Positions 1-64,000 of a stretch of 64,000 nt of DNA are shown here, piece after piece; positions within the stretch are counted from its first letter, which is position 1; each line of letters starts with the position of its first letter. The position numbers were made by a program, and so were the translations under genes. The DNA comes from Actinomycetes bacterium (GTDB lineage Bacteria; Actinomycetota; Acidimicrobiia; Acidimicrobiales; Ilumatobacteraceae), in assembly GCA_025360105.1 (NCBI GenBank), contig JANYCT010000092.1, positions 1 through 64,000 on the forward strand. The letters are read 5' to 3'. The notes under the pieces are model-generated. The model saw only the letters and a list, made by a program, of their open reading frames with translations. It was not told where the DNA came from and did no database searches.

Positions 1-1320
1 CGAGCGAAGAACGCGGCTCACACGATGATGATGAACCTCGTCATCTTCGCCCTCGGCACGGTCGGCTGGTTCGTGTGCGGCTACGCGCTGATGTTCGGCT
101 CGGTGTCGAATCCGGGGCTCGGCATCACCCCGCTCGGCAGCCCGGTGCACATCGGCGGCTGGAACATCATCTCGCACAGCGGCTTCTTCCTCACCGGCAA
201 GGCCTACGACGTGGGCATCCTCGCGTTCTTCTTCTTCCAACTCGTGTTCATGGACGCCACGGCAACGATCCCCACCGGTGCCATGGCCGAGCGGTTCAAG
301 TGGAACGCCTTCCTCGTGTGGGGTCTGTTCGCTTCGATGATCCTGTACCCCGTGTACGGCAACTGGGTGTGGGGTGGCGGATGGTTGTCGCAGCTCGGTG
401 CGATCGGTCCGAAGTGGGGCCACGGCGCACTCGACTTCGCGGGCTCCGGAGTGGTGCACGCGATGGGCGGTGTCGCTGCGTTCTGGGGTGCGAGAATCCT
501 CGGTGCCCGCATCGGCAAGTTCGACAAGAACGGCAAGCCGCGTGCGATTCCCGGCCACCACTTGCCGATGGCGTTCCTTGGCACGATGATCCTGCTCGTC
601 GGCTGGATGGGCTTCAACGGCGCTTCCACATTCGCTGCCACTGACTTCCGTTTCACGGTGGTCATCGTGAACACGGTGCTGTCATCGGCGTTCGGTTGTC
701 TGGCGACGATGTTCGTGATGACCTGGAAGTACGGCAAGCCTGATCCGTCGATGACCTGCAACGGTCTGCTCGCCGGCTTGGTCGCCATCACAGCTCCATG
801 CGCGTTCGTGGCTCCTTGGGCCGCGGCGCTCATCGGTACCATCGCCGGGGTGTTGGTGGTTGTCGCCGTGGTGGTCGTCGAACAACGCTTCAAGGTGGAC
901 GACCCCGTCGGTGCTGTCGCGGTGCACGGCGCCAACGGTCTGTGGGGCCTGATCGCGCTCGGCTTGTTTGCCGATGGCAGCTACGGCGACGGCCTCAACG
1001 GCGTGGCCGGTGGCGTGAAGGGGTTGTTCTACGGAGAGACCGGCCAACTGCTGGCGCAACTCGCATCGGTCGTGGTGCTCATTGTGTGGTGCTCGATTGC
1101 GTGCATCGCATTCTTCACGATCTGCAAGAAAACCATCGGCCTGCGCTCCGATCACGACGACGAGATCACAGGACTCGACATGCCCGAAATGGGTGCGCTT
1201 GCCTACCCTGACTTCCTCGAAGCGCAGGGTTCGGTCTTCTACACCACCGACGGGCCGGCGTTCGTTGATGCAATTCCCGCGACACCTGCGAGCCTGCGAG
1301 AGGAAGTGGCTGCGAAATGA
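1..1320 (+). CDS. amt: Ammonium transporter, Amt family (5' end cut by window edge)
   Basis: This is a membrane channel for ammonium uptake of the Amt/MEP/Rh family. The reading frame is open from base 1, and its first codons give RAKNAAHTMMMN, the conserved segment that normally follows the first two transmembrane helices. The gene therefore starts upstream of the window and the ATG at base 25 is internal. Visible features are the GAMAERFKW segment, the GSGVVHAMGG segment, and the HGANGLWG segment carrying one of the pore histidines. Many hydrophobic helices follow, then a cytoplasmic tail of about 60 residues. The stop codon overlaps the start of a P-II protein gene, the usual amtB-glnK pairing in which the P-II protein blocks the channel when nitrogen is plentiful. 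Confidence 0.95.
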   Translation, partial: RAKNAAHTMMMNLVIFALGTVGWFVCGYALMFGSVSNPGLGITPLGSPVHIGGWNIISHSGFFLTGKAYDVGILAFFFFQLVFMDATATIPTGAMAERFKWNAFLVWGLFASMILYPVYGNWVWGGGWLSQLGAIGPKWGHGALDFAGSGVVHAMGGVAAFWGARILGARIGKFDKNGKPRAIPGHHLPMAFLGTMILLVGWMGFNGASTFAATDFRFTVVIVNTVLSSAFGCLATMFVMTWKYGKPDPSMTCNGLLAGLVAITAPCAFVAPWAAALIGTIAGVLVVVAVVVVEQRFKVDDPVGAVAVHGANGLWGLIALGLFADGSYGDGLNGVAGGVKGLFYGETGQLLAQLASVVVLIVWCSIACIAFFTICKKTIGLRSDHDDEITGLDMPEMGALAYPDFLEAQGSVFYTTDGPAFVDAIPATPASLREEVAAK

Positions 1321-1643
1321 AACGAGTCGAAGCAATCATTCGGTCCGACCGGCTCGGCGAGGTGGCCGCCTGCCTCGAGCAGGCGTCGCTGTCGGGCTTC
1401 ACCATCAGCGATGTGCGCGGTCACGGCCGGGCGCCCAGCGGCGCAGGCGAGTACCGCGGTCACACCTACGAACTGCTCGTGACACACAAGCTGCTCGTCA
1501 CTGTGTACGTGGAAGACGGCGAAGTCGATCTCGCCGTGGGAGCCATCAGTGCCGGAGCTAGCACCGGCCAAGTGGGCGATGGCCTGATCGCGGTGAGCAC
1601 CGTCGATTCGATGTACCGCATCTCCGGGTCGACCGCTCCGTAA
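1317..1643 (+). CDS. P-II family nitrogen regulatory protein
   Basis: A 108-residue GlnB/GlnK-like signal protein. P-II trimers bind ATP/ADP and 2-oxoglutarate and regulate nitrogen proteins, including Amt channels. The opening MKRVEAIIR matches the family start, and TGQVGDGLIAV near residue 86 matches the C-terminal signature TGKIGDGKIFV. The T-loop is divergent: YRGHTYELLVTHK replaces the usual YRGAEYVVDFLPK. The tyrosine at the uridylylation position and the following lysine are kept, but the acidic and proline residues between them are gone. The ATGA overlap with amt suggests translational coupling and a role in regulating that channel. Family membership is clear; assignment to GlnB or GlnK is not. 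Confidence 0.88.
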   Translation: MKRVEAIIRSDRLGEVAACLEQASLSGFTISDVRGHGRAPSGAGEYRGHTYELLVTHKLLVTVYVEDGEVDLAVGAISAGASTGQVGDGLIAVSTVDSMYRISGSTAP

Positions 1644-1676
1644 GCCAGCGCCACAGCAGCGTGGGGTCGACGCCAG

Positions 1677-1682
1677 TACGAT
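1677..1682 (+). promoter_or_regulatory. Putative -10 box (TACGAT) for a leaderless selO transcript
   Basis: TACGAT lies 6 bases before the GTG start of the SelO gene, and no Shine-Dalgarno sequence is present. A transcript would start at or next to the GTG. The same arrangement recurs at several genes in this window. No convincing -35 box was found. Confidence 0.35.
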
Positions 1683-1688
1683 TCGAGC

Positions 1689-3179
1689 GTGTCCGACTCC
1701 GCCAGCATCGCTGCATCAGCGCTGTTCCGTCTCGACGATTGGTTCGCTCGCGAGCTGCCCGAGCTGTGCCAACCGTGGCAGGCGTCAGCGGCGCCCTCGC
1801 CCGAGTTGCTCGTATTGAATACTGCGCTCGCCGATGAACTTGGTATCGACGCTGACGCGCTGCGCAATGCCGATGGCGTCGCGATGCTCATTGGGCAACA
1901 ACTGGTGCCTGGCTCATGCCCTGTTGCACAGGCGTACGCGGGGCACCAGTTCGGTGGTTACTCGCCGCGGCTCGGCGATGGTCGTGCGTTGTTGCTCGGT
2001 GAGTTGATCGATCCGAATGGCCGGCGCCGCGATGTGCACCTAAAGGGCTCGGGCCGCACGCCATTCGCTCGTGGCGGCGACGGCAAGGCCGCCATCGGGC
2101 CGATGCTGCGCGAGTACATCATCAGCGAGGCGATGCACGCCCTTGATATTCCCACGACCCGCTCGCTCGCCGTGGTGAGCACCGGCGAACAGATCGCCCG
2201 CGACACGATGCTGCCCGGTGCGGTGCTCACGCGTATCGCGGCGAGCCATCTGCGCGTCGGCACGTTCCAATACGCATCGGGAACCGGCGATGCAGCGCTT
2301 GTGCGGCGCCTCGCCGACTATGCGATTGCCCGCCACTACCCGCAGGCTGCCGATGCCGAGAACCCGTACCTCGAGATGTACACGGCGGTGGTCGAAGCTC
2401 AGGCCTCGCTGCTGGCCCGGTGGATGCTGGTCGGCTTCGTGCACGGCGTGATGAACACCGACAACATGACGATCTCCGGTGAGACCATCGACTACGGGCC
2501 GTGCGCATTCATGGATCGCTACAACCCATCCACGGTGTTCAGTTCGATCGACCATGGTGGTCGTTACGCGTACGGCAACCAACCGGGCATCGCCCAATGG
2601 AATCTGGCTCGGTTGGCCGAGGCGATGCTGCCGTTGTTCGCGGCGAACGCTGACGATGCCATACCGCTCGCGACCGAGGTGCTGCAGTCGTTCACCGAAC
2701 TGTTCCATGGTCACTGGGCCGCAGGCATGCGCGCCAAGCTCGGTCTCGTCGAACCACCCGTCGACGCCGCGCTGGTCGATGACCTACTTGGGTTGTTGCA
2801 TATGCAAGCAATCGACTACACCACGTTCTTCCGATCGTTGTCGAACCTGGTTCGCGGCAACGGCGACCCAACCCGCGCGCTGTTCGCCGATCCGAATGCG
2901 TTCGACGAATGGGCGCAACGCTGGTCGGCGGCACGGTCCGATGACGCGCGCCCCGCTCACGACGTGGCCAACGCGATGGATCGTGTCAACCCGATCTACA
3001 TCCCCCGCAACCACTTGGTGGAGGCAGCGCTCGAGGCTGGCACCGCAGGCGACATCGGACCGTTCGGGCAACTCATCGACGTGCTTGCGCAACCCTTCGA
3101 TGAGCGCCCGGGTCTGCAGGCCTACGCGATGCCGGCTCGCGCAGAAGGCGCGCCGTATCGCACCTTCTGCGGCACCTGA
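1689..3179 (+). CDS. selO: SelO/YdiU family protein adenylyltransferase (pseudokinase)
   Basis: 496 residues, close to the usual family length of about 480. SelO proteins have a kinase fold that binds ATP inverted and transfer AMP to Ser, Thr or Tyr on target proteins, in redox stress responses. Family blocks are clear: [18 protein letters not shown] near residue 82, [16 protein letters not shown] near residue 118, [19 protein letters not shown], and [10 protein letters not shown] carrying the catalytic-loop Asn. The C-terminus ends RTFCGT, a cysteine where animal homologues carry selenocysteine. The start is GTG with a TACGAT box 6 bases upstream and no Shine-Dalgarno. It is a single gene, 45 bases after the P-II gene. 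Confidence 0.93.
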
Positions 3180-3277
3180 CCAACGGCTGGCATTCAGAGG
3201 CGTACTGATCGCGTTCAGAACTGCTGAGGGCGCGTCAAGGTTCCGCTAAGGCCCTGCCGTGCTCATATGCCGTTCGC

Positions 3278-3283
3278 TACACA
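3278..3283 (+). promoter_or_regulatory. Weak putative -10 box (TACACA) before the gene at 3290
   Basis: TACACA ends 6 bases before the ATG at 3290, the same spacing as the other leaderless candidates here. The last base differs from the TANNNT pattern, so support is weak. Confidence 0.2.
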
Positions 3284-3289
3284 GGGTTC

Positions 3290-3790
3290 ATGCGTAATCG
3301 TCTCGTGGAACCGGATATGTGGGGTTCGCTGAGGGCCTCGGCAATCAGGGGTCGCGATGGCACCGCGGAGCGGCGTGCCGTCGTCGTGCCGGTCGGGTCA
3401 TTCGATCGCCGTGCCGTACTCGCCGCACAATACGCCCTCACCATTCCCGCGCAGACACGACGCGCGATCCACGTGATCGACGATGAGTCGGCGGCCGATG
3501 AGTTGGCTCGTGGATGGATGGACAGCAACCTTGGTATGCCCCTCGAGATGCTCTCGACTCAGTCAACGGTGTCGAACTCGGTGGCAACGTTTGCGCGCGG
3601 TCTGCTCAGCCAAGGCTGCGGACATGTCGTGATCGTGATGGGCCGACGGGTGCCAGGATGGTCGTGGCAGAGCTGTCTGCACAGCCATGCGGCCGACCGC
3701 ATTGTCGACGAAGTGAGCGGCATCCCCGGCGTGCTCACGAGCGTCATCACCGTGGGTACGCCGGTGCGGCAGCGGAGCCGCGTGGCCTGA
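3290..3790 (+). CDS. Free-standing permease-tail (USP-like) domain protein
   Basis: 166 residues with no transmembrane segment. The text resembles the cytoplasmic UspA-like domain usually found at the C-terminus of large actinobacterial APC-family permeases. It has a first strand VVVPVGSFDRRAVLAAQYA, then IHVIDDES, a middle segment PLEMLSTQSTVSNSV, VVIVMGRRVPGWSWQSCLHSHAADRI, and a final strand VLTSVITVGTPV. The WSWQSCLHSHAA element corresponds to the WWQxLLHNQTA element of those permease tails. No permease is adjacent. It may be a stand-alone nucleotide-binding or regulatory subunit, or the remnant of a permease gene. The function is unknown. Confidence 0.6.
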   Translation: MRNRLVEPDMWGSLRASAIRGRDGTAERRAVVVPVGSFDRRAVLAAQYALTIPAQTRRAIHVIDDESAADELARGWMDSNLGMPLEMLSTQSTVSNSVATFARGLLSQGCGHVVIVMGRRVPGWSWQSCLHSHAADRIVDEVSGIPGVLTSVITVGTPVRQRSRVA

Positions 3791-3812
3791 CTGCGATCCG
3801 CAGGCTGAGATG

Positions 3813-4961
3813 TCAGGCGACGGCAGTGAACTTGTCGTTGCCGCGGAAGGATCCCTTCCCGCTGTTTGGCAACTCGATGAAAGTTCTCCCGGGGGTCAAC
3901 AAGATTGGCGCGCTGGAGGCATCGGTAATGGCGAAGGGTTCCAAGCGATCGTTGCGCGTCCACGTGCCGAGCACCATCCGACCACCCGTGAAAACGATTG
4001 CGGGGTTCGATCCGGTGGTGTCGCCATCAGGAGACCTGTTGTCGGTGTGACTGGGCTCGTAGTCGAGGTAGAAGATGGCGACGTTGTCGGTGGACACCTG
4101 CTTGCCATCGGTGAGCAGGTGCGGGCGTCCGTCCTGCGACCGGACGTACCGACCGGTTCCCGCGTCGTAGCGCCACTGCACGAAGACCTGTTGGATCTGC
4201 AGATCGAAGCCGGTCATCGGATCGCCTGCGGTTGCCGCTTCTCCGACGGCGCGATAGTGGAACTGTTGCGCGGGTCCGGTGCGATCAGGGCCTGCGTTGG
4301 CACGGAGCAGCGCCGTGTTGGCGTGCGTCTTGTGCGGCCGGCCGCGGTTGGGGTCGAGTTCCCATCCGAGCCCCTGCCCTTCGGTGACGAGCAGCAAGTC
4401 CGAATTACGCAGCAGCGCGATGTTGCCGGGGTTGCCGCCCGAACAGGCGAACACGGCGCGGTTGAACTCGCCGACCAAGTTGACGTCTTGCTCGCGGCAC
4501 GAACGGATCGGCCCGACGAAATCGAGGTCGGTGCTGTGCCATACGGTGGCGAAACGGGTGGGCCCGGTGCCCCACGCCTCGAAGATGATGTCCGGGTCGT
4601 TGAGGCCGGTCTGCGGGCGTGCGCCACCGTCGTTGCTCACCTTCACGACAAGCGCAACCTTCGACAACAACGCAGAGTCCACCAGCGGCAGTCCGGTGAG
4701 TGGCTGCACGGGCGCGGCGACTGCTGCGGCCGTGGTGGGAGTGGTCGTCGTCTCGGCGATCGTTGTCGCCGGCACCGAACTCTCGGCCGTGGTCTCGGCC
4801 GTGGTGGCAGCCGACTTCTTCGACGAGCCTCCACACGCGCTCAGCAGTGCGGCGCCGCCGGCCAGGGCGAGCAGTCGGCGGCGAGACACAATGCTCATCA
4901 CCCCGAAAGTGCGTGCTGTGTCCGGCTCGGGTGTCGGGCGGGGGTCATTCGTCATCGTCAT
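3813..4961 (-). CDS. DUF3048 family lipoprotein (YerB-like)
   Basis: About 382 residues. After an N-terminal stretch comes SRRRLLALAGGAALLSAC, a lipoprotein signal with a twin-arginine-like n-region and lipobox LSAC, then a Ser/Thr/Ala-rich linker. The folded part starts PLTGLPLVDSALL and continues VKVSNDGGARPQTGLNDPDIIFEAW, the typical DUF3048 opening. Later segments are WHSTDLDFVGPIRSCREQD and a C-terminal GRTFIELPNSG. The family is extracellular, found in actinobacteria and Bacillus, and has no agreed biochemical role. The start at 4961 is preceded by AGGAAGAG; ATGs at 4955 and 4898 are alternatives, and the last gives the shortest signal peptide. An ATG at 5087 is unlikely because no signal-like sequence follows it directly. 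Confidence 0.85.
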   Translation of the reverse strand: MTMTNDPRPTPEPDTARTFGVMSIVSRRRLLALAGGAALLSACGGSSKKSAATTAETTAESSVPATTIAETTTTPTTAAAVAAPVQPLTGLPLVDSALLSKVALVVKVSNDGGARPQTGLNDPDIIFEAWGTGPTRFATVWHSTDLDFVGPIRSCREQDVNLVGEFNRAVFACSGGNPGNIALLRNSDLLLVTEGQGLGWELDPNRGRPHKTHANTALLRANAGPDRTGPAQQFHYRAVGEAATAGDPMTGFDLQIQQVFVQWRYDAGTGRYVRSQDGRPHLLTDGKQVSTDNVAIFYLDYEPSHTDNRSPDGDTTGSNPAIVFTGGRMVLGTWTRNDRLEPFAITDASSAPILLTPGRTFIELPNSGKGSFRGNDKFTAVA

Positions 4962-5138
4962 TCGTTTGCTCAAACTCTTCCTGGAATCGATTGCCAGCGA
5001 CGGGGGTGATCGCGGACAAGCCCTGTCGTAGTGGGCCGTCTCGAACCGTAGTGCGCCTCCAGTGCGGCGTTCGGTCACTGCCCGCATGCAAATCGCTGCA
5101 CTGTGTACGGTTACGGGTCCAGCGTTGGAGGTTCGCGG

Positions 5139-5872
5139 GTGTCACTGCCATATGTCGTCACAGCAGTTGCGCTGGTCATTGGATTGCTGGCTCGCCGCTC
5201 GCTCGCCATGGCGGTACCTCTGATCGTCGTGTCGATGCTCGCCTCGGCGTGTGCCCCATCGGATGGATCATCGGGCGCCCTGCCTCCATTGACCAACCCG
5301 CCGGACCCCGCCACACTGCCAGAGTCCTCGGGAGCGTTCGACGTGAACACGACCCCCGCAGTCCCGTTTGGCGGTTCGGTTCCGGCGAAGGCTCCAACCA
5401 CAACCTCCGAACAGGTGGGCACACGGCCCGCGTCGATCACGTTTACCCAACTCCCTGATCGCACTCTGGTCACGCCGCGGTTCACGCTCAAGGCCAGCGC
5501 GTCATCGATGTTGCCGGTGGCCTTCACGTCGAGCACACCGCCGCGCAGCCGGGTGACTCCGCGTACAACGCTGCGGCGAGCGTGACCGTGTCGTTCAACG
5601 TTGCGTTGCTGAGTCAGGTCATCACGTTCGCCCCGATCGCCGATCGCAGTCTGTACACGTCGGACTTCCATGTGATCGCCAAGGCGTCGTCGAATTTGCC
5701 GGTGACGGTGACCTCCACGACGCCGGATGTGTGCACCGTCGGCGGAACAAGTGGCCGCACTGTTTCGCTGGTGGCCGCCGGTACGTGCACCCTGCATGCG
5801 GACCAGGCAGGCTCGGCTTCATTTGATCAGGCACCAACTGCTGTTGCCACCTTCACCGTGACCTTCCCATGA
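5139..5872 (+). pseudogene. Lipoprotein with Ig-like repeats, broken by an internal deletion and frameshift
   Basis: A GTG at 5139 with GGAGG 7 bases upstream opens a frame with a lipoprotein signal ending VSMLASAC, then a Pro/Thr-rich linker. An Ig-like repeat follows, beginning ITFTQLPDRTLVTPRFTLKA. At about 5540 this frame turns into low-quality Arg-rich text and stops at 5585. From about 5543 another frame continues the same repeat as AQPGDSAYNAAASVTVSFNV and runs through a second, intact repeat (VITFAPIADRSLYTSDF... to TFTVTFP) up to 5872. Compared with the intact repeat, about 24 residues holding VCTV...AAGTCT are missing at the junction. A deletion of roughly 70 bases, not a multiple of three, explains both the gap and the frame change. 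A sequencing or assembly error is the alternative. Confidence 0.65.
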
Positions 5873-5913
5873 GAACGACTCGGCCGACGTTCCTCCGAGC
5901 ACAGGCGGTTCGC

Positions 5914-5919
5914 TAGCGT
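5914..5919 (+). promoter_or_regulatory. Putative -10 box (TAGCGT) for the SEC-C gene
   Basis: TAGCGT ends 7 bases before the ATG at 5927. No Shine-Dalgarno lies between them, matching the leaderless arrangement seen elsewhere in this window. Confidence 0.3.
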
Positions 5920-5926
5920 CGGGAAC

Positions 5927-8485
5927 ATGTCAGACCATGATTCCCTCGTCGAATCGATCATCGAGGTACTCGGCGCCACGGCCGTCGAGGTCGACGAAAT
6001 CGTGCGGCGGGTGAGGGCGAACACGTCGGTGAAAGGCAGTGCGGCCGACATTGGTGAAGATGTCCGCTCGGTGTTCCAATTCGATACGCGCTTCTCGACG
6101 ACTTCGCAAGGTGTGATGTTCGTTCCAGCAGTTGTGAACGGTACCGAGTGGACGGTCTGGGTCGATGCTGCCGATGCGCTCCACGGCTTCGTCCGCACCA
6201 ATCCGCATCTCGATGCCTTGGGTTGGTGGTTGATCCAAGACGATCTGCAACTGATCGATGCCACCGGGAATACGGCAGGCGTGTTGGACACCGACGGCAT
6301 CATGCTTGGTGGCTCCGACACCGATGTGGTGATCGGACCCGATGGCTGGCTCGACGCCCTTTCCGGCGGGTGGGCGAGTGTCACGGTGATCGGAAACGCG
6401 CTGAAGTGGAGACCATGTCCGCAACCTCCCGACGTCGATGCGCGCCAAGCTGCTGCTGTGCGCGCTGGCTTCCGTCGGGCAGCAGAGCACACAGAGGCCT
6501 TTGTGTTGCGCGATGGCACCGATGGTCTCGTCTTTACCTCTGGTGATGCCCCAATTCTCGAGGCGGTACTTCTTGATCGCCAAGCCTTCGTGAACGTCGC
6601 GATCGCACCGTTGCCGGAGTTGTTCGCGGCAGCCGGGCTGGAGAGCAGTGATTCGACTGTCGCCGAGTCTGGATTCGATTGGGAGGCGTTGGAGGCGTGG
6701 CGACTGCGGCAGCGCATGGGCTTTCGATACGGCCTCGAGGGTGAACAGGTCGAGTTGCTGATGGTCGCCGTCCGGGCGTGCCAGGCCTACGTCGAGCACG
6801 GCGACTCCGGATTCGGCGATGATGCCGACCAGCGCGCCAGCGCTGCCGACCGTGTTGCGGCGCTACTCGATGGCGATGAACTCGCGATGGCATTCTGGGA
6901 CGAGTGCGGCATACTTGCGGTTTCGCCGGTCGACGTCGGTCGATTCGCGCTCGCGGTCATGACACTGTCGTCGGCTCGCATGCCATGTGGTCTCGGTTGG
7001 TTGCTGGCCCGATCGCTCGATGACGCGGGCGACGTGGTCGAGGCCGACGCGCTGTTGCGTACCTTGGCGAGCGACAACTGCCAGCACCGTCCGTTGTTGC
7101 TCGAAGCAGCGTCGTTCGCAGCAGACCGCGGTGATGCTGCGGCGGCGTACCGGTTGTTGCGTCAGGCGGGTGTCTCCGACGTCCCGTCCACTGGCGATGG
7201 TCATGGCCGTGCCGATGTTGTCATGGAGGAGGCAGAGCTGTTGATGGAGGAGGTACGCGACTTCGCGACGCACCGACCCAAGGCGACCGCTGGCCGCAAC
7301 GATCCGTGCCCATGTGGCTCAGGTCGCAAGTACAAGTCGTGCCATCTCGGCAACGAGCAGCATGCCCTCTCCGATCGTTCGGTCTGGCTCTACGACAAAG
7401 CCCGCCGGTACGTGCGCACCCACGACGACGAACAGGTGGAAGCGATCGCCGACGTGATGTGTGGCGAGGCCGACGACGTGTTTGCTGAGGTTGTCGACTT
7501 GCCGGTCGTTGCTGATGTGGCGCTGCACGAAGGTGGGATGTTCGCGGCCTTCCTTGCTGCCCGCAGTGCACTGCTGCCCGACGATGAGGCTTTGCTCGCA
7601 GCGCAGTGGTCGCTCGTGGATCGCGGTCTGTTCGAGATTCGGCGTATCGAACGGGACCGCCTGCATCTCCACAACGTCGGGCAAGGTGAGGACATCATCG
7701 TGGTCAACACCCACCCGAGCTCGCAGACACGCGTGGGCACGCTGATGTTCGGTCGCCCGCTGCCTGTCGGCGCGCATCATCGGGCGTTGAGCGGCTTCAT
7801 GTTGGTGCAGCGTTCGATCGCGAACGACCTGCTCGCTGCGATCGACTCCGGTGACCCGATGGACATCGCCGAGGCGATGGGCCCGATGTTTCGTCCGCAC
7901 ACACTGCGAAACACCGATGGTCACGAGTTGTTGTTCCACACCGTTCGCTGGTCCATCGGTGAGCCACACCTCGTGGATGGCGCGCTGCAGGCTGTCGGCT
8001 GGGTGGGTGATGGCGGCGGTGTCCACTGGCATCTCCAGCGTGGCCATGGTGCGGCACCAGCGACGGTGATTGCCTCGTTGGAGTTGGTCGGCAACGAACT
8101 CGTCGGCGAGGTGAACTCGGCGATTCGGGCGGCAGTGATGCGCGAGTCGATCGCGCAGGCGTTGCCGGGGGCAGAGCTGCTCGACACCCAGGTTCGAACG
8201 ATGGACGACATGGCCCGTGAGAGTGAGTCGGGCGAGCCGGACGGGTTGTTGCCGTCCGATGATCCCGACGTGAGCGCAGCGATCGCCGAGATGATCGCCG
8301 ACTACGAGAGGCGATGGCTCGACGATCACATTCCAGCGCTCGGCGGGCGCACACCACGTGATGCGGTCGCCGACCCAGTAGGGCGCGAAGAACTGATGCA
8401 GCTGTTCGCATCGTTCCCGCCATCGGACCCCGCAGATCTCACCCGAATGAGTGCCGATCGCCTGCGCGCCGCGCTCGGCTTGTGA
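5927..8485 (+). CDS. Large SEC-C zinc-motif protein of unknown function
   Basis: 852 residues with no signal peptide or membrane segment. A SEC-C motif is plain near residues 458-474: NDPCPCGSGRKYKSCH, with zinc ligands C461, C463, C472 and H473. In SecA this motif binds zinc and SecB; in many other proteins it is an accessory module. The first ~60 residues could form a winged-helix-like element (VEVDEIVRRVRANTSV). Residues 280-440 read like helical repeats (DAGDVVEADALLRTL; RGDAAAAYRLLRQAG). The C-terminal half beyond the SEC-C motif is not recognised. The ATG start follows a TAGCGT box. The enzymatic or regulatory role cannot be told from sequence. Confidence 0.75.
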   Translation: MSDHDSLVESIIEVLGATAVEVDEIVRRVRANTSVKGSAADIGEDVRSVFQFDTRFSTTSQGVMFVPAVVNGTEWTVWVDAADALHGFVRTNPHLDALGWWLIQDDLQLIDATGNTAGVLDTDGIMLGGSDTDVVIGPDGWLDALSGGWASVTVIGNALKWRPCPQPPDVDARQAAAVRAGFRRAAEHTEAFVLRDGTDGLVFTSGDAPILEAVLLDRQAFVNVAIAPLPELFAAAGLESSDSTVAESGFDWEALEAWRLRQRMGFRYGLEGEQVELLMVAVRACQAYVEHGDSGFGDDADQRASAADRVAALLDGDELAMAFWDECGILAVSPVDVGRFALAVMTLSSARMPCGLGWLLARSLDDAGDVVEADALLRTLASDNCQHRPLLLEAASFAADRGDAAAAYRLLRQAGVSDVPSTGDGHGRADVVMEEAELLMEEVRDFATHRPKATAGRNDPCPCGSGRKYKSCHLGNEQHALSDRSVWLYDKARRYVRTHDDEQVEAIADVMCGEADDVFAEVVDLPVVADVALHEGGMFAAFLAARSALLPDDEALLAAQWSLVDRGLFEIRRIERDRLHLHNVGQGEDIIVVNTHPSSQTRVGTLMFGRPLPVGAHHRALSGFMLVQRSIANDLLAAIDSGDPMDIAEAMGPMFRPHTLRNTDGHELLFHTVRWSIGEPHLVDGALQAVGWVGDGGGVHWHLQRGHGAAPATVIASLELVGNELVGEVNSAIRAAVMRESIAQALPGAELLDTQVRTMDDMARESESGEPDGLLPSDDPDVSAAIAEMIADYERRWLDDHIPALGGRTPRDAVADPVGREELMQLFASFPPSDPADLTRMSADRLRAALGL

Positions 8486-8539
8486 ACTCGGCTCGTTGAG
8501 ACGACGTCGATCGGTCCTTCATCACGACTTCTTCTGAGA

Positions 8540-8553
8540 TGCATAAATATGCA
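8540..8553. promoter_or_regulatory. Palindromic operator candidate upstream of the MNT/HEPN pair
   Basis: TGCATA-AA-TATGCA is a perfect inverted repeat with 6-bp arms in an AT-rich patch 37 bases before the antitoxin start. A partly similar TGCAC sequence follows at 8570. Its position and symmetry suit autoregulation by the winged-helix part of the first protein. This is inference from position only. Confidence 0.4.
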
Positions 8554-8590
8554 CAAATGAGCGATATTCTGCACATCCAAAGGAGATATC

Positions 8591-9229
8591 ATGGATCTCG
8601 GAAATCCAATGAGCTCAGTGATCCCGGCAGTGCACGGCGTCGTGCTCGAAGTGCTGGCGCGCTCCGACAGACCTCTGAGCGGTCGCCAAGCGGCGGCGCT
8701 GGTCGCTGACTTAGCCGGTCACCGTCAGGTCAATGTGGTGCTGGGTCAGCTCACCGAAGCTGGGCTTGTGCTCCGCGAACACCATCCCCCTGCGTATCTG
8801 TATCGACTGAATCACGATCATGTCGCGGCTGAAGCGATCATCGCTCTGTCAGACCTCCGCGGGATCCTGCTCGCGCGTATGCGCAACCTTGCGAACGCTT
8901 GGCATCCGAAGTCGGCCGCTCTGTGGCTCTTCGGCTCTGCGGCGCGTGGCGACGGTAACCCCTCGAGCGACGTCGATGTGCTCGTGCTGCGACCCGACGC
9001 GCAATCTGCGGAGAATCCGCACTGGATAGCGCAGAGCGATCACTTCTCGGCGCAGGTAAGAGCATGGTCGGGTAACAACTGTGAGGTTCTTGAGTACTCG
9101 GAGAAAGAATTTGCAGCGCTCGTCGCGAGGGGCGAACGCCTCATCACCGAGTTACGTCGGGACGCGATCCGAATCGCGGGCGACACTGTCGCCGCTCGCA
9201 CTCGATCGATTGCGGGGGCGCAACAGTGA
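8591..9229 (+). CDS. MNT-type nucleotidyltransferase with N-terminal winged helix (antitoxin side)
   Basis: 212 residues. Residues 10-75 look like a winged-helix DNA-binding domain (LSGRQAAALVADLAGHRQVNVVLGQLTEAGLVLREH). Residues 105-135 carry the minimal nucleotidyltransferase core LWLFGSAARGDGNPSSDVDVLVL, with the GS pair at 115-116 and metal-binding D127 and D129. In MNT/HEPN systems the MNT protein neutralises the HEPN partner by modifying it. ATG at 8591 is chosen because AGGAG lies 5 bases upstream. The stop overlaps the GTG start of the HEPN gene by 4 bases. The added DNA-binding domain suggests this protein also represses its own promoter. Confidence 0.85.
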   Translation: MDLGNPMSSVIPAVHGVVLEVLARSDRPLSGRQAAALVADLAGHRQVNVVLGQLTEAGLVLREHHPPAYLYRLNHDHVAAEAIIALSDLRGILLARMRNLANAWHPKSAALWLFGSAARGDGNPSSDVDVLVLRPDAQSAENPHWIAQSDHFSAQVRAWSGNNCEVLEYSEKEFAALVARGERLITELRRDAIRIAGDTVAARTRSIAGAQQ

Positions 9230-9603
9230 CGGCGATCGACGACGCGCGGGCGCATCTCGTCAAGGCTCGCGAGTTCCTCGATGCTGCGGTGACAAACAAC
9301 GAGATGAGGTTATTCAACGCCGCAACGTCGAATGCCGTCACGGCCGGGATCAACGCAAAGGACGCGATCTGCTTGAAGCTGACAGGGCTCACGAACAAGA
9401 GCGATCGTCACGCCGACGCAGGGACGGAGTTGTCTCGCAGCGGCCCGTCGGGCAGAGCGATGGCCTCGACACTCGGTCGTCTCCTCAAACTGAAAACGAA
9501 ATCGCAAAACCAGACAACATCCATGGCGGCATCCGACGCGCTTCGGTCAATCGAGTGGGCCAACCGGCTCGTTGAGGTGGCGCAGGAAGTCGTCTCGTCC
9601 TGA
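9226..9603 (+). CDS. HEPN domain protein, SAV_6107 type (putative toxin side)
   Basis: 125 residues, all-helical in appearance. The opening DDARAHLVKAREFLDAAV, the middle VTAGINAKDAICLKLTGLT and the end SIEWANRLVEVAQEVV match SAV_6107-like HEPN proteins that pair with MNT genes in actinobacteria. HEPN toxins are usually RNases using an R-x4-6-H motif. I do not see a clear copy here; the nearest candidate, SDRHADAGTEL, does not fit the spacing. The toxin may therefore be inactive or use other residues. The GTG start lies in a GTGA overlap with the MNT gene. Confidence 0.8.
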   Translation: MTAIDDARAHLVKAREFLDAAVTNNEMRLFNAATSNAVTAGINAKDAICLKLTGLTNKSDRHADAGTELSRSGPSGRAMASTLGRLLKLKTKSQNQTTSMAASDALRSIEWANRLVEVAQEVVSS

Positions 9604-9656
9604 CGGATGCCGTTTCTGGTATTGCACGACGCATTGCGCCGTGGTTGACTCTGCCG

Positions 9657-10043
9657 ATGAACGAATCTGAAGACACTGTCGACGTCGAAGTGACCGTCGA
9701 GACCGAGCTCATCGATGTTGACGGTGATGGCACCACCGACATCGTCAGCGAGACCACCACAACACTTGTGGACGTCGATGGCGACGGCGTGGCCGACATC
9801 GAAGAGATCGTGACCACCACGGCTATCGACGTGGATGGCGACGGCGTCGCCGACATCGTGCAGCAGACCACGACCACGGCCTACGACCTAGATGGCGATG
9901 GAGTGCCCGACATGATCGAGACCGTCACGGTCACTGGTATCGATGCCAACGGCGACGGCGTGATCGACGACGACGAGATCACGGTTGAAACCACCGTGGC
10001 AGTTCGCGAGGACTTCCTCGAGGAGGGCGACGCTCCAGCCTGA
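9657..10043 (+). CDS. Small acidic protein of five Ca-loop repeats with a 19-residue period
   Basis: 128 residues, very rich in Asp, Glu and Thr, with no signal peptide. Five loops of the form DxDGDGxxD begin at residues 20, 39, 58, 77 and 96, an exact 19-residue spacing, separated by Thr/Val-rich strands such as IVSETTTTLV. The first four resemble thrombospondin-3 or dockerin-like calcium loops. The fifth, DANGDGVIDDDE, fits the 12-residue EF-hand loop consensus fully. The protein most likely binds several calcium ions. A TTG four codons earlier (9645) is possible; the ATG is preferred. No Shine-Dalgarno is seen. It has no operon partner. Confidence 0.7.
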   Translation: MNESEDTVDVEVTVETELIDVDGDGTTDIVSETTTTLVDVDGDGVADIEEIVTTTAIDVDGDGVADIVQQTTTTAYDLDGDGVPDMIETVTVTGIDANGDGVIDDDEITVETTVAVREDFLEEGDAPA

Positions 10044-10097
10044 TCCGTCGAGGGCTATCCGTCTACGCTCGCCCACAACAAGGGGATGGGTGACACT

Positions 10098-10976
10098 ATG
10101 AGCGATCGATTCGAGCACGGCTTTTCTGGCTGCGTTGCCGTGGTCACGGGTGGCGGCACCGGGATGGGCCGCGAACTGGTTCGCCAGCTCGCGGCCGATG
10201 GGTGCGACGTCGCAATGTGTGATGTCATCGCCGAAAACCTGGCCGAGACCGCCGATATCTGTGCTGCCGACGGAGCAAGCGGTGCGCTGTTGCCCGTGGT
10301 CGCCGATGTCTCCGACGAGATACAGGTACTCGCATTCCGCGATCAGGTCGCCGCATGGCGACCGCACGTGAACCTGCTGTTCAACAACGCCGGCATCAGC
10401 GGCGGCGGCAGCATCGTCGATGGCGATCGCGCCCAGTGGGATAAGACGTTCGCGGTGTGTTGGGGAGGCGTGTACTACAACACGCGGGCGTTCCTTCCGC
10501 TGCTGACGCAAGCATCAGTTGGGCAGATCGTCAACACCAGTTCAGTGAATGGTTTCTGGGCCTCGCTCGGCCCCGGCAGCCTGCACACCGCCTACAGCGC
10601 GGCGAAGTTCGCCGTGAAGGGCTTCACCGAAGCGATGATCACCGACTTGCGCACGAGCGCACCGCATCTGCACATGACCCTCGTGATGCCGGGCCACATT
10701 GGCACGTCGATTGCGTTGAACTCGATGAAGCTGCACAGTGCGAACCCCCGCGAACTCGATCCTGCGCTGCAGGCGTTGGGTGAGATGTTCCGCGACAACG
10801 CGCCGGTAACGGCGCATGAAGCTGCGGCGATCATCCTCGACGCAGTCCGCCGTGACGAGTGGCGTGTGCTCATCGGTGCTGATGCCGAGCAGCTCGACGA
10901 GCAGGTTCGTGCCGACCCGACGAACGCGTACGAGCCCGAGTTCTTCGCACGCGGCCCGTTCAACCGAGGTCTTTGA
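10098..10976 (+). CDS. SDR family NAD(P)-dependent oxidoreductase
   Basis: About 292 residues, a classical short-chain dehydrogenase fold. The nucleotide-binding motif is VTGGGTGMGREL near residue 16, followed by NNAGISGGG, catalytic Ser in VNTSSVNGFW, and the YSAAK active-site pair. It probably oxidises or reduces an alcohol or ketone; the substrate is not predictable. AAGGGG sits directly before an in-frame ATG at 10086, too close to serve it, so the next ATG at 10098 is preferred. TACGCT at 10064 could be the -10 box. Confidence 0.85.
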   Translation: MSDRFEHGFSGCVAVVTGGGTGMGRELVRQLAADGCDVAMCDVIAENLAETADICAADGASGALLPVVADVSDEIQVLAFRDQVAAWRPHVNLLFNNAGISGGGSIVDGDRAQWDKTFAVCWGGVYYNTRAFLPLLTQASVGQIVNTSSVNGFWASLGPGSLHTAYSAAKFAVKGFTEAMITDLRTSAPHLHMTLVMPGHIGTSIALNSMKLHSANPRELDPALQALGEMFRDNAPVTAHEAAAIILDAVRRDEWRVLIGADAEQLDEQVRADPTNAYEPEFFARGPFNRGL

Positions 10977-11097
10977 GCCGCCTAGCCGAAAGGTGGGGCG
11001 CTACAGGATTTGGGGTCCTCTCCGTGCGTTCTCGCAAGGCCGCCGGAACGAGGAGATCGCCCTTGTTCCCCACAACAATCGAGTAGGTGGTATCCAC
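10960..11097 (-). pseudogene. Remnant of an AbrB/MazE-type antitoxin gene
   Basis: A 45-codon minus-strand frame starts with GTG and reads DTTYSIVVGNKGDLLVPAAL, then RERT. This is the N-terminal half of a SpoVT/AbrB swapped-hairpin domain of the kind found in actinobacterial VapB/MazE antitoxins (TTYS-V-VG--GRLVVPA--R). The second half of the domain, normally a glycine-rich turn and another hairpin, is missing; the text continues as unrelated Arg/Pro-rich sequence into the 3' end of the neighbouring SDR gene. TACGGT lies 6 bases before the GTG, so it may still be transcribed. No toxin partner remains. A short functional DNA-binding peptide is possible but less likely. Confidence 0.4.
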
Positions 11098-11271
11098 GCC
11101 GGCACCGTACCGCCAGCATCACTTGGTGGACAGTAGTTACATCAACCGGTCGAAACCCCACCGTCGGTTCAGCGCGGGATCGGTTGTCGCACCCCTCGTG
11201 CATTGTTGTCGTAGGCGCTCTCGACCCGCCGGCACGTGCGACACTCGGTAACGAAACACTCAGGAGTTCAG

Positions 11272-12444
11272 ATGCGAATTCTTCACACCAGCGATTGGCA
11301 CCTCGGTCGCAGCTTCGGCCCGATCTCGCTCGCGAACGACCAGCAGGCATTCATCGACTGGATGATCGATCGGTGCACATCGCAGGCCATCGATCTCGTC
11401 GTGATCGCGGGCGACATCTTCGACCGTGCTGTTGCCCCCACCGAAGCCGTGGTCATGTTCCGCGATGCGCTCCGGCGACTGCAGGCCGCCGACATCAAGG
11501 TGGCGGTCATCACCGGCAATCACGATGGCGCCGACCGCGTGTTCGCGTACGACGATCTGCTCGACCGCAGTGGTGTACTCATCCGCGGCGGGTACTCGAA
11601 GATCGGCGAGGTGCTCACCGTGCCGTTCGCCGATGGCCCGCTCGATCTGGTGATGCTGCCATTCCTCGATCCGCAGTCTGCGCCCGACGACCTGCCCCTC
11701 ACCGCTCACGAGCCCGAGACCGATGTCTTCGAGCGACGCCTTCGCCGTACTCACCAGTCGGTGCTCGAGGCGGCGATTGCTGCGGTGCGGCCGAACCTCA
11801 GGTCGTCGCGATCCATTGCAGTGTCACACGCGTTTGTCGCTGGCGCAGCGGTGAGCGACTCCGAGCGGCAACTGAGCATCGGCGGTGCCGGCACTGTCGA
11901 TGCCTCGCTGTTCAGCGGGTTCTCGTACACGGCGCTCGGGCACCTCCACCGACCTCAGGTCGTCGGCGCGAATGGCAACGTGCGTTACTCGGGCACACCG
12001 CTCGCGTATTCGTTCTCCGAAGATCACCCCAAGAGCGTCGCCATCGTCGACATGACGGCTGATGGTTCGTGCACCATCGAGACCGTGCCCATCCCGGTGG
12101 GTCGTGCGGTCGCCACCATTCGGGGCACCATCGACGAACTGCTCGGTGCCGCACCTTCGGCGCACGTGGTCGGCTCGCTTGTGCGCGCGATCGTCACCGA
12201 TCGCGGCGTGGTGCTCGACGCCAGGCAACGACTCAGCGCGGTGTACCCGCACGTGGTCGAGATCGTGCTCGATCCACCACTCGCCGACGGCGAAGCGACT
12301 CGGAGCACGGTCGATCGTCGGCAGGTGTCGGCCACTCAGGCAGCAGATGCATTCTGGATGGCATCGGTGGGCATCGAGCCCTCCGACGACGAGCGCGCAG
12401 TACTGCATCGGGCCATTGCCGACGCCGAGGGCACGGTGGCCTGA
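11272..12444 (+). CDS. sbcD: Exonuclease subunit SbcD (Mre11-like)
   Basis: 390 residues, a calcineurin-like metallophosphoesterase. SbcD with SbcC cuts hairpins and trims DNA ends during repair. Metal-binding motifs are in order: LHTSDWHLGR (residues 4-13), VIAGDIFDR, ITGNHDG, a histidine in VSHAF, and the ALGHLHRPQ motif. ATG at 11272 is supported by AGGAG 5 bases upstream and by the family start MRILHTSDWH; a more upstream GTG is rejected. The stop overlaps the sbcC start by one base (TGATG), so the two subunits are translationally coupled. Confidence 0.95.
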   Translation: MRILHTSDWHLGRSFGPISLANDQQAFIDWMIDRCTSQAIDLVVIAGDIFDRAVAPTEAVVMFRDALRRLQAADIKVAVITGNHDGADRVFAYDDLLDRSGVLIRGGYSKIGEVLTVPFADGPLDLVMLPFLDPQSAPDDLPLTAHEPETDVFERRLRRTHQSVLEAAIAAVRPNLRSSRSIAVSHAFVAGAAVSDSERQLSIGGAGTVDASLFSGFSYTALGHLHRPQVVGANGNVRYSGTPLAYSFSEDHPKSVAIVDMTADGSCTIETVPIPVGRAVATIRGTIDELLGAAPSAHVVGSLVRAIVTDRGVVLDARQRLSAVYPHVVEIVLDPPLADGEATRSTVDRRQVSATQAADAFWMASVGIEPSDDERAVLHRAIADAEGTVA

Positions 12445-15400
12445 TGCGCCCGTTACGAATCGAGTTCCAGGCGTTCGGGTCATTCCCGGGCAAGCACGTC
12501 GTCGATTTCGAACCTCTGGCCAAGCGCGGCCTCTTTGTCGTCACCGGGCCCACAGGTACAGGCAAGACAACGGTGTTCGACGCGATGGTGTACGCGCTTT
12601 ATGGCGTGCTTCCGGGTGGACGATCCAGTGATGGCGACCCGCGCTCGCATCACGCCGCGCCCGATGTCGAGACGTTCGTGACACTCGACTTTGAGGTCGA
12701 CGGAAGTCGCTACCGCGTGCACCGCACCCCGAAGTGGGATCGCCCCAAGAAGTCCGGCACCGGAACGACCGCCCAGCAGCCGACGGCAGTGGTGAGCACG
12801 CTCATCGGTCAGGGTTCTGACGGCTCCACCGAGGCTCTTGCCACGCAGGCCACCAACACCACCAAGAAGTGCGAGCAACTGGTCGGTCTCGATGCCAAGC
12901 AGTTTCAGCGGGTGGTGCTGTTGCCCCAGGGAAAGTTCACCGACTTCCTGATCGCCACCGACGAGAACCGTGAGCAACTACTCCGACAACTCTTCGGTGG
13001 CGAGCTGTTCGAGCGTGCCACCTCGTTGTTGAAGAAGCAGATGCTCGATCTCGACGATCAGGTGCGAGATGTCGACACTGCGGTGCAACACCACCGCACC
13101 AACGCAGTCGACGCGCTGATCACTGCTCGCACCGCTTGGCTCACCGACATTGATGACCCGTCAGTCGATGCTGCCGGGTCGGCGATCACCACACTCGCCG
13201 ACGATGCCGTGCGCGACCTCATCCACGAACTCGAACCCATACGCGATGAACGCCGACAATCACTCGAGTCGCTACAACGCTTGGCCACCGAGGCAACAGC
13301 CGCACTCACTGCCGCCCAGGGCATGGCCAAGCGATACGACGATGCTGCACTCACCACGGCTCGGCTGCACGAGCTCGAAGCAGTACGCGACTCCATTGCC
13401 GCCGACGAGATCGCCAGCGAGGCCTCCCGTCGGGCTCGCCCCGTTGTGCTCGCGAGCGAGAAGGTGCGCACCGCTCGAGAGGCCGCACTCGCCGCTGCCG
13501 ACGCGCTCGGCGTGGTCCGCGCGATGGTCACTGACGGTTTCGCGGCGCTGCAACGCCCGCAGCCGGCGTTCGATGCGGCAAGCGTGGCCGCCGCCGTGCA
13601 GGTGGTGAGCAAACAACTCGACGACGAGCGCCAGCTGTTGGCCGCCGCACGAGGAGCCGATGCCAAGGCAACGGCCACCGAACAGTCGGCTGTTGCCGCC
13701 ACGATCCAGCACGACACCCTCGTCAGTGCTGAGGCGGAACTCCGCTCGATCGTCACGTCGCTTCAGAATCGCTCCGCGGGGTTGGAGCCCGCTGCGGCAT
13801 CGGTCGACAAGGTCACCGCAGCTGTCTCCGTGGCACGGCGGGCACTCGAAGCACGCTCCAGACTCGATGACACTCACGCCCTACTCAAGAAGTCGAAGGC
13901 CACCGAAGCAACGGTGAAATCCGCGTACGAGGCGACTATGTCTCGGTTCGTTGCGACCCAGGCCCCGCGCCTGGCCGAACTGCTGAGCGAGGGTGAACCG
14001 TGCCCCGTGTGTGGCGCCCTCGAGCACCCGGCGCCGGCGCGCGACGACGACGGTGTTGTCGTCGATCACGAATCCGTCGACAAGGCCCGCGAGAAATGGT
14101 CACAGGAGTCGAACACGGTCATCGGGCAACAGACCACCATCGAAACCTTGCGCGACGAACTCAGTGAACGCGCCGACGAGCCGATCGATGTCTTTGCCGA
14201 CGCGCTCGCGGACGCTGAGGCTTCTTTGGCAGGCGCCGACGCAGCTGCCCACGAACTGGCCGAGGTGCGTCTCGAACTTGCCCAGCGCAACGACGATCTC
14301 GCCGCGGCAACCGAGGCCGCGCAAGAACATGGCACAGAGACCACCGCACTCGCGGCACGCGGGGCGACCGAGCGCGAGGAAGCCGACCGTCTCGCACGCG
14401 TCGTCGCGGCCATCGATGCCGAAGCCCTCGAATCGAACCTCAACACCGTTGTCGCGTTGCAGAAGGCCACCGCCGACATCGCTGCGCTCTTCGATGCTGT
14501 CACCAGTGCCAGCACCGAACTCGCGGGCCACGATGCCCGACTCGCTGAAGAACTCAGCGCAAGCGGATACGCCGACGCTGATGCAGCGAGTGCCGCGGTG
14601 CTCGAGCCGGCCGTGGAGGCCGGGCTGACCGCGCGGGTGCTCACCTGGGGCACCGATCTCGTTGAAGCAACGACACGTCTGCAGCAACTGGTCGAGCAGG
14701 GCATCCCCGACGTACGGCCGGCTCTCGATGAATTGAAGGTGGCAGCCGAAGAAACCAACGGGCGTGCCCTCGTTGTGGCCGACGAGTTCACCACGGCCGC
14801 CAACGCCCTTCGCGCTGCAGCCGATGAACTCGACGCAGCGGCTGCCGTGGCGGCAGACTCCGCCGATCTTCGTCATCGTCGCGATACGGCGCGCACGGTG
14901 TTCAAGACCTGCAACGGTGAGGCTGGCATCCGCGTCAAGCTGGAACGGTGGGTGCTCGCCGGCGAACTCGACCGGGTCACGAACGCAGCCAACGAACATC
15001 TCGCCCGGATGACAAACCGTCGTTACACGCTGAGTAGAAGTACGGGTGCCGCGGGCAGCGCGGGCGGCGGCACCTCCAGCAGGGGTGGTCTCACACTCGA
15101 GGTCTTCGACGCCCATACGGGTCGCTCGCGACCCACCGCGTCGTTGTCGGGTGGCGAGCAGTTCCAGGCGTCGCTGTCACTCGCGCTTGGTTTGGCCGAT
15201 GTGGTCAGTCACGGCGGCACCGCCAGCGGCAAGCAGTTCGAGGCATTGTTCGTCGACGAAGGGTTCGGCTCGCTCGACCCCAACGCGCTCGATGACGCGA
15301 TTGTGGCGTTGTCGATGCTCCACGACGCGGGCCGCATGGTGGGTGCCATCACCCACGTCGAAGCGATGAAGGAACGTCTGCACGTGGGCATCGAGGTCAC

Positions 15401-15446
15401 CGCACTCGAGAATGGCAGGGGCTCCACGCTGACTGTCAACCCGTGA
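12444..15446 (+). CDS. sbcC: Exonuclease subunit SbcC (Rad50-like ATPase)
   Basis: 1000 residues. The N-terminus MRPLRIEFQAFGSF is followed by Walker A GPTGTGKTT near residue 36. Long Ala/Glu-rich coiled-coil arms flank the zinc hook CPVC at residues 520-523. The C-terminus has the signature LSGGEQFQASLSLALGL and Walker B ALFVDEGFGSLD. It forms the SbcCD complex with the preceding gene and uses ATP to open DNA ends for the nuclease. The length is normal for the family. The start is fixed by the TGATG junction with sbcD; the frame is open upstream but that part lies within sbcD. Confidence 0.95.
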   Translation: MRPLRIEFQAFGSFPGKHVVDFEPLAKRGLFVVTGPTGTGKTTVFDAMVYALYGVLPGGRSSDGDPRSHHAAPDVETFVTLDFEVDGSRYRVHRTPKWDRPKKSGTGTTAQQPTAVVSTLIGQGSDGSTEALATQATNTTKKCEQLVGLDAKQFQRVVLLPQGKFTDFLIATDENREQLLRQLFGGELFERATSLLKKQMLDLDDQVRDVDTAVQHHRTNAVDALITARTAWLTDIDDPSVDAAGSAITTLADDAVRDLIHELEPIRDERRQSLESLQRLATEATAALTAAQGMAKRYDDAALTTARLHELEAVRDSIAADEIASEASRRARPVVLASEKVRTAREAALAAADALGVVRAMVTDGFAALQRPQPAFDAASVAAAVQVVSKQLDDERQLLAAARGADAKATATEQSAVAATIQHDTLVSAEAELRSIVTSLQNRSAGLEPAAASVDKVTAAVSVARRALEARSRLDDTHALLKKSKATEATVKSAYEATMSRFVATQAPRLAELLSEGEPCPVCGALEHPAPARDDDGVVVDHESVDKAREKWSQESNTVIGQQTTIETLRDELSERADEPIDVFADALADAEASLAGADAAAHELAEVRLELAQRNDDLAAATEAAQEHGTETTALAARGATEREEADRLARVVAAIDAEALESNLNTVVALQKATADIAALFDAVTSASTELAGHDARLAEELSASGYADADAASAAVLEPAVEAGLTARVLTWGTDLVEATTRLQQLVEQGIPDVRPALDELKVAAEETNGRALVVADEFTTAANALRAAADELDAAAAVAADSADLRHRRDTARTVFKTCNGEAGIRVKLERWVLAGELDRVTNAANEHLARMTNRRYTLSRSTGAAGSAGGGTSSRGGLTLEVFDAHTGRSRPTASLSGGEQFQASLSLALGLADVVSHGGTASGKQFEALFVDEGFGSLDPNALDDAIVALSMLHDAGRMVGAITHVEAMKERLHVGIEVTALENGRGSTLTVNP

Positions 15447-15483
15447 TTGCGCTGCGCGGCTGCTACCGCCTGTGTCTCTCTGG

Positions 15484-15513
15484 CGCTTTGGTATCTGAAC
15501 AGATACCAAAGCG
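15484..15513. promoter_or_regulatory. Perfect 13-bp inverted repeat, operator candidate for the XRE gene
   Basis: CGCTTTGGTATCT and AGATACCAAAGCG flank a GAAC spacer, a 30-base perfect palindrome. It ends 2 bases before a TACACT -10 box and covers the -35 region, 15 bases before the XRE start codon. Bound protein would block RNA polymerase, so autoregulation by the XRE protein is the natural reading. It lies 37 bases after the sbcC stop and could also form a hairpin, but there is no T-run. Confidence 0.55.
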
Positions 15514-15515
15514 GG

Positions 15516-15521
15516 TACACT
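15516..15521 (+). promoter_or_regulatory. -10 box (TACACT) of a leaderless XRE transcript
   Basis: TACACT ends 7 bases before the ATG at 15529 and directly follows the large palindrome. There is no Shine-Dalgarno, so the transcript probably begins at the start codon. Confidence 0.45.
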
Positions 15522-15528
15522 TCTGCTG

Positions 15529-15840
15529 ATGGATTCGAGCCAGCTCATTCGCTTCGCACGGCGTCGACGTGGCCTCACGCTACGCGCCTTGGCCGAGCGT
15601 GCCGGCACGTCGCACTCCACCCTCAGTGCCTACGAGACCGGGACAAAGGCTCCGTCCGTCGTAACTCTCGATCGTGTGATGAGGGCAGCGGGCTTTGTCA
15701 TCGACGCCGAGCTCGAACAGCGCGTGACCGACGACGGCCGCCGCGGACGAGAACTCGAGGACGTGCTGCACTTGGCAGAGCAGTTCCCGGCTCGACATGC
15801 CGATCGGCACGCGTATCCCCGATTCACCAGAGTGACATGA
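15529..15840 (+). CDS. XRE family helix-turn-helix regulator (putative antitoxin)
   Basis: 103 residues. Residues 5-55 form a Cro/CI-type helix-turn-helix: LIRFARRRRGLTLRALAERA, then GTSHSTLSAYETGTKAPSVVTLDRVMRAAG. The C-terminal 45 residues are not a known domain and may contact the partner. The stop overlaps the start of a nucleotidyltransferase gene by ATGA. The palindrome just upstream suggests it controls its own operon. Adjacent XRE and nucleotidyltransferase genes are typical of AbiE-like toxin-antitoxin systems. Confidence 0.85.
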   Translation: MDSSQLIRFARRRRGLTLRALAERAGTSHSTLSAYETGTKAPSVVTLDRVMRAAGFVIDAELEQRVTDDGRRGRELEDVLHLAEQFPARHADRHAYPRFTRVT

Positions 15841-16382
15841 TCTCCATCGTCGACAAGATCATCCGGGTCCATCGCGGCCTCGACTCACACGGTTTGGCAC
15901 ATGCCTTCGGCGGAGCGCTCGCCTTGGCGTGGTGCACCGAACGTGCCCGTGGCACCATTGATATCGACATCAACATTTTCGTTCCGGTAGATCGCGTCGA
16001 CGAGGTTCTCACCTCGTTACCGACATCGGTACATCACACCTCGAACGACCGAGACGCTTTGCTCGGCGCTGGGCAGACGCGATTGTGGTGGGAGAACACC
16101 CCGATCGATGTGTTCTTGAACACGACTCCGTTCCACGAAGCCGCTGCTGGTCGAGCGCGCGTGGAATCCTTTGCTGGTCACGACGTGCCGTTCCTCGCGT
16201 GCCGCGACATTGCCGTGTTCAAGGCATTTTTCGATCGTCCCAGAGACTGGGTCGACCTCGGGGAGATGTTCGCCGCTGGAACGCTCGACGCCGAGATCGT
16301 CCTCGGTGTGCTCGCGACCTATCTCGGCGGAGACGACCATCGTGTCGCCCGGCTGCGAGCGGTGGCGGCGCCGCCGCCGTGA
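15837..16382 (+). CDS. AbiEii-like nucleotidyltransferase (putative toxin)
   Basis: 181 residues. The core FGGALALAWCTERARGTIDIDINIFV (starting at residue 24) has the GG pair and the DxD metal-binding residues D42 and D44 of the DNA polymerase beta superfamily, in the arrangement of AbiEii-type nucleotidyltransferases. Later TPIDVFLNTTPFHE may give the third acidic residue. AbiEii toxins transfer nucleotides to RNA, probably tRNA; whether this shorter protein does so is inference. The ATG is fixed by the ATGA overlap with the XRE gene. The stop lies 4 bases from the end of the convergent PPTase gene, leaving no room for separate terminators. Confidence 0.75.
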   Translation: MISIVDKIIRVHRGLDSHGLAHAFGGALALAWCTERARGTIDIDINIFVPVDRVDEVLTSLPTSVHHTSNDRDALLGAGQTRLWWENTPIDVFLNTTPFHEAAAGRARVESFAGHDVPFLACRDIAVFKAFFDRPRDWVDLGEMFAAGTLDAEIVLGVLATYLGGDDHRVARLRAVAAPPP

Positions 16383-16386
16383 ACTC

Positions 16387-17052
16387 TCAGCGTCTGAGCT
16401 CCGTGATCGCGCAGGCGACAATCACGCCGGGCCACGGACTCGCGTGGCTGAGCTGACAATGCGGATCGTGGTGGCGCGGGGTGAGGGTGATGCGTGTGAG
16501 CTCGTCGATCAGGCCTTGGTCGCCCATCTTCACCCACGCTTCCTTGCGCGTCCAGCATTCGAAAAACGCCGTATCCGCATCAGACTGCGCCTGCAACCAA
16601 TCCAGCTCCTGGGGTGAGAGCACGAGCGCAGCGCTCTCTAGATCCCACACCTCGGGGCGCACGCGCTCGATGTCGACCCCGATCGGCTGGTCTGCCACTG
16701 CGATCACGGCGAGTCCACTTGCATGCGAGACGCTGAACTGCAGACCCGTGCGCGCTTGCGGTTCGGCGAGCACCGGTTTGGCGCGTCCGACAGTGTCGAA
16801 CACCACCGTCGCCGCGCCGATGCCGAGGCGGTCTCCGATGAGGCAACGCAGCGTGTAACGGGTCGTGACGAATGCCCACTGATCGTGCGTAGTGCGATAC
16901 CGGAGTGCGCGTTGTTGCTCATCCGCCGACAGCGTTCCCCAGGCCTCGTTGCTCGGCGCGGCATCGACGCTCAGATACCCGATTTCGCAGCCTGGCGGAG
17001 TAACGAGTTCAGGCACAGGCGCAACGTGAACGACCCGCTGTGTTGCACTCAC
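16387..17052 (-). CDS. 4'-phosphopantetheinyl transferase, Sfp type
   Basis: 221 residues. It transfers phosphopantetheine from CoA to carrier-domain serines, here presumably those of the adjacent NRPS and loading protein. Key motifs are LQFSVSHASGLAVIAVAD (residues 104-121), GVDIERV (125-131) with the magnesium-binding Asp and Glu, and FFECWTRKEAWVK (163-175) with the catalytic Glu and Lys. The length fits the Sfp group. The start overlaps the end of the NRPS gene by 4 bases, making it the last gene of the loading-protein/NRPS operon. Confidence 0.93.
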   Translation of the reverse strand: MSATQRVVHVAPVPELVTPPGCEIGYLSVDAAPSNEAWGTLSADEQQRALRYRTTHDQWAFVTTRYTLRCLIGDRLGIGAATVVFDTVGRAKPVLAEPQARTGLQFSVSHASGLAVIAVADQPIGVDIERVRPEVWDLESAALVLSPQELDWLQAQSDADTAFFECWTRKEAWVKMGDQGLIDELTRITLTPRHHDPHCQLSHASPWPGVIVACAITELRR

Positions 17053-20000
17053 GGCAGTGCGTCGAGGAATCGAGACACCACAACGGCAACCTCAGTCACG
17101 TTCGTCTCGGCAAGGAGAGATTCTGACCCGCCGTGCGCACCGCTGACCACCGACGTCTGCGTCTCGGCACCGACGAGACGTTCCCACTGCTGAATGTACG
17201 AGACGCGTTCTTGTTCGTCGGGATGATGATCGGCGGCGATCACCAGCAGCGAGCGCACCGACGAAGGGATGGCTTCGAGGCGGTACTCCGGCAGGATGGC
17301 CAGATGGTGGGTAAGACACTGATCGATGGCGAGTTCTGCGGGCATCTTCCAGCCAAAGCGGCGAATCATGCGATACCTCATCCGCCTCGCTACGCGCCCG
17401 CTGATCCGGTTCCAGCGATTGCGGAGTGCGTTGAACAGACTGCCGACGATGCCGTGCATTTGCAGTTTGCCTTCGGCGCGCGCGGTGGCAAGGGTCGCCT
17501 GCCAGCGTTGCGGGGTTCGTGCGCCCGGCGTTGGGTCGAACAGGATCAAGCCCTCTACCGGATGGCCCCGCGCCACGAGCTGGCGCGCCATCTCAAACGC
17601 GACGATGCCGCCCGAGGAGAACCCGCCTACAACTACCGGGGCCCCAGCGGAACGGGCAATGATCGATTCGACATACGTCGCGGCCATTTCCTCGATGCTC
17701 TGGTCCCAGGCTTCGTGCCCATCGAGGCCCTTGGCGATGACGCCGACCACCGCGCGTCCCGCCGGAAGGTGCGCTGCGAGCCGCTCGTAGTCGAACACGT
17801 GGCCGTTTCCGGAATGCACTAGATAGAGCGCAGGTTCGGTACCGGGTCGCATCGAGACGAACAGTCCGGGGTGGGTGTGGTTCCCCATCGTGCGACGTTG
17901 CCCTTCGACCAGAGCCGAGAGTTCACGCAGGGTCTGGTGCTCGAAGATCGTCGACAACGGGAGGTCTACCCCGAGCTCGTGGCGGATCGCGGCGAGCATC
18001 CGAACAGCGAGGAGCGAATAGCCCCCGAGATCGAAGAACGACTCGTCAGCGCTGTTGGCGTCGCCTCCCACGAAACGTGTCCAGATGTCGAGCATCGGGC
18101 CCGATATCGGTGCGGTCGTCGCCGCCGACGCGACCACCGCTGGCCGGCGTAGACCGTCGAGCGCCGACCGGTCGAGCTTGCCGTTTGCGGTGAGTTGCAG
18201 TCGCGGTACCACCACGATCGTCGACGGAATCATGTGCGAGCTGACCTGCGCTTCCAGATACCGTCGGAGCTCGCGTTCGTCGACATCGGTGGCCTCGATG
18301 AACGCGGCGAGGGTGACGCCGTCGGGCCCGTGGTCCACGTCGACAACGGCCGCAGTCACCGCGGGATGGGTGCCGAACGCTGCCTCCACCTCTTCGAGCT
18401 GAATGCGGAACCCACGCACCTTCACTTGGCGATCGACACGACCGACGAATTCGATTGCGCCGTCTGTCGGACGGCGTCGCACCAGATCGCCGGTGCGATA
18501 CAACCGTGCGCCTGGTGCGGGGTGGAGATGGTCGGCGACGAAGCGTTGCCCGGTCAGCCCGGGATCGCCGAGATAGCCCAGCGCCAGACCGACGCCACCG
18601 AGATATAGCTCGCCGACCACGCCCACCGGCACCAGCCGACCGCCAGTGTCAAGGACGTGCGCCGTGGTATTCGCAATAGGGAGCCCAATCGGCACCGTTG
18701 CGGCGTTGTCGTCGACATGATCCACGCGATGCCACAACGCGAACGTTGTGCTCTCGGTGGGCCCATAGACATGGAGCAGGCGGCCACTCGTGCGGGCCGC
18801 GGCGATGCGTCGTACAGCGGCCGGGTCGCACGCCTCGCCACCGAAGAGCACCGTCTCAACACTTTTGAATTCGTCGGGCTGCACGCTCGCTACAACGTTG
18901 AACAGCGCAGTGGTCACGAACATCGCGCTCACGTGGTGGGTTCGCAGCGCTCGACCGAGCCGATGGGGCGAGGTGACCACGTCGGGGGCGAGCACGACGA
19001 GTGTCGAGCCGTTGGTGAGCGCGCCCCACACCTCCCAGGTGGATGCGTCGAAGGCGGGGTTTGATGCAAACGCAACTACGTCATCACGGGTGAGCTGGAG
19101 GTAGTCGGCACCCTGCACGAGTCGCACGATTGCTCGGTGGGGTACGAGCACGCCCTTTGGTGCCCCGGTGGATCCGGAGGTGTACATCACCGCCGCTACC
19201 TCGGTTCCGTGGGGTTTGCGCAACAGCGGCGCGTCCGCCTCGCGCCGGCTTCCCGCCGGTTCGATCAGCAGTCCGCCCGGGTTCGTGTTGTCGTGGCGCA
19301 CGGTAGCGCTCGCGCCCGAGTCGGCCAACATGGTCGCCGTTCGTTGGGCAGGCTGCGATGGCTCGACCGGTACGTACGCGGCACCAATGCGAAGACACGC
19401 GAGCATCGATGCGATCAGATTGAACGAACGATCGAGGACGAGCATCACCCGGTCTCCAGCTGCGACGCCGCAGTCGATGAGGTCGGCCTGGATTTCGGCG
19501 GCGAGTTCGGCAAGTTCAGCGTAGGTATGACGCGTCTCGCCGTCGATCACGGCGACACGTGTCGGGTCGGCCGTGGTCGCGTCGGCGACAAGGCTGTCGA
19601 CCGTGCGGTCATCGGGAAACGGCCTCGCCGTGTCGTTGAGCTGATCGCGCAGCCACACGTTGGCGTCCGTTCCCACCGACGCCACGTCGCCGACGGTCGC
19701 GTACGTGCCGCTCGCGACCCCTTCGAGCACGCTCGTCACCACCGACATCCATCCGCGAACGGCATCGCGTTCGAGCACGGAACGGCACTCCATCACGATG
19801 GTCAGGTCGCGGCCTAGGCGTGCCACCACCGTCAGATCAAACTTTGCAACGACTGGTGCCGCCAGATCATCGCGATCGAATATCACAGGCTCGAGCCCCG
19901 CGAACTCCACCGACTCGGCGGCCTCGGGATCGTCAAAGACGTTCGCCACCACGCTCACGAGTGGCGAGGTGAGGCCATCGCGATGGGTTTGAGTTGCCCG

Positions 20001-23000
20001 AACGATCTCGTCGAACGGAGCCAGCCGATGCTCGAGTGCCTCGGTGATCTCGGCGAAGATGCGCGTCGCCGTGGCGCGCAGGTCATCGTCGGGTCTCGTT
20101 CGGAACATGAATGGAACGGTGTTGATCATCGGTCCGATGAGCTCGGCATCGTGATCGAACGATCGGGTTGTCACCGGAAGGCCGAGCACGAAATCATCTG
20201 CGCCGAGCACTCGCCCGATACTGATCCCGAGCGCGGCAAACACAAGGGCGCTCGGAGTGACGCGCAGCGCGGCGGCGGTTCGTCGCAATGCGTTGACGAG
20301 GTCGGCTGAGAGCACCGACCGCACGGCCGTCACATCCGATGGCGCACCGGCGTGATCTGCTGTCTCGCCGTGGTCGCCGTGGTCGCCGTGGTCGCCGTGC
20401 CGTGCGGGCTGAGCGGAGCCGCTGACACCATCGAGGTGTGACACCCAGAACGCAATGTCAGCTTCGATGCGGGAGTTGCCGCCAGCGGCTTGGGCCAACT
20501 CCCAGACCGCCTGATCGGAGTACTGCACCTCGAGTGCTGGGAGGAGCACCTCGTGGCCGGCCACGGCTGCGTTGTAGGCGGCGGCAAGGTCGCGCAGAAG
20601 AATCGGTGCCGATTCGGCGTCGACCGCAATGTGGTGGATCACGAGCATCAGGCGGTGCACTGCGTCACCTTCACGGAATAGTGCGGCCCGGATCGGCCAT
20701 TCCTCGACAAGATCGAAAGGCCGTCGCAGATCGGCCTCGGCCAGAGCCGCGGCGTGCGTCGGCTGCCCGCGCAGATCGCGCTGGGTCATGGTCAGAGGCG
20801 CAGCGGGATCGATGAGTTGATAGGGCAGACCGTCGTCGAAGGTGTGATACCGGGTACGCAGGATTTCATGTCGGGCGACCAGGGCACTCAGGGCCATGCC
20901 GAGCGCGGCCAGGTCGAGCCGGCCGTTAAGCACGAACGAGAGCCTGACCTGATACGAGTCGCTGTTGTCGATCTGGCGCAGCAGCCAGAAGCGTCTCTGA
21001 GCAAACGAGAGTGGCGCACGCGTGAGTCGCAACCTCTGGGGCCGCATGAAGGAGGCGCTGCTGGCTGCGATTGATTTGTCCCTCTGCGTCCGTGGTTCGG
21101 GACGCGACGACTGATAAGTCGCCGCCAGAAGCGGGCGATCGGGCTTGCCGCCCGGTGTGCGCGGCAGTTCATCGTGAACCACCACATCGCTGGGCAGCAT
21201 GTAGGTGGGCAGCACGGGCGCGAGGGCATCGCGGATCTCGTGATGGTCAGGGTTGGCGCCGGAACTGATGAGTAGGTGGGCAACGAGGATTGGATCGCCG
21301 CCACCGGCAATGGTTGTCGCGACCACCACAGCTTCGCGTACACGGGGCAGGTTGAGAAGCGCCGCCTCGATCTCACCCGGCTCAATGCGAAACCCACGAA
21401 TCTTGACCTGGTTGTCGATGCGGCCGTGAAACTCGAGTTCGCCGTCGGTTCGCTGTCTGACGATGTCTCCCGTGCGATACCACCGGACACCATCGATCTC
21501 CACAAAGCGTTCGGCGGTGAGATCCGGCCGGCCCAGATAACCCAATGCAATCTGCGGTCCGGCCAGCAGTAACTCGCCGCGCTCACCGACGGCCACCGGC
21601 CCGTCGTTGTCGTCGATGACCAGAGTCGAGACTCCTTGCAATGGGGTGCCGATGGGTGTTGGAGCCCCATCACGCAGGTTGTCGAGATCGAGCTCGGACG
21701 CCGTCGCGAAGACGGTGAACTCCGCGGGCCCGTAGCTGTTCGTGAGCCGGATACCGGGTCGAACGAGTCGGTGCCAGCGTCGCACGACATCGGGGTCGAC
21801 GACTTGACCACCAACGACGATCTGCACAACCGACGACGGTACGCGCTGCGGTGTCGCCTCGAGGTCGCGTACGAGACCCTGCCAGACGCTCGTGGGGAGG
21901 ACGAGCCGCGTGATCTTTTGACGCTCGACCAACGCAAACAGCGCGGTGGCGCCGCCAAAGACATCTGCAACGTGACCGATCACAAGGGTCGCACCGGCGG
22001 CGATGGTTGCGTAGATCTCATGGGCAGAGACGTCGAAGGCTGCGTTGTGGGTCTGCAACATGCGATCGCCGGGCTCGATGTTGTGGCGCGCGATTGCCGC
22101 CGCCGTGTACGCCTCGAGCGCGCGGTGGGAGATCGCGACGCCCTTCGGCCGGCCGGTGGAGCCCGAGGTGTACACGACATACGCGATGGTTTCGTCGGGC
22201 AGTTCGATGATCGGATCGGTTGCGGCAAAGGTGGTGCCGGGCTCATCGGTTCGTATCACGGGGACGCCGTGCGTTGCGAAGATTGGTGTGCTGTCGGCGA
22301 CGATGGCATGGGGGAGCGTGTCGGCAAGGATTAGCTCGAGACGCGCTCTCGGCGCGTCTAGGTGCAACGCCACAGAGCCGGCGCCGACACGATGCACGGC
22401 GAGCAAGGTAGCGATGAGGTCGACGCCACGCCCCATCGCTACAGCGACCAACGTCGCGGGTTGCACACCCGCAGCGAGTAACGCGTTGGCCAGCGCATCG
22501 ACGCGACCGTCGAGCTCGGCATAGTTCACGACGCGATCGCCGTCGACCAACGCCGGTCGGTTGGGTGTGACGGTCGCGTGCTGGGCGAGCAGCCGGTGGG
22601 CGCGTGGTGACGACGGCCACGTCGTCACCAACGGCAGTGATGCAACGGGCGCCGAGAGATCAGCAAGGCCTTCCTCGATGAAGTGCGCGAACCCGGCGAT
22701 CATCAGCCGAACACGGGAACGATCGAAGAGTTCGGCGTCATAGCGCAGCGTGGTAGTGAGCTGCTCGCGATCCGATGTGTAACAGCGAAGCTCGAGCGTT
22801 GTCGGTGTGCACGCGATCGGCTCGGGAAACCACCGCCAGCGCAACGCGTCCGTGTCGCCCTCGCCGCGCTCGTGCAGGCCAAGTAGATTCACCCCGAACT
22901 CGAAGGGGCGCTTGTTGCTGTGATCTTCGCAGAGTTCGAGTACGTCCGCGATCTGGGCGAAGGTCGGATGGTGGTGCTGGCTGGCGCGTGCGACGACCAT

Positions 23001-26000
23001 CGTGACTTCGTCGATCGCCTGACTGACAGTCGCGTTCGGTCGCAGTCGGATTCGCAGCGGCAGATCGGACACGAACATGCCGACTGCGGAGTCGGCACCG
23101 CGAGCCTCGCGAACGGTGGAATGAGTGACGAGGGTGAGTTCCTGTTGGTTCTCATCGAGTCGCGACAGGAATGCGGCCCAGAGCGCGCCAAGCACCCGGA
23201 AGGTGCTCGAGTTCGACTCGGTGGCCGCAGTTTCGATGAGGGCACGCACGGCGGGTCGAAACCTGACGCGCTCGTGACGGATGTCGATACGGATCGATGC
23301 CTTGCGCGGATGATCGGTGGGCAGGTCGAGTGACAGGAGCGGAGGCGTCAGTTCGGCACGCCAGAACGCAAGGTCGCGCTCGATGACGCCTTCGTCGAGG
23401 TGCTCCTGCTCGACGCGGGCGATATCCATTGGACGTGCGATCATCGCGGGAAGCTCTGGCGCGGAGCCGGCGACGAGGGCCTCGTACACCGTGCGCAGTT
23501 CGTCGATGAGGATGTCGATCGACCGGTCATCGGCGACTGGCTGCCGGACGACGAACGCGAACACATGCTTATCGGTCCCGAGGTGGACCACGGCGGGTGT
23601 GATCAGCGGCCAATGACCGAGGTCAGCTGCGGCGCAGTTGAGCAACATCGTGTGGAGCGCGTTCTCTTCGAGCGGGGCGGGTCCGTGCTGCACGACTTCG
23701 ACGGGAAGGAATGCTTGTGACGCAATGACCTGTTCGCCGCTTGCCAAATCGAACCATGTTCGCAACGCCCAGTGTCGCTCGACTAGCGCATTGATTGCGG
23801 ACTGGAGCACCGCCATGTCGAGTGGACCGAGGAGCACACGTATCGAAGCGATCACTGTCTGCGCCGATATCGCACCGGTCGCGCGCTCGTTGATGAACGG
23901 TTGCTGCCGTTGCGAAATGGCCAGCCGCTGCTGTTCCGATGACACAGAAGCGATTCCGCGTTCGGGTGTCGGTGCATCGCGCGCCGGGGCCGGCGCGACA
24001 CCGAGTGCGCCGCGTACGAGACCGGCGATCGCTGCCGGTGAATCGGCAGTGAACACACTGTTGAGCGAGAGCAGAACCGACAGTTCGGTCGAGATCCGAT
24101 GGATCATTCGTAGCGCGGTTATCGAGTGACCGCCGATGTCGAAGAAGTTGGTGTCGGCGTGTACCTCGACGTTCGGGAACACTGTTTGCCAGATGCGGAT
24201 TACCTGGGTCTCGATGTCGTCAGCGGCCGGCTGCGTGCCAGTGATCGGCGCGGATGAGTTGGCAGTGAGCGCAGCTCGGTCGAGTTTGCCGTTTGGTGTG
24301 AGCGCAAGCCGATCGACCAACACGATCTGACGGGGTACGCCGCTCGCTGGCACCAACTGTGCGAGTGCCGCGCGGACATCGGAAGCGGTGTGGCCGGATT
24401 GGGCCAACACAACGCCCGCGAGCAGGCCGGTGCGCCCGTCGGTTTCGGTGACGCTGATGACCGCAGCCTCAGCGACTATCGCCAGGCGCATCAGGTGGGC
24501 TGCGATGTCGGCTGGGTTGGTACGCGTGTCGTTGACCTTCACCTCGTCGTCGAGGCGACCCAGCACCGTGACTGCGCCATCGTCGCGCGAGACGCCGAGA
24601 TCACCCGTGCGGTAGCGGATCTCCCCGACGGCGGGGCCGAGGGTCGCTCGTTGCGCCCACGCCTCGGGCTCGTTGCCGTAACCAGCCGTGCCGTGCACTG
24701 TGCGGACCACGATCTCGCCCTGTTCGCCGGGCCCGAGCAACTGTCCGTGCTCGTCGACGACGTGCAGTTGGCTTCCCGGCATCGGCCAACCGACTGGCTG
24801 CACGCCATCGTCGACGACATCGGGTATGCAGTATGCGGCACGCGCCATGCAGGTCTCGGTCGGTCCATAGAGATTGACCACATGGCCCGGGTGTGGCAAC
24901 GAGGCGCGCCACCGGCGAACCATGGTGCCGAGCAGACGATCGCCGGAGAAGAACGCCCAACGCAGTGCGCCGCCATGTGGCGGTTGCATCGAAGGTGTCG
25001 TCCACGCAGAGGCGAGCGCCGGTGTGACGTGGACGACGGTCACGTTGCTCTGCGCAATCCAGGCAACTACTCCATCTGGATCGAGGTTGGCGGGTGGGAT
25101 GACGAGTCGGGCGCCGGCCGCCCAAGGCAGGAAGACATTGCGCAGGACTACATCGAAGCCGATCGAAGTGAGCATGGCCACACGATCGTCGACTCCGATG
25201 CTGAAGCGTTGACACTGCCAGTCGATGAACTGGCACAGGCTGCCGTGCAGGCCCACCACACTGCGCGCAGATCTGCTGGAACCCGACGTGAAGAACACGT
25301 ACGCCGGGTCGTCCGCGAGGGGAAGGCTCGGCATGTCGGCGAGTGCCCAACGACGTGGCATCTCGGGTGCCATCGCTCCGCTCGTCTCCAGCCGCACCGT
25401 CGGGTGCAGGAACTCCGGTGGGGTGCCGACGGCGATCGAGAATCGCGCGTCGACGGCGCGGCTGCGCTCGATGAACGCGGCCTGGGGCAGGTCGGCTGAG
25501 AGCGGCACCATCATCGTTCCGGCGAGCAGTGCACCGAGCATCGCGATGGCGACGCCAGCCGATGGAACTCCCGTGATGATGACTGCATCCCCTGCTGACG
25601 ATCCGGCGCAGTGCAGTTGGTGGGCAACATCTTGGGCACGCGCGAGCAGCTCTGTGTAGGTGAGGTCGCCGTCGACAGACTCAACAGCGATTGCGTCTGG
25701 CTTTGCGGCGACGCGGCCGATGATGCGGTCGAGGACCGTTGCATCCCACTGCCGTTCCAGCGGCGCTGAGGGGTCGGTCAGAGCGGCGATAGATGGTTCG
25801 TGCAGCTCCGCAGCGAGGTCGGTCCACGGACGGTTCGCGAAGCGCGCGAGTTGTCGAACTGCTGTGACGACTCGCTGCGCGAGCGTTGCCACCGCGTCGT
25901 CAGCACCCGGGGGTGGCGTGATCCGGGTGACGATGCGCATGCTGCCATCGGGCCGGGGCTCGGCGACGATCTGCAGCGGAGCATCGCCATCGGTGCGTAG

Positions 26001-27203
26001 GTCCGATGCGGCCAGCCATGGAGCCCCAGCCGGCAGTTCGCCCACCGCAAAGCCGCGAAGTTGGATGTGCACCGACGGCCGCACGCGGTGCCGATCCGCC
26101 GATGGCAGTGCTGCCAGCATACGGTGCCGGGGAGCGCGGGTGGCGTCGAGCATCGTGAGCAGATCTCGGCCGACGCGTTCGATGACATCACCCACCGATG
26201 GCATCGCACGTAGGTCACCGGCGAAGAAGTACGACTCAGCGAATCGGCCGACCAGCGACTCCATATCCGGGTGATGTCGCGAACCGGTGGGGATCTGCAG
26301 CAACGGCCTGTTTGTGTTCCACAGGTCTCCCGTCGCCATGACTGCCGCGGCCGTGAGCCCGGCGAACAGCGTGGTACCCCGTGTGGCGGCGAGCGCTGTG
26401 AGGCTGTCGACCGTGCCTGCATCGAGCTCGGTGACAGCGACGTTGCAGATCTGGCCACGCGGCAGAAGGCTCCATGGATCGAGTAGTTGGGCGCCGTTGA
26501 GCAGGGTGCGCCACGTCTCGGTGGTATCGAGGGTCGTCGCCGACGCTGACCACGCAGCAGCATCGATGAACCGTGGCGTGACCACCGACGTGTTGTCGCT
26601 CTCGCCGTTGCGATCACGAAGGATCGCGGTGCGAAGTGCTGTAGCAAAACGCGGCTCGCTCCAACCGTCGATCGCGATCGAATGGCTGATCAGCGCGACG
26701 AGAATGCGAACATCGTTGACTCGTGTGAACACCACCTCGGTACTGATCACGCTCGTGAGATCGACACGCAGCGAAGTGCGCCGTGTCAACTCGCTCGCCA
26801 GAGTTGCGAGCACATGGTGCTCATCGAGGTTGCCCCCACGGTCGGAGCCGTGCCAGGTGACGGAGACTTCAGACACCGGGCGCACCTGCTGCACCGGAGC
26901 GCCCCCCACCTCCGGGTAGATACAGCGCAGCGCATCGGTTTCCTCGAGGACTTCGCGAATCGCACGTTCGAGTCGAGGCCGCTCTATTTGACCATCCATT
27001 GAGAACACCCGGGCAATGCGCGGAGATCGATTTGGATCGACGTGCCAATGCAGCCAGAGTTCGGCCTGCGCATCGGTGAGGGGTGCTTCGAACCGCGTGC
27101 CTCGGCGCAATCGGTTCGCTTGATCGCGCCGCTGTTCGAGTCGGCGGGTTACCTCCGAGCGGCGCTGCGAATGGTTCGTTGCGGCGTCGACGTCGTCAGT
27201 CAT
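17049..27203 (-). CDS. Non-ribosomal peptide synthetase, C-A-T-C-A-C-A-T-TE
   Basis: 3384 residues. Domains: C1 about 40-470; A1 490-980; T1 990-1067 with S1027 in FFDIGGHSI; C2 1090-1525; A2 1535-2030; C3 2062-2505; A3 2530-3020; T3 3030-3103 with S3063 in FFDLGGYSL; thioesterase 3115-3384 with S3196 in GFSSG and H3357. No carrier motif exists between A2 (ending PGGKPDR) and C3, so module 2 lacks a T domain. The C1 active site reads HSIAIDG (second His is Ser) and C2 reads RQPVADD (both His lost). C3 keeps HHIAVDA. A1 has an altered phosphate loop, TSGSSRSARS; A2 and A3 have normal TSGSTGxPKG. By-eye pocket residues suggest A3 takes a Leu/Val-like residue and A1 something Ser-like; both are weak. 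The start is in an 8-base overlap with the loading gene. Confidence 0.95.
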   Translation of the reverse strand: MTDDVDAATNHSQRRSEVTRRLEQRRDQANRLRRGTRFEAPLTDAQAELWLHWHVDPNRSPRIARVFSMDGQIERPRLERAIREVLEETDALRCIYPEVGGAPVQQVRPVSEVSVTWHGSDRGGNLDEHHVLATLASELTRRTSLRVDLTSVISTEVVFTRVNDVRILVALISHSIAIDGWSEPRFATALRTAILRDRNGESDNTSVVTPRFIDAAAWSASATTLDTTETWRTLLNGAQLLDPWSLLPRGQICNVAVTELDAGTVDSLTALAATRGTTLFAGLTAAAVMATGDLWNTNRPLLQIPTGSRHHPDMESLVGRFAESYFFAGDLRAMPSVGDVIERVGRDLLTMLDATRAPRHRMLAALPSADRHRVRPSVHIQLRGFAVGELPAGAPWLAASDLRTDGDAPLQIVAEPRPDGSMRIVTRITPPPGADDAVATLAQRVVTAVRQLARFANRPWTDLAAELHEPSIAALTDPSAPLERQWDATVLDRIIGRVAAKPDAIAVESVDGDLTYTELLARAQDVAHQLHCAGSSAGDAVIITGVPSAGVAIAMLGALLAGTMMVPLSADLPQAAFIERSRAVDARFSIAVGTPPEFLHPTVRLETSGAMAPEMPRRWALADMPSLPLADDPAYVFFTSGSSRSARSVVGLHGSLCQFIDWQCQRFSIGVDDRVAMLTSIGFDVVLRNVFLPWAAGARLVIPPANLDPDGVVAWIAQSNVTVVHVTPALASAWTTPSMQPPHGGALRWAFFSGDRLLGTMVRRWRASLPHPGHVVNLYGPTETCMARAAYCIPDVVDDGVQPVGWPMPGSQLHVVDEHGQLLGPGEQGEIVVRTVHGTAGYGNEPEAWAQRATLGPAVGEIRYRTGDLGVSRDDGAVTVLGRLDDEVKVNDTRTNPADIAAHLMRLAIVAEAAVISVTETDGRTGLLAGVVLAQSGHTASDVRAALAQLVPASGVPRQIVLVDRLALTPNGKLDRAALTANSSAPITGTQPAADDIETQVIRIWQTVFPNVEVHADTNFFDIGGHSITALRMIHRISTELSVLLSLNSVFTADSPAAIAGLVRGALGVAPAPARDAPTPERGIASVSSEQQRLAISQRQQPFINERATGAISAQTVIASIRVLLGPLDMAVLQSAINALVERHWALRTWFDLASGEQVIASQAFLPVEVVQHGPAPLEENALHTMLLNCAAADLGHWPLITPAVVHLGTDKHVFAFVVRQPVADDRSIDILIDELRTVYEALVAGSAPELPAMIARPMDIARVEQEHLDEGVIERDLAFWRAELTPPLLSLDLPTDHPRKASIRIDIRHERVRFRPAVRALIETAATESNSSTFRVLGALWAAFLSRLDENQQELTLVTHSTVREARGADSAVGMFVSDLPLRIRLRPNATVSQAIDEVTMVVARASQHHHPTFAQIADVLELCEDHSNKRPFEFGVNLLGLHERGEGDTDALRWRWFPEPIACTPTTLELRCYTSDREQLTTTLRYDAELFDRSRVRLMIAGFAHFIEEGLADLSAPVASLPLVTTWPSSPRAHRLLAQHATVTPNRPALVDGDRVVNYAELDGRVDALANALLAAGVQPATLVAVAMGRGVDLIATLLAVHRVGAGSVALHLDAPRARLELILADTLPHAIVADSTPIFATHGVPVIRTDEPGTTFAATDPIIELPDETIAYVVYTSGSTGRPKGVAISHRALEAYTAAAIARHNIEPGDRMLQTHNAAFDVSAHEIYATIAAGATLVIGHVADVFGGATALFALVERQKITRLVLPTSVWQGLVRDLEATPQRVPSSVVQIVVGGQVVDPDVVRRWHRLVRPGIRLTNSYGPAEFTVFATASELDLDNLRDGAPTPIGTPLQGVSTLVIDDNDGPVAVGERGELLLAGPQIALGYLGRPDLTAERFVEIDGVRWYRTGDIVRQRTDGELEFHGRIDNQVKIRGFRIEPGEIEAALLNLPRVREAVVVATTIAGGGDPILVAHLLISSGANPDHHEIRDALAPVLPTYMLPSDVVVHDELPRTPGGKPDRPLLAATYQSSRPEPRTQRDKSIAASSASFMRPQRLRLTRAPLSFAQRRFWLLRQIDNSDSYQVRLSFVLNGRLDLAALGMALSALVARHEILRTRYHTFDDGLPYQLIDPAAPLTMTQRDLRGQPTHAAALAEADLRRPFDLVEEWPIRAALFREGDAVHRLMLVIHHIAVDAESAPILLRDLAAAYNAAVAGHEVLLPALEVQYSDQAVWELAQAAGGNSRIEADIAFWVSHLDGVSGSAQPARHGDHGDHGDHGETADHAGAPSDVTAVRSVLSADLVNALRRTAAALRVTPSALVFAALGISIGRVLGADDFVLGLPVTTRSFDHDAELIGPMINTVPFMFRTRPDDDLRATATRIFAEITEALEHRLAPFDEIVRATQTHRDGLTSPLVSVVANVFDDPEAAESVEFAGLEPVIFDRDDLAAPVVAKFDLTVVARLGRDLTIVMECRSVLERDAVRGWMSVVTSVLEGVASGTYATVGDVASVGTDANVWLRDQLNDTARPFPDDRTVDSLVADATTADPTRVAVIDGETRHTYAELAELAAEIQADLIDCGVAAGDRVMLVLDRSFNLIASMLACLRIGAAYVPVEPSQPAQRTATMLADSGASATVRHDNTNPGGLLIEPAGSRREADAPLLRKPHGTEVAAVMYTSGSTGAPKGVLVPHRAIVRLVQGADYLQLTRDDVVAFASNPAFDASTWEVWGALTNGSTLVVLAPDVVTSPHRLGRALRTHHVSAMFVTTALFNVVASVQPDEFKSVETVLFGGEACDPAAVRRIAAARTSGRLLHVYGPTESTTFALWHRVDHVDDNAATVPIGLPIANTTAHVLDTGGRLVPVGVVGELYLGGVGLALGYLGDPGLTGQRFVADHLHPAPGARLYRTGDLVRRRPTDGAIEFVGRVDRQVKVRGFRIQLEEVEAAFGTHPAVTAAVVDVDHGPDGVTLAAFIEATDVDERELRRYLEAQVSSHMIPSTIVVVPRLQLTANGKLDRSALDGLRRPAVVASAATTAPISGPMLDIWTRFVGGDANSADESFFDLGGYSLLAVRMLAAIRHELGVDLPLSTIFEHQTLRELSALVEGQRRTMGNHTHPGLFVSMRPGTEPALYLVHSGNGHVFDYERLAAHLPAGRAVVGVIAKGLDGHEAWDQSIEEMAATYVESIIARSAGAPVVVGGFSSGGIVAFEMARQLVARGHPVEGLILFDPTPGARTPQRWQATLATARAEGKLQMHGIVGSLFNALRNRWNRISGRVARRMRYRMIRRFGWKMPAELAIDQCLTHHLAILPEYRLEAIPSSVRSLLVIAADHHPDEQERVSYIQQWERLVGAETQTSVVSGAHGGSESLLAETNVTEVAVVVSRFLDALP
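20371..20397 (-). repeat. Three perfect 9-bp tandem units inside the NRPS C3 domain
   Basis: TGGTCGCCG is repeated three times on the plus strand, with a degenerate fourth unit before it. On the coding strand it gives a low-complexity HGDHGDHGDHG stretch near residues 2269-2279, in a loop of the third condensation domain. It looks like slippage expansion in a tolerant surface loop. Confidence 0.7.
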
Positions 27204-29031
27204 CGAGAAGCCGATCTTCGATCAGCGCTGCCTGCGCGGCGATGGTGGGCGCATCGAACAACTCGATGATGCTGATCGTGATCTCGAGTTCGGTGCGGAT
27301 GAGCGCGAGGAGCCGCATGGCACCCAGCGAATCACCGCCGACGTCGAGGAATCGCGCGTGCACGTTGTCTATTTCTCGCCGAAGCACCCGTGCCCACCAG
27401 TCTGCGAGCAGCTCCTCAACAGGTCCTTCCGGCGGCCGCGACGGGGTCACACCGGCGGCATCGTTAACGTCGTCGAGTTCGGCGAGATCGAGACGTTCGG
27501 CGAGGAGGCGTCGCTGCGGCTTGCCGGTGGGACCCTTGGGGATTTCGTCGCAGAATACGATTCGGCGTGGAACCTTGAAAGGCGCAAGATGCTCGGCAAC
27601 AAAGATGCGTAACTGTTGTTCGGAGACGTCGCTGCGCCGGACAACAGCTGCCGCCACTTGCTCGCCGAGACGACGATCGGGCACTGCGAAAACGATGGCA
27701 TCGGACACGGCGGGGTGGGCGAGCAAGATCTCCTCCACCTCTCGCGGAGCGATCTTTTCACCGGCCCGGTTGACGAGCTCTTTGATGCGCCCAACGAGGT
27801 ATAGCGAGCCATCGACATCGATGCGACCCAGGTCGCCCGTGCGGAACCACCCATCGCGAAACGCCGTCGCATCAGCGAGGGGGTTGTCGACATAACTGGT
27901 GATCATCGAGGGGCCGAACAACACGACTTCGCCGACGCTGCCGCGCGGCACCGCCGCACCGACCTCGTCGACGATTGCGATCTCCGGACCGGTGGAGAAG
28001 CCCACCGACGCTGCTGAACGCGCGGCCGGCGGAAGCGGATTCGAAGCGATCTGGTGAGCACCCTCGGTCATTCCGTAGGCCTGCACCACGGGCACCGCGA
28101 GACACCGTTCGAGACCGTCGGCCACCGACTGCGCCAGCGCTGCCGAGCAGCTCCGAATCATGCGGAGTCGGTGTTCGACCGGGCGGACCTCGCATTGTTC
28201 GAGCAGGGCGGCGAGCAACGTGGGCACCGCAGTGATCCACGTCGGCTGGGTGGTTTCGACGAGGTCGGCAAGGTCGGCGCTGGTGAGCGCGGCGGGCACG
28301 ATCACTTCTCCGCCGCTGAGCAACGGTGCCAGTAGCGCAGCGACGATGCCGTGCACGTGGAACAAGGGCATCACCACGAGCGACCGATCGGCGGGTGTGA
28401 GCCTCAGCGACTGTGCGACGGCCCGTGCGGAAAGGAGCAGTTGGCGGTGGCTCAGTCCCACGAGCTTGGGTCGCGCGGTCGTGCCCGATGTGTGCAGCAA
28501 CAGCGCGGTGGATGCCGCTGTCGCCGCAGCACCCGAGTGGAGGTTCTCGTCGAGCGCTGGTATCTCTGAGCCGTTACGTCGCAACACGAATCGTCCTGCG
28601 CTGCCCCGCGGTTCCAGTTCGATCACTGCGCAACCTGCAGACGCAGCAGCCCGTGCTGCCGCGGGGTGTATGTGCTCGGACATGATGATGGCCGCCGCAG
28701 CGATGTCGCGCAGAACGAACTCGATTTCTTCCGCGGTGGCACGTGGATCGATCGGTGCGCATCGTGTCGCGGCAGCGACTGACACGATACAGGCGGCGAG
28801 TTCGGGCCCACCAGGCAGAACTACGGCTACGGCGCTGTTGGCGTGCAGCCCGATGGATCGAAGCTGCGCTGCCGTGGAGCTGATCTGCGAGCTGAGGCTG
28901 GCGCAGTCGGTGGGCTCACGGCCGGGCGACAGCAGCGCGGTTGCCAAGGGCGTTGTGTTGCCAACGCGCTGCAGCGCCGCACCAATCGACTCCGTTGGCT
29001 CGACCGGTGCATTGCTGAGCTGATGGGCCAT
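27196..29031 (-). CDS. Acyl-AMP ligase with C-terminal carrier domain (NRPS loading protein)
   Basis: 611 residues. Residues 15-520 are an ANL-superfamily ligase: phosphate loop LLLHTSGTTARPKLVGLSHR, MPLFHVHGI, AYGMTEGAHQIASNP, GWFRTGDLG, and the catalytic Lys in KGPTGKPQRR. The MPLFHVHGI and YGMTEGAH forms are nearer to acyl-CoA/aryl-acid ligases than to amino-acid A domains. Residues 535-611 are a carrier domain with FLDVGGDSLGAM (S568). The pair would activate a carboxylic acid and hold it as a thioester for the first condensation domain of the NRPS. It overlaps the NRPS start by 8 bases and is the first gene of the three-gene operon. Confidence 0.88.
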   Translation of the reverse strand: MAHQLSNAPVEPTESIGAALQRVGNTTPLATALLSPGREPTDCASLSSQISSTAAQLRSIGLHANSAVAVVLPGGPELAACIVSVAAATRCAPIDPRATAEEIEFVLRDIAAAAIIMSEHIHPAAARAAASAGCAVIELEPRGSAGRFVLRRNGSEIPALDENLHSGAAATAASTALLLHTSGTTARPKLVGLSHRQLLLSARAVAQSLRLTPADRSLVVMPLFHVHGIVAALLAPLLSGGEVIVPAALTSADLADLVETTQPTWITAVPTLLAALLEQCEVRPVEHRLRMIRSCSAALAQSVADGLERCLAVPVVQAYGMTEGAHQIASNPLPPAARSAASVGFSTGPEIAIVDEVGAAVPRGSVGEVVLFGPSMITSYVDNPLADATAFRDGWFRTGDLGRIDVDGSLYLVGRIKELVNRAGEKIAPREVEEILLAHPAVSDAIVFAVPDRRLGEQVAAAVVRRSDVSEQQLRIFVAEHLAPFKVPRRIVFCDEIPKGPTGKPQRRLLAERLDLAELDDVNDAAGVTPSRPPEGPVEELLADWWARVLRREIDNVHARFLDVGGDSLGAMRLLALIRTELEITISIIELFDAPTIAAQAALIEDRLLDD

Positions 29032-29037
29032 GACGAG

Positions 29038-29043
29038 ACGCTA
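29038..29043 (-). promoter_or_regulatory. Putative -10 box (TAGCGT) of the NRPS operon
   Basis: On the minus strand TAGCGT ends 6 bases before the ATG of the loading protein, with no Shine-Dalgarno. This suggests the operon has its own leaderless promoter rather than depending only on read-through from the upstream binding-protein gene. Confidence 0.35.
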
Positions 29044-29102
29044 TCCAGTGTGGTGCAGCGCTTCATTTCATGAGCTGTGAGATCCGAGGTCGCGGGTGCG
29101 AT

Positions 29103-30914
29103 CTACTGCTTGAGCCAGATCGCATTCAGCCAGAACTGGCCGCTGGCGCCAACGTCGTCGCTTGACGCTGCGCCGTCGGGGAGCACCGTCTGCCCGAGGC
29201 CTTGCACCTTGGGAGAGTGCGGCGTGCCCCAGATCGCGTAGGACGTGGGGATCTGGTAGCACATCTTCGCAAACTGGCGGTTGATGTTCTCGGCTGCGGC
29301 CGTACGAGCAGCCTCGTCAGGGTTGCTGCGCGCCGTCGCCAAGTTGTCGTCAACGATGGGGTCGTTGATGCGCGAGAAGTTAAGCGAAATGCCCTGGCCA
29401 TCTTTGGCCGCTGTACGCGAGTTCCACCAGTAGTTCTGGCCATCGACAGTGATGCCAGCGTGCTGACGCCATCCGTATATATAGAACCCGGCGTCACCGA
29501 GCAGCGCGTTGGTGATGAACTTGTCTTGGGGCACGACGTTGACGGTGGTGGTCACACCGATCTTGGCCCAGTAGCCCTTGAGCAACTCGGCGGTCTGATC
29601 ACCCAATGCCGTGGCCGTGTGGCCATACGTGACCGCGATCGTGGTTGCACCGGTGGCCGCCTTGTACTCGTCGATCAGCTTCTGGGCGCCGACGAGGTCC
29701 TGCGCCGGATCGAAGCCGTTGTCTGCAAGGTATCCCTGCTGACCGGGGGAGAAGACGCCATTGGCGATCGTGCCGATGCCATTCCCGACGAGGTCGATGA
29801 GTTCCTGACGATTGATCGCCTTCGACAGGGCGCAGCGAACCCGGGCGTCCTGCGTTGGGCCGGCCTTGTCCTGATCGATGAGCAGATAGTTGGTCTCGAC
29901 GAACTTGGTCTGCTCGTTCATCGGGAAGTCCTTGGCGACATCGCGGAAATCCTTGATGACGGCGTTGGCTGAGGTGGAGAAGATATCGATCTCACCCTTC
30001 TTCAGCGCCTCTTCGGCAACCTGGCTGTCCTCGATGACCTTGAAGTCGATCTCGTCGAGGTAAGGCAGTTGCACACCGTTGGCATCCTTTTGCCAGTAGT
30101 TCGGGTTGCGCTTGACGATCAGGGTGTCGCGCGGGGTGTAGCTCTGCACGATGAACGGACCAGAACCCACGGGCTGCGTGGCCTTGCTCGCATCGGCCTT
30201 GACCTCGTCGAGCCACTTGGGCGATGCGACGAGCGCCCACTGCGTGGTAAAGGCGCCGGCGAATCCGGGCCAGGGCAGCGGTTGGGTGGCATCGCCGTTC
30301 TTGCCCGTGAAGACGGTGAAGCTGAGGTCGTCAAGCTTGACGATCTTGAGCTCCATCTTCGTAGGGTCGGCGGCTGACGGAATCTTGGCCACGTCGCCGA
30401 GTGCTTTGCTGATCAGAAGTCCCGTACCGCTGTCTTGCAGGTTGCGGATGATGGCGTCGGCGTTCACCGGCGTGCCGTCGGTGAAGTTGATGCCACTGCG
30501 GACCTTCACCGTCCACTCGGTGAAGGCAGCGTTGGGGGTGATGCTCTCGGCGAGGTACGGGTGCACCTTCAAGTCGGCGCCGAACACAGCGACGGGATCG
30601 AAGAACGACTTGGCGCGCTGGAAGCAATAGGAGTCACACTGCATCGCGGCAGGAGTCCACGGGCTGCTCACTTCCGCCTCGCCGCTGACGACGAGCTTGC
30701 CGCCAGGCACCGGCTTGGGAGCCGGCTCGGTGGACGGCGTGGTACCGCCCGTAGCCGACGACACGGGCGTCGATGCGCCGCTTGCGGTGGTGCCGGCGGT
30801 GGCTCCATCGTCGCTCTTCTTGCTGCATGCGCCGGCAACGAGCGCCAGCGTGATCACCACCGCTGCGATCGTGACGCGTGAGCGGTGCTGAGCTGGTCGT
30901 TCGCTGGTCTTCAT
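29103..30914 (-). CDS. ABC transporter substrate-binding lipoprotein, peptide/oligopeptide family 5
   Basis: 603 residues. A lipoprotein signal ends LALVAGAC with the lipidated cysteine at residue 30, followed by a Ser/Thr/Ala-rich linker. The folded part matches SBP family 5: YLAESITPNAAFTEWTVKVRSGINFTDGTPVNADAI, VGSGPFIVQSYTPRDTLIVKRNPNYW, and VRCALSKAINRQELIDLVGNG. Such proteins capture peptides outside the cell for an ABC importer. No importer permease is nearby; the only transporter beside it is an exporter. AGGGGAA precedes the ATG. It lies 71 bases upstream of the NRPS loading gene on the same strand, so it may recognise the product or a signal peptide. Confidence 0.9.
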   Translation of the reverse strand: MKTSERPAQHRSRVTIAAVVITLALVAGACSKKSDDGATAGTTASGASTPVSSATGGTTPSTEPAPKPVPGGKLVVSGEAEVSSPWTPAAMQCDSYCFQRAKSFFDPVAVFGADLKVHPYLAESITPNAAFTEWTVKVRSGINFTDGTPVNADAIIRNLQDSGTGLLISKALGDVAKIPSAADPTKMELKIVKLDDLSFTVFTGKNGDATQPLPWPGFAGAFTTQWALVASPKWLDEVKADASKATQPVGSGPFIVQSYTPRDTLIVKRNPNYWQKDANGVQLPYLDEIDFKVIEDSQVAEEALKKGEIDIFSTSANAVIKDFRDVAKDFPMNEQTKFVETNYLLIDQDKAGPTQDARVRCALSKAINRQELIDLVGNGIGTIANGVFSPGQQGYLADNGFDPAQDLVGAQKLIDEYKAATGATTIAVTYGHTATALGDQTAELLKGYWAKIGVTTTVNVVPQDKFITNALLGDAGFYIYGWRQHAGITVDGQNYWWNSRTAAKDGQGISLNFSRINDPIVDDNLATARSNPDEAARTAAAENINRQFAKMCYQIPTSYAIWGTPHSPKVQGLGQTVLPDGAASSDDVGASGQFWLNAIWLKQ

Positions 30915-31040
30915 GATTCCCCTAGGTGCTGGCGATGCACACCGACAGTGCCGGTGGCGTATACGTCAGGGGCGACAGTAACAGGCGTTCCTCACCGACC
31001 AACGCCTTGTGCCCGAGTGTTCATCAGGAGATCACCGGTA

Positions 31041-34000
31041 TCACGTTGCCGCCGTCGCGTCCGATGACGTCTCACCGTAATGGGCGTCCCACATTTGCGC
31101 ATAGCGGCCGCCCGCGAGCAGAAGCGTGTCGTGATCGCCCTGTTCGACCACACAGCCATCGGCCATGACGATGATGCGGTCAGCGCCTCGCGCAGTGGGC
31201 AGCCGGTGCGCGACGAGAATTGTCGTGCGTTTGCTCGACACCGCTGACATCGCCGCACGCACCTTTGCCTCGGCATCGAGATCGAGGTTCGCAGTGGCTT
31301 CATCGAGCAGCAGGATTGCGGGGTCGACGAGTTCGGCTCGGGCGAGGGCGATCAGCTGGCGTTGGCCCGCGGAGAGTGAACGTCCGCGCTCGCTGAGCTG
31401 GGTGAGATACCCATCGGGAAGTCCAGCGATGAAGTGGTGGGCGCCAACTGCGCGAGCAGCTGCTTCGACAACTCTGTCGCTCGCGTCGGGTTGGCCGTAG
31501 GCGATGTTGTCGCGCAGCGAGCCACTGAACAGGAATGGCTCTTGAGGTACCACGCCCAGTTGTTGACGATACGCAGTGAGGTCGACCGTGCGTAGGTCGA
31601 TGCCGTCGACAGTGACCGACCCCGACGTGGGGTCGTGAAAGCGGGCGAGGAGCTTCACGATCGATGACTTTCCGGCACCTGTTTCGCCGACCAACGCAAC
31701 CGACTCGCCGGGGTGCACTACCAGATCCACACCACGGAGTGCCTCAGCGCTTGCTCCTGCGTAAGTGAGATGCACATCGTGCAGTTCGATCGACCCGCGC
31801 AGCCGGCCCGGAGTCAGCGGATGTGCCGGCGGAGGGGTGGACGACGGGGTGGTGAGTAGCTCGGTGATCTTGGCAGTGCTGGCGCTGGCCTGCTGCCACG
31901 TGTCGAATACCTGTGAGAGCTGTTGGATCGGGGCGAAGAACAAGTTGAGGTAGAGCAGGAACGCGATGACCACCGCAGGTGTGGTGCGGCCGTTGCTGAC
32001 CAACGCGGCGCCGGCACCGAGGACTGCAATGCCCCCGAGATCGGACAGCAGGCCGATGCTCGGGAAGTAGATGGCGAGTAATCGCTGGGCACGCAGGCGT
32101 GCGACGAGATAGGTGTTGCTCGCCGTTCGGAACGTTCCGGTGTTGCGATCCTGGCGACCGTACGCCTGTGTGACACGCACGCCTGAGAGGTTCTCCTGCA
32201 GGTTCGCGTTCACGTTCGCGATGGCATCGCGGGCTGAGCGATACGCAATCGACGACCAGTGCTGGTACCACCACGTGGCACCGATGAGCAGCGGAAGTAC
32301 CGACGCTGCAGCCAGCGCAAGCATCGGCGACAACAACACCAAGAACACGGCCACGCCGACGCATGTGGCGAGACCCACCACCGCTGTCACGAGCCCGCTC
32401 TGCACCAGTTGCGAGAGGGCGTCCACATCGGTGGTCATTCGGGTCATGACTCGACCATCGAGCTCGCTGTCGTAGTAGTCGAGCGAGAGCCGTTGCAGGT
32501 GACTGAAGATGCGAATGCGCAGAACCAGCAGCATCCGCTCGGCGGTGCGGCCGGTGACTACCGAGCCCGCCCATGTGACCAACCAATCCATCGCGGTGAT
32601 CGCCGCGAATGCGATCGAGGTGGCCCACAAGACGCCCGTGTCGTTGACGGTAACGCCGCGTTCGATGGCATGACGCACGAGCACTGGTCCCAACACAGTC
32701 AGGAAGGCGTCGACGGCGACGAGCAACAGACCGAAGCCGAGCCAGCGTCGCCATGGCCGCACGAAGCGAAGCACGCGGAAAGGCTCGGGAGGCTCGGCGG
32801 CCGCCGCCGCGACATCCACATGCGGGTCGTCGTTGGCCGGTGGCAGGCGCTCGAGCGCGGCGAGCAGCTCGGGTGTGGCGGCGAGGTTCGCGCCGAAGTT
32901 GGCGCCGCCGGGAGCCCCGGTGGCTGGTCGCGAACCACGCAGGTCGAAGATGGCTCCAGTGGTTTCGTGGCGAGCCCGTTCGGGCCACGCTGCTACCGAG
33001 ATTCCATCCACAGGCACGGCGTCGTCGTCGATGACGACGCCGGCCTCGTCGCCGAGCAGTGTGCGATAGCGAGCGCTGCGCAGAAGCAGTTCGTCGTGTC
33101 GACCTTCGTCGATCACCCGCCCGGCGTCGAGCACCACCACCCTGTCGGCCAGACGAACGGTTGACGCGCGGTGGGCGACCAGAATCGTGGTGCGTCCGTG
33201 CATCACCGAACGAAGCGCCGTATGGATTGCCTCCTCGGTGGTGGTGTCCACGGCCGAGGTTGCGTCGTCGAGCACCAAGATTCGCGGATCGCTCACGATG
33301 GCGCGTGCGAGCGCGATGCGTTGGCGTTGCCCACCAGACAGGGTGAGCCCACGTTCGCCGACCACCGTCGCAAAGCCTTCGGGAAGCGCATCGATGAAGG
33401 TCTCTGCACCCGCGATGCGTGCGGCGGTGCGAACCTGTTCGCCCGACGCGTCGGGGCGGCCATAGGCGATGTTGTTGTGCACCGTGTCGGAGAAGAGAAA
33501 AGCCTCCTCGAACACCACGCCCACCGTCGCGCGAAGCGAGGTGAGGGTTACGTCGCGCACATCCACACCGTCGATACGGATTGCCCCGGCACCAACATCG
33601 TAGAAACGAGGCAACAGCGCGGTGACGGTGCTCTTGCCCGAACCGCTGCCGCCGACGAGTGCGACGATCTCACCGGCATGAACGTGCAGATCGAATCCGT
33701 CGACTGCGTGGTCGGTGCGCGTGTAACCAAAGGTGACGTTGTCGAATACGACGTCTCCATCGACGATCTGGAGTTCGCTGGCCGCGGGCCGATCAGCGAC
33801 ATCGGCGTTCACATCAAGGATCTCGAGCACTCTGGTCGCACCGGCGCGTGCCTGTTGGAAGGCGGCGACCACGATCGCCATCATCCGAATCGGCGCGACG
33901 AGTTGCACCAGATATGTGGAGAACGCGAGGAATGTTCCGAGGCTGATGTGACCCTGCATCGCCAGCCATCCGCCGAGTGCGAGCACGGCGACCTGGGCAA

Positions 34001-34787
34001 ATGCGGGCACGGCAGCAAGCGACGATGTGGCTCGCGCCTGTAGCCGAACGAGACGCACCCTCGAGCGGTACAGCGCGGTTGATGCTGTGGCAAGGCGTTG
34101 GATCTCGCGGTCCTCGGCCCCGAAACCTTTCACAATGCGGACTCCGGTGACGGCCTCATCGACCACACCGGCCACCTCGCCGGCGCGCTGCTGGGCCTCC
34201 CATGTCGCCGGGAAGACTGTCGCGCGCAACTGCAGAGCGATCACCGCCATCAGCGGCAGGGCGACGACCATCACCAGAGTGAGCATGGGGGACAGGATGA
34301 TCATCACGGTGAGCGACAGCACCAGCAACACGATGTTGCCGAGCATGATCGGCAAGAACGCGAGAAGTTGTTGAATAAGGCCGAGGTCGCTGGATGCGCG
34401 CGACACGAGTTGTCCGGTGCGCAGGCGATCGTGGCCGGCGAAGTCGAGACGCATCAGGCGGTCGAAGATCGCTGTGCGAAGACCGTGTTGTACGGCCAAG
34501 CTCACCCGCCCTCCGAACCAACGTCGCACGAAGGCGAGCCCGAACGTGATCAGTGACAGGGCGAGCAGCACGATGAGCCACGGCGCGACCGCTCGGGTGT
34601 GATGCACGATGGCGCCGTCCACGATCACCTTCTGCACGATGGGGCCGATTCCGTTGGCGGCCTGGCCGACCATGGCTGCACCCAGCGCGACAACAACATC
34701 GCTCTTGTGGACCGCAAGAAATGGCCATAAGCGACGGATCCAGCCGCCGTTCGCCGCCGGCTCGATGCGCCGCTCGTCCGCGGTCAC
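31041..34787 (-). CDS. Full-length ABC exporter, two fused ABCB-type half-transporters
   Basis: 1248 residues in order TMD1, NBD1, TMD2, NBD2, as in eukaryotic P-glycoproteins; most bacterial exporters are half-size. NBD1 has Walker A GGSGSGKST near residue 380, signature LSGGQRQR, and Walker B LVLDDATSAVD, where the catalytic Glu is replaced by Asp. NBD2 has Walker A GETGAGKSS near 1034, signature LSAGQRQL, and a normal LLLDEATANLD. This gives one degenerate and one canonical ATP site, as in heterodimeric exporters. The GTG start has TTGGAG upstream. Its position before the NRPS genes on the same strand suggests product export, but another lipid or drug substrate is possible. Confidence 0.92.
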   Translation of the reverse strand: MTADERRIEPAANGGWIRRLWPFLAVHKSDVVVALGAAMVGQAANGIGPIVQKVIVDGAIVHHTRAVAPWLIVLLALSLITFGLAFVRRWFGGRVSLAVQHGLRTAIFDRLMRLDFAGHDRLRTGQLVSRASSDLGLIQQLLAFLPIMLGNIVLLVLSLTVMIILSPMLTLVMVVALPLMAVIALQLRATVFPATWEAQQRAGEVAGVVDEAVTGVRIVKGFGAEDREIQRLATASTALYRSRVRLVRLQARATSSLAAVPAFAQVAVLALGGWLAMQGHISLGTFLAFSTYLVQLVAPIRMMAIVVAAFQQARAGATRVLEILDVNADVADRPAASELQIVDGDVVFDNVTFGYTRTDHAVDGFDLHVHAGEIVALVGGSGSGKSTVTALLPRFYDVGAGAIRIDGVDVRDVTLTSLRATVGVVFEEAFLFSDTVHNNIAYGRPDASGEQVRTAARIAGAETFIDALPEGFATVVGERGLTLSGGQRQRIALARAIVSDPRILVLDDATSAVDTTTEEAIHTALRSVMHGRTTILVAHRASTVRLADRVVVLDAGRVIDEGRHDELLLRSARYRTLLGDEAGVVIDDDAVPVDGISVAAWPERARHETTGAIFDLRGSRPATGAPGGANFGANLAATPELLAALERLPPANDDPHVDVAAAAAEPPEPFRVLRFVRPWRRWLGFGLLLVAVDAFLTVLGPVLVRHAIERGVTVNDTGVLWATSIAFAAITAMDWLVTWAGSVVTGRTAERMLLVLRIRIFSHLQRLSLDYYDSELDGRVMTRMTTDVDALSQLVQSGLVTAVVGLATCVGVAVFLVLLSPMLALAAASVLPLLIGATWWYQHWSSIAYRSARDAIANVNANLQENLSGVRVTQAYGRQDRNTGTFRTASNTYLVARLRAQRLLAIYFPSIGLLSDLGGIAVLGAGAALVSNGRTTPAVVIAFLLYLNLFFAPIQQLSQVFDTWQQASASTAKITELLTTPSSTPPPAHPLTPGRLRGSIELHDVHLTYAGASAEALRGVDLVVHPGESVALVGETGAGKSSIVKLLARFHDPTSGSVTVDGIDLRTVDLTAYRQQLGVVPQEPFLFSGSLRDNIAYGQPDASDRVVEAAARAVGAHHFIAGLPDGYLTQLSERGRSLSAGQRQLIALARAELVDPAILLLDEATANLDLDAEAKVRAAMSAVSSKRTTILVAHRLPTARGADRIIVMADGCVVEQGDHDTLLLAGGRYAQMWDAHYGETSSDATAAT

Positions 34788-34865
34788 AACGACTCCAACG
34801 GGGCGCGGCGGACGGGGTGGCTCATTGCCGGTTGAGGGTACCGGTGCACGGGCAGTGCCATGCCA

Positions 34866-35753
34866 TCAGCCGGGTGCAGCGGGCAGGTAGTCCTCGAGTC
34901 GCGCCAAGGTAAGCCCTTGCTCCTGCGCGAGTGCCACGAGGAGTACGAGGTTGTCGTAGAGGTCGTGGCGAAAGTGAGCGATCACGATGTCGCCAGCGCG
35001 CAGAGGGCCACCGCCTTGAATGTCGATGTGTCCGTCCCACATCGAGGCCCTCCAGACAACGACGGCTGTCATGCCGCACTGAGCGGCTGCGCGCATAGTG
35101 GTTCCGTCCCAACTGCCGTACGGCGGTCGGAACAAGTGGCCGGCGCTGCCAAAGGTCGCCTGCATCGCTGCTGCCCCACCGCAGATCTCGCCCTTTTGCT
35201 CGTCGACCCCTTTGCCCTTGAGATCGGGATGATGGCGCGTGTGCGAATTTGCCGAGCCCCCGAGCGCGAGGATCTGTTCGAAGTAGCCAGGATCCTGGTG
35301 GGCTGCGCCGGGCACAATGAACAAGGTGGCAGGAATGTGGTGTTCCGCGAGGAACGCCGGCACGCGCGGATCGCGCACGATGCCGTCGTCAATGGTGAGG
35401 AACAGCACCGGGTCGGTGGTGTTGATGTGTGAGATCACCGGTGCGGAACCATGCGCGGCAAACACGGGTTGAACCGCGGCTTTGGGGAACTGCTGCCACG
35501 CCAGCGTCGTTGTCGTGGCGGGCACGGTGGTGGTGGTGGTGGTGGTCGTACTTGTCGTCGTTGTTGTTGTTGTTGTTGCAGTTGTTCTTGGCGCGGTCGT
35601 TGTCGGGGTCGCTCGGGCGATCGAAGGCACACCCGTGGTGGCCTCCGCGGAACCTGGCGCAGCGTTCGCGCACCCGTTCGCGCTCAGCGTGATGCCGCCC
35701 AGAGCCAACAACATCGGCATGGCAACACCACGTCGCCCCAACCGTCTCCCCAT
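34866..35753 (-). CDS. Polysaccharide deacetylase (NodB/CE4) lipoprotein
   Basis: 295 residues. A signal sequence ends ITLSANGC (lipobox-like). A long Thr-only linker (about residues 58-85) is encoded by a simple repeat, and a NodB homology domain follows. Motif 1 is LFLTIDDG with the catalytic and metal-binding Asp pair, motif 2 is SHTRHHPD with metal-binding histidines, and motif 3 is FRPPYGSWD. A later ASMWDGHIDIQ and IVIAHF complete the fold. It likely removes acetyl groups from peptidoglycan or an envelope glycan. A TAGCGT box ends 8 bases before the ATG. Confidence 0.9.
   Translation of the reverse strand: MGRRLGRRGVAMPMLLALGGITLSANGCANAAPGSAEATTGVPSIARATPTTTAPRTTATTTTTTTTSTTTTTTTTVPATTTTLAWQQFPKAAVQPVFAAHGSAPVISHINTTDPVLFLTIDDGIVRDPRVPAFLAEHHIPATLFIVPGAAHQDPGYFEQILALGGSANSHTRHHPDLKGKGVDEQKGEICGGAAAMQATFGSAGHLFRPPYGSWDGTTMRAAAQCGMTAVVVWRASMWDGHIDIQGGGPLRAGDIVIAHFRHDLYDNLVLLVALAQEQGLTLARLEDYLPAAPG
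35526..35578 (-). repeat. Trinucleotide microsatellite coding for a poly-Thr linker
   Basis: Seven GGT units (35526-35546) and six TTG units (35561-35578), separated by a short GT-rich stretch, lie inside the deacetylase gene. In the coding frame on the minus strand they give runs of Thr codons. Such tracts change length by slippage and would lengthen or shorten the surface linker in steps of one residue without breaking the frame. Confidence 0.75.
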
Positions 35754-35761
35754 GGGTGTGT

Positions 35762-35767
35762 ACGCTA
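35762..35767 (-). promoter_or_regulatory. Putative -10 box (TAGCGT) for the deacetylase gene
   Basis: On the minus strand TAGCGT ends 8 bases before the ATG at 35753, with no Shine-Dalgarno between. Confidence 0.3.
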
Positions 35768-35897
35768 ATCACCCGAGCGGAGCGATAGTGAGCGTCCGCA
35801 CCACGGCGCCCAGCATGAACGTGCGCACGCAGTGGTGGCATAGGGTGATCATCTTTGGTGAGAGTTCTTTCGAATGCGCGAAAGCGGGGGGCCCGTT

Positions 35898-37049
35898 GTG
35901 AAGCTCGATCTGCTCTATGAGTTCCAGCCCAAGATCAAGCCGTGGTCGAAACCGCATCCATACGGTCAGCGCGAGGCCGAGCAACGCACCTACGACGAAG
36001 CCGTGGCGGAAATCCAACACGCCGATCGCCTCGGCTTCAACACGGTGTGGTGCGTCGAGCATCACTTCCGCGACGGGCGTTCGGCGTCGCCGTGCAGCGA
36101 GGCGATCCTCGGTGGGCTTGCACTGAGCACCGAGCAGATCAAGCTCGGCTTTGGCGTCACGCTCATGCCGTTCGGCTTCATCCATCCAGCACGGGTGGCC
36201 GAGAAGGTAGCCACCGTCGATGTGCTCAGTCACGGCCGAGTCGAATGGGGAACCGGTCGTTCCACGCCTATGGAGCAGGCCGCATTCGGCGTGCCCACCG
36301 ACGATCGCTCGCGCGGACAGTGGAGAGAAGCCATCGAGATCGTGGTCGGCATGTGGGAGAACGAAACGTTCTCGTGGGAGAGCGAGAACCTGTCGTTCCC
36401 CGAGCGGATGCAGACCCCCAAGCCGTTTCAGGATCCGCATCCTCCGGTGTGGCAGGCCGCTGCCACCGTGACGAGCGCGATTTCTGCCGGCGAGCTCGGC
36501 CTCGGACTGCTCTCGTTCGCGTTGTTGCAGCCGGTGGAGAAGATGGCCGAACACATCCAGGCGTATCGCACGGCGCAATCCATCGCCCGCCCGCAGGACA
36601 TGCTTACTCGGGTGCGCAACGACCGCGTCGGCGTGTACACATTGGTGCACGCGTACGACGATGCCGATGAAGCCGCCGCGTACGGGCTGTGGGAGTCGGT
36701 GAACTGGTGGTACCGCAACCTTGCCGAGTTCACGCTCAAGTGGGAGCTGCCCATGCTCAGCGCGCAGGAGCAAGCGGCCGTGTTCCCCCTGCTGCAGCCC
36801 GTGATCGATGGCAAGGTGCCCGTGTCGCACTATCAGGAGCAGGACATGATCATCATCGGCACTCCGGAGGAGTGCCTCGAGAAGATCATTCGCTACGACG
36901 AGGTGGGCGTGGATCAACTGCTGTGCTACGTGCAGTTCGGCGACCTGCCCCACGAGAAAGTGATGCGCAATCTCGAACTCCTGGCCCGCGACGTGATCCC
37001 CCAGCTCGAGGCACGCGGCCACCGCGTCGACGCCACGGCCCAACTGTGA
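35898..37049 (+). CDS. LLM class flavin-dependent oxidoreductase
   Basis: About 383 residues, a luciferase-like monooxygenase barrel. Typical segments are YDEAVAEIQHADRLGFNTVWCVEHHF near residue 33, IKLGFGVTLMPFGFIHPARVAEKVATVDVLSHGRVEWGTGR, and a C-terminal IIGTPEECLEKIIRYDEVGVDQLLCYVQFG. These enzymes use reduced FMN or F420; the cofactor cannot be decided here. GTG at 35898 is preferred since a GGGGGG stretch lies about 8 bases before it; an ATG at 35874 is the alternative. It is followed after 16 bases by two SDR genes, suggesting a catabolic operon of one oxygenase and two dehydrogenases. Confidence 0.88.
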   Translation: MKLDLLYEFQPKIKPWSKPHPYGQREAEQRTYDEAVAEIQHADRLGFNTVWCVEHHFRDGRSASPCSEAILGGLALSTEQIKLGFGVTLMPFGFIHPARVAEKVATVDVLSHGRVEWGTGRSTPMEQAAFGVPTDDRSRGQWREAIEIVVGMWENETFSWESENLSFPERMQTPKPFQDPHPPVWQAAATVTSAISAGELGLGLLSFALLQPVEKMAEHIQAYRTAQSIARPQDMLTRVRNDRVGVYTLVHAYDDADEAAAYGLWESVNWWYRNLAEFTLKWELPMLSAQEQAAVFPLLQPVIDGKVPVSHYQEQDMIIIGTPEECLEKIIRYDEVGVDQLLCYVQFGDLPHEKVMRNLELLARDVIPQLEARGHRVDATAQL

Positions 37050-37065
37050 CTCGAATGGGCTCGTC

Positions 37066-37920
37066 ATGGACATGATCTCCGGGCTGCGTGACGCGGCCGC
37101 CGCAACACATCGGTCGATGCATCCCGAATTGGTTGCGGCGTTCTCGCTCGAGGGCCGCACCGCCGTCGTCACTGGTGCGGGCAGCGGCATCGGGCGTGCG
37201 ACGGCAATCGCGTACGCGCAGGCCGGCGCTCACGTGGTTGTGGCCGACCTGCACGCTGTCGCGCTCACGGAAACGGCAACACTCGTAGAGGCAACGGGTG
37301 CAACAGCCACCGTGTTGCCCACCGATGTGTCCGACAAGGCTCAGGTCGACGATCTCGCCCGTGGTGCAGTCCGCGCGACCGGGCGCATCGACGTGTGGGC
37401 CAACGTGGCCGGGGTGATCCGCAACAGTCCGCTGCTCGACCTCACCGAAGCTGACCTCGACGCCGTGCTCGCAGTGAACCTCAAAGGAGCCATCTGGGGC
37501 TGTGCTGCGGCCGGCCGCATCATGAAGTCCACCAAACGTGGATCAATCGTGAACGTCGCATCCACGGGAGGCGAAATGCCGGCCCCAACGCTTGTTGCAT
37601 ATGCAACATCAAAGGCTGGGGTCATCCAACTCAGCCGTGTGGTGGCCGCCGAACTCGGCCCGTTCGGTATCCGCTGCAACACCGTCGCACCTGGGTTCGT
37701 CGACACGCCGATGACGCAACGCTCATGGGTCGGCGCCGACGGCGCGTTCGACGAGACGAAGCGCACAGCGGCGGTCGATGTGCGGCGTGCACAGTCGCCC
37801 CTTGCGGTGATCGGCCAACCGGCCGACATCGCATATGCGATGCTCTACCTCGCGGCGGATGCCTCGAAGTTCATGACCGGCGAAGTTCTTCGCCCGAATG
37901 GTGGAGTGTTCATGGCATGA
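37066..37920 (+). CDS. SDR family oxidoreductase
   Basis: 284 residues. The cofactor motif is VVTGAGSGIGRATA near residue 35, NVAGV replaces the usual NNAG, the catalytic Ser is in NVASTGGEM, and YATSK gives the active-site Tyr and Lys. The C-terminus GEVLRPNGGVFMA fits FabG-like dehydrogenases (usual form VDGG). A 35-residue N-terminal extension precedes the Rossmann fold; an internal start at the second or third Met is possible. The stop overlaps the next SDR gene by ATGA. Confidence 0.88.
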   Translation: MDMISGLRDAAAATHRSMHPELVAAFSLEGRTAVVTGAGSGIGRATAIAYAQAGAHVVVADLHAVALTETATLVEATGATATVLPTDVSDKAQVDDLARGAVRATGRIDVWANVAGVIRNSPLLDLTEADLDAVLAVNLKGAIWGCAAAGRIMKSTKRGSIVNVASTGGEMPAPTLVAYATSKAGVIQLSRVVAAELGPFGIRCNTVAPGFVDTPMTQRSWVGADGAFDETKRTAAVDVRRAQSPLAVIGQPADIAYAMLYLAADASKFMTGEVLRPNGGVFMA

Positions 37921-38741
37921 CACGAGACGATGTTTTCGGACTGACGGGCAAAGCGGTGCTCGTGGTCGGTGGTGGCTCTGGCATCGGACATGCCACGGCG
38001 CTTCTGCTCGGCCGGGTCGGTGCCAACGTGGCCGTTGCCGATATCGATGCGGACCGCGCTGAGCAGGTGAGTCAGCAGGTCGCCGCGCTTGGGGTGAGCG
38101 CGGTACCCATCACCGGCGACGTTACTGATCCAGCCGACGCGCAGGCTGTGGTCGATGCCGCACACAATCGGCTCGGTGGTTTGCACGCGCTCATCAACAT
38201 CGTCGGCATGGCGAGTTGGTCCGATCTGCTCAGCATGGATCTGGCGATGTGGGATGCCGACCTGCGCAACAATCTCACCCATCACCTGCTCGTGGGTCGC
38301 GCAGCGGCGCGCCACATGATCGCCGATGGTGTGGCCGGTCGCATCGCGTTGGTCACCTCGATCAGCGGCATCTTCGGCGCGCCCAACCACGCTGCCTACG
38401 GTGCCGCGAAGGCGGGTGCCACAGCATTGGCGAAGAGTATGGCTAACGAGTGGGCGCCGCACGGAATTCGGGTCAACTCGGTCGCGCCCGACATCATTGC
38501 CACACCGCGGGTGGTGGCAGGCTTCGTCGAGCGCGGGGTCAGCGACATGAACGCGATCGTGCAGGCGGATGGCGTGCCGATGGGCCGGTGGGGTACCCCC
38601 GACGAGATCGCCGGACCGCTGGTGTTCCTCGTGTCGGATCTTGCAGGCTTCGTCACCGGCCAGAACTTGGTGGTCGACGGAGGCACGCAGTCGCGTTTTC
38701 CGCACGGTGGTCCGAAGCCCTTCACCGAGACGACTGAATAA
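37917..38741 (+). CDS. SDR family oxidoreductase
   Basis: 274 residues. VVGGGSGIGHATALLLGRVGA is the cofactor motif near residue 17, the catalytic Ser is in VTSISGIFGA, YGAAK is the active-site pair, and VDGG lies near the C-terminus. It is in a four-base overlap with the preceding SDR, so both are made together, probably for consecutive steps or as partners in one step. A longer upstream frame exists but lies inside the preceding gene. The substrate is unknown. Confidence 0.9.
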   Translation: MTRDDVFGLTGKAVLVVGGGSGIGHATALLLGRVGANVAVADIDADRAEQVSQQVAALGVSAVPITGDVTDPADAQAVVDAAHNRLGGLHALINIVGMASWSDLLSMDLAMWDADLRNNLTHHLLVGRAAARHMIADGVAGRIALVTSISGIFGAPNHAAYGAAKAGATALAKSMANEWAPHGIRVNSVAPDIIATPRVVAGFVERGVSDMNAIVQADGVPMGRWGTPDEIAGPLVFLVSDLAGFVTGQNLVVDGGTQSRFPHGGPKPFTETTE

Positions 38742-38812
38742 GGACGACCGAAGAGGGTCGGTCGGCTGGCGAGTTGCCGTCGTGTCCTCGCCTCCTCGTT
38801 TCCGAATCGCGT

Positions 38813-39859
38813 TCAGCGACTGCGTAACGCCTCGACAACTGCAGCACCGAACACCCGCGCCAGCACGGCGTGGCCTTCGTCGCCAGGGTGCACGCCATCG
38901 GCCAGTAGGCCCGCGTCGAGCACTTCGCGTCCTGAGACGGGTGTGATCAGGGAGTCGCCATTGTCGATGGCAGATTGTGTGGCGCGTTCCATTGCGGCGC
39001 GCAGTTCGGCGAGGGTGGCGCCGAGCGCGTTCTTTTTGTCCTCTGCATCGGGGCGCACCACGGGACTTGCCACGACGATCGGAGTGGTGCGATGGCTGCC
39101 GCGCACGATGCGCAAGAAGGCCACGGTGTTGGCGTGCATCTGTTCGACGGAGTGCGGAATGCGCGTCCAGCAGTTGGTGCCGTGGGTCAGGGAGATCACG
39201 TCGGCTGAGACCGATGCAACGTTCTCTGCCGAAACGATCTCGCCGCGGGCCGCTCCGGCGTAACCCATGTTCACCACGTCGAGCCCGTGCGTTCGCCCGG
39301 CAATCGCTGGCCACGCGAGCGCAGGTCCGGAGGCGATCCAACCCTCCGCGATCGAGTCGCCGTAGGCGATCCATCGCGGTTGTGGAGCCGCGGGTTCGAT
39401 CGAGCCGCCGACACCTGTGATCGACAGGACCGACGGCTTCATCCCCTCGGGCAGATAGACGATGGCCCTGTCTCCATCGCCCGCGGATCCCAGCGCTAAT
39501 CGGACGTGCGCGTCGCCCAGCACGGCGGGCTGTTCATCCACTCGCGTGCCGGCACGCCACACCGTGAACGTGGTGCCTGCCCCCGCACCTCGATAGCCGA
39601 GGTCGTCGGTGAGCGTTCGATAGTGCACGTCGATCGACGTTGCATCGCCAGCCACTTCGAGGCGTACACCAACCGGCAGCGATGCAGTTCCCCACGTATC
39701 GGCCGGCAAGCGCCCGACATCGAGTGGATTGGCCCGCGGGTACGTCGCTCCACCACCGCTCGGCCATGCCGCCCCACGAACGTATGGTTCCACGGTGTCG
39801 GGTCGCAGCACGTCGGCGGCTCCACTGCCCGCGGATCGCCCCACCTCGCTGTTACCCAC
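38813..39859 (-). CDS. SGNH/GDSL-type hydrolase
   Basis: 348 residues. A beta-rich N-terminal half (about residues 30-150, including LEVAGDATSIDVHYRTL) precedes an SGNH esterase domain. Block I is WIAYGDSIAEGW with the nucleophile Ser, block II has MGYAGAARGE with the Gly, block III is LTHGTNCWTR with the Asn, and block V is DGVHPGDEGH with the Asp and His. A lipase, acetylesterase or similar activity is likely. No signal peptide is evident at the GTG start. It is convergent with the SDR pair. Confidence 0.85.
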   Translation of the reverse strand: MGNSEVGRSAGSGAADVLRPDTVEPYVRGAAWPSGGGATYPRANPLDVGRLPADTWGTASLPVGVRLEVAGDATSIDVHYRTLTDDLGYRGAGAGTTFTVWRAGTRVDEQPAVLGDAHVRLALGSAGDGDRAIVYLPEGMKPSVLSITGVGGSIEPAAPQPRWIAYGDSIAEGWIASGPALAWPAIAGRTHGLDVVNMGYAGAARGEIVSAENVASVSADVISLTHGTNCWTRIPHSVEQMHANTVAFLRIVRGSHRTTPIVVASPVVRPDAEDKKNALGATLAELRAAMERATQSAIDNGDSLITPVSGREVLDAGLLADGVHPGDEGHAVLARVFGAAVVEALRSR

Positions 39860-39965
39860 GCTGACTCGCTCGCAGATCCACGTCGTGAACGTAGCCGCGT
39901 TCGCGCACGTCGCTTGAGCGTGCGCGTTGCTTCGGCTCCGTGATCGGAATCATCGCCCAGCTCCA

Positions 39966-40004
39966 TGAATGCTCAGCGCACCGTAGACGTGCGCTGAGCA
40001 TTCA
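39966..40004. repeat. Dispersed 39-bp palindrome, copy 1
   Basis: Perfect 16-bp arms, TGAATGCTCAGCGCAC and its reverse complement, surround a 7-base CGTAGAC loop. It lies 76 bases beyond the stop of the large secreted repeat protein and 106 bases upstream of the SGNH gene. Two near-identical copies occur at 43554 and 56310. Identical sequence in separate intergenic sites points to a REP-like mobile or structural element; it may also act as a terminator here. Confidence 0.85.
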
Positions 40005-40080
40005 CGACGGGTCGCCACATTCGCGCCATCCCATCCGAAGGTTGAGTGACCGGCGACTCGCGCACTTCGCAGCGGCGGTG

Positions 40081-43000
40081 TCAGTTCGTCGCCTTGCTCC
40101 ACGCCTGACGGTACGCATCGACGGCATCGCCCGGGTTGTTCTGCGTCGCCTTCGTGTCTCCGAGGAGCAGCTGCTGTCGGGCCTGGCTGATGGTGTTCTG
40201 GCTGGCTCCTCGCGCAGTGGCTGCATCGATCGCGGCTGCCGCCCACTTTCGAGTCATCGCGAGGAGGTTGCTGTAGACCTTGGAGACCGTCGTGTTGCCA
40301 CTAATCTTTGCGAGTTCCTGCACTGCGTTGTGGATTTCGTCGAAGATCTTCGAGCCGTTCTTGGCAATTGGCGCAATCCCAGCGGAGGTCCACCACGAGA
40401 GGGTCAACGCGTTGTTCAGGCTGACCACGGCTTTGCCTCGTGACGTGGCCGCGTTGCCAACAAGGGTCTGCGCCGAGAGTTGGGTGATCATCGCCGCGAT
40501 GACCTGACGATCGGAGATGACCGTGTACGTCGCGGAACTCGTGCCGACGTTGCCCGCGCGGTCAGTAGCAGTTGCCGTATAGATGAATACGCCGAGACCA
40601 TTCCCATTGCCACCAGAGATCTGACCGGTGCACGGTCCGGCGAGGCCCGACTGGAGATCACTGGCCGTGCACGACGGCGTCGGGACGGCGCCGAGCGTGT
40701 ACGTGGCACCGTTGGTGATGCCGTTCACGCTGACGGTGGGCTTGGTGAGATCGAGCAGAGCGGGCGCGCCGGGATCGACGATCACTCCATTGGTCACGCC
40801 GTCTTCGTCACCCTCACCGCCGTCTTTGAGATGCAGAACGAAATGGGTGTCGGAGACCTTGGTGAAGGCCGCACTCGAGAGCGGCAACCACTGGCCGCCC
40901 TGAAGTTTCACGTATCCGTTCGCGGTGTCGGTGGTGAGGTATACGTCGATATCGACGGTGCTGCCGGGTGTCACCCCGTTGACGGTGTACGCGATGACTC
41001 CGGTTTCCAGCGTTGCGCCGGGTGGCGGTGGCGCGCTCACCGTGGCCGGGTCGGCCACGGTGACCGACGACAGCTGGGTTCCCGGCGGCGTTGCAACGGT
41101 GATGTAGCCACCCCCGCTGACGGGGCTCGGGATTGAAGTGACATTGCTTTGCTGTGAATCGGGGGTGCCGTCGCCGTTGCCGTCGCCGGCCGCGTTGACG
41201 CCGCTCTCGACGGCAGCGGTCACGCCGTCGCTGTCTGGTTCGGGCGTTCCGTGTGTGACGGTGCACGAGGCGGCGCCACTGATACGGAACGTGCATGAGG
41301 CAACATCACCCGAGGCGAGCGTCAGTGGAATCGAGTTCGAAATGGCGATCGGAAATGCCGAAAGCGCTGCCACGTTGTACGTGCCTGGCGTGATGCCGCG
41401 GCCGACCCATGTCGTGGGGGTGGGCTTCGTGATAGTGGTGGCGCCGCCGAGCACGCCACCCGAACACTGCGCGAACGAAGCCACGGGTACGCCGGGGGAA
41501 CTGCAGAAGATGACACCCCAGAAGACGCCGCTGATCGGGTTGCCAGCAGCATCGAGAATCGTGGCCTCCATGCGCGCCGTCGCTGGCATCTGGATATCAA
41601 TTCCCGTGTGCACCTCGCCGAGGCCAACCAAGATGAACGGAGCCAGGGTGTAATCGGTGACATTCGGGTAGTAGGTCTGCGGGGAATCATTGATCGGATT
41701 CGCGACGACGCGGTACGAGTCCGGCGGCACGCCGTTGATGACGTAGTTGCCGTTTGCATCGGTAACCGTGAAGCCCCCTCCGCGCCCATCTGCCGTCATG
41801 GCGTCGACGCCCGTGCCTACGACGGGATTCCCGGTCGCGTCGGTGACCCTTCCGCGGATGACGCCGCCAACCGCGAGGCTGATCACGACCGGGGCTGTCG
41901 TGGCGCCGGCGGGAATGGCAACCGGGGTCGCATCACCTTCGCGATACGCGTCTTGATACCACTCGAACGCGAGTGGTCCGTTCTGCTCCACGGGTGACGC
42001 CACCACGCGTGCTTGACCCGGAGCAATTCCCGAGATCGTGAAGTAACCACCTGCGTCTGTGGTCGTGGTTTGCTGGAACTGGTTGAACGGCGATGGGAAC
42101 CACTGCAGACCACCTGCGTAGATCAACGTTGCGGTGACGTTCGCTCCCACCAGTGGTTGGCCGTTCGGCTGCAACACGCGACCGGTGACGTTGCCGAGTA
42201 GGAGTAGAGAAAAGTTGGCCGTGGTCGTGGTGTCGTTGGTGAGCGCCAGCACATCGGCGGCCGAGGGCACCACGGCACCCGACGCAAAGACGGTAGCAAA
42301 CCCGGTGGCCGTGGCTGAGAGAAGGTACGAGCCCCCCGGTACACCGGCCAGGGTGTACGTGCCATCAGCCGCGGTGGTTGCCGAGGCGGTTGTCGGGCTG
42401 AAACCGCCGCCCTGCTGTGCGGCCTTGACAGTGGCCCCACTGACTGGATTGCCAAGGTTGTCGAGCACCCGACCGCTGACGTTGGCCCCCGTATTGAGCA
42501 CTGCGTTGATGCCGGACGTGGTACCTGCTTCGGAGACACTTACTGGAGTTGGCGACATCGTGTTGTTTGGCAGGTTGTTGTATGTCGACCCGAGGTAGCC
42601 CGTCTTGCTGAAGTTCACCTGATACGTACCGGCGGGCAGTCGGCCAATCGTGTAGGTTCCGTCGGCCGCCGTGGTGGCCATGCCGGCACCGCCAACCGGT
42701 GGGAACGCGTTCACGTTCACGTTCACGCCCGCAAGCGGCCCCGAGTTAGAGCTGACGACTCCGGCAATGGATCCACCCAGGAGCATGGTGAGTTGACCGA
42801 TATCGACGGACTGATCGAACCCGACCGTAAATTGCGCCGCAGTGTTCTGAATGGCGGTGCTCGGTGCGTAGGTGTTGATGAACGATCCTGAAAAGCCACT
42901 CACGCGATATGTGCCCGGCTGGTTGAGGTCGATCGCGAATGTGCCATCGGGAGCCGAGACTGTGCCGAAGCCGGCCCCAAAGGGCACCTGCGACGCCGAG

Positions 43001-43443
43001 ATTCCGACCCCTAAGGGATTCGACGCGCCATCGCGCACCACGCCGGTGAGGCGAGGCAGCCGCATCAGGTTCTCATTGATCACCTGAGGGCTGGCGGCTC
43101 TGATCACCACGGGCAAGCCGGTGGGCGCGGGTCCGCCGGATGGGGGATAGGTCACTTCGTCGTAAATCTCGCCGCGGAAACCGGCCTTGTTGAACTCCAA
43201 TTGGTAGGTGCCGTCCGGCGGTGAGAGTGCATATGAGCCATCGGCGGCAGTCAATGCGGAGATCCCAATCATCGAGCCGCTGACGCTCACTCGCACACCT
43301 TCGAGCGGGGTTCCGGCGGTATCGGTGACGATGCCGCTGAGCGGCTCACCGACTGCACGGGCCGGCGTCACATTCGTGGGCAGTACGGTTTGCGCCGAGA
43401 AGAGCGCTCCGGTGAGTAGCAACAACCAAGCTCGCTTCGACAT
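40081..43443 (-). CDS. Large secreted protein with carboxypeptidase-regulatory-like repeats
   Basis: 1120 residues. A Sec signal peptide (MSKRAWLLLLTGALFSAQ...TPARA) is followed by about seven beta-sandwich repeats of the type G-V-G-V-DaaGnPlaGa-V, for example VSGRVLDNLGNPVSGATVKA. Each carries the TTAADGTYTL-like strand typical of CarboxypepD_reg/Cna-B folds. Residues around 800-930 (GYITVATPPGTQLSSVTV ... LKDGGEGDEDGVTNGVIVDPG) resemble the choice-of-anchor U domain. Then comes a domain with SCTASDLQSGL, and a helical C-terminus. ATG at 43443 is chosen because AGAGGGG precedes it and the signal peptide starts there. It is probably a surface or matrix protein. Confidence 0.85.
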   Translation of the reverse strand: MSKRAWLLLLTGALFSAQTVLPTNVTPARAVGEPLSGIVTDTAGTPLEGVRVSVSGSMIGISALTAADGSYALSPPDGTYQLEFNKAGFRGEIYDEVTYPPSGGPAPTGLPVVIRAASPQVINENLMRLPRLTGVVRDGASNPLGVGISASQVPFGAGFGTVSAPDGTFAIDLNQPGTYRVSGFSGSFINTYAPSTAIQNTAAQFTVGFDQSVDIGQLTMLLGGSIAGVVSSNSGPLAGVNVNVNAFPPVGGAGMATTAADGTYTIGRLPAGTYQVNFSKTGYLGSTYNNLPNNTMSPTPVSVSEAGTTSGINAVLNTGANVSGRVLDNLGNPVSGATVKAAQQGGGFSPTTASATTAADGTYTLAGVPGGSYLLSATATGFATVFASGAVVPSAADVLALTNDTTTTANFSLLLLGNVTGRVLQPNGQPLVGANVTATLIYAGGLQWFPSPFNQFQQTTTTDAGGYFTISGIAPGQARVVASPVEQNGPLAFEWYQDAYREGDATPVAIPAGATTAPVVISLAVGGVIRGRVTDATGNPVVGTGVDAMTADGRGGGFTVTDANGNYVINGVPPDSYRVVANPINDSPQTYYPNVTDYTLAPFILVGLGEVHTGIDIQMPATARMEATILDAAGNPISGVFWGVIFCSSPGVPVASFAQCSGGVLGGATTITKPTPTTWVGRGITPGTYNVAALSAFPIAISNSIPLTLASGDVASCTFRISGAASCTVTHGTPEPDSDGVTAAVESGVNAAGDGNGDGTPDSQQSNVTSIPSPVSGGGYITVATPPGTQLSSVTVADPATVSAPPPPGATLETGVIAYTVNGVTPGSTVDIDVYLTTDTANGYVKLQGGQWLPLSSAAFTKVSDTHFVLHLKDGGEGDEDGVTNGVIVDPGAPALLDLTKPTVSVNGITNGATYTLGAVPTPSCTASDLQSGLAGPCTGQISGGNGNGLGVFIYTATATDRAGNVGTSSATYTVISDRQVIAAMITQLSAQTLVGNAATSRGKAVVSLNNALTLSWWTSAGIAPIAKNGSKIFDEIHNAVQELAKISGNTTVSKVYSNLLAMTRKWAAAAIDAATARGASQNTISQARQQLLLGDTKATQNNPGDAVDAYRQAWSKATN

Positions 43444-43553
43444 CACGTGTCCCCTCTTTCGAGTGAGCAGCGTAGTTGCATATGCAAGGGTGCCGCCAGC
43501 GAAATGGATCCGCCGGTTCAGCGGCGCTGGTCCGACGTGCGGAACTTCCTCCA

Positions 43554-43592
43554 TGAATGCTCAGCGCACCGTAGACGTGCGCTGAGCATTCA
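43554..43592. repeat. Dispersed 39-bp palindrome, copy 2
   Basis: Identical to copy 1 over all 39 bases and sharing the CTCCA flank upstream. It lies 8 bases beyond the stop codon of the minus-strand gene at 43601 and about 110 bases upstream of the repeat-protein start. It could end transcription of the former. Confidence 0.85.
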
Positions 43593-43600
43593 CGAGCGAG

Positions 43601-44233
43601 TCAGTCTTGGCAGTTCCAGACGCCGTTGTCCTCGAGCTGCGGCTGTTTGCACCCGGCGGGCATCGGCGGGATCGGTTTGTTCGCCGGCCAATCGGCGGGC
43701 ACTCCGGCAGGACGGGCGGTTGTCGGCGTCGCCGCTGCGGTCGTGGGCGGCACGGTGGGCGGCGCGGTTGCTGGCACGGTGACCGGTGCCGGGGCGTTGC
43801 TCGACGGCGGCACGACGGCCGGTGCCGTGGAGTTCGTCACCGAGCTCGGTGGCTTACTCGCCGGGCTTGTCACGGTGGGGCCGTTGCCGGAAGGAGTGGT
43901 CACTGTCGGCGTCACCGGCTGCTGCCCGAAGGCGCCCGACTGTCGACTCCCTGCTGGTGTCACCACGTTGGTGATGGCGATCGGACCCGTCGGTGAGTCA
44001 ATGACGATCGGAGCCGATGGGGTCGCCGTGGAGCCGACTGGTACAGATACTGCAGGAGCGTCAGAAGGTGACGGGCTGGTGTCTGCCACGACCTTGGCCG
44101 CCGCGCCCGACGGACGCTGTACGGCGCCGAGTCCGAGCATCGACATACCGCCCAGCGTGGCAAACGCGAACGTGCCCGTCAGGGCGGTGGCCGCGATGGC
44201 TATGGCGGTCAACGTGGCGTGGCGGCGATCCAT
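43601..44233 (-). CDS. Anchored or secreted Pro/Thr/Ser-rich protein of unknown function
   Basis: About 210 residues. An N-terminal hydrophobic segment (LTAIAIAATALTGTFAFATLGG) acts as a signal anchor or signal peptide. The rest is low-complexity Pro, Thr, Ser, Ala and Val, including PATAPPTVPPTTAAATPTTARP. A short C-terminal part, PPMPAGCKQPQLEDNGVWNCQD, has two cysteines that could form a disulphide. ATG at 44233 is preferred, with GGGAG 7 bases upstream; ATG at 44239 is also possible. No catalytic domain is seen, and it may be glycosylated. Confidence 0.65.
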   Translation of the reverse strand: MDRRHATLTAIAIAATALTGTFAFATLGGMSMLGLGAVQRPSGAAAKVVADTSPSPSDAPAVSVPVGSTATPSAPIVIDSPTGPIAITNVVTPAGSRQSGAFGQQPVTPTVTTPSGNGPTVTSPASKPPSSVTNSTAPAVVPPSSNAPAPVTVPATAPPTVPPTTAAATPTTARPAGVPADWPANKPIPPMPAGCKQPQLEDNGVWNCQD

Positions 44234-44396
44234 CCCCATACTCCCGTGTTCGTGATCTGTCTCAAGTATCGACAATCCAGCGGTTGTTCTGAAGCGAACG
44301 GACTCAACTTGTATGAAACTTGGATTTGATTCACTCCCGTGTCGCTGCGACACTCGCGCCGTGCGCATCAATGCGCCCCGATCGAAGGAGCCGTCC

Positions 44397-45428
44397 ATGG
44401 CCGTCGACATTGCAGCAGATCCACGGCTCGACCCACGCATCAAGGCGATCCTGTCGATGATGCCCGAGATGACGAGCGCCGATGTGGCCAGCCGCGAGGA
44501 GCTGCTCGAGCTCTCCAACACCGACGAAGCCCGTCAGACCGCCGCCATCTACACCGCCGCAATGTCGATGTGCGATGTCGACTCCATCGCCCCGTCCGCG
44601 GGTCTCAGAATCCACACCGAGAGCGTTGTGTCTCAGCCCGACGGCAACCTCATCAACATCCAGTTCATCCGGCCCGACACCGATGAGACGTTGCCGTGCA
44701 TCTACTACATCCATGGCGGCGGCATGCAGGCCCTGTCGTGTTTCGACGGCAACTATCGCGCCTGGGGCAAGATCCTCGCCGCCAAGGGTGTGGCCGTCGC
44801 AATGGTCGATTTCCGCAACGCCCTCACGCCATCGTCGGTTCCCGAGGTTGCGCCGTTTCCGGCGGGTCTCAACGATTGCGTTGCTGGATTGAAGTGGGTG
44901 CATGCCAACGCTGCCGCCCTGAACATCGACACTGCCCGCGTCATCGTTGCCGGCGAGAGCGGTGGCGGCAACCTCACGCTCGCGGTTGGCCTGAAGCTGA
45001 AACAGGATGGCGACCTCGGGCTCATCTCGGGTCTCTACGCGTTGTGCCCTTACATCGCCGGAGAGTGGCCTCTACCGCAACACCCTTCGTCCACCGAGAA
45101 CAACGGCATCCTGCTCAACCTGCACAACAACATGGGAGCGATGGCCTACGGCATCGAGGCATTCAACGCCAAGAACCCGCTCGCCTGGCCCGGCTTCGCG
45201 ACCGCCGACGATGTGCGCGGGCTGCCGCCCACGGTGATCAACGTGAACGAGTGCGACCCTCTGCGAGATGAAGGCATTGCCTTCTACCGTTTGCTGATCG
45301 CAAGCGGAGTCAGCGCACGTTGTCGACAGATGATGGGCACGATGCACGGCACCGAGATCTTCCCGATCGCCTGCCCCGACATCAGCCACGACACCGCCCG
45401 CGACATCGTCGCCTTCTGCAAGGGCTAG
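44397..45428 (+). CDS. Alpha/beta hydrolase fold esterase, hormone-sensitive lipase family
   Basis: 343 residues. The oxyanion motif HGGGM begins at H106, the nucleophile elbow GESGGG has S188, and later NECDPLRDEG and MHGTE supply the Asp and His of the triad. This is the arrangement of bacterial HSL-like (family IV) esterases, which hydrolyse short acyl esters. AAGGAG lies upstream of the ATG at 44397; an ATG at 44313 is rejected for lack of a binding site. It is followed closely by a DUF3237 gene on the same strand. Confidence 0.9.
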   Translation: MAVDIAADPRLDPRIKAILSMMPEMTSADVASREELLELSNTDEARQTAAIYTAAMSMCDVDSIAPSAGLRIHTESVVSQPDGNLINIQFIRPDTDETLPCIYYIHGGGMQALSCFDGNYRAWGKILAAKGVAVAMVDFRNALTPSSVPEVAPFPAGLNDCVAGLKWVHANAAALNIDTARVIVAGESGGGNLTLAVGLKLKQDGDLGLISGLYALCPYIAGEWPLPQHPSSTENNGILLNLHNNMGAMAYGIEAFNAKNPLAWPGFATADDVRGLPPTVINVNECDPLRDEGIAFYRLLIASGVSARCRQMMGTMHGTEIFPIACPDISHDTARDIVAFCKG

Positions 45429-45441
45429 TAGCGACGCGGGC

Positions 45442-45447
45442 TACTGT
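45442..45447 (+). promoter_or_regulatory. Putative -10 box (TACTGT) for the DUF3237 gene
   Basis: TACTGT ends 6 bases before the ATG at 45454, in the 25-base gap after the esterase. No Shine-Dalgarno is present. Confidence 0.3.
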
Positions 45448-45453
45448 GCACGC

Positions 45454-45855
45454 ATGGCTCTCGAACTCATCCCGCTCTGCACAGCCACCGTCACCCTGGC
45501 CGAAACCATCATGGTCTCTGACTCGTTCGTCATCGGCGAGGTCACCGCAATACGTCTGGAAGGCGAGCGGATCCACGCCTCGATGAAGGGTCATGCGGCG
45601 GCCGACTGGTTGCAGATTTCGCCCGCCGGGTATGGCACGCTCGACGTGAAGGTCACCGTCGAGACCGATGACGGTGCCATCATTCACGCCAAGTACACCG
45701 GGCGCCTGCACCTCGACACCATGACCGTGTACGCAACACCGTTGTTCCACACAGGCGACGATCGCTACGCGTGGCTCAATCGCATCCAAGGTGTCGCCAA
45801 GGGAACATTCACCGCGGCCGACACCTTGATCTACGAGATGTACGAACTGCGCTGA
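45454..45855 (+). CDS. DUF3237 family protein
   Basis: 133 residues. The segments GEVTAIRLEGERIHASMKGHAAADWLQI, VKVTVETDDGAIIHAKYTGRL and YAWLNRIQGVAKGTF match the DUF3237 (UPF0311) family, small beta-barrel proteins. Members often lie beside oxidoreductases and hydrolases of aromatic or lipid catabolism; no activity is established that I can name. The gene begins 25 bases after the esterase and may belong with it. Confidence 0.85.
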   Translation: MALELIPLCTATVTLAETIMVSDSFVIGEVTAIRLEGERIHASMKGHAAADWLQISPAGYGTLDVKVTVETDDGAIIHAKYTGRLHLDTMTVYATPLFHTGDDRYAWLNRIQGVAKGTFTAADTLIYEMYELR

Positions 45856-45943
45856 CTCAACTTTCGGGCTCGATCGTGTGCATTGCGGCTACTGCCGGGT
45901 CGAGACGCGCCGTCCGCGACGCCACTTTGCGGCGAGGCTCTTC

Positions 45944-45949
45944 TACGAT
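45944..45949 (+). promoter_or_regulatory. Putative -10 box (TACGAT) for the glycosidase lipoprotein
   Basis: TACGAT ends 6 bases before the GTG at 45956. It supports that start over an in-frame GTG at 45878. Confidence 0.35.
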
Positions 45950-45955
45950 GCATTC

Positions 45956-47071
45956 GTGCCCAACGCGTTGACTCTGTTTCGGCGGCGCGTGACCAGACTC
46001 TGTAGCGGGTTGGCGATCATCGGTCTCGCCACGTTGGCGGCGGGGTGTAGTTCGTCGACGCACGTGACGAGCGGCGCGTCGTCGACCACGATTGCGGCCG
46101 CCGCGGGCGTGCCGACCTCCGGTCCCGTGGCATCTGGCGTGTCGACGCCACCATCTTCTGCTGCGCCTCCACCCGCCCCTGCTGCACCCGCTGCAACCGG
46201 GGCTGCACACGCCGCTCCCGCGCCGATGCAGCCGGTGATTGCCCCTGCCCAAACTCATGAGGGCAAATGGTCAGTGCTGGCCTCAACAGGCGCCGGACCG
46301 GTGATGTGGGGCACCACGATTCGCCCGTTTGCGAGCCATCCCGATGTGATCGCGAGCTACGCAGCGTTCGATCAGACGCAGCTGCACGCAGCGCTGTACA
46401 ACGGCAGTCAGCTCCCTGGCGGGGGGCCATGGAACAACGGCTCGAAAGTGCAACGGAGTGCTCAAACGGCGCTGCTCGCCGCCTTCAACGGTGGCTTCTT
46501 GTTCAAACACATCAAGGGTGGCTACTTCACCGAGGGTCAGGTCGTGAAACCACTGCTGAACGGTGAGGCGACATTGGGCATCGCTGCCGACGGGCGCATG
46601 GCCATCGGTGTCTATGGCAAGGACCTCACCAACGACGGGTCATGGGTGTCGTTGCGCCAGAACCTGCCGCTGATCGTCGACGGCGGGCACGAGGCGGTCA
46701 GCACCGCTCATGAGGCGGGTGTATCAAGCATCTATTGGGGCAACGACTTCGGCGGCGTCATCCTCAACTTTCGTTCTGCGCTGTGTGAGCGATCCGATGG
46801 CATGTTGATGTACGCGGTCGTGGGTAAGGTCGACATCAACGGACTCACACGTGCGTTGGTCGAGGCGGGCTGCAATCGCGCGATGGAACTCGACATCAAT
46901 GGTCGCTGGCCGCAGTTCGTGAGCTTCGATCAGACGGGTTCGGTGCCTCCCACTCCGGTTGCGCTCGATTCGCGGATGAGCCGTCTCACTCGTTACGTCA
47001 CCGTGGGATCGACCAAGGATTTCATCGCGCTGTTCGACCCGGCGTTGCTGCCGCCGGATATCGTTCGCTGA
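45956..47071 (+). CDS. Phosphodiester glycosidase (NAGPA) domain lipoprotein
   Basis: About 371 residues. The signal peptide is Arg-rich, then LAIIGLATLAAGC with the lipidated cysteine. A Ser/Thr/Pro/Ala-rich linker of about 80 residues follows. The catalytic domain shows LLAAFNGGFLFKHIKGGYFTEGQ, LGIAADGRMAIGVYG, LPLIVDGG and an ending MELDINGRWPQFVSF, as in the NAGPA family, which cleaves sugar phosphodiesters. It probably acts on teichoic-acid-like or exopolysaccharide material at the cell surface. Confidence 0.85.
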   Translation: MPNALTLFRRRVTRLCSGLAIIGLATLAAGCSSSTHVTSGASSTTIAAAAGVPTSGPVASGVSTPPSSAAPPPAPAAPAATGAAHAAPAPMQPVIAPAQTHEGKWSVLASTGAGPVMWGTTIRPFASHPDVIASYAAFDQTQLHAALYNGSQLPGGGPWNNGSKVQRSAQTALLAAFNGGFLFKHIKGGYFTEGQVVKPLLNGEATLGIAADGRMAIGVYGKDLTNDGSWVSLRQNLPLIVDGGHEAVSTAHEAGVSSIYWGNDFGGVILNFRSALCERSDGMLMYAVVGKVDINGLTRALVEAGCNRAMELDINGRWPQFVSFDQTGSVPPTPVALDSRMSRLTRYVTVGSTKDFIALFDPALLPPDIVR

Positions 47072-47101
47072 CCCGACCTGACGCGGGGCCGACATCGCGA
47101 G

Positions 47102-48592
47102 ATGATGGGGATCGTGACAGGGGAACATCGGCGGACATGGCTGGTGATCGGCGCGGCGGCGGTGCTGTCTGCGCTGCTTCGGCTGCGGATGCTGTGGAGC
47201 GCGGTGAGCGTCGACGAGGGTGGTTACCTCGCGGCGGCACGAGCGTGGGCTCATGGACACGTGCTGTACCGCGACGTCTTCATCGACCGCCCTCAGGGTC
47301 TGCTTGCACTGTTCCGCCTCTGGGACTGGATATCGGGGGGCAACACCGCATCGATCCGGATCCTGGCCATGCTGTTTGGTGCACTCCTCGTGGTCTCGAT
47401 GGGCATCGTCGTGCGCGAGACAGCCGGCGACCGCGCCGCTCGTTATGCCGCCGTGCTCTGCGCAATCGTGTCCGCGGCGCCAGTGCTCGAGGGGTACGCC
47501 GCAAATGCCGAGTTACTGAGCGGCGCTGTCGCGGCGGCAGGCCTTGCGCTCGGTGTGCTGGCACTGTCGAAATCTCGCCCGATGTTGTGGTTCTTTGCAT
47601 CGGGATTGGCAGCAGGCCTCGCGCTGTCGATCAAGCAATCCGGATTCGATGGCCTTCTCACGATCGTGACGTGGCTGGTGATCGTCGCGGTCGTCAACGT
47701 CGACGCCATCAGCCGTCGTCGAGCATTGCGGGCATTCGTTGCCGTGAGTGCAGGTCTGATGGCTGTGGTCTCCGTACTTGTTGTCCATGGTGCGCTCACC
47801 GGGTGGTCTCGTTGGTGGACTGCGGTGGTCGGATACCGGCTCAGAACGCAGAGCCTGTTTGCCTCGGCGGAGTGGACGAATTTCGTGCAAGTCGCGCCGT
47901 ACGCAACCATCGTGTTGGGCGCCGCCGTTGTACCAGTGGCGCTCGGCGCCCGCTGGGCGATGCGCGACATGCGTCACCCACGCACGATTTCCTTCGCCCC
48001 GGCACCGGCGCTACTCGTCTTGTGGCTCGGCTGGGCGACCACCGCCTTCTTCATCGGTGGTGGTTTCTGGCGTCACTATTGGATGTTGCTGATGGGTCCG
48101 TTGAGTGCGCTAGCCGGCGTTGGCATCAGCCGACTGCCCCGCCTCAGACTTGTTGCAGCAGCGGGGGTCGTGGTGCCGTGCCTGGCCATCACGTCGTGGG
48201 TGTACGCAGCCGACCGAACGCAGCTGAACATTCGCGCCGCCGCCGATCATCGCGCCATGATCGATGAACATGTGGCCACATGGTTCAACGTGAATCGCGA
48301 GGCTGGCGAGAGCCTCTATGCGCTGTGTGGTAGCGCGGCGGTCTATGCCGATGCGCATCAAGACCCCGGGTACCCATTCCTGTGGCAGCTCGAAACCCTG
48401 CTGGGCGCGAATGCGCAGGACCGTCTTATTGCCTACCTCAGCAATCCGCGAACGGCACCGCACTACGTGGCTGAGTATCAGTCACCGAAGTGGTGCGACA
48501 CGTCGGGGCGCGTGGGCAGAATCATGAACCATTCATACCGCAAGGTCGCAATGGTTGGCCCAGTGACGATGTACGAGCGGGCGGTGCCGTAG
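47102..48592 (+). CDS. GT-C fold membrane glycosyltransferase (family 39/ArnT-like)
   Basis: 496 residues with about ten membrane helices. The first loop holds WSAVSVDEGGYLAAARAWAHGHVLYRDVFIDRPQG. Its acidic pair and RPQG element are typical of polyprenyl-phosphate-sugar glycosyltransferases such as ArnT and protein mannosyltransferases. A soluble C-terminal part of about 120 residues follows the last helix. It likely transfers a sugar from a lipid carrier to an extracytoplasmic acceptor. It starts 30 bases after the glycosidase gene. The acceptor is unknown; the Thr/Pro-rich lipoproteins nearby are a possible target. Confidence 0.8.
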   Translation: MMGIVTGEHRRTWLVIGAAAVLSALLRLRMLWSAVSVDEGGYLAAARAWAHGHVLYRDVFIDRPQGLLALFRLWDWISGGNTASIRILAMLFGALLVVSMGIVVRETAGDRAARYAAVLCAIVSAAPVLEGYAANAELLSGAVAAAGLALGVLALSKSRPMLWFFASGLAAGLALSIKQSGFDGLLTIVTWLVIVAVVNVDAISRRRALRAFVAVSAGLMAVVSVLVVHGALTGWSRWWTAVVGYRLRTQSLFASAEWTNFVQVAPYATIVLGAAVVPVALGARWAMRDMRHPRTISFAPAPALLVLWLGWATTAFFIGGGFWRHYWMLLMGPLSALAGVGISRLPRLRLVAAAGVVVPCLAITSWVYAADRTQLNIRAAADHRAMIDEHVATWFNVNREAGESLYALCGSAAVYADAHQDPGYPFLWQLETLLGANAQDRLIAYLSNPRTAPHYVAEYQSPKWCDTSGRVGRIMNHSYRKVAMVGPVTMYERAVP

Positions 48593-48595
48593 CAA

Positions 48596-49756
48596 TCACG
48601 CTCCGGACGTGGTGGTCGCAGCAACGGTTGTGACGGGAACGGTGGTGGTGGTGGCCGGCGGTTTCGGCTTCACCGTGGTCGTCGTCGAGGGGGCCACGGT
48701 GGTGGCAGGAATGGTCGATGACGTGGTGGTTGTTGCGTTCGGGTCGGGCCGATTGAACGAGGGCAGCGACTCGTTCTTGGTGTACTGCTCGGGCTGTTTT
48801 CCGTCCTCGGCCCACACGTACACCAAGTCACCGTTCTTGACCAAAGATGGGAAGAACTTGGCGATGTCCTGGTTCATTCGCACGCATCCGTGCGATGCCG
48901 GTGCCAACGGCACGTGGTCGGCGCCGTGTGCCGCGATGCCGTAGTTGAAGTACACAGGGTTCATCATGCCGCCGAGTGGACCAACGCGATCGCCGGTGTA
49001 GCGACGGGTGAACTTGAAGACGCCGCCTGGTGTCTTCGCCTCGGCGCACACCGCTTTTTGAATGGGAGCGGGCAGCGGTGCACCGTACTCGTCGGTGTTG
49101 TAGGTGACTGTCTCGCACCATGTCTTGGGCGTGCGATCCGGATTCTCCTCGCCGGAGGAGATGTGAGTGACGAGCACCGGTTTGTCGTTGGTGAAGACGA
49201 TCGCCACCTGCTCGGGGAGGTAGATCTCCATGTGTGTCGCGCCGCTGCCGTTGGCGACCGTGCGTCGCGGCGCAATGACCACGTTTCCCTGCATCGTCTG
49301 CCACATTTGATCCGTGATAGATCCGGTGGCCTGTTCGCGCGGTGTGCGCAGCACCAGCTTCTCGAAGGCCCACACGGACTGTTGTGTATCCGATCCAAAG
49401 TGCCCATCGACCGGACCGGGCGCAAACCCGAGATCGGTGAGACGTTGCTGCACCTGCTGCACGTCCGGTCCGGTGGAACCGAGCTTGATCGCCTGCGCGA
49501 GCGACGTCTTCACGATAGGCGGGCCACTGAGCACCACGACGGGGTCTGCGACGTTGGCGGGCACGGTCAGCGAGGGGTTGTTGATCGCTCCCAGGCCTGA
49601 GGGGTCGGCGCTGGGACTGTTTCCGTGACACGACAAACCGGCGAGGACGACGAATACGAGCACGCTGACTCCCGCGATTGCTGGTGCCCAGTGTCGAAGA
49701 AGATCAGCAGTCGATGACGGAGACTGCGGATGATCGGGCGGCTCGTTCGTGGTCAT
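48596..49756 (-). CDS. L,D-transpeptidase with peptidoglycan-binding domain
   Basis: About 386 residues. A cytoplasmic N-terminus is followed by one membrane segment (AIAGVSVLVFVVLAGLSC, also lipobox-like). A PG_binding_1 domain comes next (LGSTGPDVQQVQQRLTDLGF), then a YkuD domain with PASHGCVRM containing the catalytic Cys and His. The C-terminus is a Thr/Pro/Val-rich tail of about 60 residues. These enzymes form 3-3 cross-links in peptidoglycan or attach proteins to it. An ATG at 49828 gives a longer N-terminus; 49756 is preferred. The gene is convergent with the glycosyltransferase, with only 3 bases between stops. Confidence 0.9.
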   Translation of the reverse strand: MTTNEPPDHPQSPSSTADLLRHWAPAIAGVSVLVFVVLAGLSCHGNSPSADPSGLGAINNPSLTVPANVADPVVVLSGPPIVKTSLAQAIKLGSTGPDVQQVQQRLTDLGFAPGPVDGHFGSDTQQSVWAFEKLVLRTPREQATGSITDQMWQTMQGNVVIAPRRTVANGSGATHMEIYLPEQVAIVFTNDKPVLVTHISSGEENPDRTPKTWCETVTYNTDEYGAPLPAPIQKAVCAEAKTPGGVFKFTRRYTGDRVGPLGGMMNPVYFNYGIAAHGADHVPLAPASHGCVRMNQDIAKFFPSLVKNGDLVYVWAEDGKQPEQYTKNESLPSFNRPDPNATTTTSSTIPATTVAPSTTTTVKPKPPATTTTVPVTTVAATTTSGA

Positions 49757-49857
49757 CTCCGACAGGCCTTCACACGCACCCGCGCACGGTACCAGCGCAG
49801 ACGGGCTGGCGTTATTCGCCCTCGGCACCTTCAGCGGGCAGGGTCGAACCCGAGGGG

Positions 49858-49863
49858 TAGTGT
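49858..49863 (+). promoter_or_regulatory. Putative -10 box (TAGTGT) for the antiporter gene
   Basis: TAGTGT ends 8 bases before the ATG at 49872, with no Shine-Dalgarno, as in other leaderless candidates here. Confidence 0.3.
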
Positions 49864-49871
49864 GACGCGCG

Positions 49872-51029
49872 ATGGATTTCGGCCTGCTCGCGCTGGTGAT
49901 CGCCGCCGGCCTGATCGGGCCGCTGCTGGCGTCGATGCACCGCTTTGCCCCGCCCGTGGTGGTCGGTCAGATCGCCGCCGGCGTAGTGCTCGGCACCAGC
50001 GGACTCGGTTGGATCAAACCCGACGAAACGTTTGTCAGCGGCCTCGCCACGATCGGGTTTGCCCTGCTGATGTTCATCGTCGGCACTCACCTCCCCGTGC
50101 GTGATGCGGGTCTCCGATCGGCGCTCGCTGTCGGTCTCGGCCTTGCGGCAACGGTGGGCGTGCTGGCCGTGGCGGGTGGACTGTTGGTTGCGCCGCATGT
50201 TGGCCGTGCACGCCCGGGCATCCTCGCCGTGTTGATGGCCACCAGTTCCGGGGCTGTGGCCTTACCCGTCTTGCAAGGGCTGGCAGTCCGAGATCGAGTG
50301 ACGCTCGTGGCCACTGCGTGGATCGCGATTGCTGATGTCGCGACGGTGCTGATGCTCCCGCTGGTTCTCGCCACAGGCCGGCTCGGTCGAGTGCTGATCG
50401 GCGGCGCGCTGGTCATCGCTGCGAGCGGCGCGCTGTACGTCCTCGCAAGGTTCCTGCGCGGCACCGCAATGGTGCTTCGGGCGCGCGCTCTCTCGCGTGA
50501 GCGCGGTTGGGGCCTCGATCTGCGCATCTCCTTGCTTGCGCTGTTCAGCTGTGCGTGGGTGGCAACGCGATTTGGTACCTCGATTCTCATTGCGGGGTTC
50601 GCGGTCGGCGCGGTGGTCGCCCTGCTGGGTGCTCCGAGGCGAGTTGCCCAACAACTCGTCGGTGTTGGTGAGGGCTTCCTCATCCCGGTGTTTTTCGTCC
50701 ATCTCGGCGCGCAGCTCGACCTCGGGGCCCTAGTCACGTCGTCGCAGGCGCTGTGGCTGGCGGGTGCGATCGCGACTGTGGCCATCCTGATTCACGTCGT
50801 TGCTGCGCTTGCGTGGCGGCTCACACTCGGAGCGGGCCTGCTCGCGTCGGCCCAACTCGGCGTTCCAGCGGCCGTGGTCTCGATCGGGCTGACGACGCAT
50901 CAGCTCACACCAGCACAGGGTTCTGCGATCATGGCTGCGTTGCTGGTGACCCTCGCCGCCTCGGCAGTGGGCAGCGTGTTGCTCGGCCATCGCGGTCATC
51001 TCATGGACGCCAATGCGCCAATCGAGTAG
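49872..51029 (+). CDS. Cation:proton antiporter, CPA2 (KefB-like) membrane domain
   Basis: 385 residues with about 12 hydrophobic helices. The opening PPVVVGQIAAGVVLGTSGLGW and GFALLMFIVGTHLP match the Na_H_Exchanger domain of CPA2 antiporters. Near residue 150 the family's ion-binding region reads IAIADVATVLMLPLVL, with one Asp. The protein ends after the membrane domain and lacks the TrkA-N domain of full KefB/KefC. It probably exchanges K+ or Na+ for protons. It is divergent from the transpeptidase and convergent with the operon at 51-56 kb. Confidence 0.85.
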   Translation: MDFGLLALVIAAGLIGPLLASMHRFAPPVVVGQIAAGVVLGTSGLGWIKPDETFVSGLATIGFALLMFIVGTHLPVRDAGLRSALAVGLGLAATVGVLAVAGGLLVAPHVGRARPGILAVLMATSSGAVALPVLQGLAVRDRVTLVATAWIAIADVATVLMLPLVLATGRLGRVLIGGALVIAASGALYVLARFLRGTAMVLRARALSRERGWGLDLRISLLALFSCAWVATRFGTSILIAGFAVGAVVALLGAPRRVAQQLVGVGEGFLIPVFFVHLGAQLDLGALVTSSQALWLAGAIATVAILIHVVAALAWRLTLGAGLLASAQLGVPAAVVSIGLTTHQLTPAQGSAIMAALLVTLAASAVGSVLLGHRGHLMDANAPIE

Positions 51030-51042
51030 CGGCCCGCGTGAA

Positions 51043-53331
51043 TCAGGTCCGAACTGCGTCGACCGTGTTTGCATTCTGAGGAGCATGGTCCGCTTCCGCG
51101 GGTTGCTTTCGTCGTGCCATCACCCACACGAAGATTGCGGTCACGGTGGCAGAGAGCAGATGTTGCACGTCGAACAGGCGGTGATGAAATACGACGGCAA
51201 CCACGAGAAACACGAAGACCCCGCCAACCACAACTCGCCGGGTTGTGCGGTTCTGAATCGATACCGCAACAGCTGCCGCAAGCGCCCATGCCCCTGCCGA
51301 CGGTCCGCTGTCGCGCCCGCGGATGATCTGTATCGCGTCTGCATTGCCGTTGGCCGCGGCGAGGCGCACAGCGATCAACACCGGAACCGTGCTGATCCAG
51401 TCGCCGAGGAAGAAGATCGCGACGGTGCGACGGCTCCTGATCGTCCACTCCGCAATCGGCAAGATAATCAGGCACAGTGCCACGTTCGCCCACACGAACC
51501 CGGCACGGTCCTGCACGAGTTGAGACGACGGAAGTCGCCACAGTTGCAGACGCGCGAGGTCGCGCCAGCCGAGACCGAAGTGACGCATGATTCCCGGGTA
51601 GCTCTCCGGATCGATCTCGGTGGCTGCCATCAGCCAGATGATCGTTCCACCAATCGCAAGCGTCACCGGGAAGGTGCGGGCCACAGAGCTTCCACGACTC
51701 CACACGCTGTGCGGCTCGGGCAGTTCGCCGGCGCGCATCACAGCCGTCGCGATCTTCGGAAGGTCTGCCTCGGTTCGGAAGGCGAGGTAGCGGTCCTCCC
51801 ACCGGGGTTGCCATTTGTCCTTGAACATGCGCAGACCGCGGTAGTGGAACGCGTTGTCGCCCCGGTCGTACAGCACGCGCAGCGCGCGGTCGGGCAGCGA
51901 GTCGCCGGTGATGTTCGCAAGGGGTGCCAATCCGAGGTTCATGCCCGTGTAGCCCTCGTCGCGAAAGCGGTTGATGAGGCCCACGAACAAGAATTCCATC
52001 ACCCCGTTCGGGGCGTCGTGGCGTCGTCGCATGAGGTCGAAATTGCCGTCATGGCCCTTGTACGAGGGCAAGACGTTGGCGAACGCGACGATGCGACCGG
52101 AGTCGTGATGGCGCACGACCACCACGGTCGAGGTGCGCAGGGCTTCAGGGTCGAACCGGCCAACGGTGAACGTTCGTTCGCGCCGACCACCCTCGCTCAT
52201 CCACGAATCGGATACCTCGTGCAGTTGGGTCATGGTCGCGTCGTCGATCGGCATGGTGAGCTCGGCGAGTTCCAGCCCGGCACGTTCGACGCGACGGATG
52301 GCGGACCGGAGCGACTTGTACTCCTTCGCATCGATCGACCATGACTGCACGTCAATGATGGCTTCCTCGCCGATCTTGAGGGTCTTGAATCCAGCGGCTC
52401 TGAGCGTGGGCTCACTGCCGGGGGTGACCTGATGGAACGCCGGAGTCCAGCCGTTCAGGCTGCACAGGTCGGAGAACTCGTCGAGGACCTGCCGACACGA
52501 TTCCGGAGAACCGATGGGTTCGCCCAGCGCTACTGCTGTCGTGCCGATGACCTTGTAACCAATGAAGGCGTCTCGGTCTTGAGCGATCAACCAGCTCTTG
52601 TCGTCGAGCAACGCAAACGGCGCGAGCGATGTGGTGCCCCAACGATTCAGGATGTCGAGCACTGTCTGGTGGTCACTTCGATCGTGCCGGAATACGACAG
52701 TCGCGACGATGCGCGCGATCCCCACGAAGATCACGGCAAGCGCAGCGAAACGAACGGAATCGACGAACCAGCGTCCATGTCTGGTGACCGGTTCGATCGT
52801 GGATGTGGGCAGGAGTACCAGGAGGCGCAGTGCGTCCTCGATCGACTCGCCGAGTGTGGTGCTTGTACGGAAGTTGCGGTCGAGGAAGTACAGCCCGATC
52901 GTGCCGTAGGCGAGGACGGCAAGCAACCCGATGCCGAGTAGCTGCACGCCTCGTCTCACGAGCGCCGGATCGGATCGAGCAACGAAGCACCGACGGGTCA
53001 CGATGAGCATGACGATGGTGGCGATCGAGAGTCCGAGACCAAGTGCGTCAAATTGCTTCACATGGTGTCCCGATGTCGACACGAGCGAAGCGGCGAGCGC
53101 GATCCACCATGCGTTGCGCTTTCCGTGCAGTAGTGAACGGGAGACGATGATCAATCCAATGCCGGCAATGAGCAACACGTAACGTGCCCCAAAGACGGCA
53201 TCGAGAGCCCAGCCCGCACCCAGGAAACCGGCCCGCATATGTGTGCGGTCCTCAGCCGCAAGCACGAGGTTGGTGACACCCAGCAGCAGCACGATGGCAG
53301 CAACGACTCGACGCACCCAACGCGCGGTCAC
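51043..53331 (-). CDS. MprF-type aminoacyl-phosphatidylglycerol synthase fused to a rhomboid-like membrane domain
   Basis: 762 residues in three parts. Residues 1-215 have about six membrane helices. Residues about 225-545 are a DUF2156 (LPG_synthase_C) domain: RWGTTSLAPFALLDDKSWLIAQDRDAFIGYKV, AVALGEPIGS, APNGVMEFLFVGLINRFRDEGYTGMNLGLAPLA, and a FHYRGLRMFKDKWQPRWEDRYLAF ending. This domain transfers an amino acid from tRNA to phosphatidylglycerol. Residues 560-750 form another membrane domain with SGPSAGAWALA and FDVQHLLSATV, which resemble the Ser and His helices of rhomboid proteases. The start overlaps the flippase gene by 4 bases. Together they are a split MprF. Confidence 0.85.
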   Translation of the reverse strand: MTARWVRRVVAAIVLLLGVTNLVLAAEDRTHMRAGFLGAGWALDAVFGARYVLLIAGIGLIIVSRSLLHGKRNAWWIALAASLVSTSGHHVKQFDALGLGLSIATIVMLIVTRRCFVARSDPALVRRGVQLLGIGLLAVLAYGTIGLYFLDRNFRTSTTLGESIEDALRLLVLLPTSTIEPVTRHGRWFVDSVRFAALAVIFVGIARIVATVVFRHDRSDHQTVLDILNRWGTTSLAPFALLDDKSWLIAQDRDAFIGYKVIGTTAVALGEPIGSPESCRQVLDEFSDLCSLNGWTPAFHQVTPGSEPTLRAAGFKTLKIGEEAIIDVQSWSIDAKEYKSLRSAIRRVERAGLELAELTMPIDDATMTQLHEVSDSWMSEGGRRERTFTVGRFDPEALRTSTVVVVRHHDSGRIVAFANVLPSYKGHDGNFDLMRRRHDAPNGVMEFLFVGLINRFRDEGYTGMNLGLAPLANITGDSLPDRALRVLYDRGDNAFHYRGLRMFKDKWQPRWEDRYLAFRTEADLPKIATAVMRAGELPEPHSVWSRGSSVARTFPVTLAIGGTIIWLMAATEIDPESYPGIMRHFGLGWRDLARLQLWRLPSSQLVQDRAGFVWANVALCLIILPIAEWTIRSRRTVAIFFLGDWISTVPVLIAVRLAAANGNADAIQIIRGRDSGPSAGAWALAAAVAVSIQNRTTRRVVVGGVFVFLVVAVVFHHRLFDVQHLLSATVTAIFVWVMARRKQPAEADHAPQNANTVDAVRT

Positions 53332-54401
53332 GATGCCGCTCGTTCTGATGCGCTGCCTGTTGGTTCAACCGTCAGCCGAGCCGACTGGCGCAGACGGTGT
53401 CCAACTCCGAGCCCGATGACAATCGGCAGCCACATCTCCACGACGCGATACAACACCACTGCGGCAGTGGCCGTTGCAACTGATGCTCCGTAGCTGACGA
53501 GTACAGCCCCGAGCGACACCTCCACAAAGCCAAGCCCGCCGGGCAGAAAGCCGACAATCGCGAACAGCACCGACACGGAGTAACCGACGAAGGCGACCAT
53601 CAGACTCTGAGACGCGCCCACCGCGGCTGCGGCTGCCCATAGCTCGATGACTCCGATGGCCTCCACTCCCACTGCGTGGCCAAGGACTGGTACGACTCCT
53701 CGCGACCGTCTGCGTACCAGCAACATCGAGTCGTACATCTCGTCCGCACCCGTCACATCCATCGGTGTCGGCGGGCGCCGCCTCACGAACGAGGCGATTC
53801 GGTGGGGCAGGGCGTAGAGGCGTCGGATCGCCGTGCGAGAACGGAATGCGGCGACATACGCCCCGAGGCGGGCCGTCAAATAGATGCCGAACACCACGCT
53901 GGCGATGATTTCGGTACGGCTGAGATGGCCATCGGCCCAGACCAGCGTCAGGGCGGCGATGAGTGTGGCCGCGAATGCAATCTCACCGGCCGACTGGGCC
54001 AGTGCGTAGCTGGCGACCACCGATCCGCGTGGTCGGTTGCGCCGCCGTGCATCGGCAAGAAACAGCACCAGGCCCGCCATCCCGCCCGACTTGGTGATCA
54101 GGTTCAACGCATTGCCGCCCACGGCAGGCGCCACGAGGTCGAATCGACCCGTGTCGAGTTGCGCAGCCCGCTGGGCCGCGGCGTGCATCAGCGCGAGATT
54201 GAGCAGCCACGCCACCATGGCTAACAACATCAACCCCAGCCACCCCGGCTGAGCGGTTCTCACCGAGCGCCATGCGCTCGGCAATTCCGCCCAGTTCTGC
54301 TGCACGAACAGTGCCAAGAAGCCGGCCACGACGACAAGCCCAAAGCCCTGCCAGAACCGACCCGTCGATGCGGGGATGCGGGCACCAGCCTCGGTGGTCA
54401 G
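53328..54401 (-). CDS. MprF-like flippase domain membrane protein (LPG synthase TM region)
   Basis: About 357 residues with about eight helices. Segments such as VGGNALNLITKSGGMAGLVLFLADA, SYALAQSAGEIAFA and FVGYSVSVLFAIVGFLPGGLGFVEVSLGAVLVSYG match the lysylphosphatidylglycerol synthetase TM region (UPF0104/AglD). In MprF this half flips the aminoacylated lipid outward. The start is uncertain. A CTG at 54401 overlaps the upstream stop by 4 bases like the other junctions; a GTG at 54329 would trim the first helix; an ATG at 54530 would overlap the permease gene by over 130 bases. It is coupled to the synthase by a four-base overlap. Confidence 0.8.
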   Translation of the reverse strand: MTTEAGARIPASTGRFWQGFGLVVVAGFLALFVQQNWAELPSAWRSVRTAQPGWLGLMLLAMVAWLLNLALMHAAAQRAAQLDTGRFDLVAPAVGGNALNLITKSGGMAGLVLFLADARRRNRPRGSVVASYALAQSAGEIAFAATLIAALTLVWADGHLSRTEIIASVVFGIYLTARLGAYVAAFRSRTAIRRLYALPHRIASFVRRRPPTPMDVTGADEMYDSMLLVRRRSRGVVPVLGHAVGVEAIGVIELWAAAAAVGASQSLMVAFVGYSVSVLFAIVGFLPGGLGFVEVSLGAVLVSYGASVATATAAVVLYRVVEMWLPIVIGLGVGHRLRQSARLTVEPTGSASERAAS

Positions 54402-55231
54402 GAACGGATGTCCTTGCGTTGGAAATACGTGACTGCGGCAATGCCGAACACAACGGCGTACACGAGTTGCACGACAATGCCGGCGACCATGTCCTGAGAA
54501 TAGGTGTTCTGGGTGAACATCGTTTCCCATGCGCTGAGGTAGTGGGTGGGGAACGCATAACGGGCGACGCCGAGCTGGCTGATGCTGTCGAGGATCTCGG
54601 ACACGATGTACACGCCCACGGTTGCGCCAATCGCGCTCGCGGCCGTGTCGGTGAGTGTCGAGAACAACGTGCCGATCGCAAGAAGCGCGGTGAAGCCGAA
54701 AGCGACGTAGGCAGTTGCGATCACGACACGCAGCAAGAGGGCGCCGCTACTGAGGTGGAAGCCCCCAGCGATGCCGGCAACACCGGGCACAGTGGCGCCG
54801 TGCACACCGAACAAAATGATGCCGGCGATGAGCGCAGCGATGGTGACCAGAATCGTCGCTGCCCAGATCAGCGCACCCGCCACGAATGCCTTGGCCACGA
54901 GCAGGCGGCCTCGTGATACCGGTCTCATGAGCAGGTAGCGCAGGTTGCCCCAGCTCGAATCGCTCGCCACTGAGTCAGCCGCCAACGTGCCAGCGATCAC
55001 GATCAGCAGAAATCCACTGGTCACGCTGAGCACGGCGGCGGGAACCAAGAGTCCGCTCTGCTTGGCCAGACGGAACAGGCCCTCGCCGCGGTCGCCCCGG
55101 TCGGGTCTGTCGCCGCGGGCATTGATCGCGACCACGATGAGCGTTGGTAGCCCGACGAGGAGCAACGCAATGATCAGCGTGCGGGTACGAGTCGCGGCCT
55201 TGGTGAACTCGGTACGGATAAGCGCGATCAC
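54398..55231 (-). CDS. ABC-2 type transporter permease
   Basis: 277 residues with six hydrophobic segments. The opening MIALIRTEFTKAATRTRT and the segment LAADSVASDSSWGNLRYLLMRPVSRGRLLVAKAFVAGALIW are typical of ABC-2 permeases that work with a DrrA-like ATPase. It partners with the ATPase encoded just upstream (four-base overlap). The substrate is probably a lipid, an antibiotic or an envelope component. Confidence 0.9.
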   Translation of the reverse strand: MIALIRTEFTKAATRTRTLIIALLLVGLPTLIVVAINARGDRPDRGDRGEGLFRLAKQSGLLVPAAVLSVTSGFLLIVIAGTLAADSVASDSSWGNLRYLLMRPVSRGRLLVAKAFVAGALIWAATILVTIAALIAGIILFGVHGATVPGVAGIAGGFHLSSGALLLRVVIATAYVAFGFTALLAIGTLFSTLTDTAASAIGATVGVYIVSEILDSISQLGVARYAFPTHYLSAWETMFTQNTYSQDMVAGIVVQLVYAVVFGIAAVTYFQRKDIRS

Positions 55232-56202
55232 GACACCACCTCCGACCTGTTGGTTGTCGACGCGCCCACGGTGTTTCCGCCAGCATCGGCAGCGTCTCCC
55301 GCTGCGAGCAAATCCAAGAACGCATCCTCGAGGCCCTGCGTCGGCATGATCGTCTCCAATCGCAGGCCGGCGTTCACGAGGAGCGCGGCCACGTCAGACC
55401 GTTGTCCATCGCGCATCTCCATCACCAACCCATCGCCCTGCGTCTGTACGTCGGCCACATGCGGATGGGTGGACAGCAGCGTGTGTGCGCGCACTCGATC
55501 CGCCGGATCGACTTCGATGTAGATCGACTTGGTGGTGCCGATCAACTCGCTGACAGTGCCGCTGGTGATGAGCCGACCGTGGTTCATCACCAATGCGTGG
55601 CTGCACACCTGCTCCACCTCGTTGAGGTGATGGCTCGACAGCAACACCGTCGCCCCTGCGCTCGTGAGTCGGCCGATGAGCTCGCGGATCTCGCGGATCT
55701 CGCCCGGGTCGAGTCCGTTGGTGGGTTCGTCGAGCACCAGTAGTTCGGGTCGACCGAGCAGCAGGCGGGCAAACCCGAGTCGCTGCTTCATCCCTTGCGA
55801 ATACGTCTTTACCTTCCGATGCACGGCATCGCCGAGACCGGCGATCGCAAGCGCACCATCGAGGTCGGCGTCTTTCATGCGCGCCCCGGTTGCCTCCCAC
55901 CACAGGCGAAGGTTGCGCATGCCCGACAGGTGCGGCACGAACGCAGCCTGCTCGACCATCGCGCCTACTCGGAACAGTTCGTTGCAACTCGGCGTCACCG
56001 TGCTGCCGAACAGCCGTGTGGATCCGCGGGTGGGTCGCTCGAGCCCCATCAGCACGCGCAGTGTGGTGGTCTTGCCGGCCCCGTTCGGCCCGAGTAATCC
56101 GTACACCTGACCGCGTTCGATGCTGAACGACAGGTCTTCGACCGCGCTCACGTCACCGAATGCCTTCCACAAGCCCTCGACCTCGACGACTGCTTCAGCC
56201 AT
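55228..56202 (-). CDS. ABC transporter ATP-binding protein, DrrA/CcmA type
   Basis: 324 residues. Walker A GLLGPNGAGKTTT near residue 40, signature YSQGMKQRLGFA, Walker B LLVLDEPTNGLDPGE, and switch His in LLSSHHLNE are all intact. The C-terminal 100 residues, including LETIMPTQGLEDAFLDL, are the accessory domain of drug/antibiotic ATPases. ATG at 56202 is chosen for the AAGGCGAAG just before it; an ATG at 56265 lacks one. It is the first gene of a four-gene coupled operon with a permease, a flippase and a lipid aminoacyl synthase. Confidence 0.92.
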   Translation of the reverse strand: MAEAVVEVEGLWKAFGDVSAVEDLSFSIERGQVYGLLGPNGAGKTTTLRVLMGLERPTRGSTRLFGSTVTPSCNELFRVGAMVEQAAFVPHLSGMRNLRLWWEATGARMKDADLDGALAIAGLGDAVHRKVKTYSQGMKQRLGFARLLLGRPELLVLDEPTNGLDPGEIREIRELIGRLTSAGATVLLSSHHLNEVEQVCSHALVMNHGRLITSGTVSELIGTTKSIYIEVDPADRVRAHTLLSTHPHVADVQTQGDGLVMEMRDGQRSDVAALLVNAGLRLETIMPTQGLEDAFLDLLAAGDAADAGGNTVGASTTNRSEVVS

Positions 56203-56309
56203 CTTCGCCTTCTTTCGTCCTTGATCAGGTCGGTCAGAGTGGCCGCTCGGCGGATTCGACCGCACGAGCAGCCTACGCGCGACCTCCGGGCGAACGGCGG
56301 CGCGCTCTG

Positions 56310-56348
56310 TGAATGCTCAGCGCACCGTAGACCTGCGCTGAGCATTCA
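56310..56348. repeat. Dispersed 39-bp palindrome, copy 3
   Basis: The same as copies 1 and 2 except for one base (GAC-C-TGCGCTG instead of GAC-G-TGCGCTG), which unpairs the base closing the loop. It lies between divergent genes, about 107 bases upstream of one start and 115 of the other, so it is not placed as a terminator for either. Confidence 0.8.
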
Positions 56349-56405
56349 CGAACACGTTTGCGGTGGACGCGCGGGTGATGCCGCGGCTGCACCGGGCGGA
56401 ACGGA

Positions 56406-56433
56406 TTGTCGGACGAGGCAATGCACGTAGTAT
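56406..56433 (+). promoter_or_regulatory. Putative promoter of the GAF kinase/cyclase operon
   Basis: TTGTCG (56406-56411) and TAGTAT (56428-56433) are separated by 16 bases, close to vegetative consensus. The kinase GTG start at 56464 follows, with GGGGG as ribosome binding site at 56454-56458. Confidence 0.4.
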
Positions 56434-56463
56434 TCGATCTGGCCGGAGACAGCGGGGGCTGAC

Positions 56464-59400
56464 GTGTCTGAAGACTTGGAAACACAATTGGCCGCGGCGA
56501 AGCGCCGCGAGGCCGAACTCGCGACCGAGCTCGCCGAGGCGTTGGAGTTGCAGACCGCAACGAGTGAGGTACTTCGCCTGATCAGCGCGCACCCGGGGAA
56601 TCTGCGACCGGTGCTCGACGGCATTCTCAGTAAGGCGATTGAGTTGTGCGGCGCCGATCAGGGTGCTGCGATTTTGATGTACGGCGATGTGGTGCGCATC
56701 GATGCGATCGTGGGCGGCGAGGACGAGAGCCTCGGTCAAGAGTTCCCGCTTGCCACTCGGCGGGAGTGGACCTCGACCGAACCCATCTTTGTCGACGACT
56801 TCTTGCAGATTGACCTTGCGCCCGAGGCGCATGAGGTCGCGCGGCGGGCCGACATGCGCAGCGCGGTCACGGTTCCGCTGGCTCTCGATGGTCAGTGGAT
56901 CGGTTACCTCAACCTCAATCGTTGTGAGGTGCGTCCGTTCGAACAGAAGCAGGCTTCGATCCTGCAGACCTTCGCCGATCAGGCAGCAATCGCCATCGCC
57001 AACGTCGGGCTGTTCAACGACCTCGCCGAGTCGCTCGAGATGCAGACCGCGACCAGCGAGATCCTGCGCCTCATCAGCGCGAACCCGGGCGACCTCACCA
57101 CGGTGCTGCACGGCATCCTCGCCAAGGCCGCCCATCTATGCGACGGCCAGGCCGGCTCGATCACGCTGCTCGAGGGTGATTCGATCCGCTATGCGGCGTC
57201 GCATGGTGCGTCGATGGAGCCATACATCGGCACAGTCGTTGCCAACGCCGCCAGCCTGAGGGGGAGCTTCCAACAGTCGGTCTCCGGTGCCGTGCACACT
57301 GCCGACTTTGCCGAATCGACGCGCGGGCTACCGTATTTCGAAGAGCTGGCTGAGGTTGCGAAGGTGAGGAGCTATGCCGCCGTGCCGCTCACCAGCGATG
57401 GCGAGCCGGTGGGCATGCTGCACATGTTCCGCCACGAAGTGCGACCCTTCGACGAGGACGAACTCTCGGCGCTGGCGTCCTTCGCCGAGCAGGCGTCACT
57501 GGCCATAGCGAACGCGCGATTGTTCAACGATCTCGATGACGCGCTCGAGCGTCAGCAGGCGATGACCGAAGTGCTCGATGCGGTGAGCACCGCGCGCGCC
57601 GATCTGGCGCCGATGTTCGAACGCATTGCCCACCACGCTCAGCAGTTGTGCACCGGGAGCGTGACGGCGTCGCTCAATGTGCGCAACGGCAACCGCCTGG
57701 AGGTGGTCGCGGTCAGCTACGACAACGACGCCGCGTATGTAGACAATCTGCAGGGTTGGGCCCGAGATGCCGGCGGTGTCGAGATCGATTCGACGACTCC
57801 CCTCGGCTACGCGTTCAGCACCGCACAGGTGATCCACATCCGTGAGTGGGACCAGGAGTGGGCTGGCCGTTTCCCATCGAGTGCCCTTCCCGGGCTGGGG
57901 ATCGCCAGCGCGATGTTCATCCCGCTAGAGCGAAACGACATCGTGGTCGGCTGTCTCGCGTTTCATCGGGCGGAGTCGGGCGGGTTCTCCGATCGCGAAG
58001 TGTCGATCTTGCAGACCTTCGCCAACCAAGCCGCGATCGCTGTCGACAATGCCCGACTGCTCGCCGAGATCGAGCAACGCAATACCGACCTCGCCGAGTC
58101 GCTGGAACTACAAACCGGAACAGCGGAGGTCCTCCGTCTCATCAGCGCCAACCCCGGCGACCTGCGCACTGTGCTCGATGGCATTCTCGTGCGAGCCATG
58201 GCGTTGTGTCGGGCGGAAGCCAGCCTTGCCGTTGTGAGACACGTCGATGTCTTTCGCTTCGACGCTCAAGTCGGCCTGAGCGACGAAATTGTTGGCGCGG
58301 ACCTTGGTGGTGACTCACTGCTCAACAGGTCGGCGGCCGAACGTCGGCTGCCCATTTTCATCGATGACTTCCAGGCGCTGGAAGAAGATCGGTATCAGGA
58401 ATTCGGTCGACGATTCGACTTTCGGAGCACCCTGATGGTTCCGCTCCTCCGCGACGGCGAATGGATTGGCAATCTCGACGTAATGCGGCGCGCCGTCGAC
58501 CCGTTCGAGCCAAAGGACGCAGTCATCCTGCAGGCCTTTGCCGATCAGGCCGCGATCGCCATCGCGAACGCGAAGTTGTTCAACGACCTCGACGAATCGT
58601 TGGCACGGCAGCAGGCGATGACCGAGGTGCTCGATGCGGTCAGTACGGCCCGTCTCGATCTGCAGCCTGTCTTCGATGCGGTGGCCCGTCACGCCAATCG
58701 ACTGTGCCACGGCACTGGGGCAATCGTGCTGATACGTGACGGAGAGGAAATCGTTGCCGTCTCGTCAGATGGCCCGATTGGCGGCAGTGGGCCGCAGGCC
58801 GTGCTGCGAACCCCGACCTCGGCACCGTCGGTGACGTCGTACGTCATGTCCACTGGACAGATACTGCACATTCGTAACTGGGACGACATGCCTGCCGACT
58901 TCTATCCCGACTCGCGAGCACGCATCTCGGGAGATCTGTCACTCTTGGGGGTGCCGATGATGCGCAACGACACGGCCGTCGGTTGTGTGGCTTTCACGCG
59001 TCCGCAAGCCGGTGGCTACACCGACGCCGAGGTGGCGCTGCTGCAGACGTTCGCGAATCAGGCGGCGATTGCTGTCGACAACGCGCGCCTGCTTTCCGAG
59101 ATCGAGCAACGGAATAGCGAACTCACCGAGTCACTGGAGTTGCAGACGGCGACGAGCGAGGTGCTGCGTCTGATCAGCGCGAACCCCGGCGACCTGACCA
59201 CGGTTCTCGATGGCATTCTCGAACGTGCCGCGACGCTGTTCGGAGCTGACCTCGCCGCTGCTGCGCTCCGATACGGCGACGTCATGCGAATAGAAGGTCA
59301 CTACGAATTCAGCGAGCTGATGGGGGTCGAGACCTCTCTCACCGAATCTGTCTTCACGGAGTCCGAGGCTGAACTTCGCGCGTCGCGCCTCATCACTGAT

Positions 59401-62400
59401 ATGCGTGACGCGCCCGAACCCCGCTCTGTTCAGGTGGAACTCTCGATCAAAGCGGGAGCGCGGAGCGCCATACTGCTGCCTTTGCTGAGCGACGGCCAAC
59501 GCATCGGCACCCTCCTGCTTGCCCGGCGCGAGGTGCGACCGTTCGACGACGACGATGCAAACGCGCTGTGGTCGTTCGCCGATCAGGCGGTCATCGCGAT
59601 CGCCAACGCTCGGTTGTTCAACGACCTTGACGAGGCGCTCGATCGCCAGACGGCGATGACCGAGGTGCTCGACACCGTGAGCACCACCCGGTTCGACCTA
59701 CAACCCATGTTCGACATGGTTGCGCACCATGCCAATCGTTTGTGTGCGGGCACCTTTGCCACCATCAACGTTCGTGAGGGTGATGGCCTGCGCGCGGTGG
59801 CCCGCACGGGACCGGCGAATGGCCTGCTCGAACTGGGGCACGTCACGGCCATCGATCACACCTCGCCCATGGGTGAAGTGGCGCTCACTCGTCGCGTCGT
59901 GCACATCAAGGACTGGGCCGAGGTGCCCGCTGACATGTACCCCAATTCGCTGACCCGTGATTCCGGCCGTAAGAGCGTGTTGGCGGTGCCGATGCTCCGT
60001 AACGACTTCGTCGTTGGCGTGATCGGCTTCAGTCGCGAAGAAGTCGGCGGCTACACCGACGACGAAGTGTCGTTGCTGCAAACGTTCGCGAATCAAGCTG
60101 CCATTGCGGTCGACAACGCGCGCCTGCTTTCCGAGATCGAGCAACGTAACGACGAACTCACCGAGTCGCTGGAATTGCAGACCGCGACGAGCGAGGTCTT
60201 GCGTCTGATCAGCGCGAACCCTGGCGACCTCCACCTGGTGCTCGACGGCATCCTCGCCAAGGCTGCCGGACTCTGCACGGCCCCGGCCGGAGCGGTGATG
60301 CTGCGCCATGGCGACGTGCTTCGTTACGACGCCGTACACGGAATCACACGTGGGGTCGAGCTCTTCGGCCGGGAGATTCCGGTTCCTCAACTCGGTTCGG
60401 TGCTCATCGCACGCGATCGGCGTACACCGTTGTTGCTCGATGACTTTACTGCGACTGCGCGGGACAGCCTCGGGTCAGCGTTGGCGCGTGAGTACGACGT
60501 TCGTAGCTACGCGACGATCGCGCTCTTTCACGAAGACGAATGGATCGGCAACTTCATCCTGTTTCGCCACGAGGTGCAGCCGTTCGATCCGAAGCTCACC
60601 CCGATTCTGCAGGCCTTCGCCGACCAAGCCGCCATCGCCATCGTCAATGCTCGCTTGTTCCAGCAACTCGAGGAGCAGACCCGCATCGCAGATGAGGCGA
60701 ATGCGGCTAAAGGGTCGTTCCTGGCCACGATGAGCCACGAGATCCGTACCCCGATGAACGCAGTGATCGGGATGAGCGGACTACTGCTCGATACCGATCT
60801 GGCGCCGCGCCAGCGCGAGTTCGCCGAGATCATCCGTTCCAGCGGAGAGTCGTTGTTGGGCATCATCAACGACATCCTTGATTTCTCCAAGATCGACGCC
60901 GGCCGGCTGGAACTCGAAGAGCATCCGTTCGACCTTCGTGCCTGCGTGGAATCGGCCTTCGATCTCGTGACTGAACCGGCCGCGCGTAAGGGCTTGGAGC
61001 TCGCGTTCCTCATCGACCCTGCGGTGCCCGATGGCATCAATGGCGACGTCACTCGCTTGCGCCAAGTGTTGGTGAACCTGCTCGGCAATGCGGTGAAGTT
61101 CACCGAGGTTGGCGAGGTGGTGCTCACCGTGGAGCCCGGCGATGAGCCCGGCCAACTGTGCTTCGCGGTACGCGACACAGGCATCGGTATTCCTGCCGAT
61201 CGGGCCGACCGACTGTTCGAGGAGTTCAGCCAACTCGATTCATCGACCACCCGTAAGTACGGCGGCACCGGACTGGGCTTGGCCGTGAGTAAGCGCCTGG
61301 CCGAGTTGATGGGCGGCACGATGTGGGCGGTCAGCGAGGCCGGCGAGGGGGCCACCTTCCACTTCACGATCACGGCCGACGCAGCCGATGTGCCCTCACG
61401 CACCGCAGCGGCAGGCGTGCCCGCCGACATGGCCAGCAAGCACGTGCTCGTGGTCGATGACAACGCGATCAACCGTCGCATCCTCGACCTGCAGACCGAG
61501 GCTTGGGGACTGCAATGCCAGTCGGTCGAGTCGGGCGCCGAAGCATTGACGTTCGTGGAGCGTGGCGACCCGTTCGACCTCGCCATCCTCGACATGCACA
61601 TGCCCGAGATGGACGGCCTCGAACTGGCCCATCGCATGCGCGCACTGCGACCCGATCTGCCGCTGGTCCTGTACACGTCACTCGGCGGTGCCGACAGCAC
61701 GGACCCGGTGTTCGCCGCGGTGCTCGCCAAACCGGTGAAGCAGTCACAGCTGTTCGACACGTTGGTGTCGTTGCTGTCCTCAGGCGGTGGTGGCGCAGTT
61801 GCATCGCAGCCGCAGGAATCGGTGGCAACGCTGGGCGAACGTCACCCACTGCGCATCCTGCTGGCCGAAGACAACACCGTGAACCAGCAAATCGCGCTGC
61901 TCGTGCTGGAATCGATGGGCTATCGCGCCGACGTTGCCGCCAACGGTCTCGAAGCCGTTCAAGCCGTGGCCAACCTGCCCTACGACGTTGTACTGATGGA
62001 CGTACAGATGCCCGAGATGGACGGCCTCGAGGCCACCCGGCGCATCCGTGCCCGGCCGCCCACTAACGGTTCGCCACACATCATCGCGATGACCGCTAAC
62101 GCGATGCAGGGCGACCGCGAAGCCTGCCTCGCTGCGGGCATGAACAACTATCTCGCCAAGCCGATCCGCCCCGAGGAGTTAGCTGCGGCGTTGGCGAAGG
62201 CGCCTCTTCATGACGGTGGTCGAGAGGCGCCAGTCACGCTCGATGCTGCAGCGCTCGACCGGCTGCACTCCATCGCCCCGAGCGCCGAGATGTTCGATCG
62301 ACTGGTTGCTTCATTTCTGGAGAACGGGTCGTCATTGCTCGTGAAGCTTGCCGAGGCTGCCGGGAGTGGCGACGTCGAAGTTCTGCTTCGAGCATCGCAC

Positions 62401-62568
62401 ACGCTGAAGTCGAATGCGGCGAGCTTCGGGGCGACGGACCTCGCCGAGTTGTGCGGCGCGTTGGAGGCACAGGCGCGCTCCGGCGTCACCGATGGCGCAA
62501 CCGAGCAAACCAAACTCATTGCATCTGCATTCAACGGCGCGCGCGCTGCGCTGAACACGCGAGACTGA
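56464..62568 (+). CDS. Soluble hybrid histidine kinase with eight GAF domains, two receivers and Hpt
   Basis: 2034 residues with no membrane segment. Eight GAF domains (about 45-185, 205-355, 375-535, 560-705, 725-880, 905-1050, 1075-1225 and 1250-1398) are joined by short helical linkers. Then come HisKA with H1425 in [10 protein letters not shown] and a HATPase domain ([22 protein letters not shown]). The first receiver has D1710 in [10 protein letters not shown], the second has D1846 in [10 protein letters not shown], and the Hpt domain has H1979 in SHTLKSNA. All phosphorelay residues are present. Two linker types alternate: [20 protein letters not shown] (A) and [18 protein letters not shown] (B), in the order A, A, B, A, B, A, B, A. 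The start is GTG. The kinase is followed after 5 bases by a receiver-cyclase. Confidence 0.95.
57031..60160 (+). repeat. Three tandem ~1.03-kb internal duplications coding for GAF pairs
   Basis: Near-identical linker DNA (GAGATCGAGCAACG followed by the LELQTATSE codons) recurs at about 58072, 59098 and 60136, spacings of about 1026 and 1038 bases. Each unit codes for an A-type then a B-type GAF domain. The first unit begins at about 57031. Linker DNA is more alike than the GAF cores, as expected from tandem duplication followed by divergence of the sensing parts. Confidence 0.7.
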
Positions 62569-62573
62569 ACACC

Positions 62574-63656
62574 ATGTCCGCCAACGTTCTCATCGTTGAT
62601 GATGATCCGCTCAACCGGGCGATGTTGTCGATGTCGCTCGGCAGCGCTGGCTATCAGGTGACCGAGGCCGTCAACGGGCTGGATGCGATCGAGATTCTTG
62701 GCTGGCAGTCGTTCGACGTTGTGTTAACAGACATCGAGATGCCCGAGATGGATGGCTACGGACTGTTGCGGCATCGACACGGTGACGATCGGCTGAAGGC
62801 CCTCCCCTTCATCGTGATCTCCGGTGTCGACGAGATGGCTTCGATCATCGAGTGCATCAAGTTGGGTGCCGAGGACTACTTGCCCAAGCCCTTCGATCCG
62901 GTGCTCTTGCACGCGCGCATCGGTGCGTGCGTCGAGAAGAAGCGGATGACCGACGAGTTGCGCGATCTGAACCTGCACCTATCGGAACGCGTCAACGAAA
63001 AGGTGCACGAGGTCGAGCGGCTGAACATGCTCCGCCGCTTCGTGTCGCCACAGCTCGCCGAGGCGTTGGCCATCGACGGCGACGGCATCCTGAAGAGCCA
63101 CCGCCGCGAGATCACGGTGCTCTTCTGCGACCTACGCGGCTTCACCGCATTCGCCGAGACCTCTGAGCCCGAAGAGGTGATGGACGTGTTGCGCGAGTTT
63201 CACCACGCGGTTGGCCCGATGATTTTCGAGCACGAGGGCACCATCGCGCAGTTCACCGGCGATGGCATGCTCGTGTTCTTCAACGATCCCATCACGTGCG
63301 CAGAGCCGGCATGGCAGGCCGTGCATCTGGGCGTGATGATGCGCGATCGGACCGGTGAGTTGTCGCAGCAGTGGCGCCGTCGCGGGCACGAGCTCGAGTT
63401 GGGTATCGGCATTGCGGTGGGGTTCGCGACATGCGGTGAGATCGGCTTCGACGGCCGCACCGAGTACACGGCCATCGGCACGGTCGTGAATCTCGCCGCG
63501 CGCATCTGCGGCGTCGCCCCCGGCGGTCAGATACTCGTGACGAATCGAGTGCACGCTGCTGTCGAGGACCGGGTTGCATCGGTGTCGTTGGGCGATACCG
63601 ACTTCAAGGGCATCAGCCGGCCGGTGCCGCTCTTCGAGATCGCCGCCTTGCGCTGA
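62574..63656 (+). CDS. Response regulator with class III adenylate/guanylate cyclase domain
   Basis: 360 residues. The receiver domain is at 1-120, with acidic pocket IVDDDPLN, phosphoacceptor D53 in TDIEMPEMDG and Lys in LPKPFDP. A coiled-coil linker (about 125-160) follows. The class III cyclase domain has metal-binding D186 in FCDLRGFT and D230 in FTGDGM, and transition-state Asn and Arg in VVNLAARI. The substrate-setting region reads EYTAIGT, so cAMP is more likely than cGMP but not certain. The kinase stop is 5 bases upstream, so the pair forms an operon in which the kinase phosphorelay probably controls cyclic nucleotide output. Confidence 0.93.
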   Translation: MSANVLIVDDDPLNRAMLSMSLGSAGYQVTEAVNGLDAIEILGWQSFDVVLTDIEMPEMDGYGLLRHRHGDDRLKALPFIVISGVDEMASIIECIKLGAEDYLPKPFDPVLLHARIGACVEKKRMTDELRDLNLHLSERVNEKVHEVERLNMLRRFVSPQLAEALAIDGDGILKSHRREITVLFCDLRGFTAFAETSEPEEVMDVLREFHHAVGPMIFEHEGTIAQFTGDGMLVFFNDPITCAEPAWQAVHLGVMMRDRTGELSQQWRRRGHELELGIGIAVGFATCGEIGFDGRTEYTAIGTVVNLAARICGVAPGGQILVTNRVHAAVEDRVASVSLGDTDFKGISRPVPLFEIAALR

Positions 63657-63703
63657 CCCGTCACGATCTCGATCGTCCCGTACGAGATGAAAGACTGTGG
63701 CCC

Positions 63704-64000
63704 ATGACCACTCGGCAACCTTCGGCTTCGACCACACTCACTGCATTCGATGCGCCGATTCCCGGACCAGTCGAACGACGAGAAGCCGGCAAGGCGCTGC
63801 GGTCTGCTGTGCCGCGCAATGCGCAGGCAGTGTGGGAACCAGCGAGCGATCGCCATGATCCCATCGAGGTGCTCGTCGAGCAGAACAAGACGCGCGACCA
63901 GAACCTGGTGCCGCTTCGCTGGGAGCGCATGGCCGTGTCGCCGTTCACCTTCCTGCGCGGCTCAGCGTTGGTGATGGCCCACGATCTGGCGACCACACCG
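63704..64000 (+). CDS. DUF2252 family protein (3' end cut by window edge)
   Basis: 99 codons are visible from ATG at 63704 to the window end with no stop. The segment VLVEQNKTRDQNLVPLRWERMAVSPFTFLRGSALVMAHDLA is the typical DUF2252 N-terminus (RxxRM--SPF-FfRGaa--Ma-Dla). Family members are kinase-like proteins of about 430-480 residues, common in actinobacteria, without an agreed function. It lies 47 bases after the cyclase gene. Confidence 0.85.
   Translation, partial: MTTRQPSASTTLTAFDAPIPGPVERREAGKALRSAVPRNAQAVWEPASDRHDPIEVLVEQNKTRDQNLVPLRWERMAVSPFTFLRGSALVMAHDLATTP

Follow-up and report, generated by a model that had tools for sequence, protein, structure and literature searches.

Gene Cluster and Domain Organization

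The window, a stretch of 64,000 nucleotides from an actinomycete of the family Ilumatobacteraceae (contig JANYCT010000092.1, positions 1 to 64,000), carries on its minus strand an NRPS gene (17049-27203) that encodes 3384 amino acids in a frame without internal stop. Pfam recognizes three Condensation, three AMP-binding, three AMP-binding_C, and two PP-binding stretches as well as one Thioesterase stretch in this protein, and the domain order is C1-A1-T1-C2-A2-C3-A3-T3-TE. The boundaries given below were placed with profiles made from the window's own domains together with EntF. The core motifs of adenylation domains, some of which bear the same labels as the domains, are always referred to as motifs.

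The first condensation domain, C1 (residues 36-487; window 25743-27098), contains HSIAIDG (26664-26687), in which Ser stands for the second His of HHxxxDG; two of the three C domains are thus without the usual catalytic His. It is followed by A1 (490-980; 24264-25736), with the code DVRHFSLMAK and with noncanonical A3 and A8 motifs (SSRSARSV and VKVNDTRT, respectively), and by the carrier T1 (987-1068; 24000-24245), which reads FFDIGGHSI and matches PP-binding. In C2 (1081-1530; 22614-23963), RQPVADD replaces HHxxxDG. The next domain, A2 (1535-2027; 21123-22601; code DVHVVGSVFK), has intact core motifs save for YGPAE instead of YGPTE, and no carrier of its own: the 33 residues between its profile end and that of C3 (21024-21122), where a carrier would be expected, give no PP-binding signal. 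C3 (2061-2515; 19659-21023) has HHIAVDA, the sole HHxxxD among the C domains of the window. A3 (2534-3016; 18156-19604; code DAWFLGVTFK) has canonical motifs, T3 (3023-3106; 17886-18137) reads FFDLGGYSL, and the thioesterase TE (17133-17831) contains GGFSSGG. All of these domains are encoded on the minus strand, as are the genes that accompany them.

The loader gene (27196-29031; 611 amino acids) encodes an acyl-CoA-ligase-like activating domain, A0, and a carrier, T0; its Pfam matches are AMP-binding, AMP-binding_C, and PP-binding, and its top NCBIfam model is FadD7, under the cut-off of that model. A predicted 4'-phosphopantetheinyl transferase (PPTase; Pfam ACPS; 16387-17052) would prime the carriers. 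The cluster further comprises a fused two-half ABC exporter of 1248 amino acids (31041-34787). Between exporter and loader, a SBP_bac_5 solute-binding protein of the peptide/nickel family is encoded inside the cluster (29103-30914); its 75% identical homologue in a second species of the genus (G007, see below) is split over two other contigs.

The Junction between A2 and C3

The last core motif of A2, PGGKPDR, occupies residues 2017-2023 (window 21135-21155, minus strand); the original prediction had recognized the motif correctly and placed it at 2018-2023. The beginning of C3 is marked by LSFAQRRFWLL at residues 2065-2075 (20979-21011, minus strand), and the 41 residues between the two motifs agree with the distance of about 40 that had been announced.

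When residues 1990-2110 were compared with Pfam at E <= 10, the matches were confined to the tail of AMP-binding_C and the beginning of Condensation, with no PP-binding, while T1, serving as the positive control, gave PP-binding at 6.7e-12. A T-domain profile run with the HMMER filters off returned nothing for the same residues up to E = 1000; it scored 122 bits on the T1 control and -1.2 bits on the corresponding junction of G007. A carrier hidden in the A2-C3 linker is ruled out by these two T1-controlled scans. The carrier that a canonical C-A-T module demands directly after A2 is absent, as had been predicted along with the HMM scan that would reveal it, and the missing T2 is confirmed as real.

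Across the window's own genome, PF00550 finds seven carriers, of which only T1, T3, and T0 lie within the NRPS cluster. The four others are a FAS-ACP-like match in a frame of 158 amino acids, one in a frame of 168, and a pair whose frames, of 866 and 903 amino acids, each have an A domain of their own. With the loader counted, four activating domains (A0-A3) face three carriers (T0, T1, T3), and the original count was correct.

The Same Layout in a Second Species

The C2-A2-C3 region was used as a query against 100 relatives, with at most seven scored candidates from each of them. A single genome of the same genus, G007, proved colinear and 56% identical over residues 2-1115 of the 1116-residue query. 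For the other seven genomes of the genus, the best E-values were 1e-30 to 2e-60, and the listed matches are confined to the A2 part of the query or extend slightly past it. The G007 gene reads A1-T1-C2-A2-C3-A3-T3-TE; it is colinear with the window's gene from A1 to TE and 57% identical over an alignment of 2922 columns, and C1 is absent from it. Two PP-binding and three AMP-binding stretches are found in its product, with no T2: in a Pfam search of its A2-C3 junction, Condensation is the sole match and PP-binding is missing, and 30 residues separate the two profile ends (33 in the window). The comparison of homologous clusters that had been proposed with the prediction thus finds G007 likewise without a carrier at this site. 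Since a relative keeps this layout, A2 is probably not genetic debris and would load the carrier of a neighbor.

The surroundings are also shared. The G007 NRPS gene has a homologue of the ABC exporter (about 88% identical) immediately upstream and a PPTase homologue (58%) on its other side. No loader orthologue was found in the G007 genome, which is 87% complete, the best candidate being 33% identical. A second, partial copy of the line, C1-A1-T1-C2, is present on the 3.3 kb contig 97 of G007 (L040) and is 52% identical.

Core Motifs and Specificity Codes

Ten-letter codes were read from alignment columns calibrated on EntF, whose code, DVWHFSLVDK, we take to be that for serine. The codes of A1 and A2 were not taken as substrate names, and the literature search gave no paper for six strings similar to these codes. 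For A0, the second letter of the code differs between two alignments, and no reading is placed on it.

In the window's A2, the motifs YTSGSTGRPKG, YRTGD, VKIRGFRI, and PGGKPDR make up an adenylation core, and the three strings on which the original prediction had relied (TSGSTGRPKG, YRTGD, NQVKIRGFRI) are all there. The A3, A7, A8, and A10 motifs of A2 are canonical in the window and in G007, while the A5 motif is YGPAE in the window versus YGPTE in G007 and in G099 and G208, two genomes of the same order and another family. In the A2 of G099 and G208, Ser takes the place of the Lys of the A3 motif. The codes have diverged to different extents: that of A2 (DVHVVGSVFK in the window versus DTEDIGGVVK in G007) is shared at four of ten positions and differs at six, and nine of ten positions are shared by the A1 codes of the window and G007, by those of the window and G099, and by the A3 codes of the window and G007. 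A core that is kept around a pocket that has changed suggests that A2 is an active domain with an altered substrate.

The A1 domains of the close clade (n = 5: window, two copies in G007, G099, and G208) all keep YGPTE, the Asp of the A7 motif, and the Lys of the A10 motif, and all lack the canonical TGxPKG of the A3 motif and the RG of the A8 motif. The Lys of the A3 motif is Arg in each of the five, a conservative change, and the A8 Gly is replaced by Asp or Glu in three (window, G099, and G208), whereas the A1 of G007 keeps it. In a second tier of seven more distant loci, described below, A1 has both TGxPKG and the A8 Gly in 7/7; Leu stands for the A8 Arg in all seven as well, so that the loss of this Arg is not peculiar to the close clade. 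According to work on acetyl-CoA synthetase, the A8 Gly lines the pantetheine tunnel, and its loss should therefore harm thiolation more than adenylation.

Among the C domains, the position of HHxxxDG in C2 is occupied by QHVVVDG and QHAVIDG in the two G007 copies, versus RQPVADD in the window, which departs from the canonical motif. In C1, HSIAIDG of the window corresponds to HHLAIDG in G099 and G208.

Divergence of the Individual Domains

The nonsynonymous divergence between window and G007 (dN, NG86) increases from A3 (0.24) and A2 (0.26) through T3 (0.33), T1 (0.34), A1 (0.34), and C3 (0.36) to C2 (0.47) and TE (0.52). C2 thus has the highest value among the C and A domains compared, the G007 gene having no C1. 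That C domains are by nature less conserved than A domains bears on this ranking, and dS is near saturation, at 1.1-1.6 over the eight domains and 1.21 for the ABC gene; that of the A2-C3 linker is not computable. Since the dS of the NRPS and that of the ABC gene are similar, both look vertically diverged, and vertical descent fits the two genes. Between G099 and G208, dN is lower in A2 (0.057) than in A1 (0.099), with dN/dS of 0.37 for A2 and 0.36 for A1; at equal ratios, A1 is not singled out as relaxed.

In a decayed C-A pair, relaxed constraint or lost catalytic residues would be expected in both members, and they are seen in C2 only. A2 does not look decayed by these measures; the window's C2 and the close-clade A1 appear more degenerate. 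The original suggestion that C2-A2 may be a decayed and skipped pair suits C2 only in part, with RQPVADD in the window and a high dN but QHVVVDG and QHAVIDG in the two G007 copies, and the sequence of A2, with its one substitution in the A5 motif, speaks against it. Its other branch, that A2 loads another carrier, fits better with the A2 motifs kept in two species and with a dN near that of A3. The departures of A1, the in-line partner of T1, from the A3 and A8 motifs and the relatives with A1 and A2 side by side on one carrier go beyond that prediction.

Relatives with Other Arrangements

The wider family was surveyed with the window's A1 as query in 397 genomes of the order and with an A1 profile in 221 genomes of the family, 395 of the class, 6 of the G208 family, and 396 of the phylum, which amounts to 1415 genome searches, some genomes being searched repeatedly. 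The cut-offs of the profile searches were 1e-60 (family, class) and 1e-90 (G208 family, phylum), and the strongest matches were fetched. The relatives compared are mostly draft genomes.

In G099 and G208, A0-T0 precedes a main protein C1-A1-A2-T-TE with a single PP-binding stretch, and the PPTase follows; as in G007, the PPTase homologue adjoins the NRPS. This rare arrangement, with adjacent A1 and A2, one carrier, and then TE, is found at L041 (6368-12559) and L056 (5391-11231). The second tier consists of seven genomes from other families of the same class (G671, G656, G768, G623, G635, G714, and G638) with the layout A1-C-T-C-A3-T-TE, which in G671 is cut within the second C by the contig end. 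A C-A-T gene and the loader precede in five of the seven, namely those whose contig reaches so far, and Pfam finds two A, two C, and two T in G635, the one tier-2 genome checked. Loader homologues were accordingly recorded in G099, G208, G122, and five of the seven tier-2 loci. The seven lines of this class in which C and T come after A1 in that order (L076-L082; Pfam on L080) thus show another misplaced carrier within the NRPS family, and their A1-C linker has LSPAKRALLEARLR-type repeats.

Three further genomes complete the survey. G122 has the loader followed by C-A1-T-C up to the contig end. In G071, pieces of an A domain lie at two contig ends, one of them with Val at the Asp235 position, and an A1-like A, T, and TE follow; the two pieces are likely a single domain. 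G875 has a canonical A-T-C-A-T-TE and is the sole match at E <= 1e-90 in the phylum sample besides the window's genome. Among plasmids, the A1 query matched two records, both from Streptomyces, at about 35%.

In a tree of the domains, the A1 of the window, both A1 copies of G007, and those of G099 and G208 share one clade (0.999), and the A2 of the window, G007, G099, and G208 another (0.999); the final A of the tier-2 lines groups with the A3 of the window and G007 (1.0). As G099 and G208 have A2-T-TE, an insertion of C3-A3 between A2 and its former carrier was considered; support in the T-domain tree was too poor to decide on it.

The compared loci contain 52 non-loader A domains of more than 300 amino acids; T comes next in 37 of them, C in 10, A in 4, and the contig end in 1. 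One T-less A, in G089 (L043), was set aside, as its gap is a scaffold run of N followed by an apparent T-domain tail, and two A-A cases in L008 were split or overlapping profile matches. Nine A-C and two A-A cases remain, all of them in this NRPS family; the loci were picked by similarity, so these counts give no rate for NRPS in general.

Proposed Loading of T1 by A2

In the close clade, the A1-A2 pair is one carrier short, and the simplest reading is a shared carrier that would be loaded by A2, whose motifs are the better ones in the window. A working and selected A2 without a carrier of its own may load one elsewhere in the line, with A1 and A2 serving the same carrier, likely T1; drawn as it is from sequence comparison, this reading is held tentatively, at somewhat less than an even chance. 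T1 appears the most likely carrier on the grounds that A1 has kept its pocket and departed from the A3 and A8 motifs, that A2 keeps both motifs, and that the motif of the intervening C2 has been lost. In the proposed sequence of events, A0 would load T0 and A2 would load T1 backwards across C2, a putative noncatalytic spacer. C1 would then join the loads of T0 and T1, C3 would hand the chain to T3, itself loaded by A3, and TE would free the product. Catalysis by C2 would be superfluous if A2 loads T1 over it, which agrees with the loss of its motif and with its high dN. We infer an active A2 that charges T1, and a nonproductive C2 and A1. In its general form, the idea would be one of retrograde loading, in which an A domain aminoacylates the carrier of the preceding module over a dead C, the in-line A has lost its thiolation motif and kept its pocket, and the carrier position has moved between genomes; taken as a whole, this is conceivable and rather doubtful.

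Several observations weigh against loading of T1 by A2. YGPAE is found in the A2 of the window, versus YGPTE in G007, G099, and G208. The pocket of A1 is conserved and that of A2 is not, which would be odd if A1 were dead and A2 the sole loader. Moreover, the change from Lys to Arg in the A3 motif of A1 is conservative, and the loss of the A8 Arg is common to tier 2. In G007, the A1 keeps the A8 Gly and the C2 keeps the second His, so the picture of a dead A1 and a dead C2 is weaker there. In G099 and G208, A1 and A2 do not differ in dN/dS, and their A2 has Ser for the Lys of the A3 motif. The window's C1 is without the second His, which puts the proposed condensation of the T0 and T1 loads in doubt, and the search of G007 gave no loader orthologue (best 33%; genome 87% complete). 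Finally, the contrast in dN has to be read against a dS near saturation and the inherently stronger conservation of A domains over C domains.

A bypass of C2-A2 is a serious alternative, albeit one that we consider unlikely. In such a line, A1 would load T1, with which it is in line, the chain would go from T1 to C3 and T3, and A2 would be structural or decaying. The loss of HHxxxDG in the window's C2 and its top rank in dN, the YGPAE of A2, and the pocket of A1, conserved at nine of ten positions, all speak for it. The core motifs of A2 are otherwise intact in two species, however, with a dN close to that of A3, and the motifs of A1 are worse than those of A2. Furthermore, a purely structural A domain would be expected to shed catalytic residues, as did the first A domain of AulA (PMC5238615).

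Loading of T3 by A2, in competition or alternation with A3 and with product variants as the outcome, is improbable. Two A domains before one T in G099 and G208 would be compatible with it, as would the seven tier-2 genomes, in which a C domain stands between A1 and the nearest carrier after it. Nevertheless, C3 and A3, about 1000 residues, separate A2 from T3, and A3 has canonical motifs, good conservation, and a pocket that has hardly changed (9/10). Less still is to be expected of loading in trans, by which A2 would charge T0, a carrier that stands alone, or the other protomer within a dimer. The A domain of HMWP2 charges PCP3 in trans (PMC9547227), and the T1 of a partner would be reachable within a dimer. 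Against this, the cluster has no spare carrier, T0 is already served by A0, and the seven PF00550 matches of the genome include the three cluster carriers and two with an A of their own. An artefact of assembly or sequencing that lost about 80 residues, which the original prediction had named as a possible refutation, is ruled out with near certainty: the genome is a draft of 105 contigs, yet the reading frame is open through the junction, and the independent genome G007, 57% identical, has the same junction. The layout without T2 is old and not an artefact.

Relation to Known Assembly Lines

Precedents exist for shared carriers, for pseudo-A domains, and for inactive C domains that act as spacers. 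AulA of auriculamide biosynthesis is arranged A1-A2-KR-PCP, and its A1, without the essential Asp of the A7 motif, can be deleted (PMC5238615). Consecutive A domains are very rare, with PyrG of pyridomycin biosynthesis as the only precedent according to the same work (PMC5238615). The window resembles AulA and PyrG in having more A domains than carriers (four versus three) and one A with degenerate motifs, and G099 and G208 resemble them in the adjacent A1-A2 before one T. It differs in that A1 and A2 are split by T1-C2, in the window as in G007, that no carrier follows A2, and that there is no KR. The window's A1 retains the A7 Asp along with YGPTE and the A10 Lys, and its A3 motif (Lys to Arg) and A8 motif are altered.

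In VibF of vibriobactin biosynthesis, C1 is said to sit between the A domain and its carrier. VibF has six domains, its A loads its carrier, and its C1 is inactive and serves dimerization (PMC5577590). The degenerate C2 between T1 and A2, across which loading is proposed, may be comparable to this arrangement; however, the carrier of VibF lies downstream of A, whereas the one proposed here lies upstream. In yersiniabactin biosynthesis, the one A domain of HMWP2 serves three carriers, PCP1 and PCP2 in cis and PCP3 in trans (PMC9547227). HMWP2/HMWP1 and the window have in common an A domain that charges (here putatively) nonadjacent carriers, but carriers outnumber A domains there and A domains outnumber carriers here. 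BlmIII/BlmIV of bleomycin biosynthesis, in a paper of 2003, reportedly combine aminoacylation in cis and in trans within one line, and the loaded carrier is said to be on a separate protein with its own nonfunctional A. A loaded carrier on a separate protein distinguishes that system from the window. Among the titles and abstract openings listed, with subscription journals mostly uncovered, none describes a C-A pair that is without a carrier and conserved in two or more species, and none such a pair maintained between two complete modules; the one match on a missing thiolation domain is a strain comparison (PMC6679464).

NRPS products are predicted on the assumption that every module has a single A and a single T and adds a single residue, in left-to-right order. 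Gene order would not reveal the residue order of such products if A2 loads T1. A conserved line of four A domains and three carriers, together with relatives whose A domains are reordered around one carrier, offers a natural series for studying the reach and direction of A-domain loading. The series could likewise serve to ask whether a second A edits, replaces, or alternates with the first.

Beside the cluster and on the opposite strand, the window encodes an SbcC/Rad50-like ATPase of 1125 amino acids (12069-15446), which matches the LmuB profile of Lamassu weakly (62 bits).
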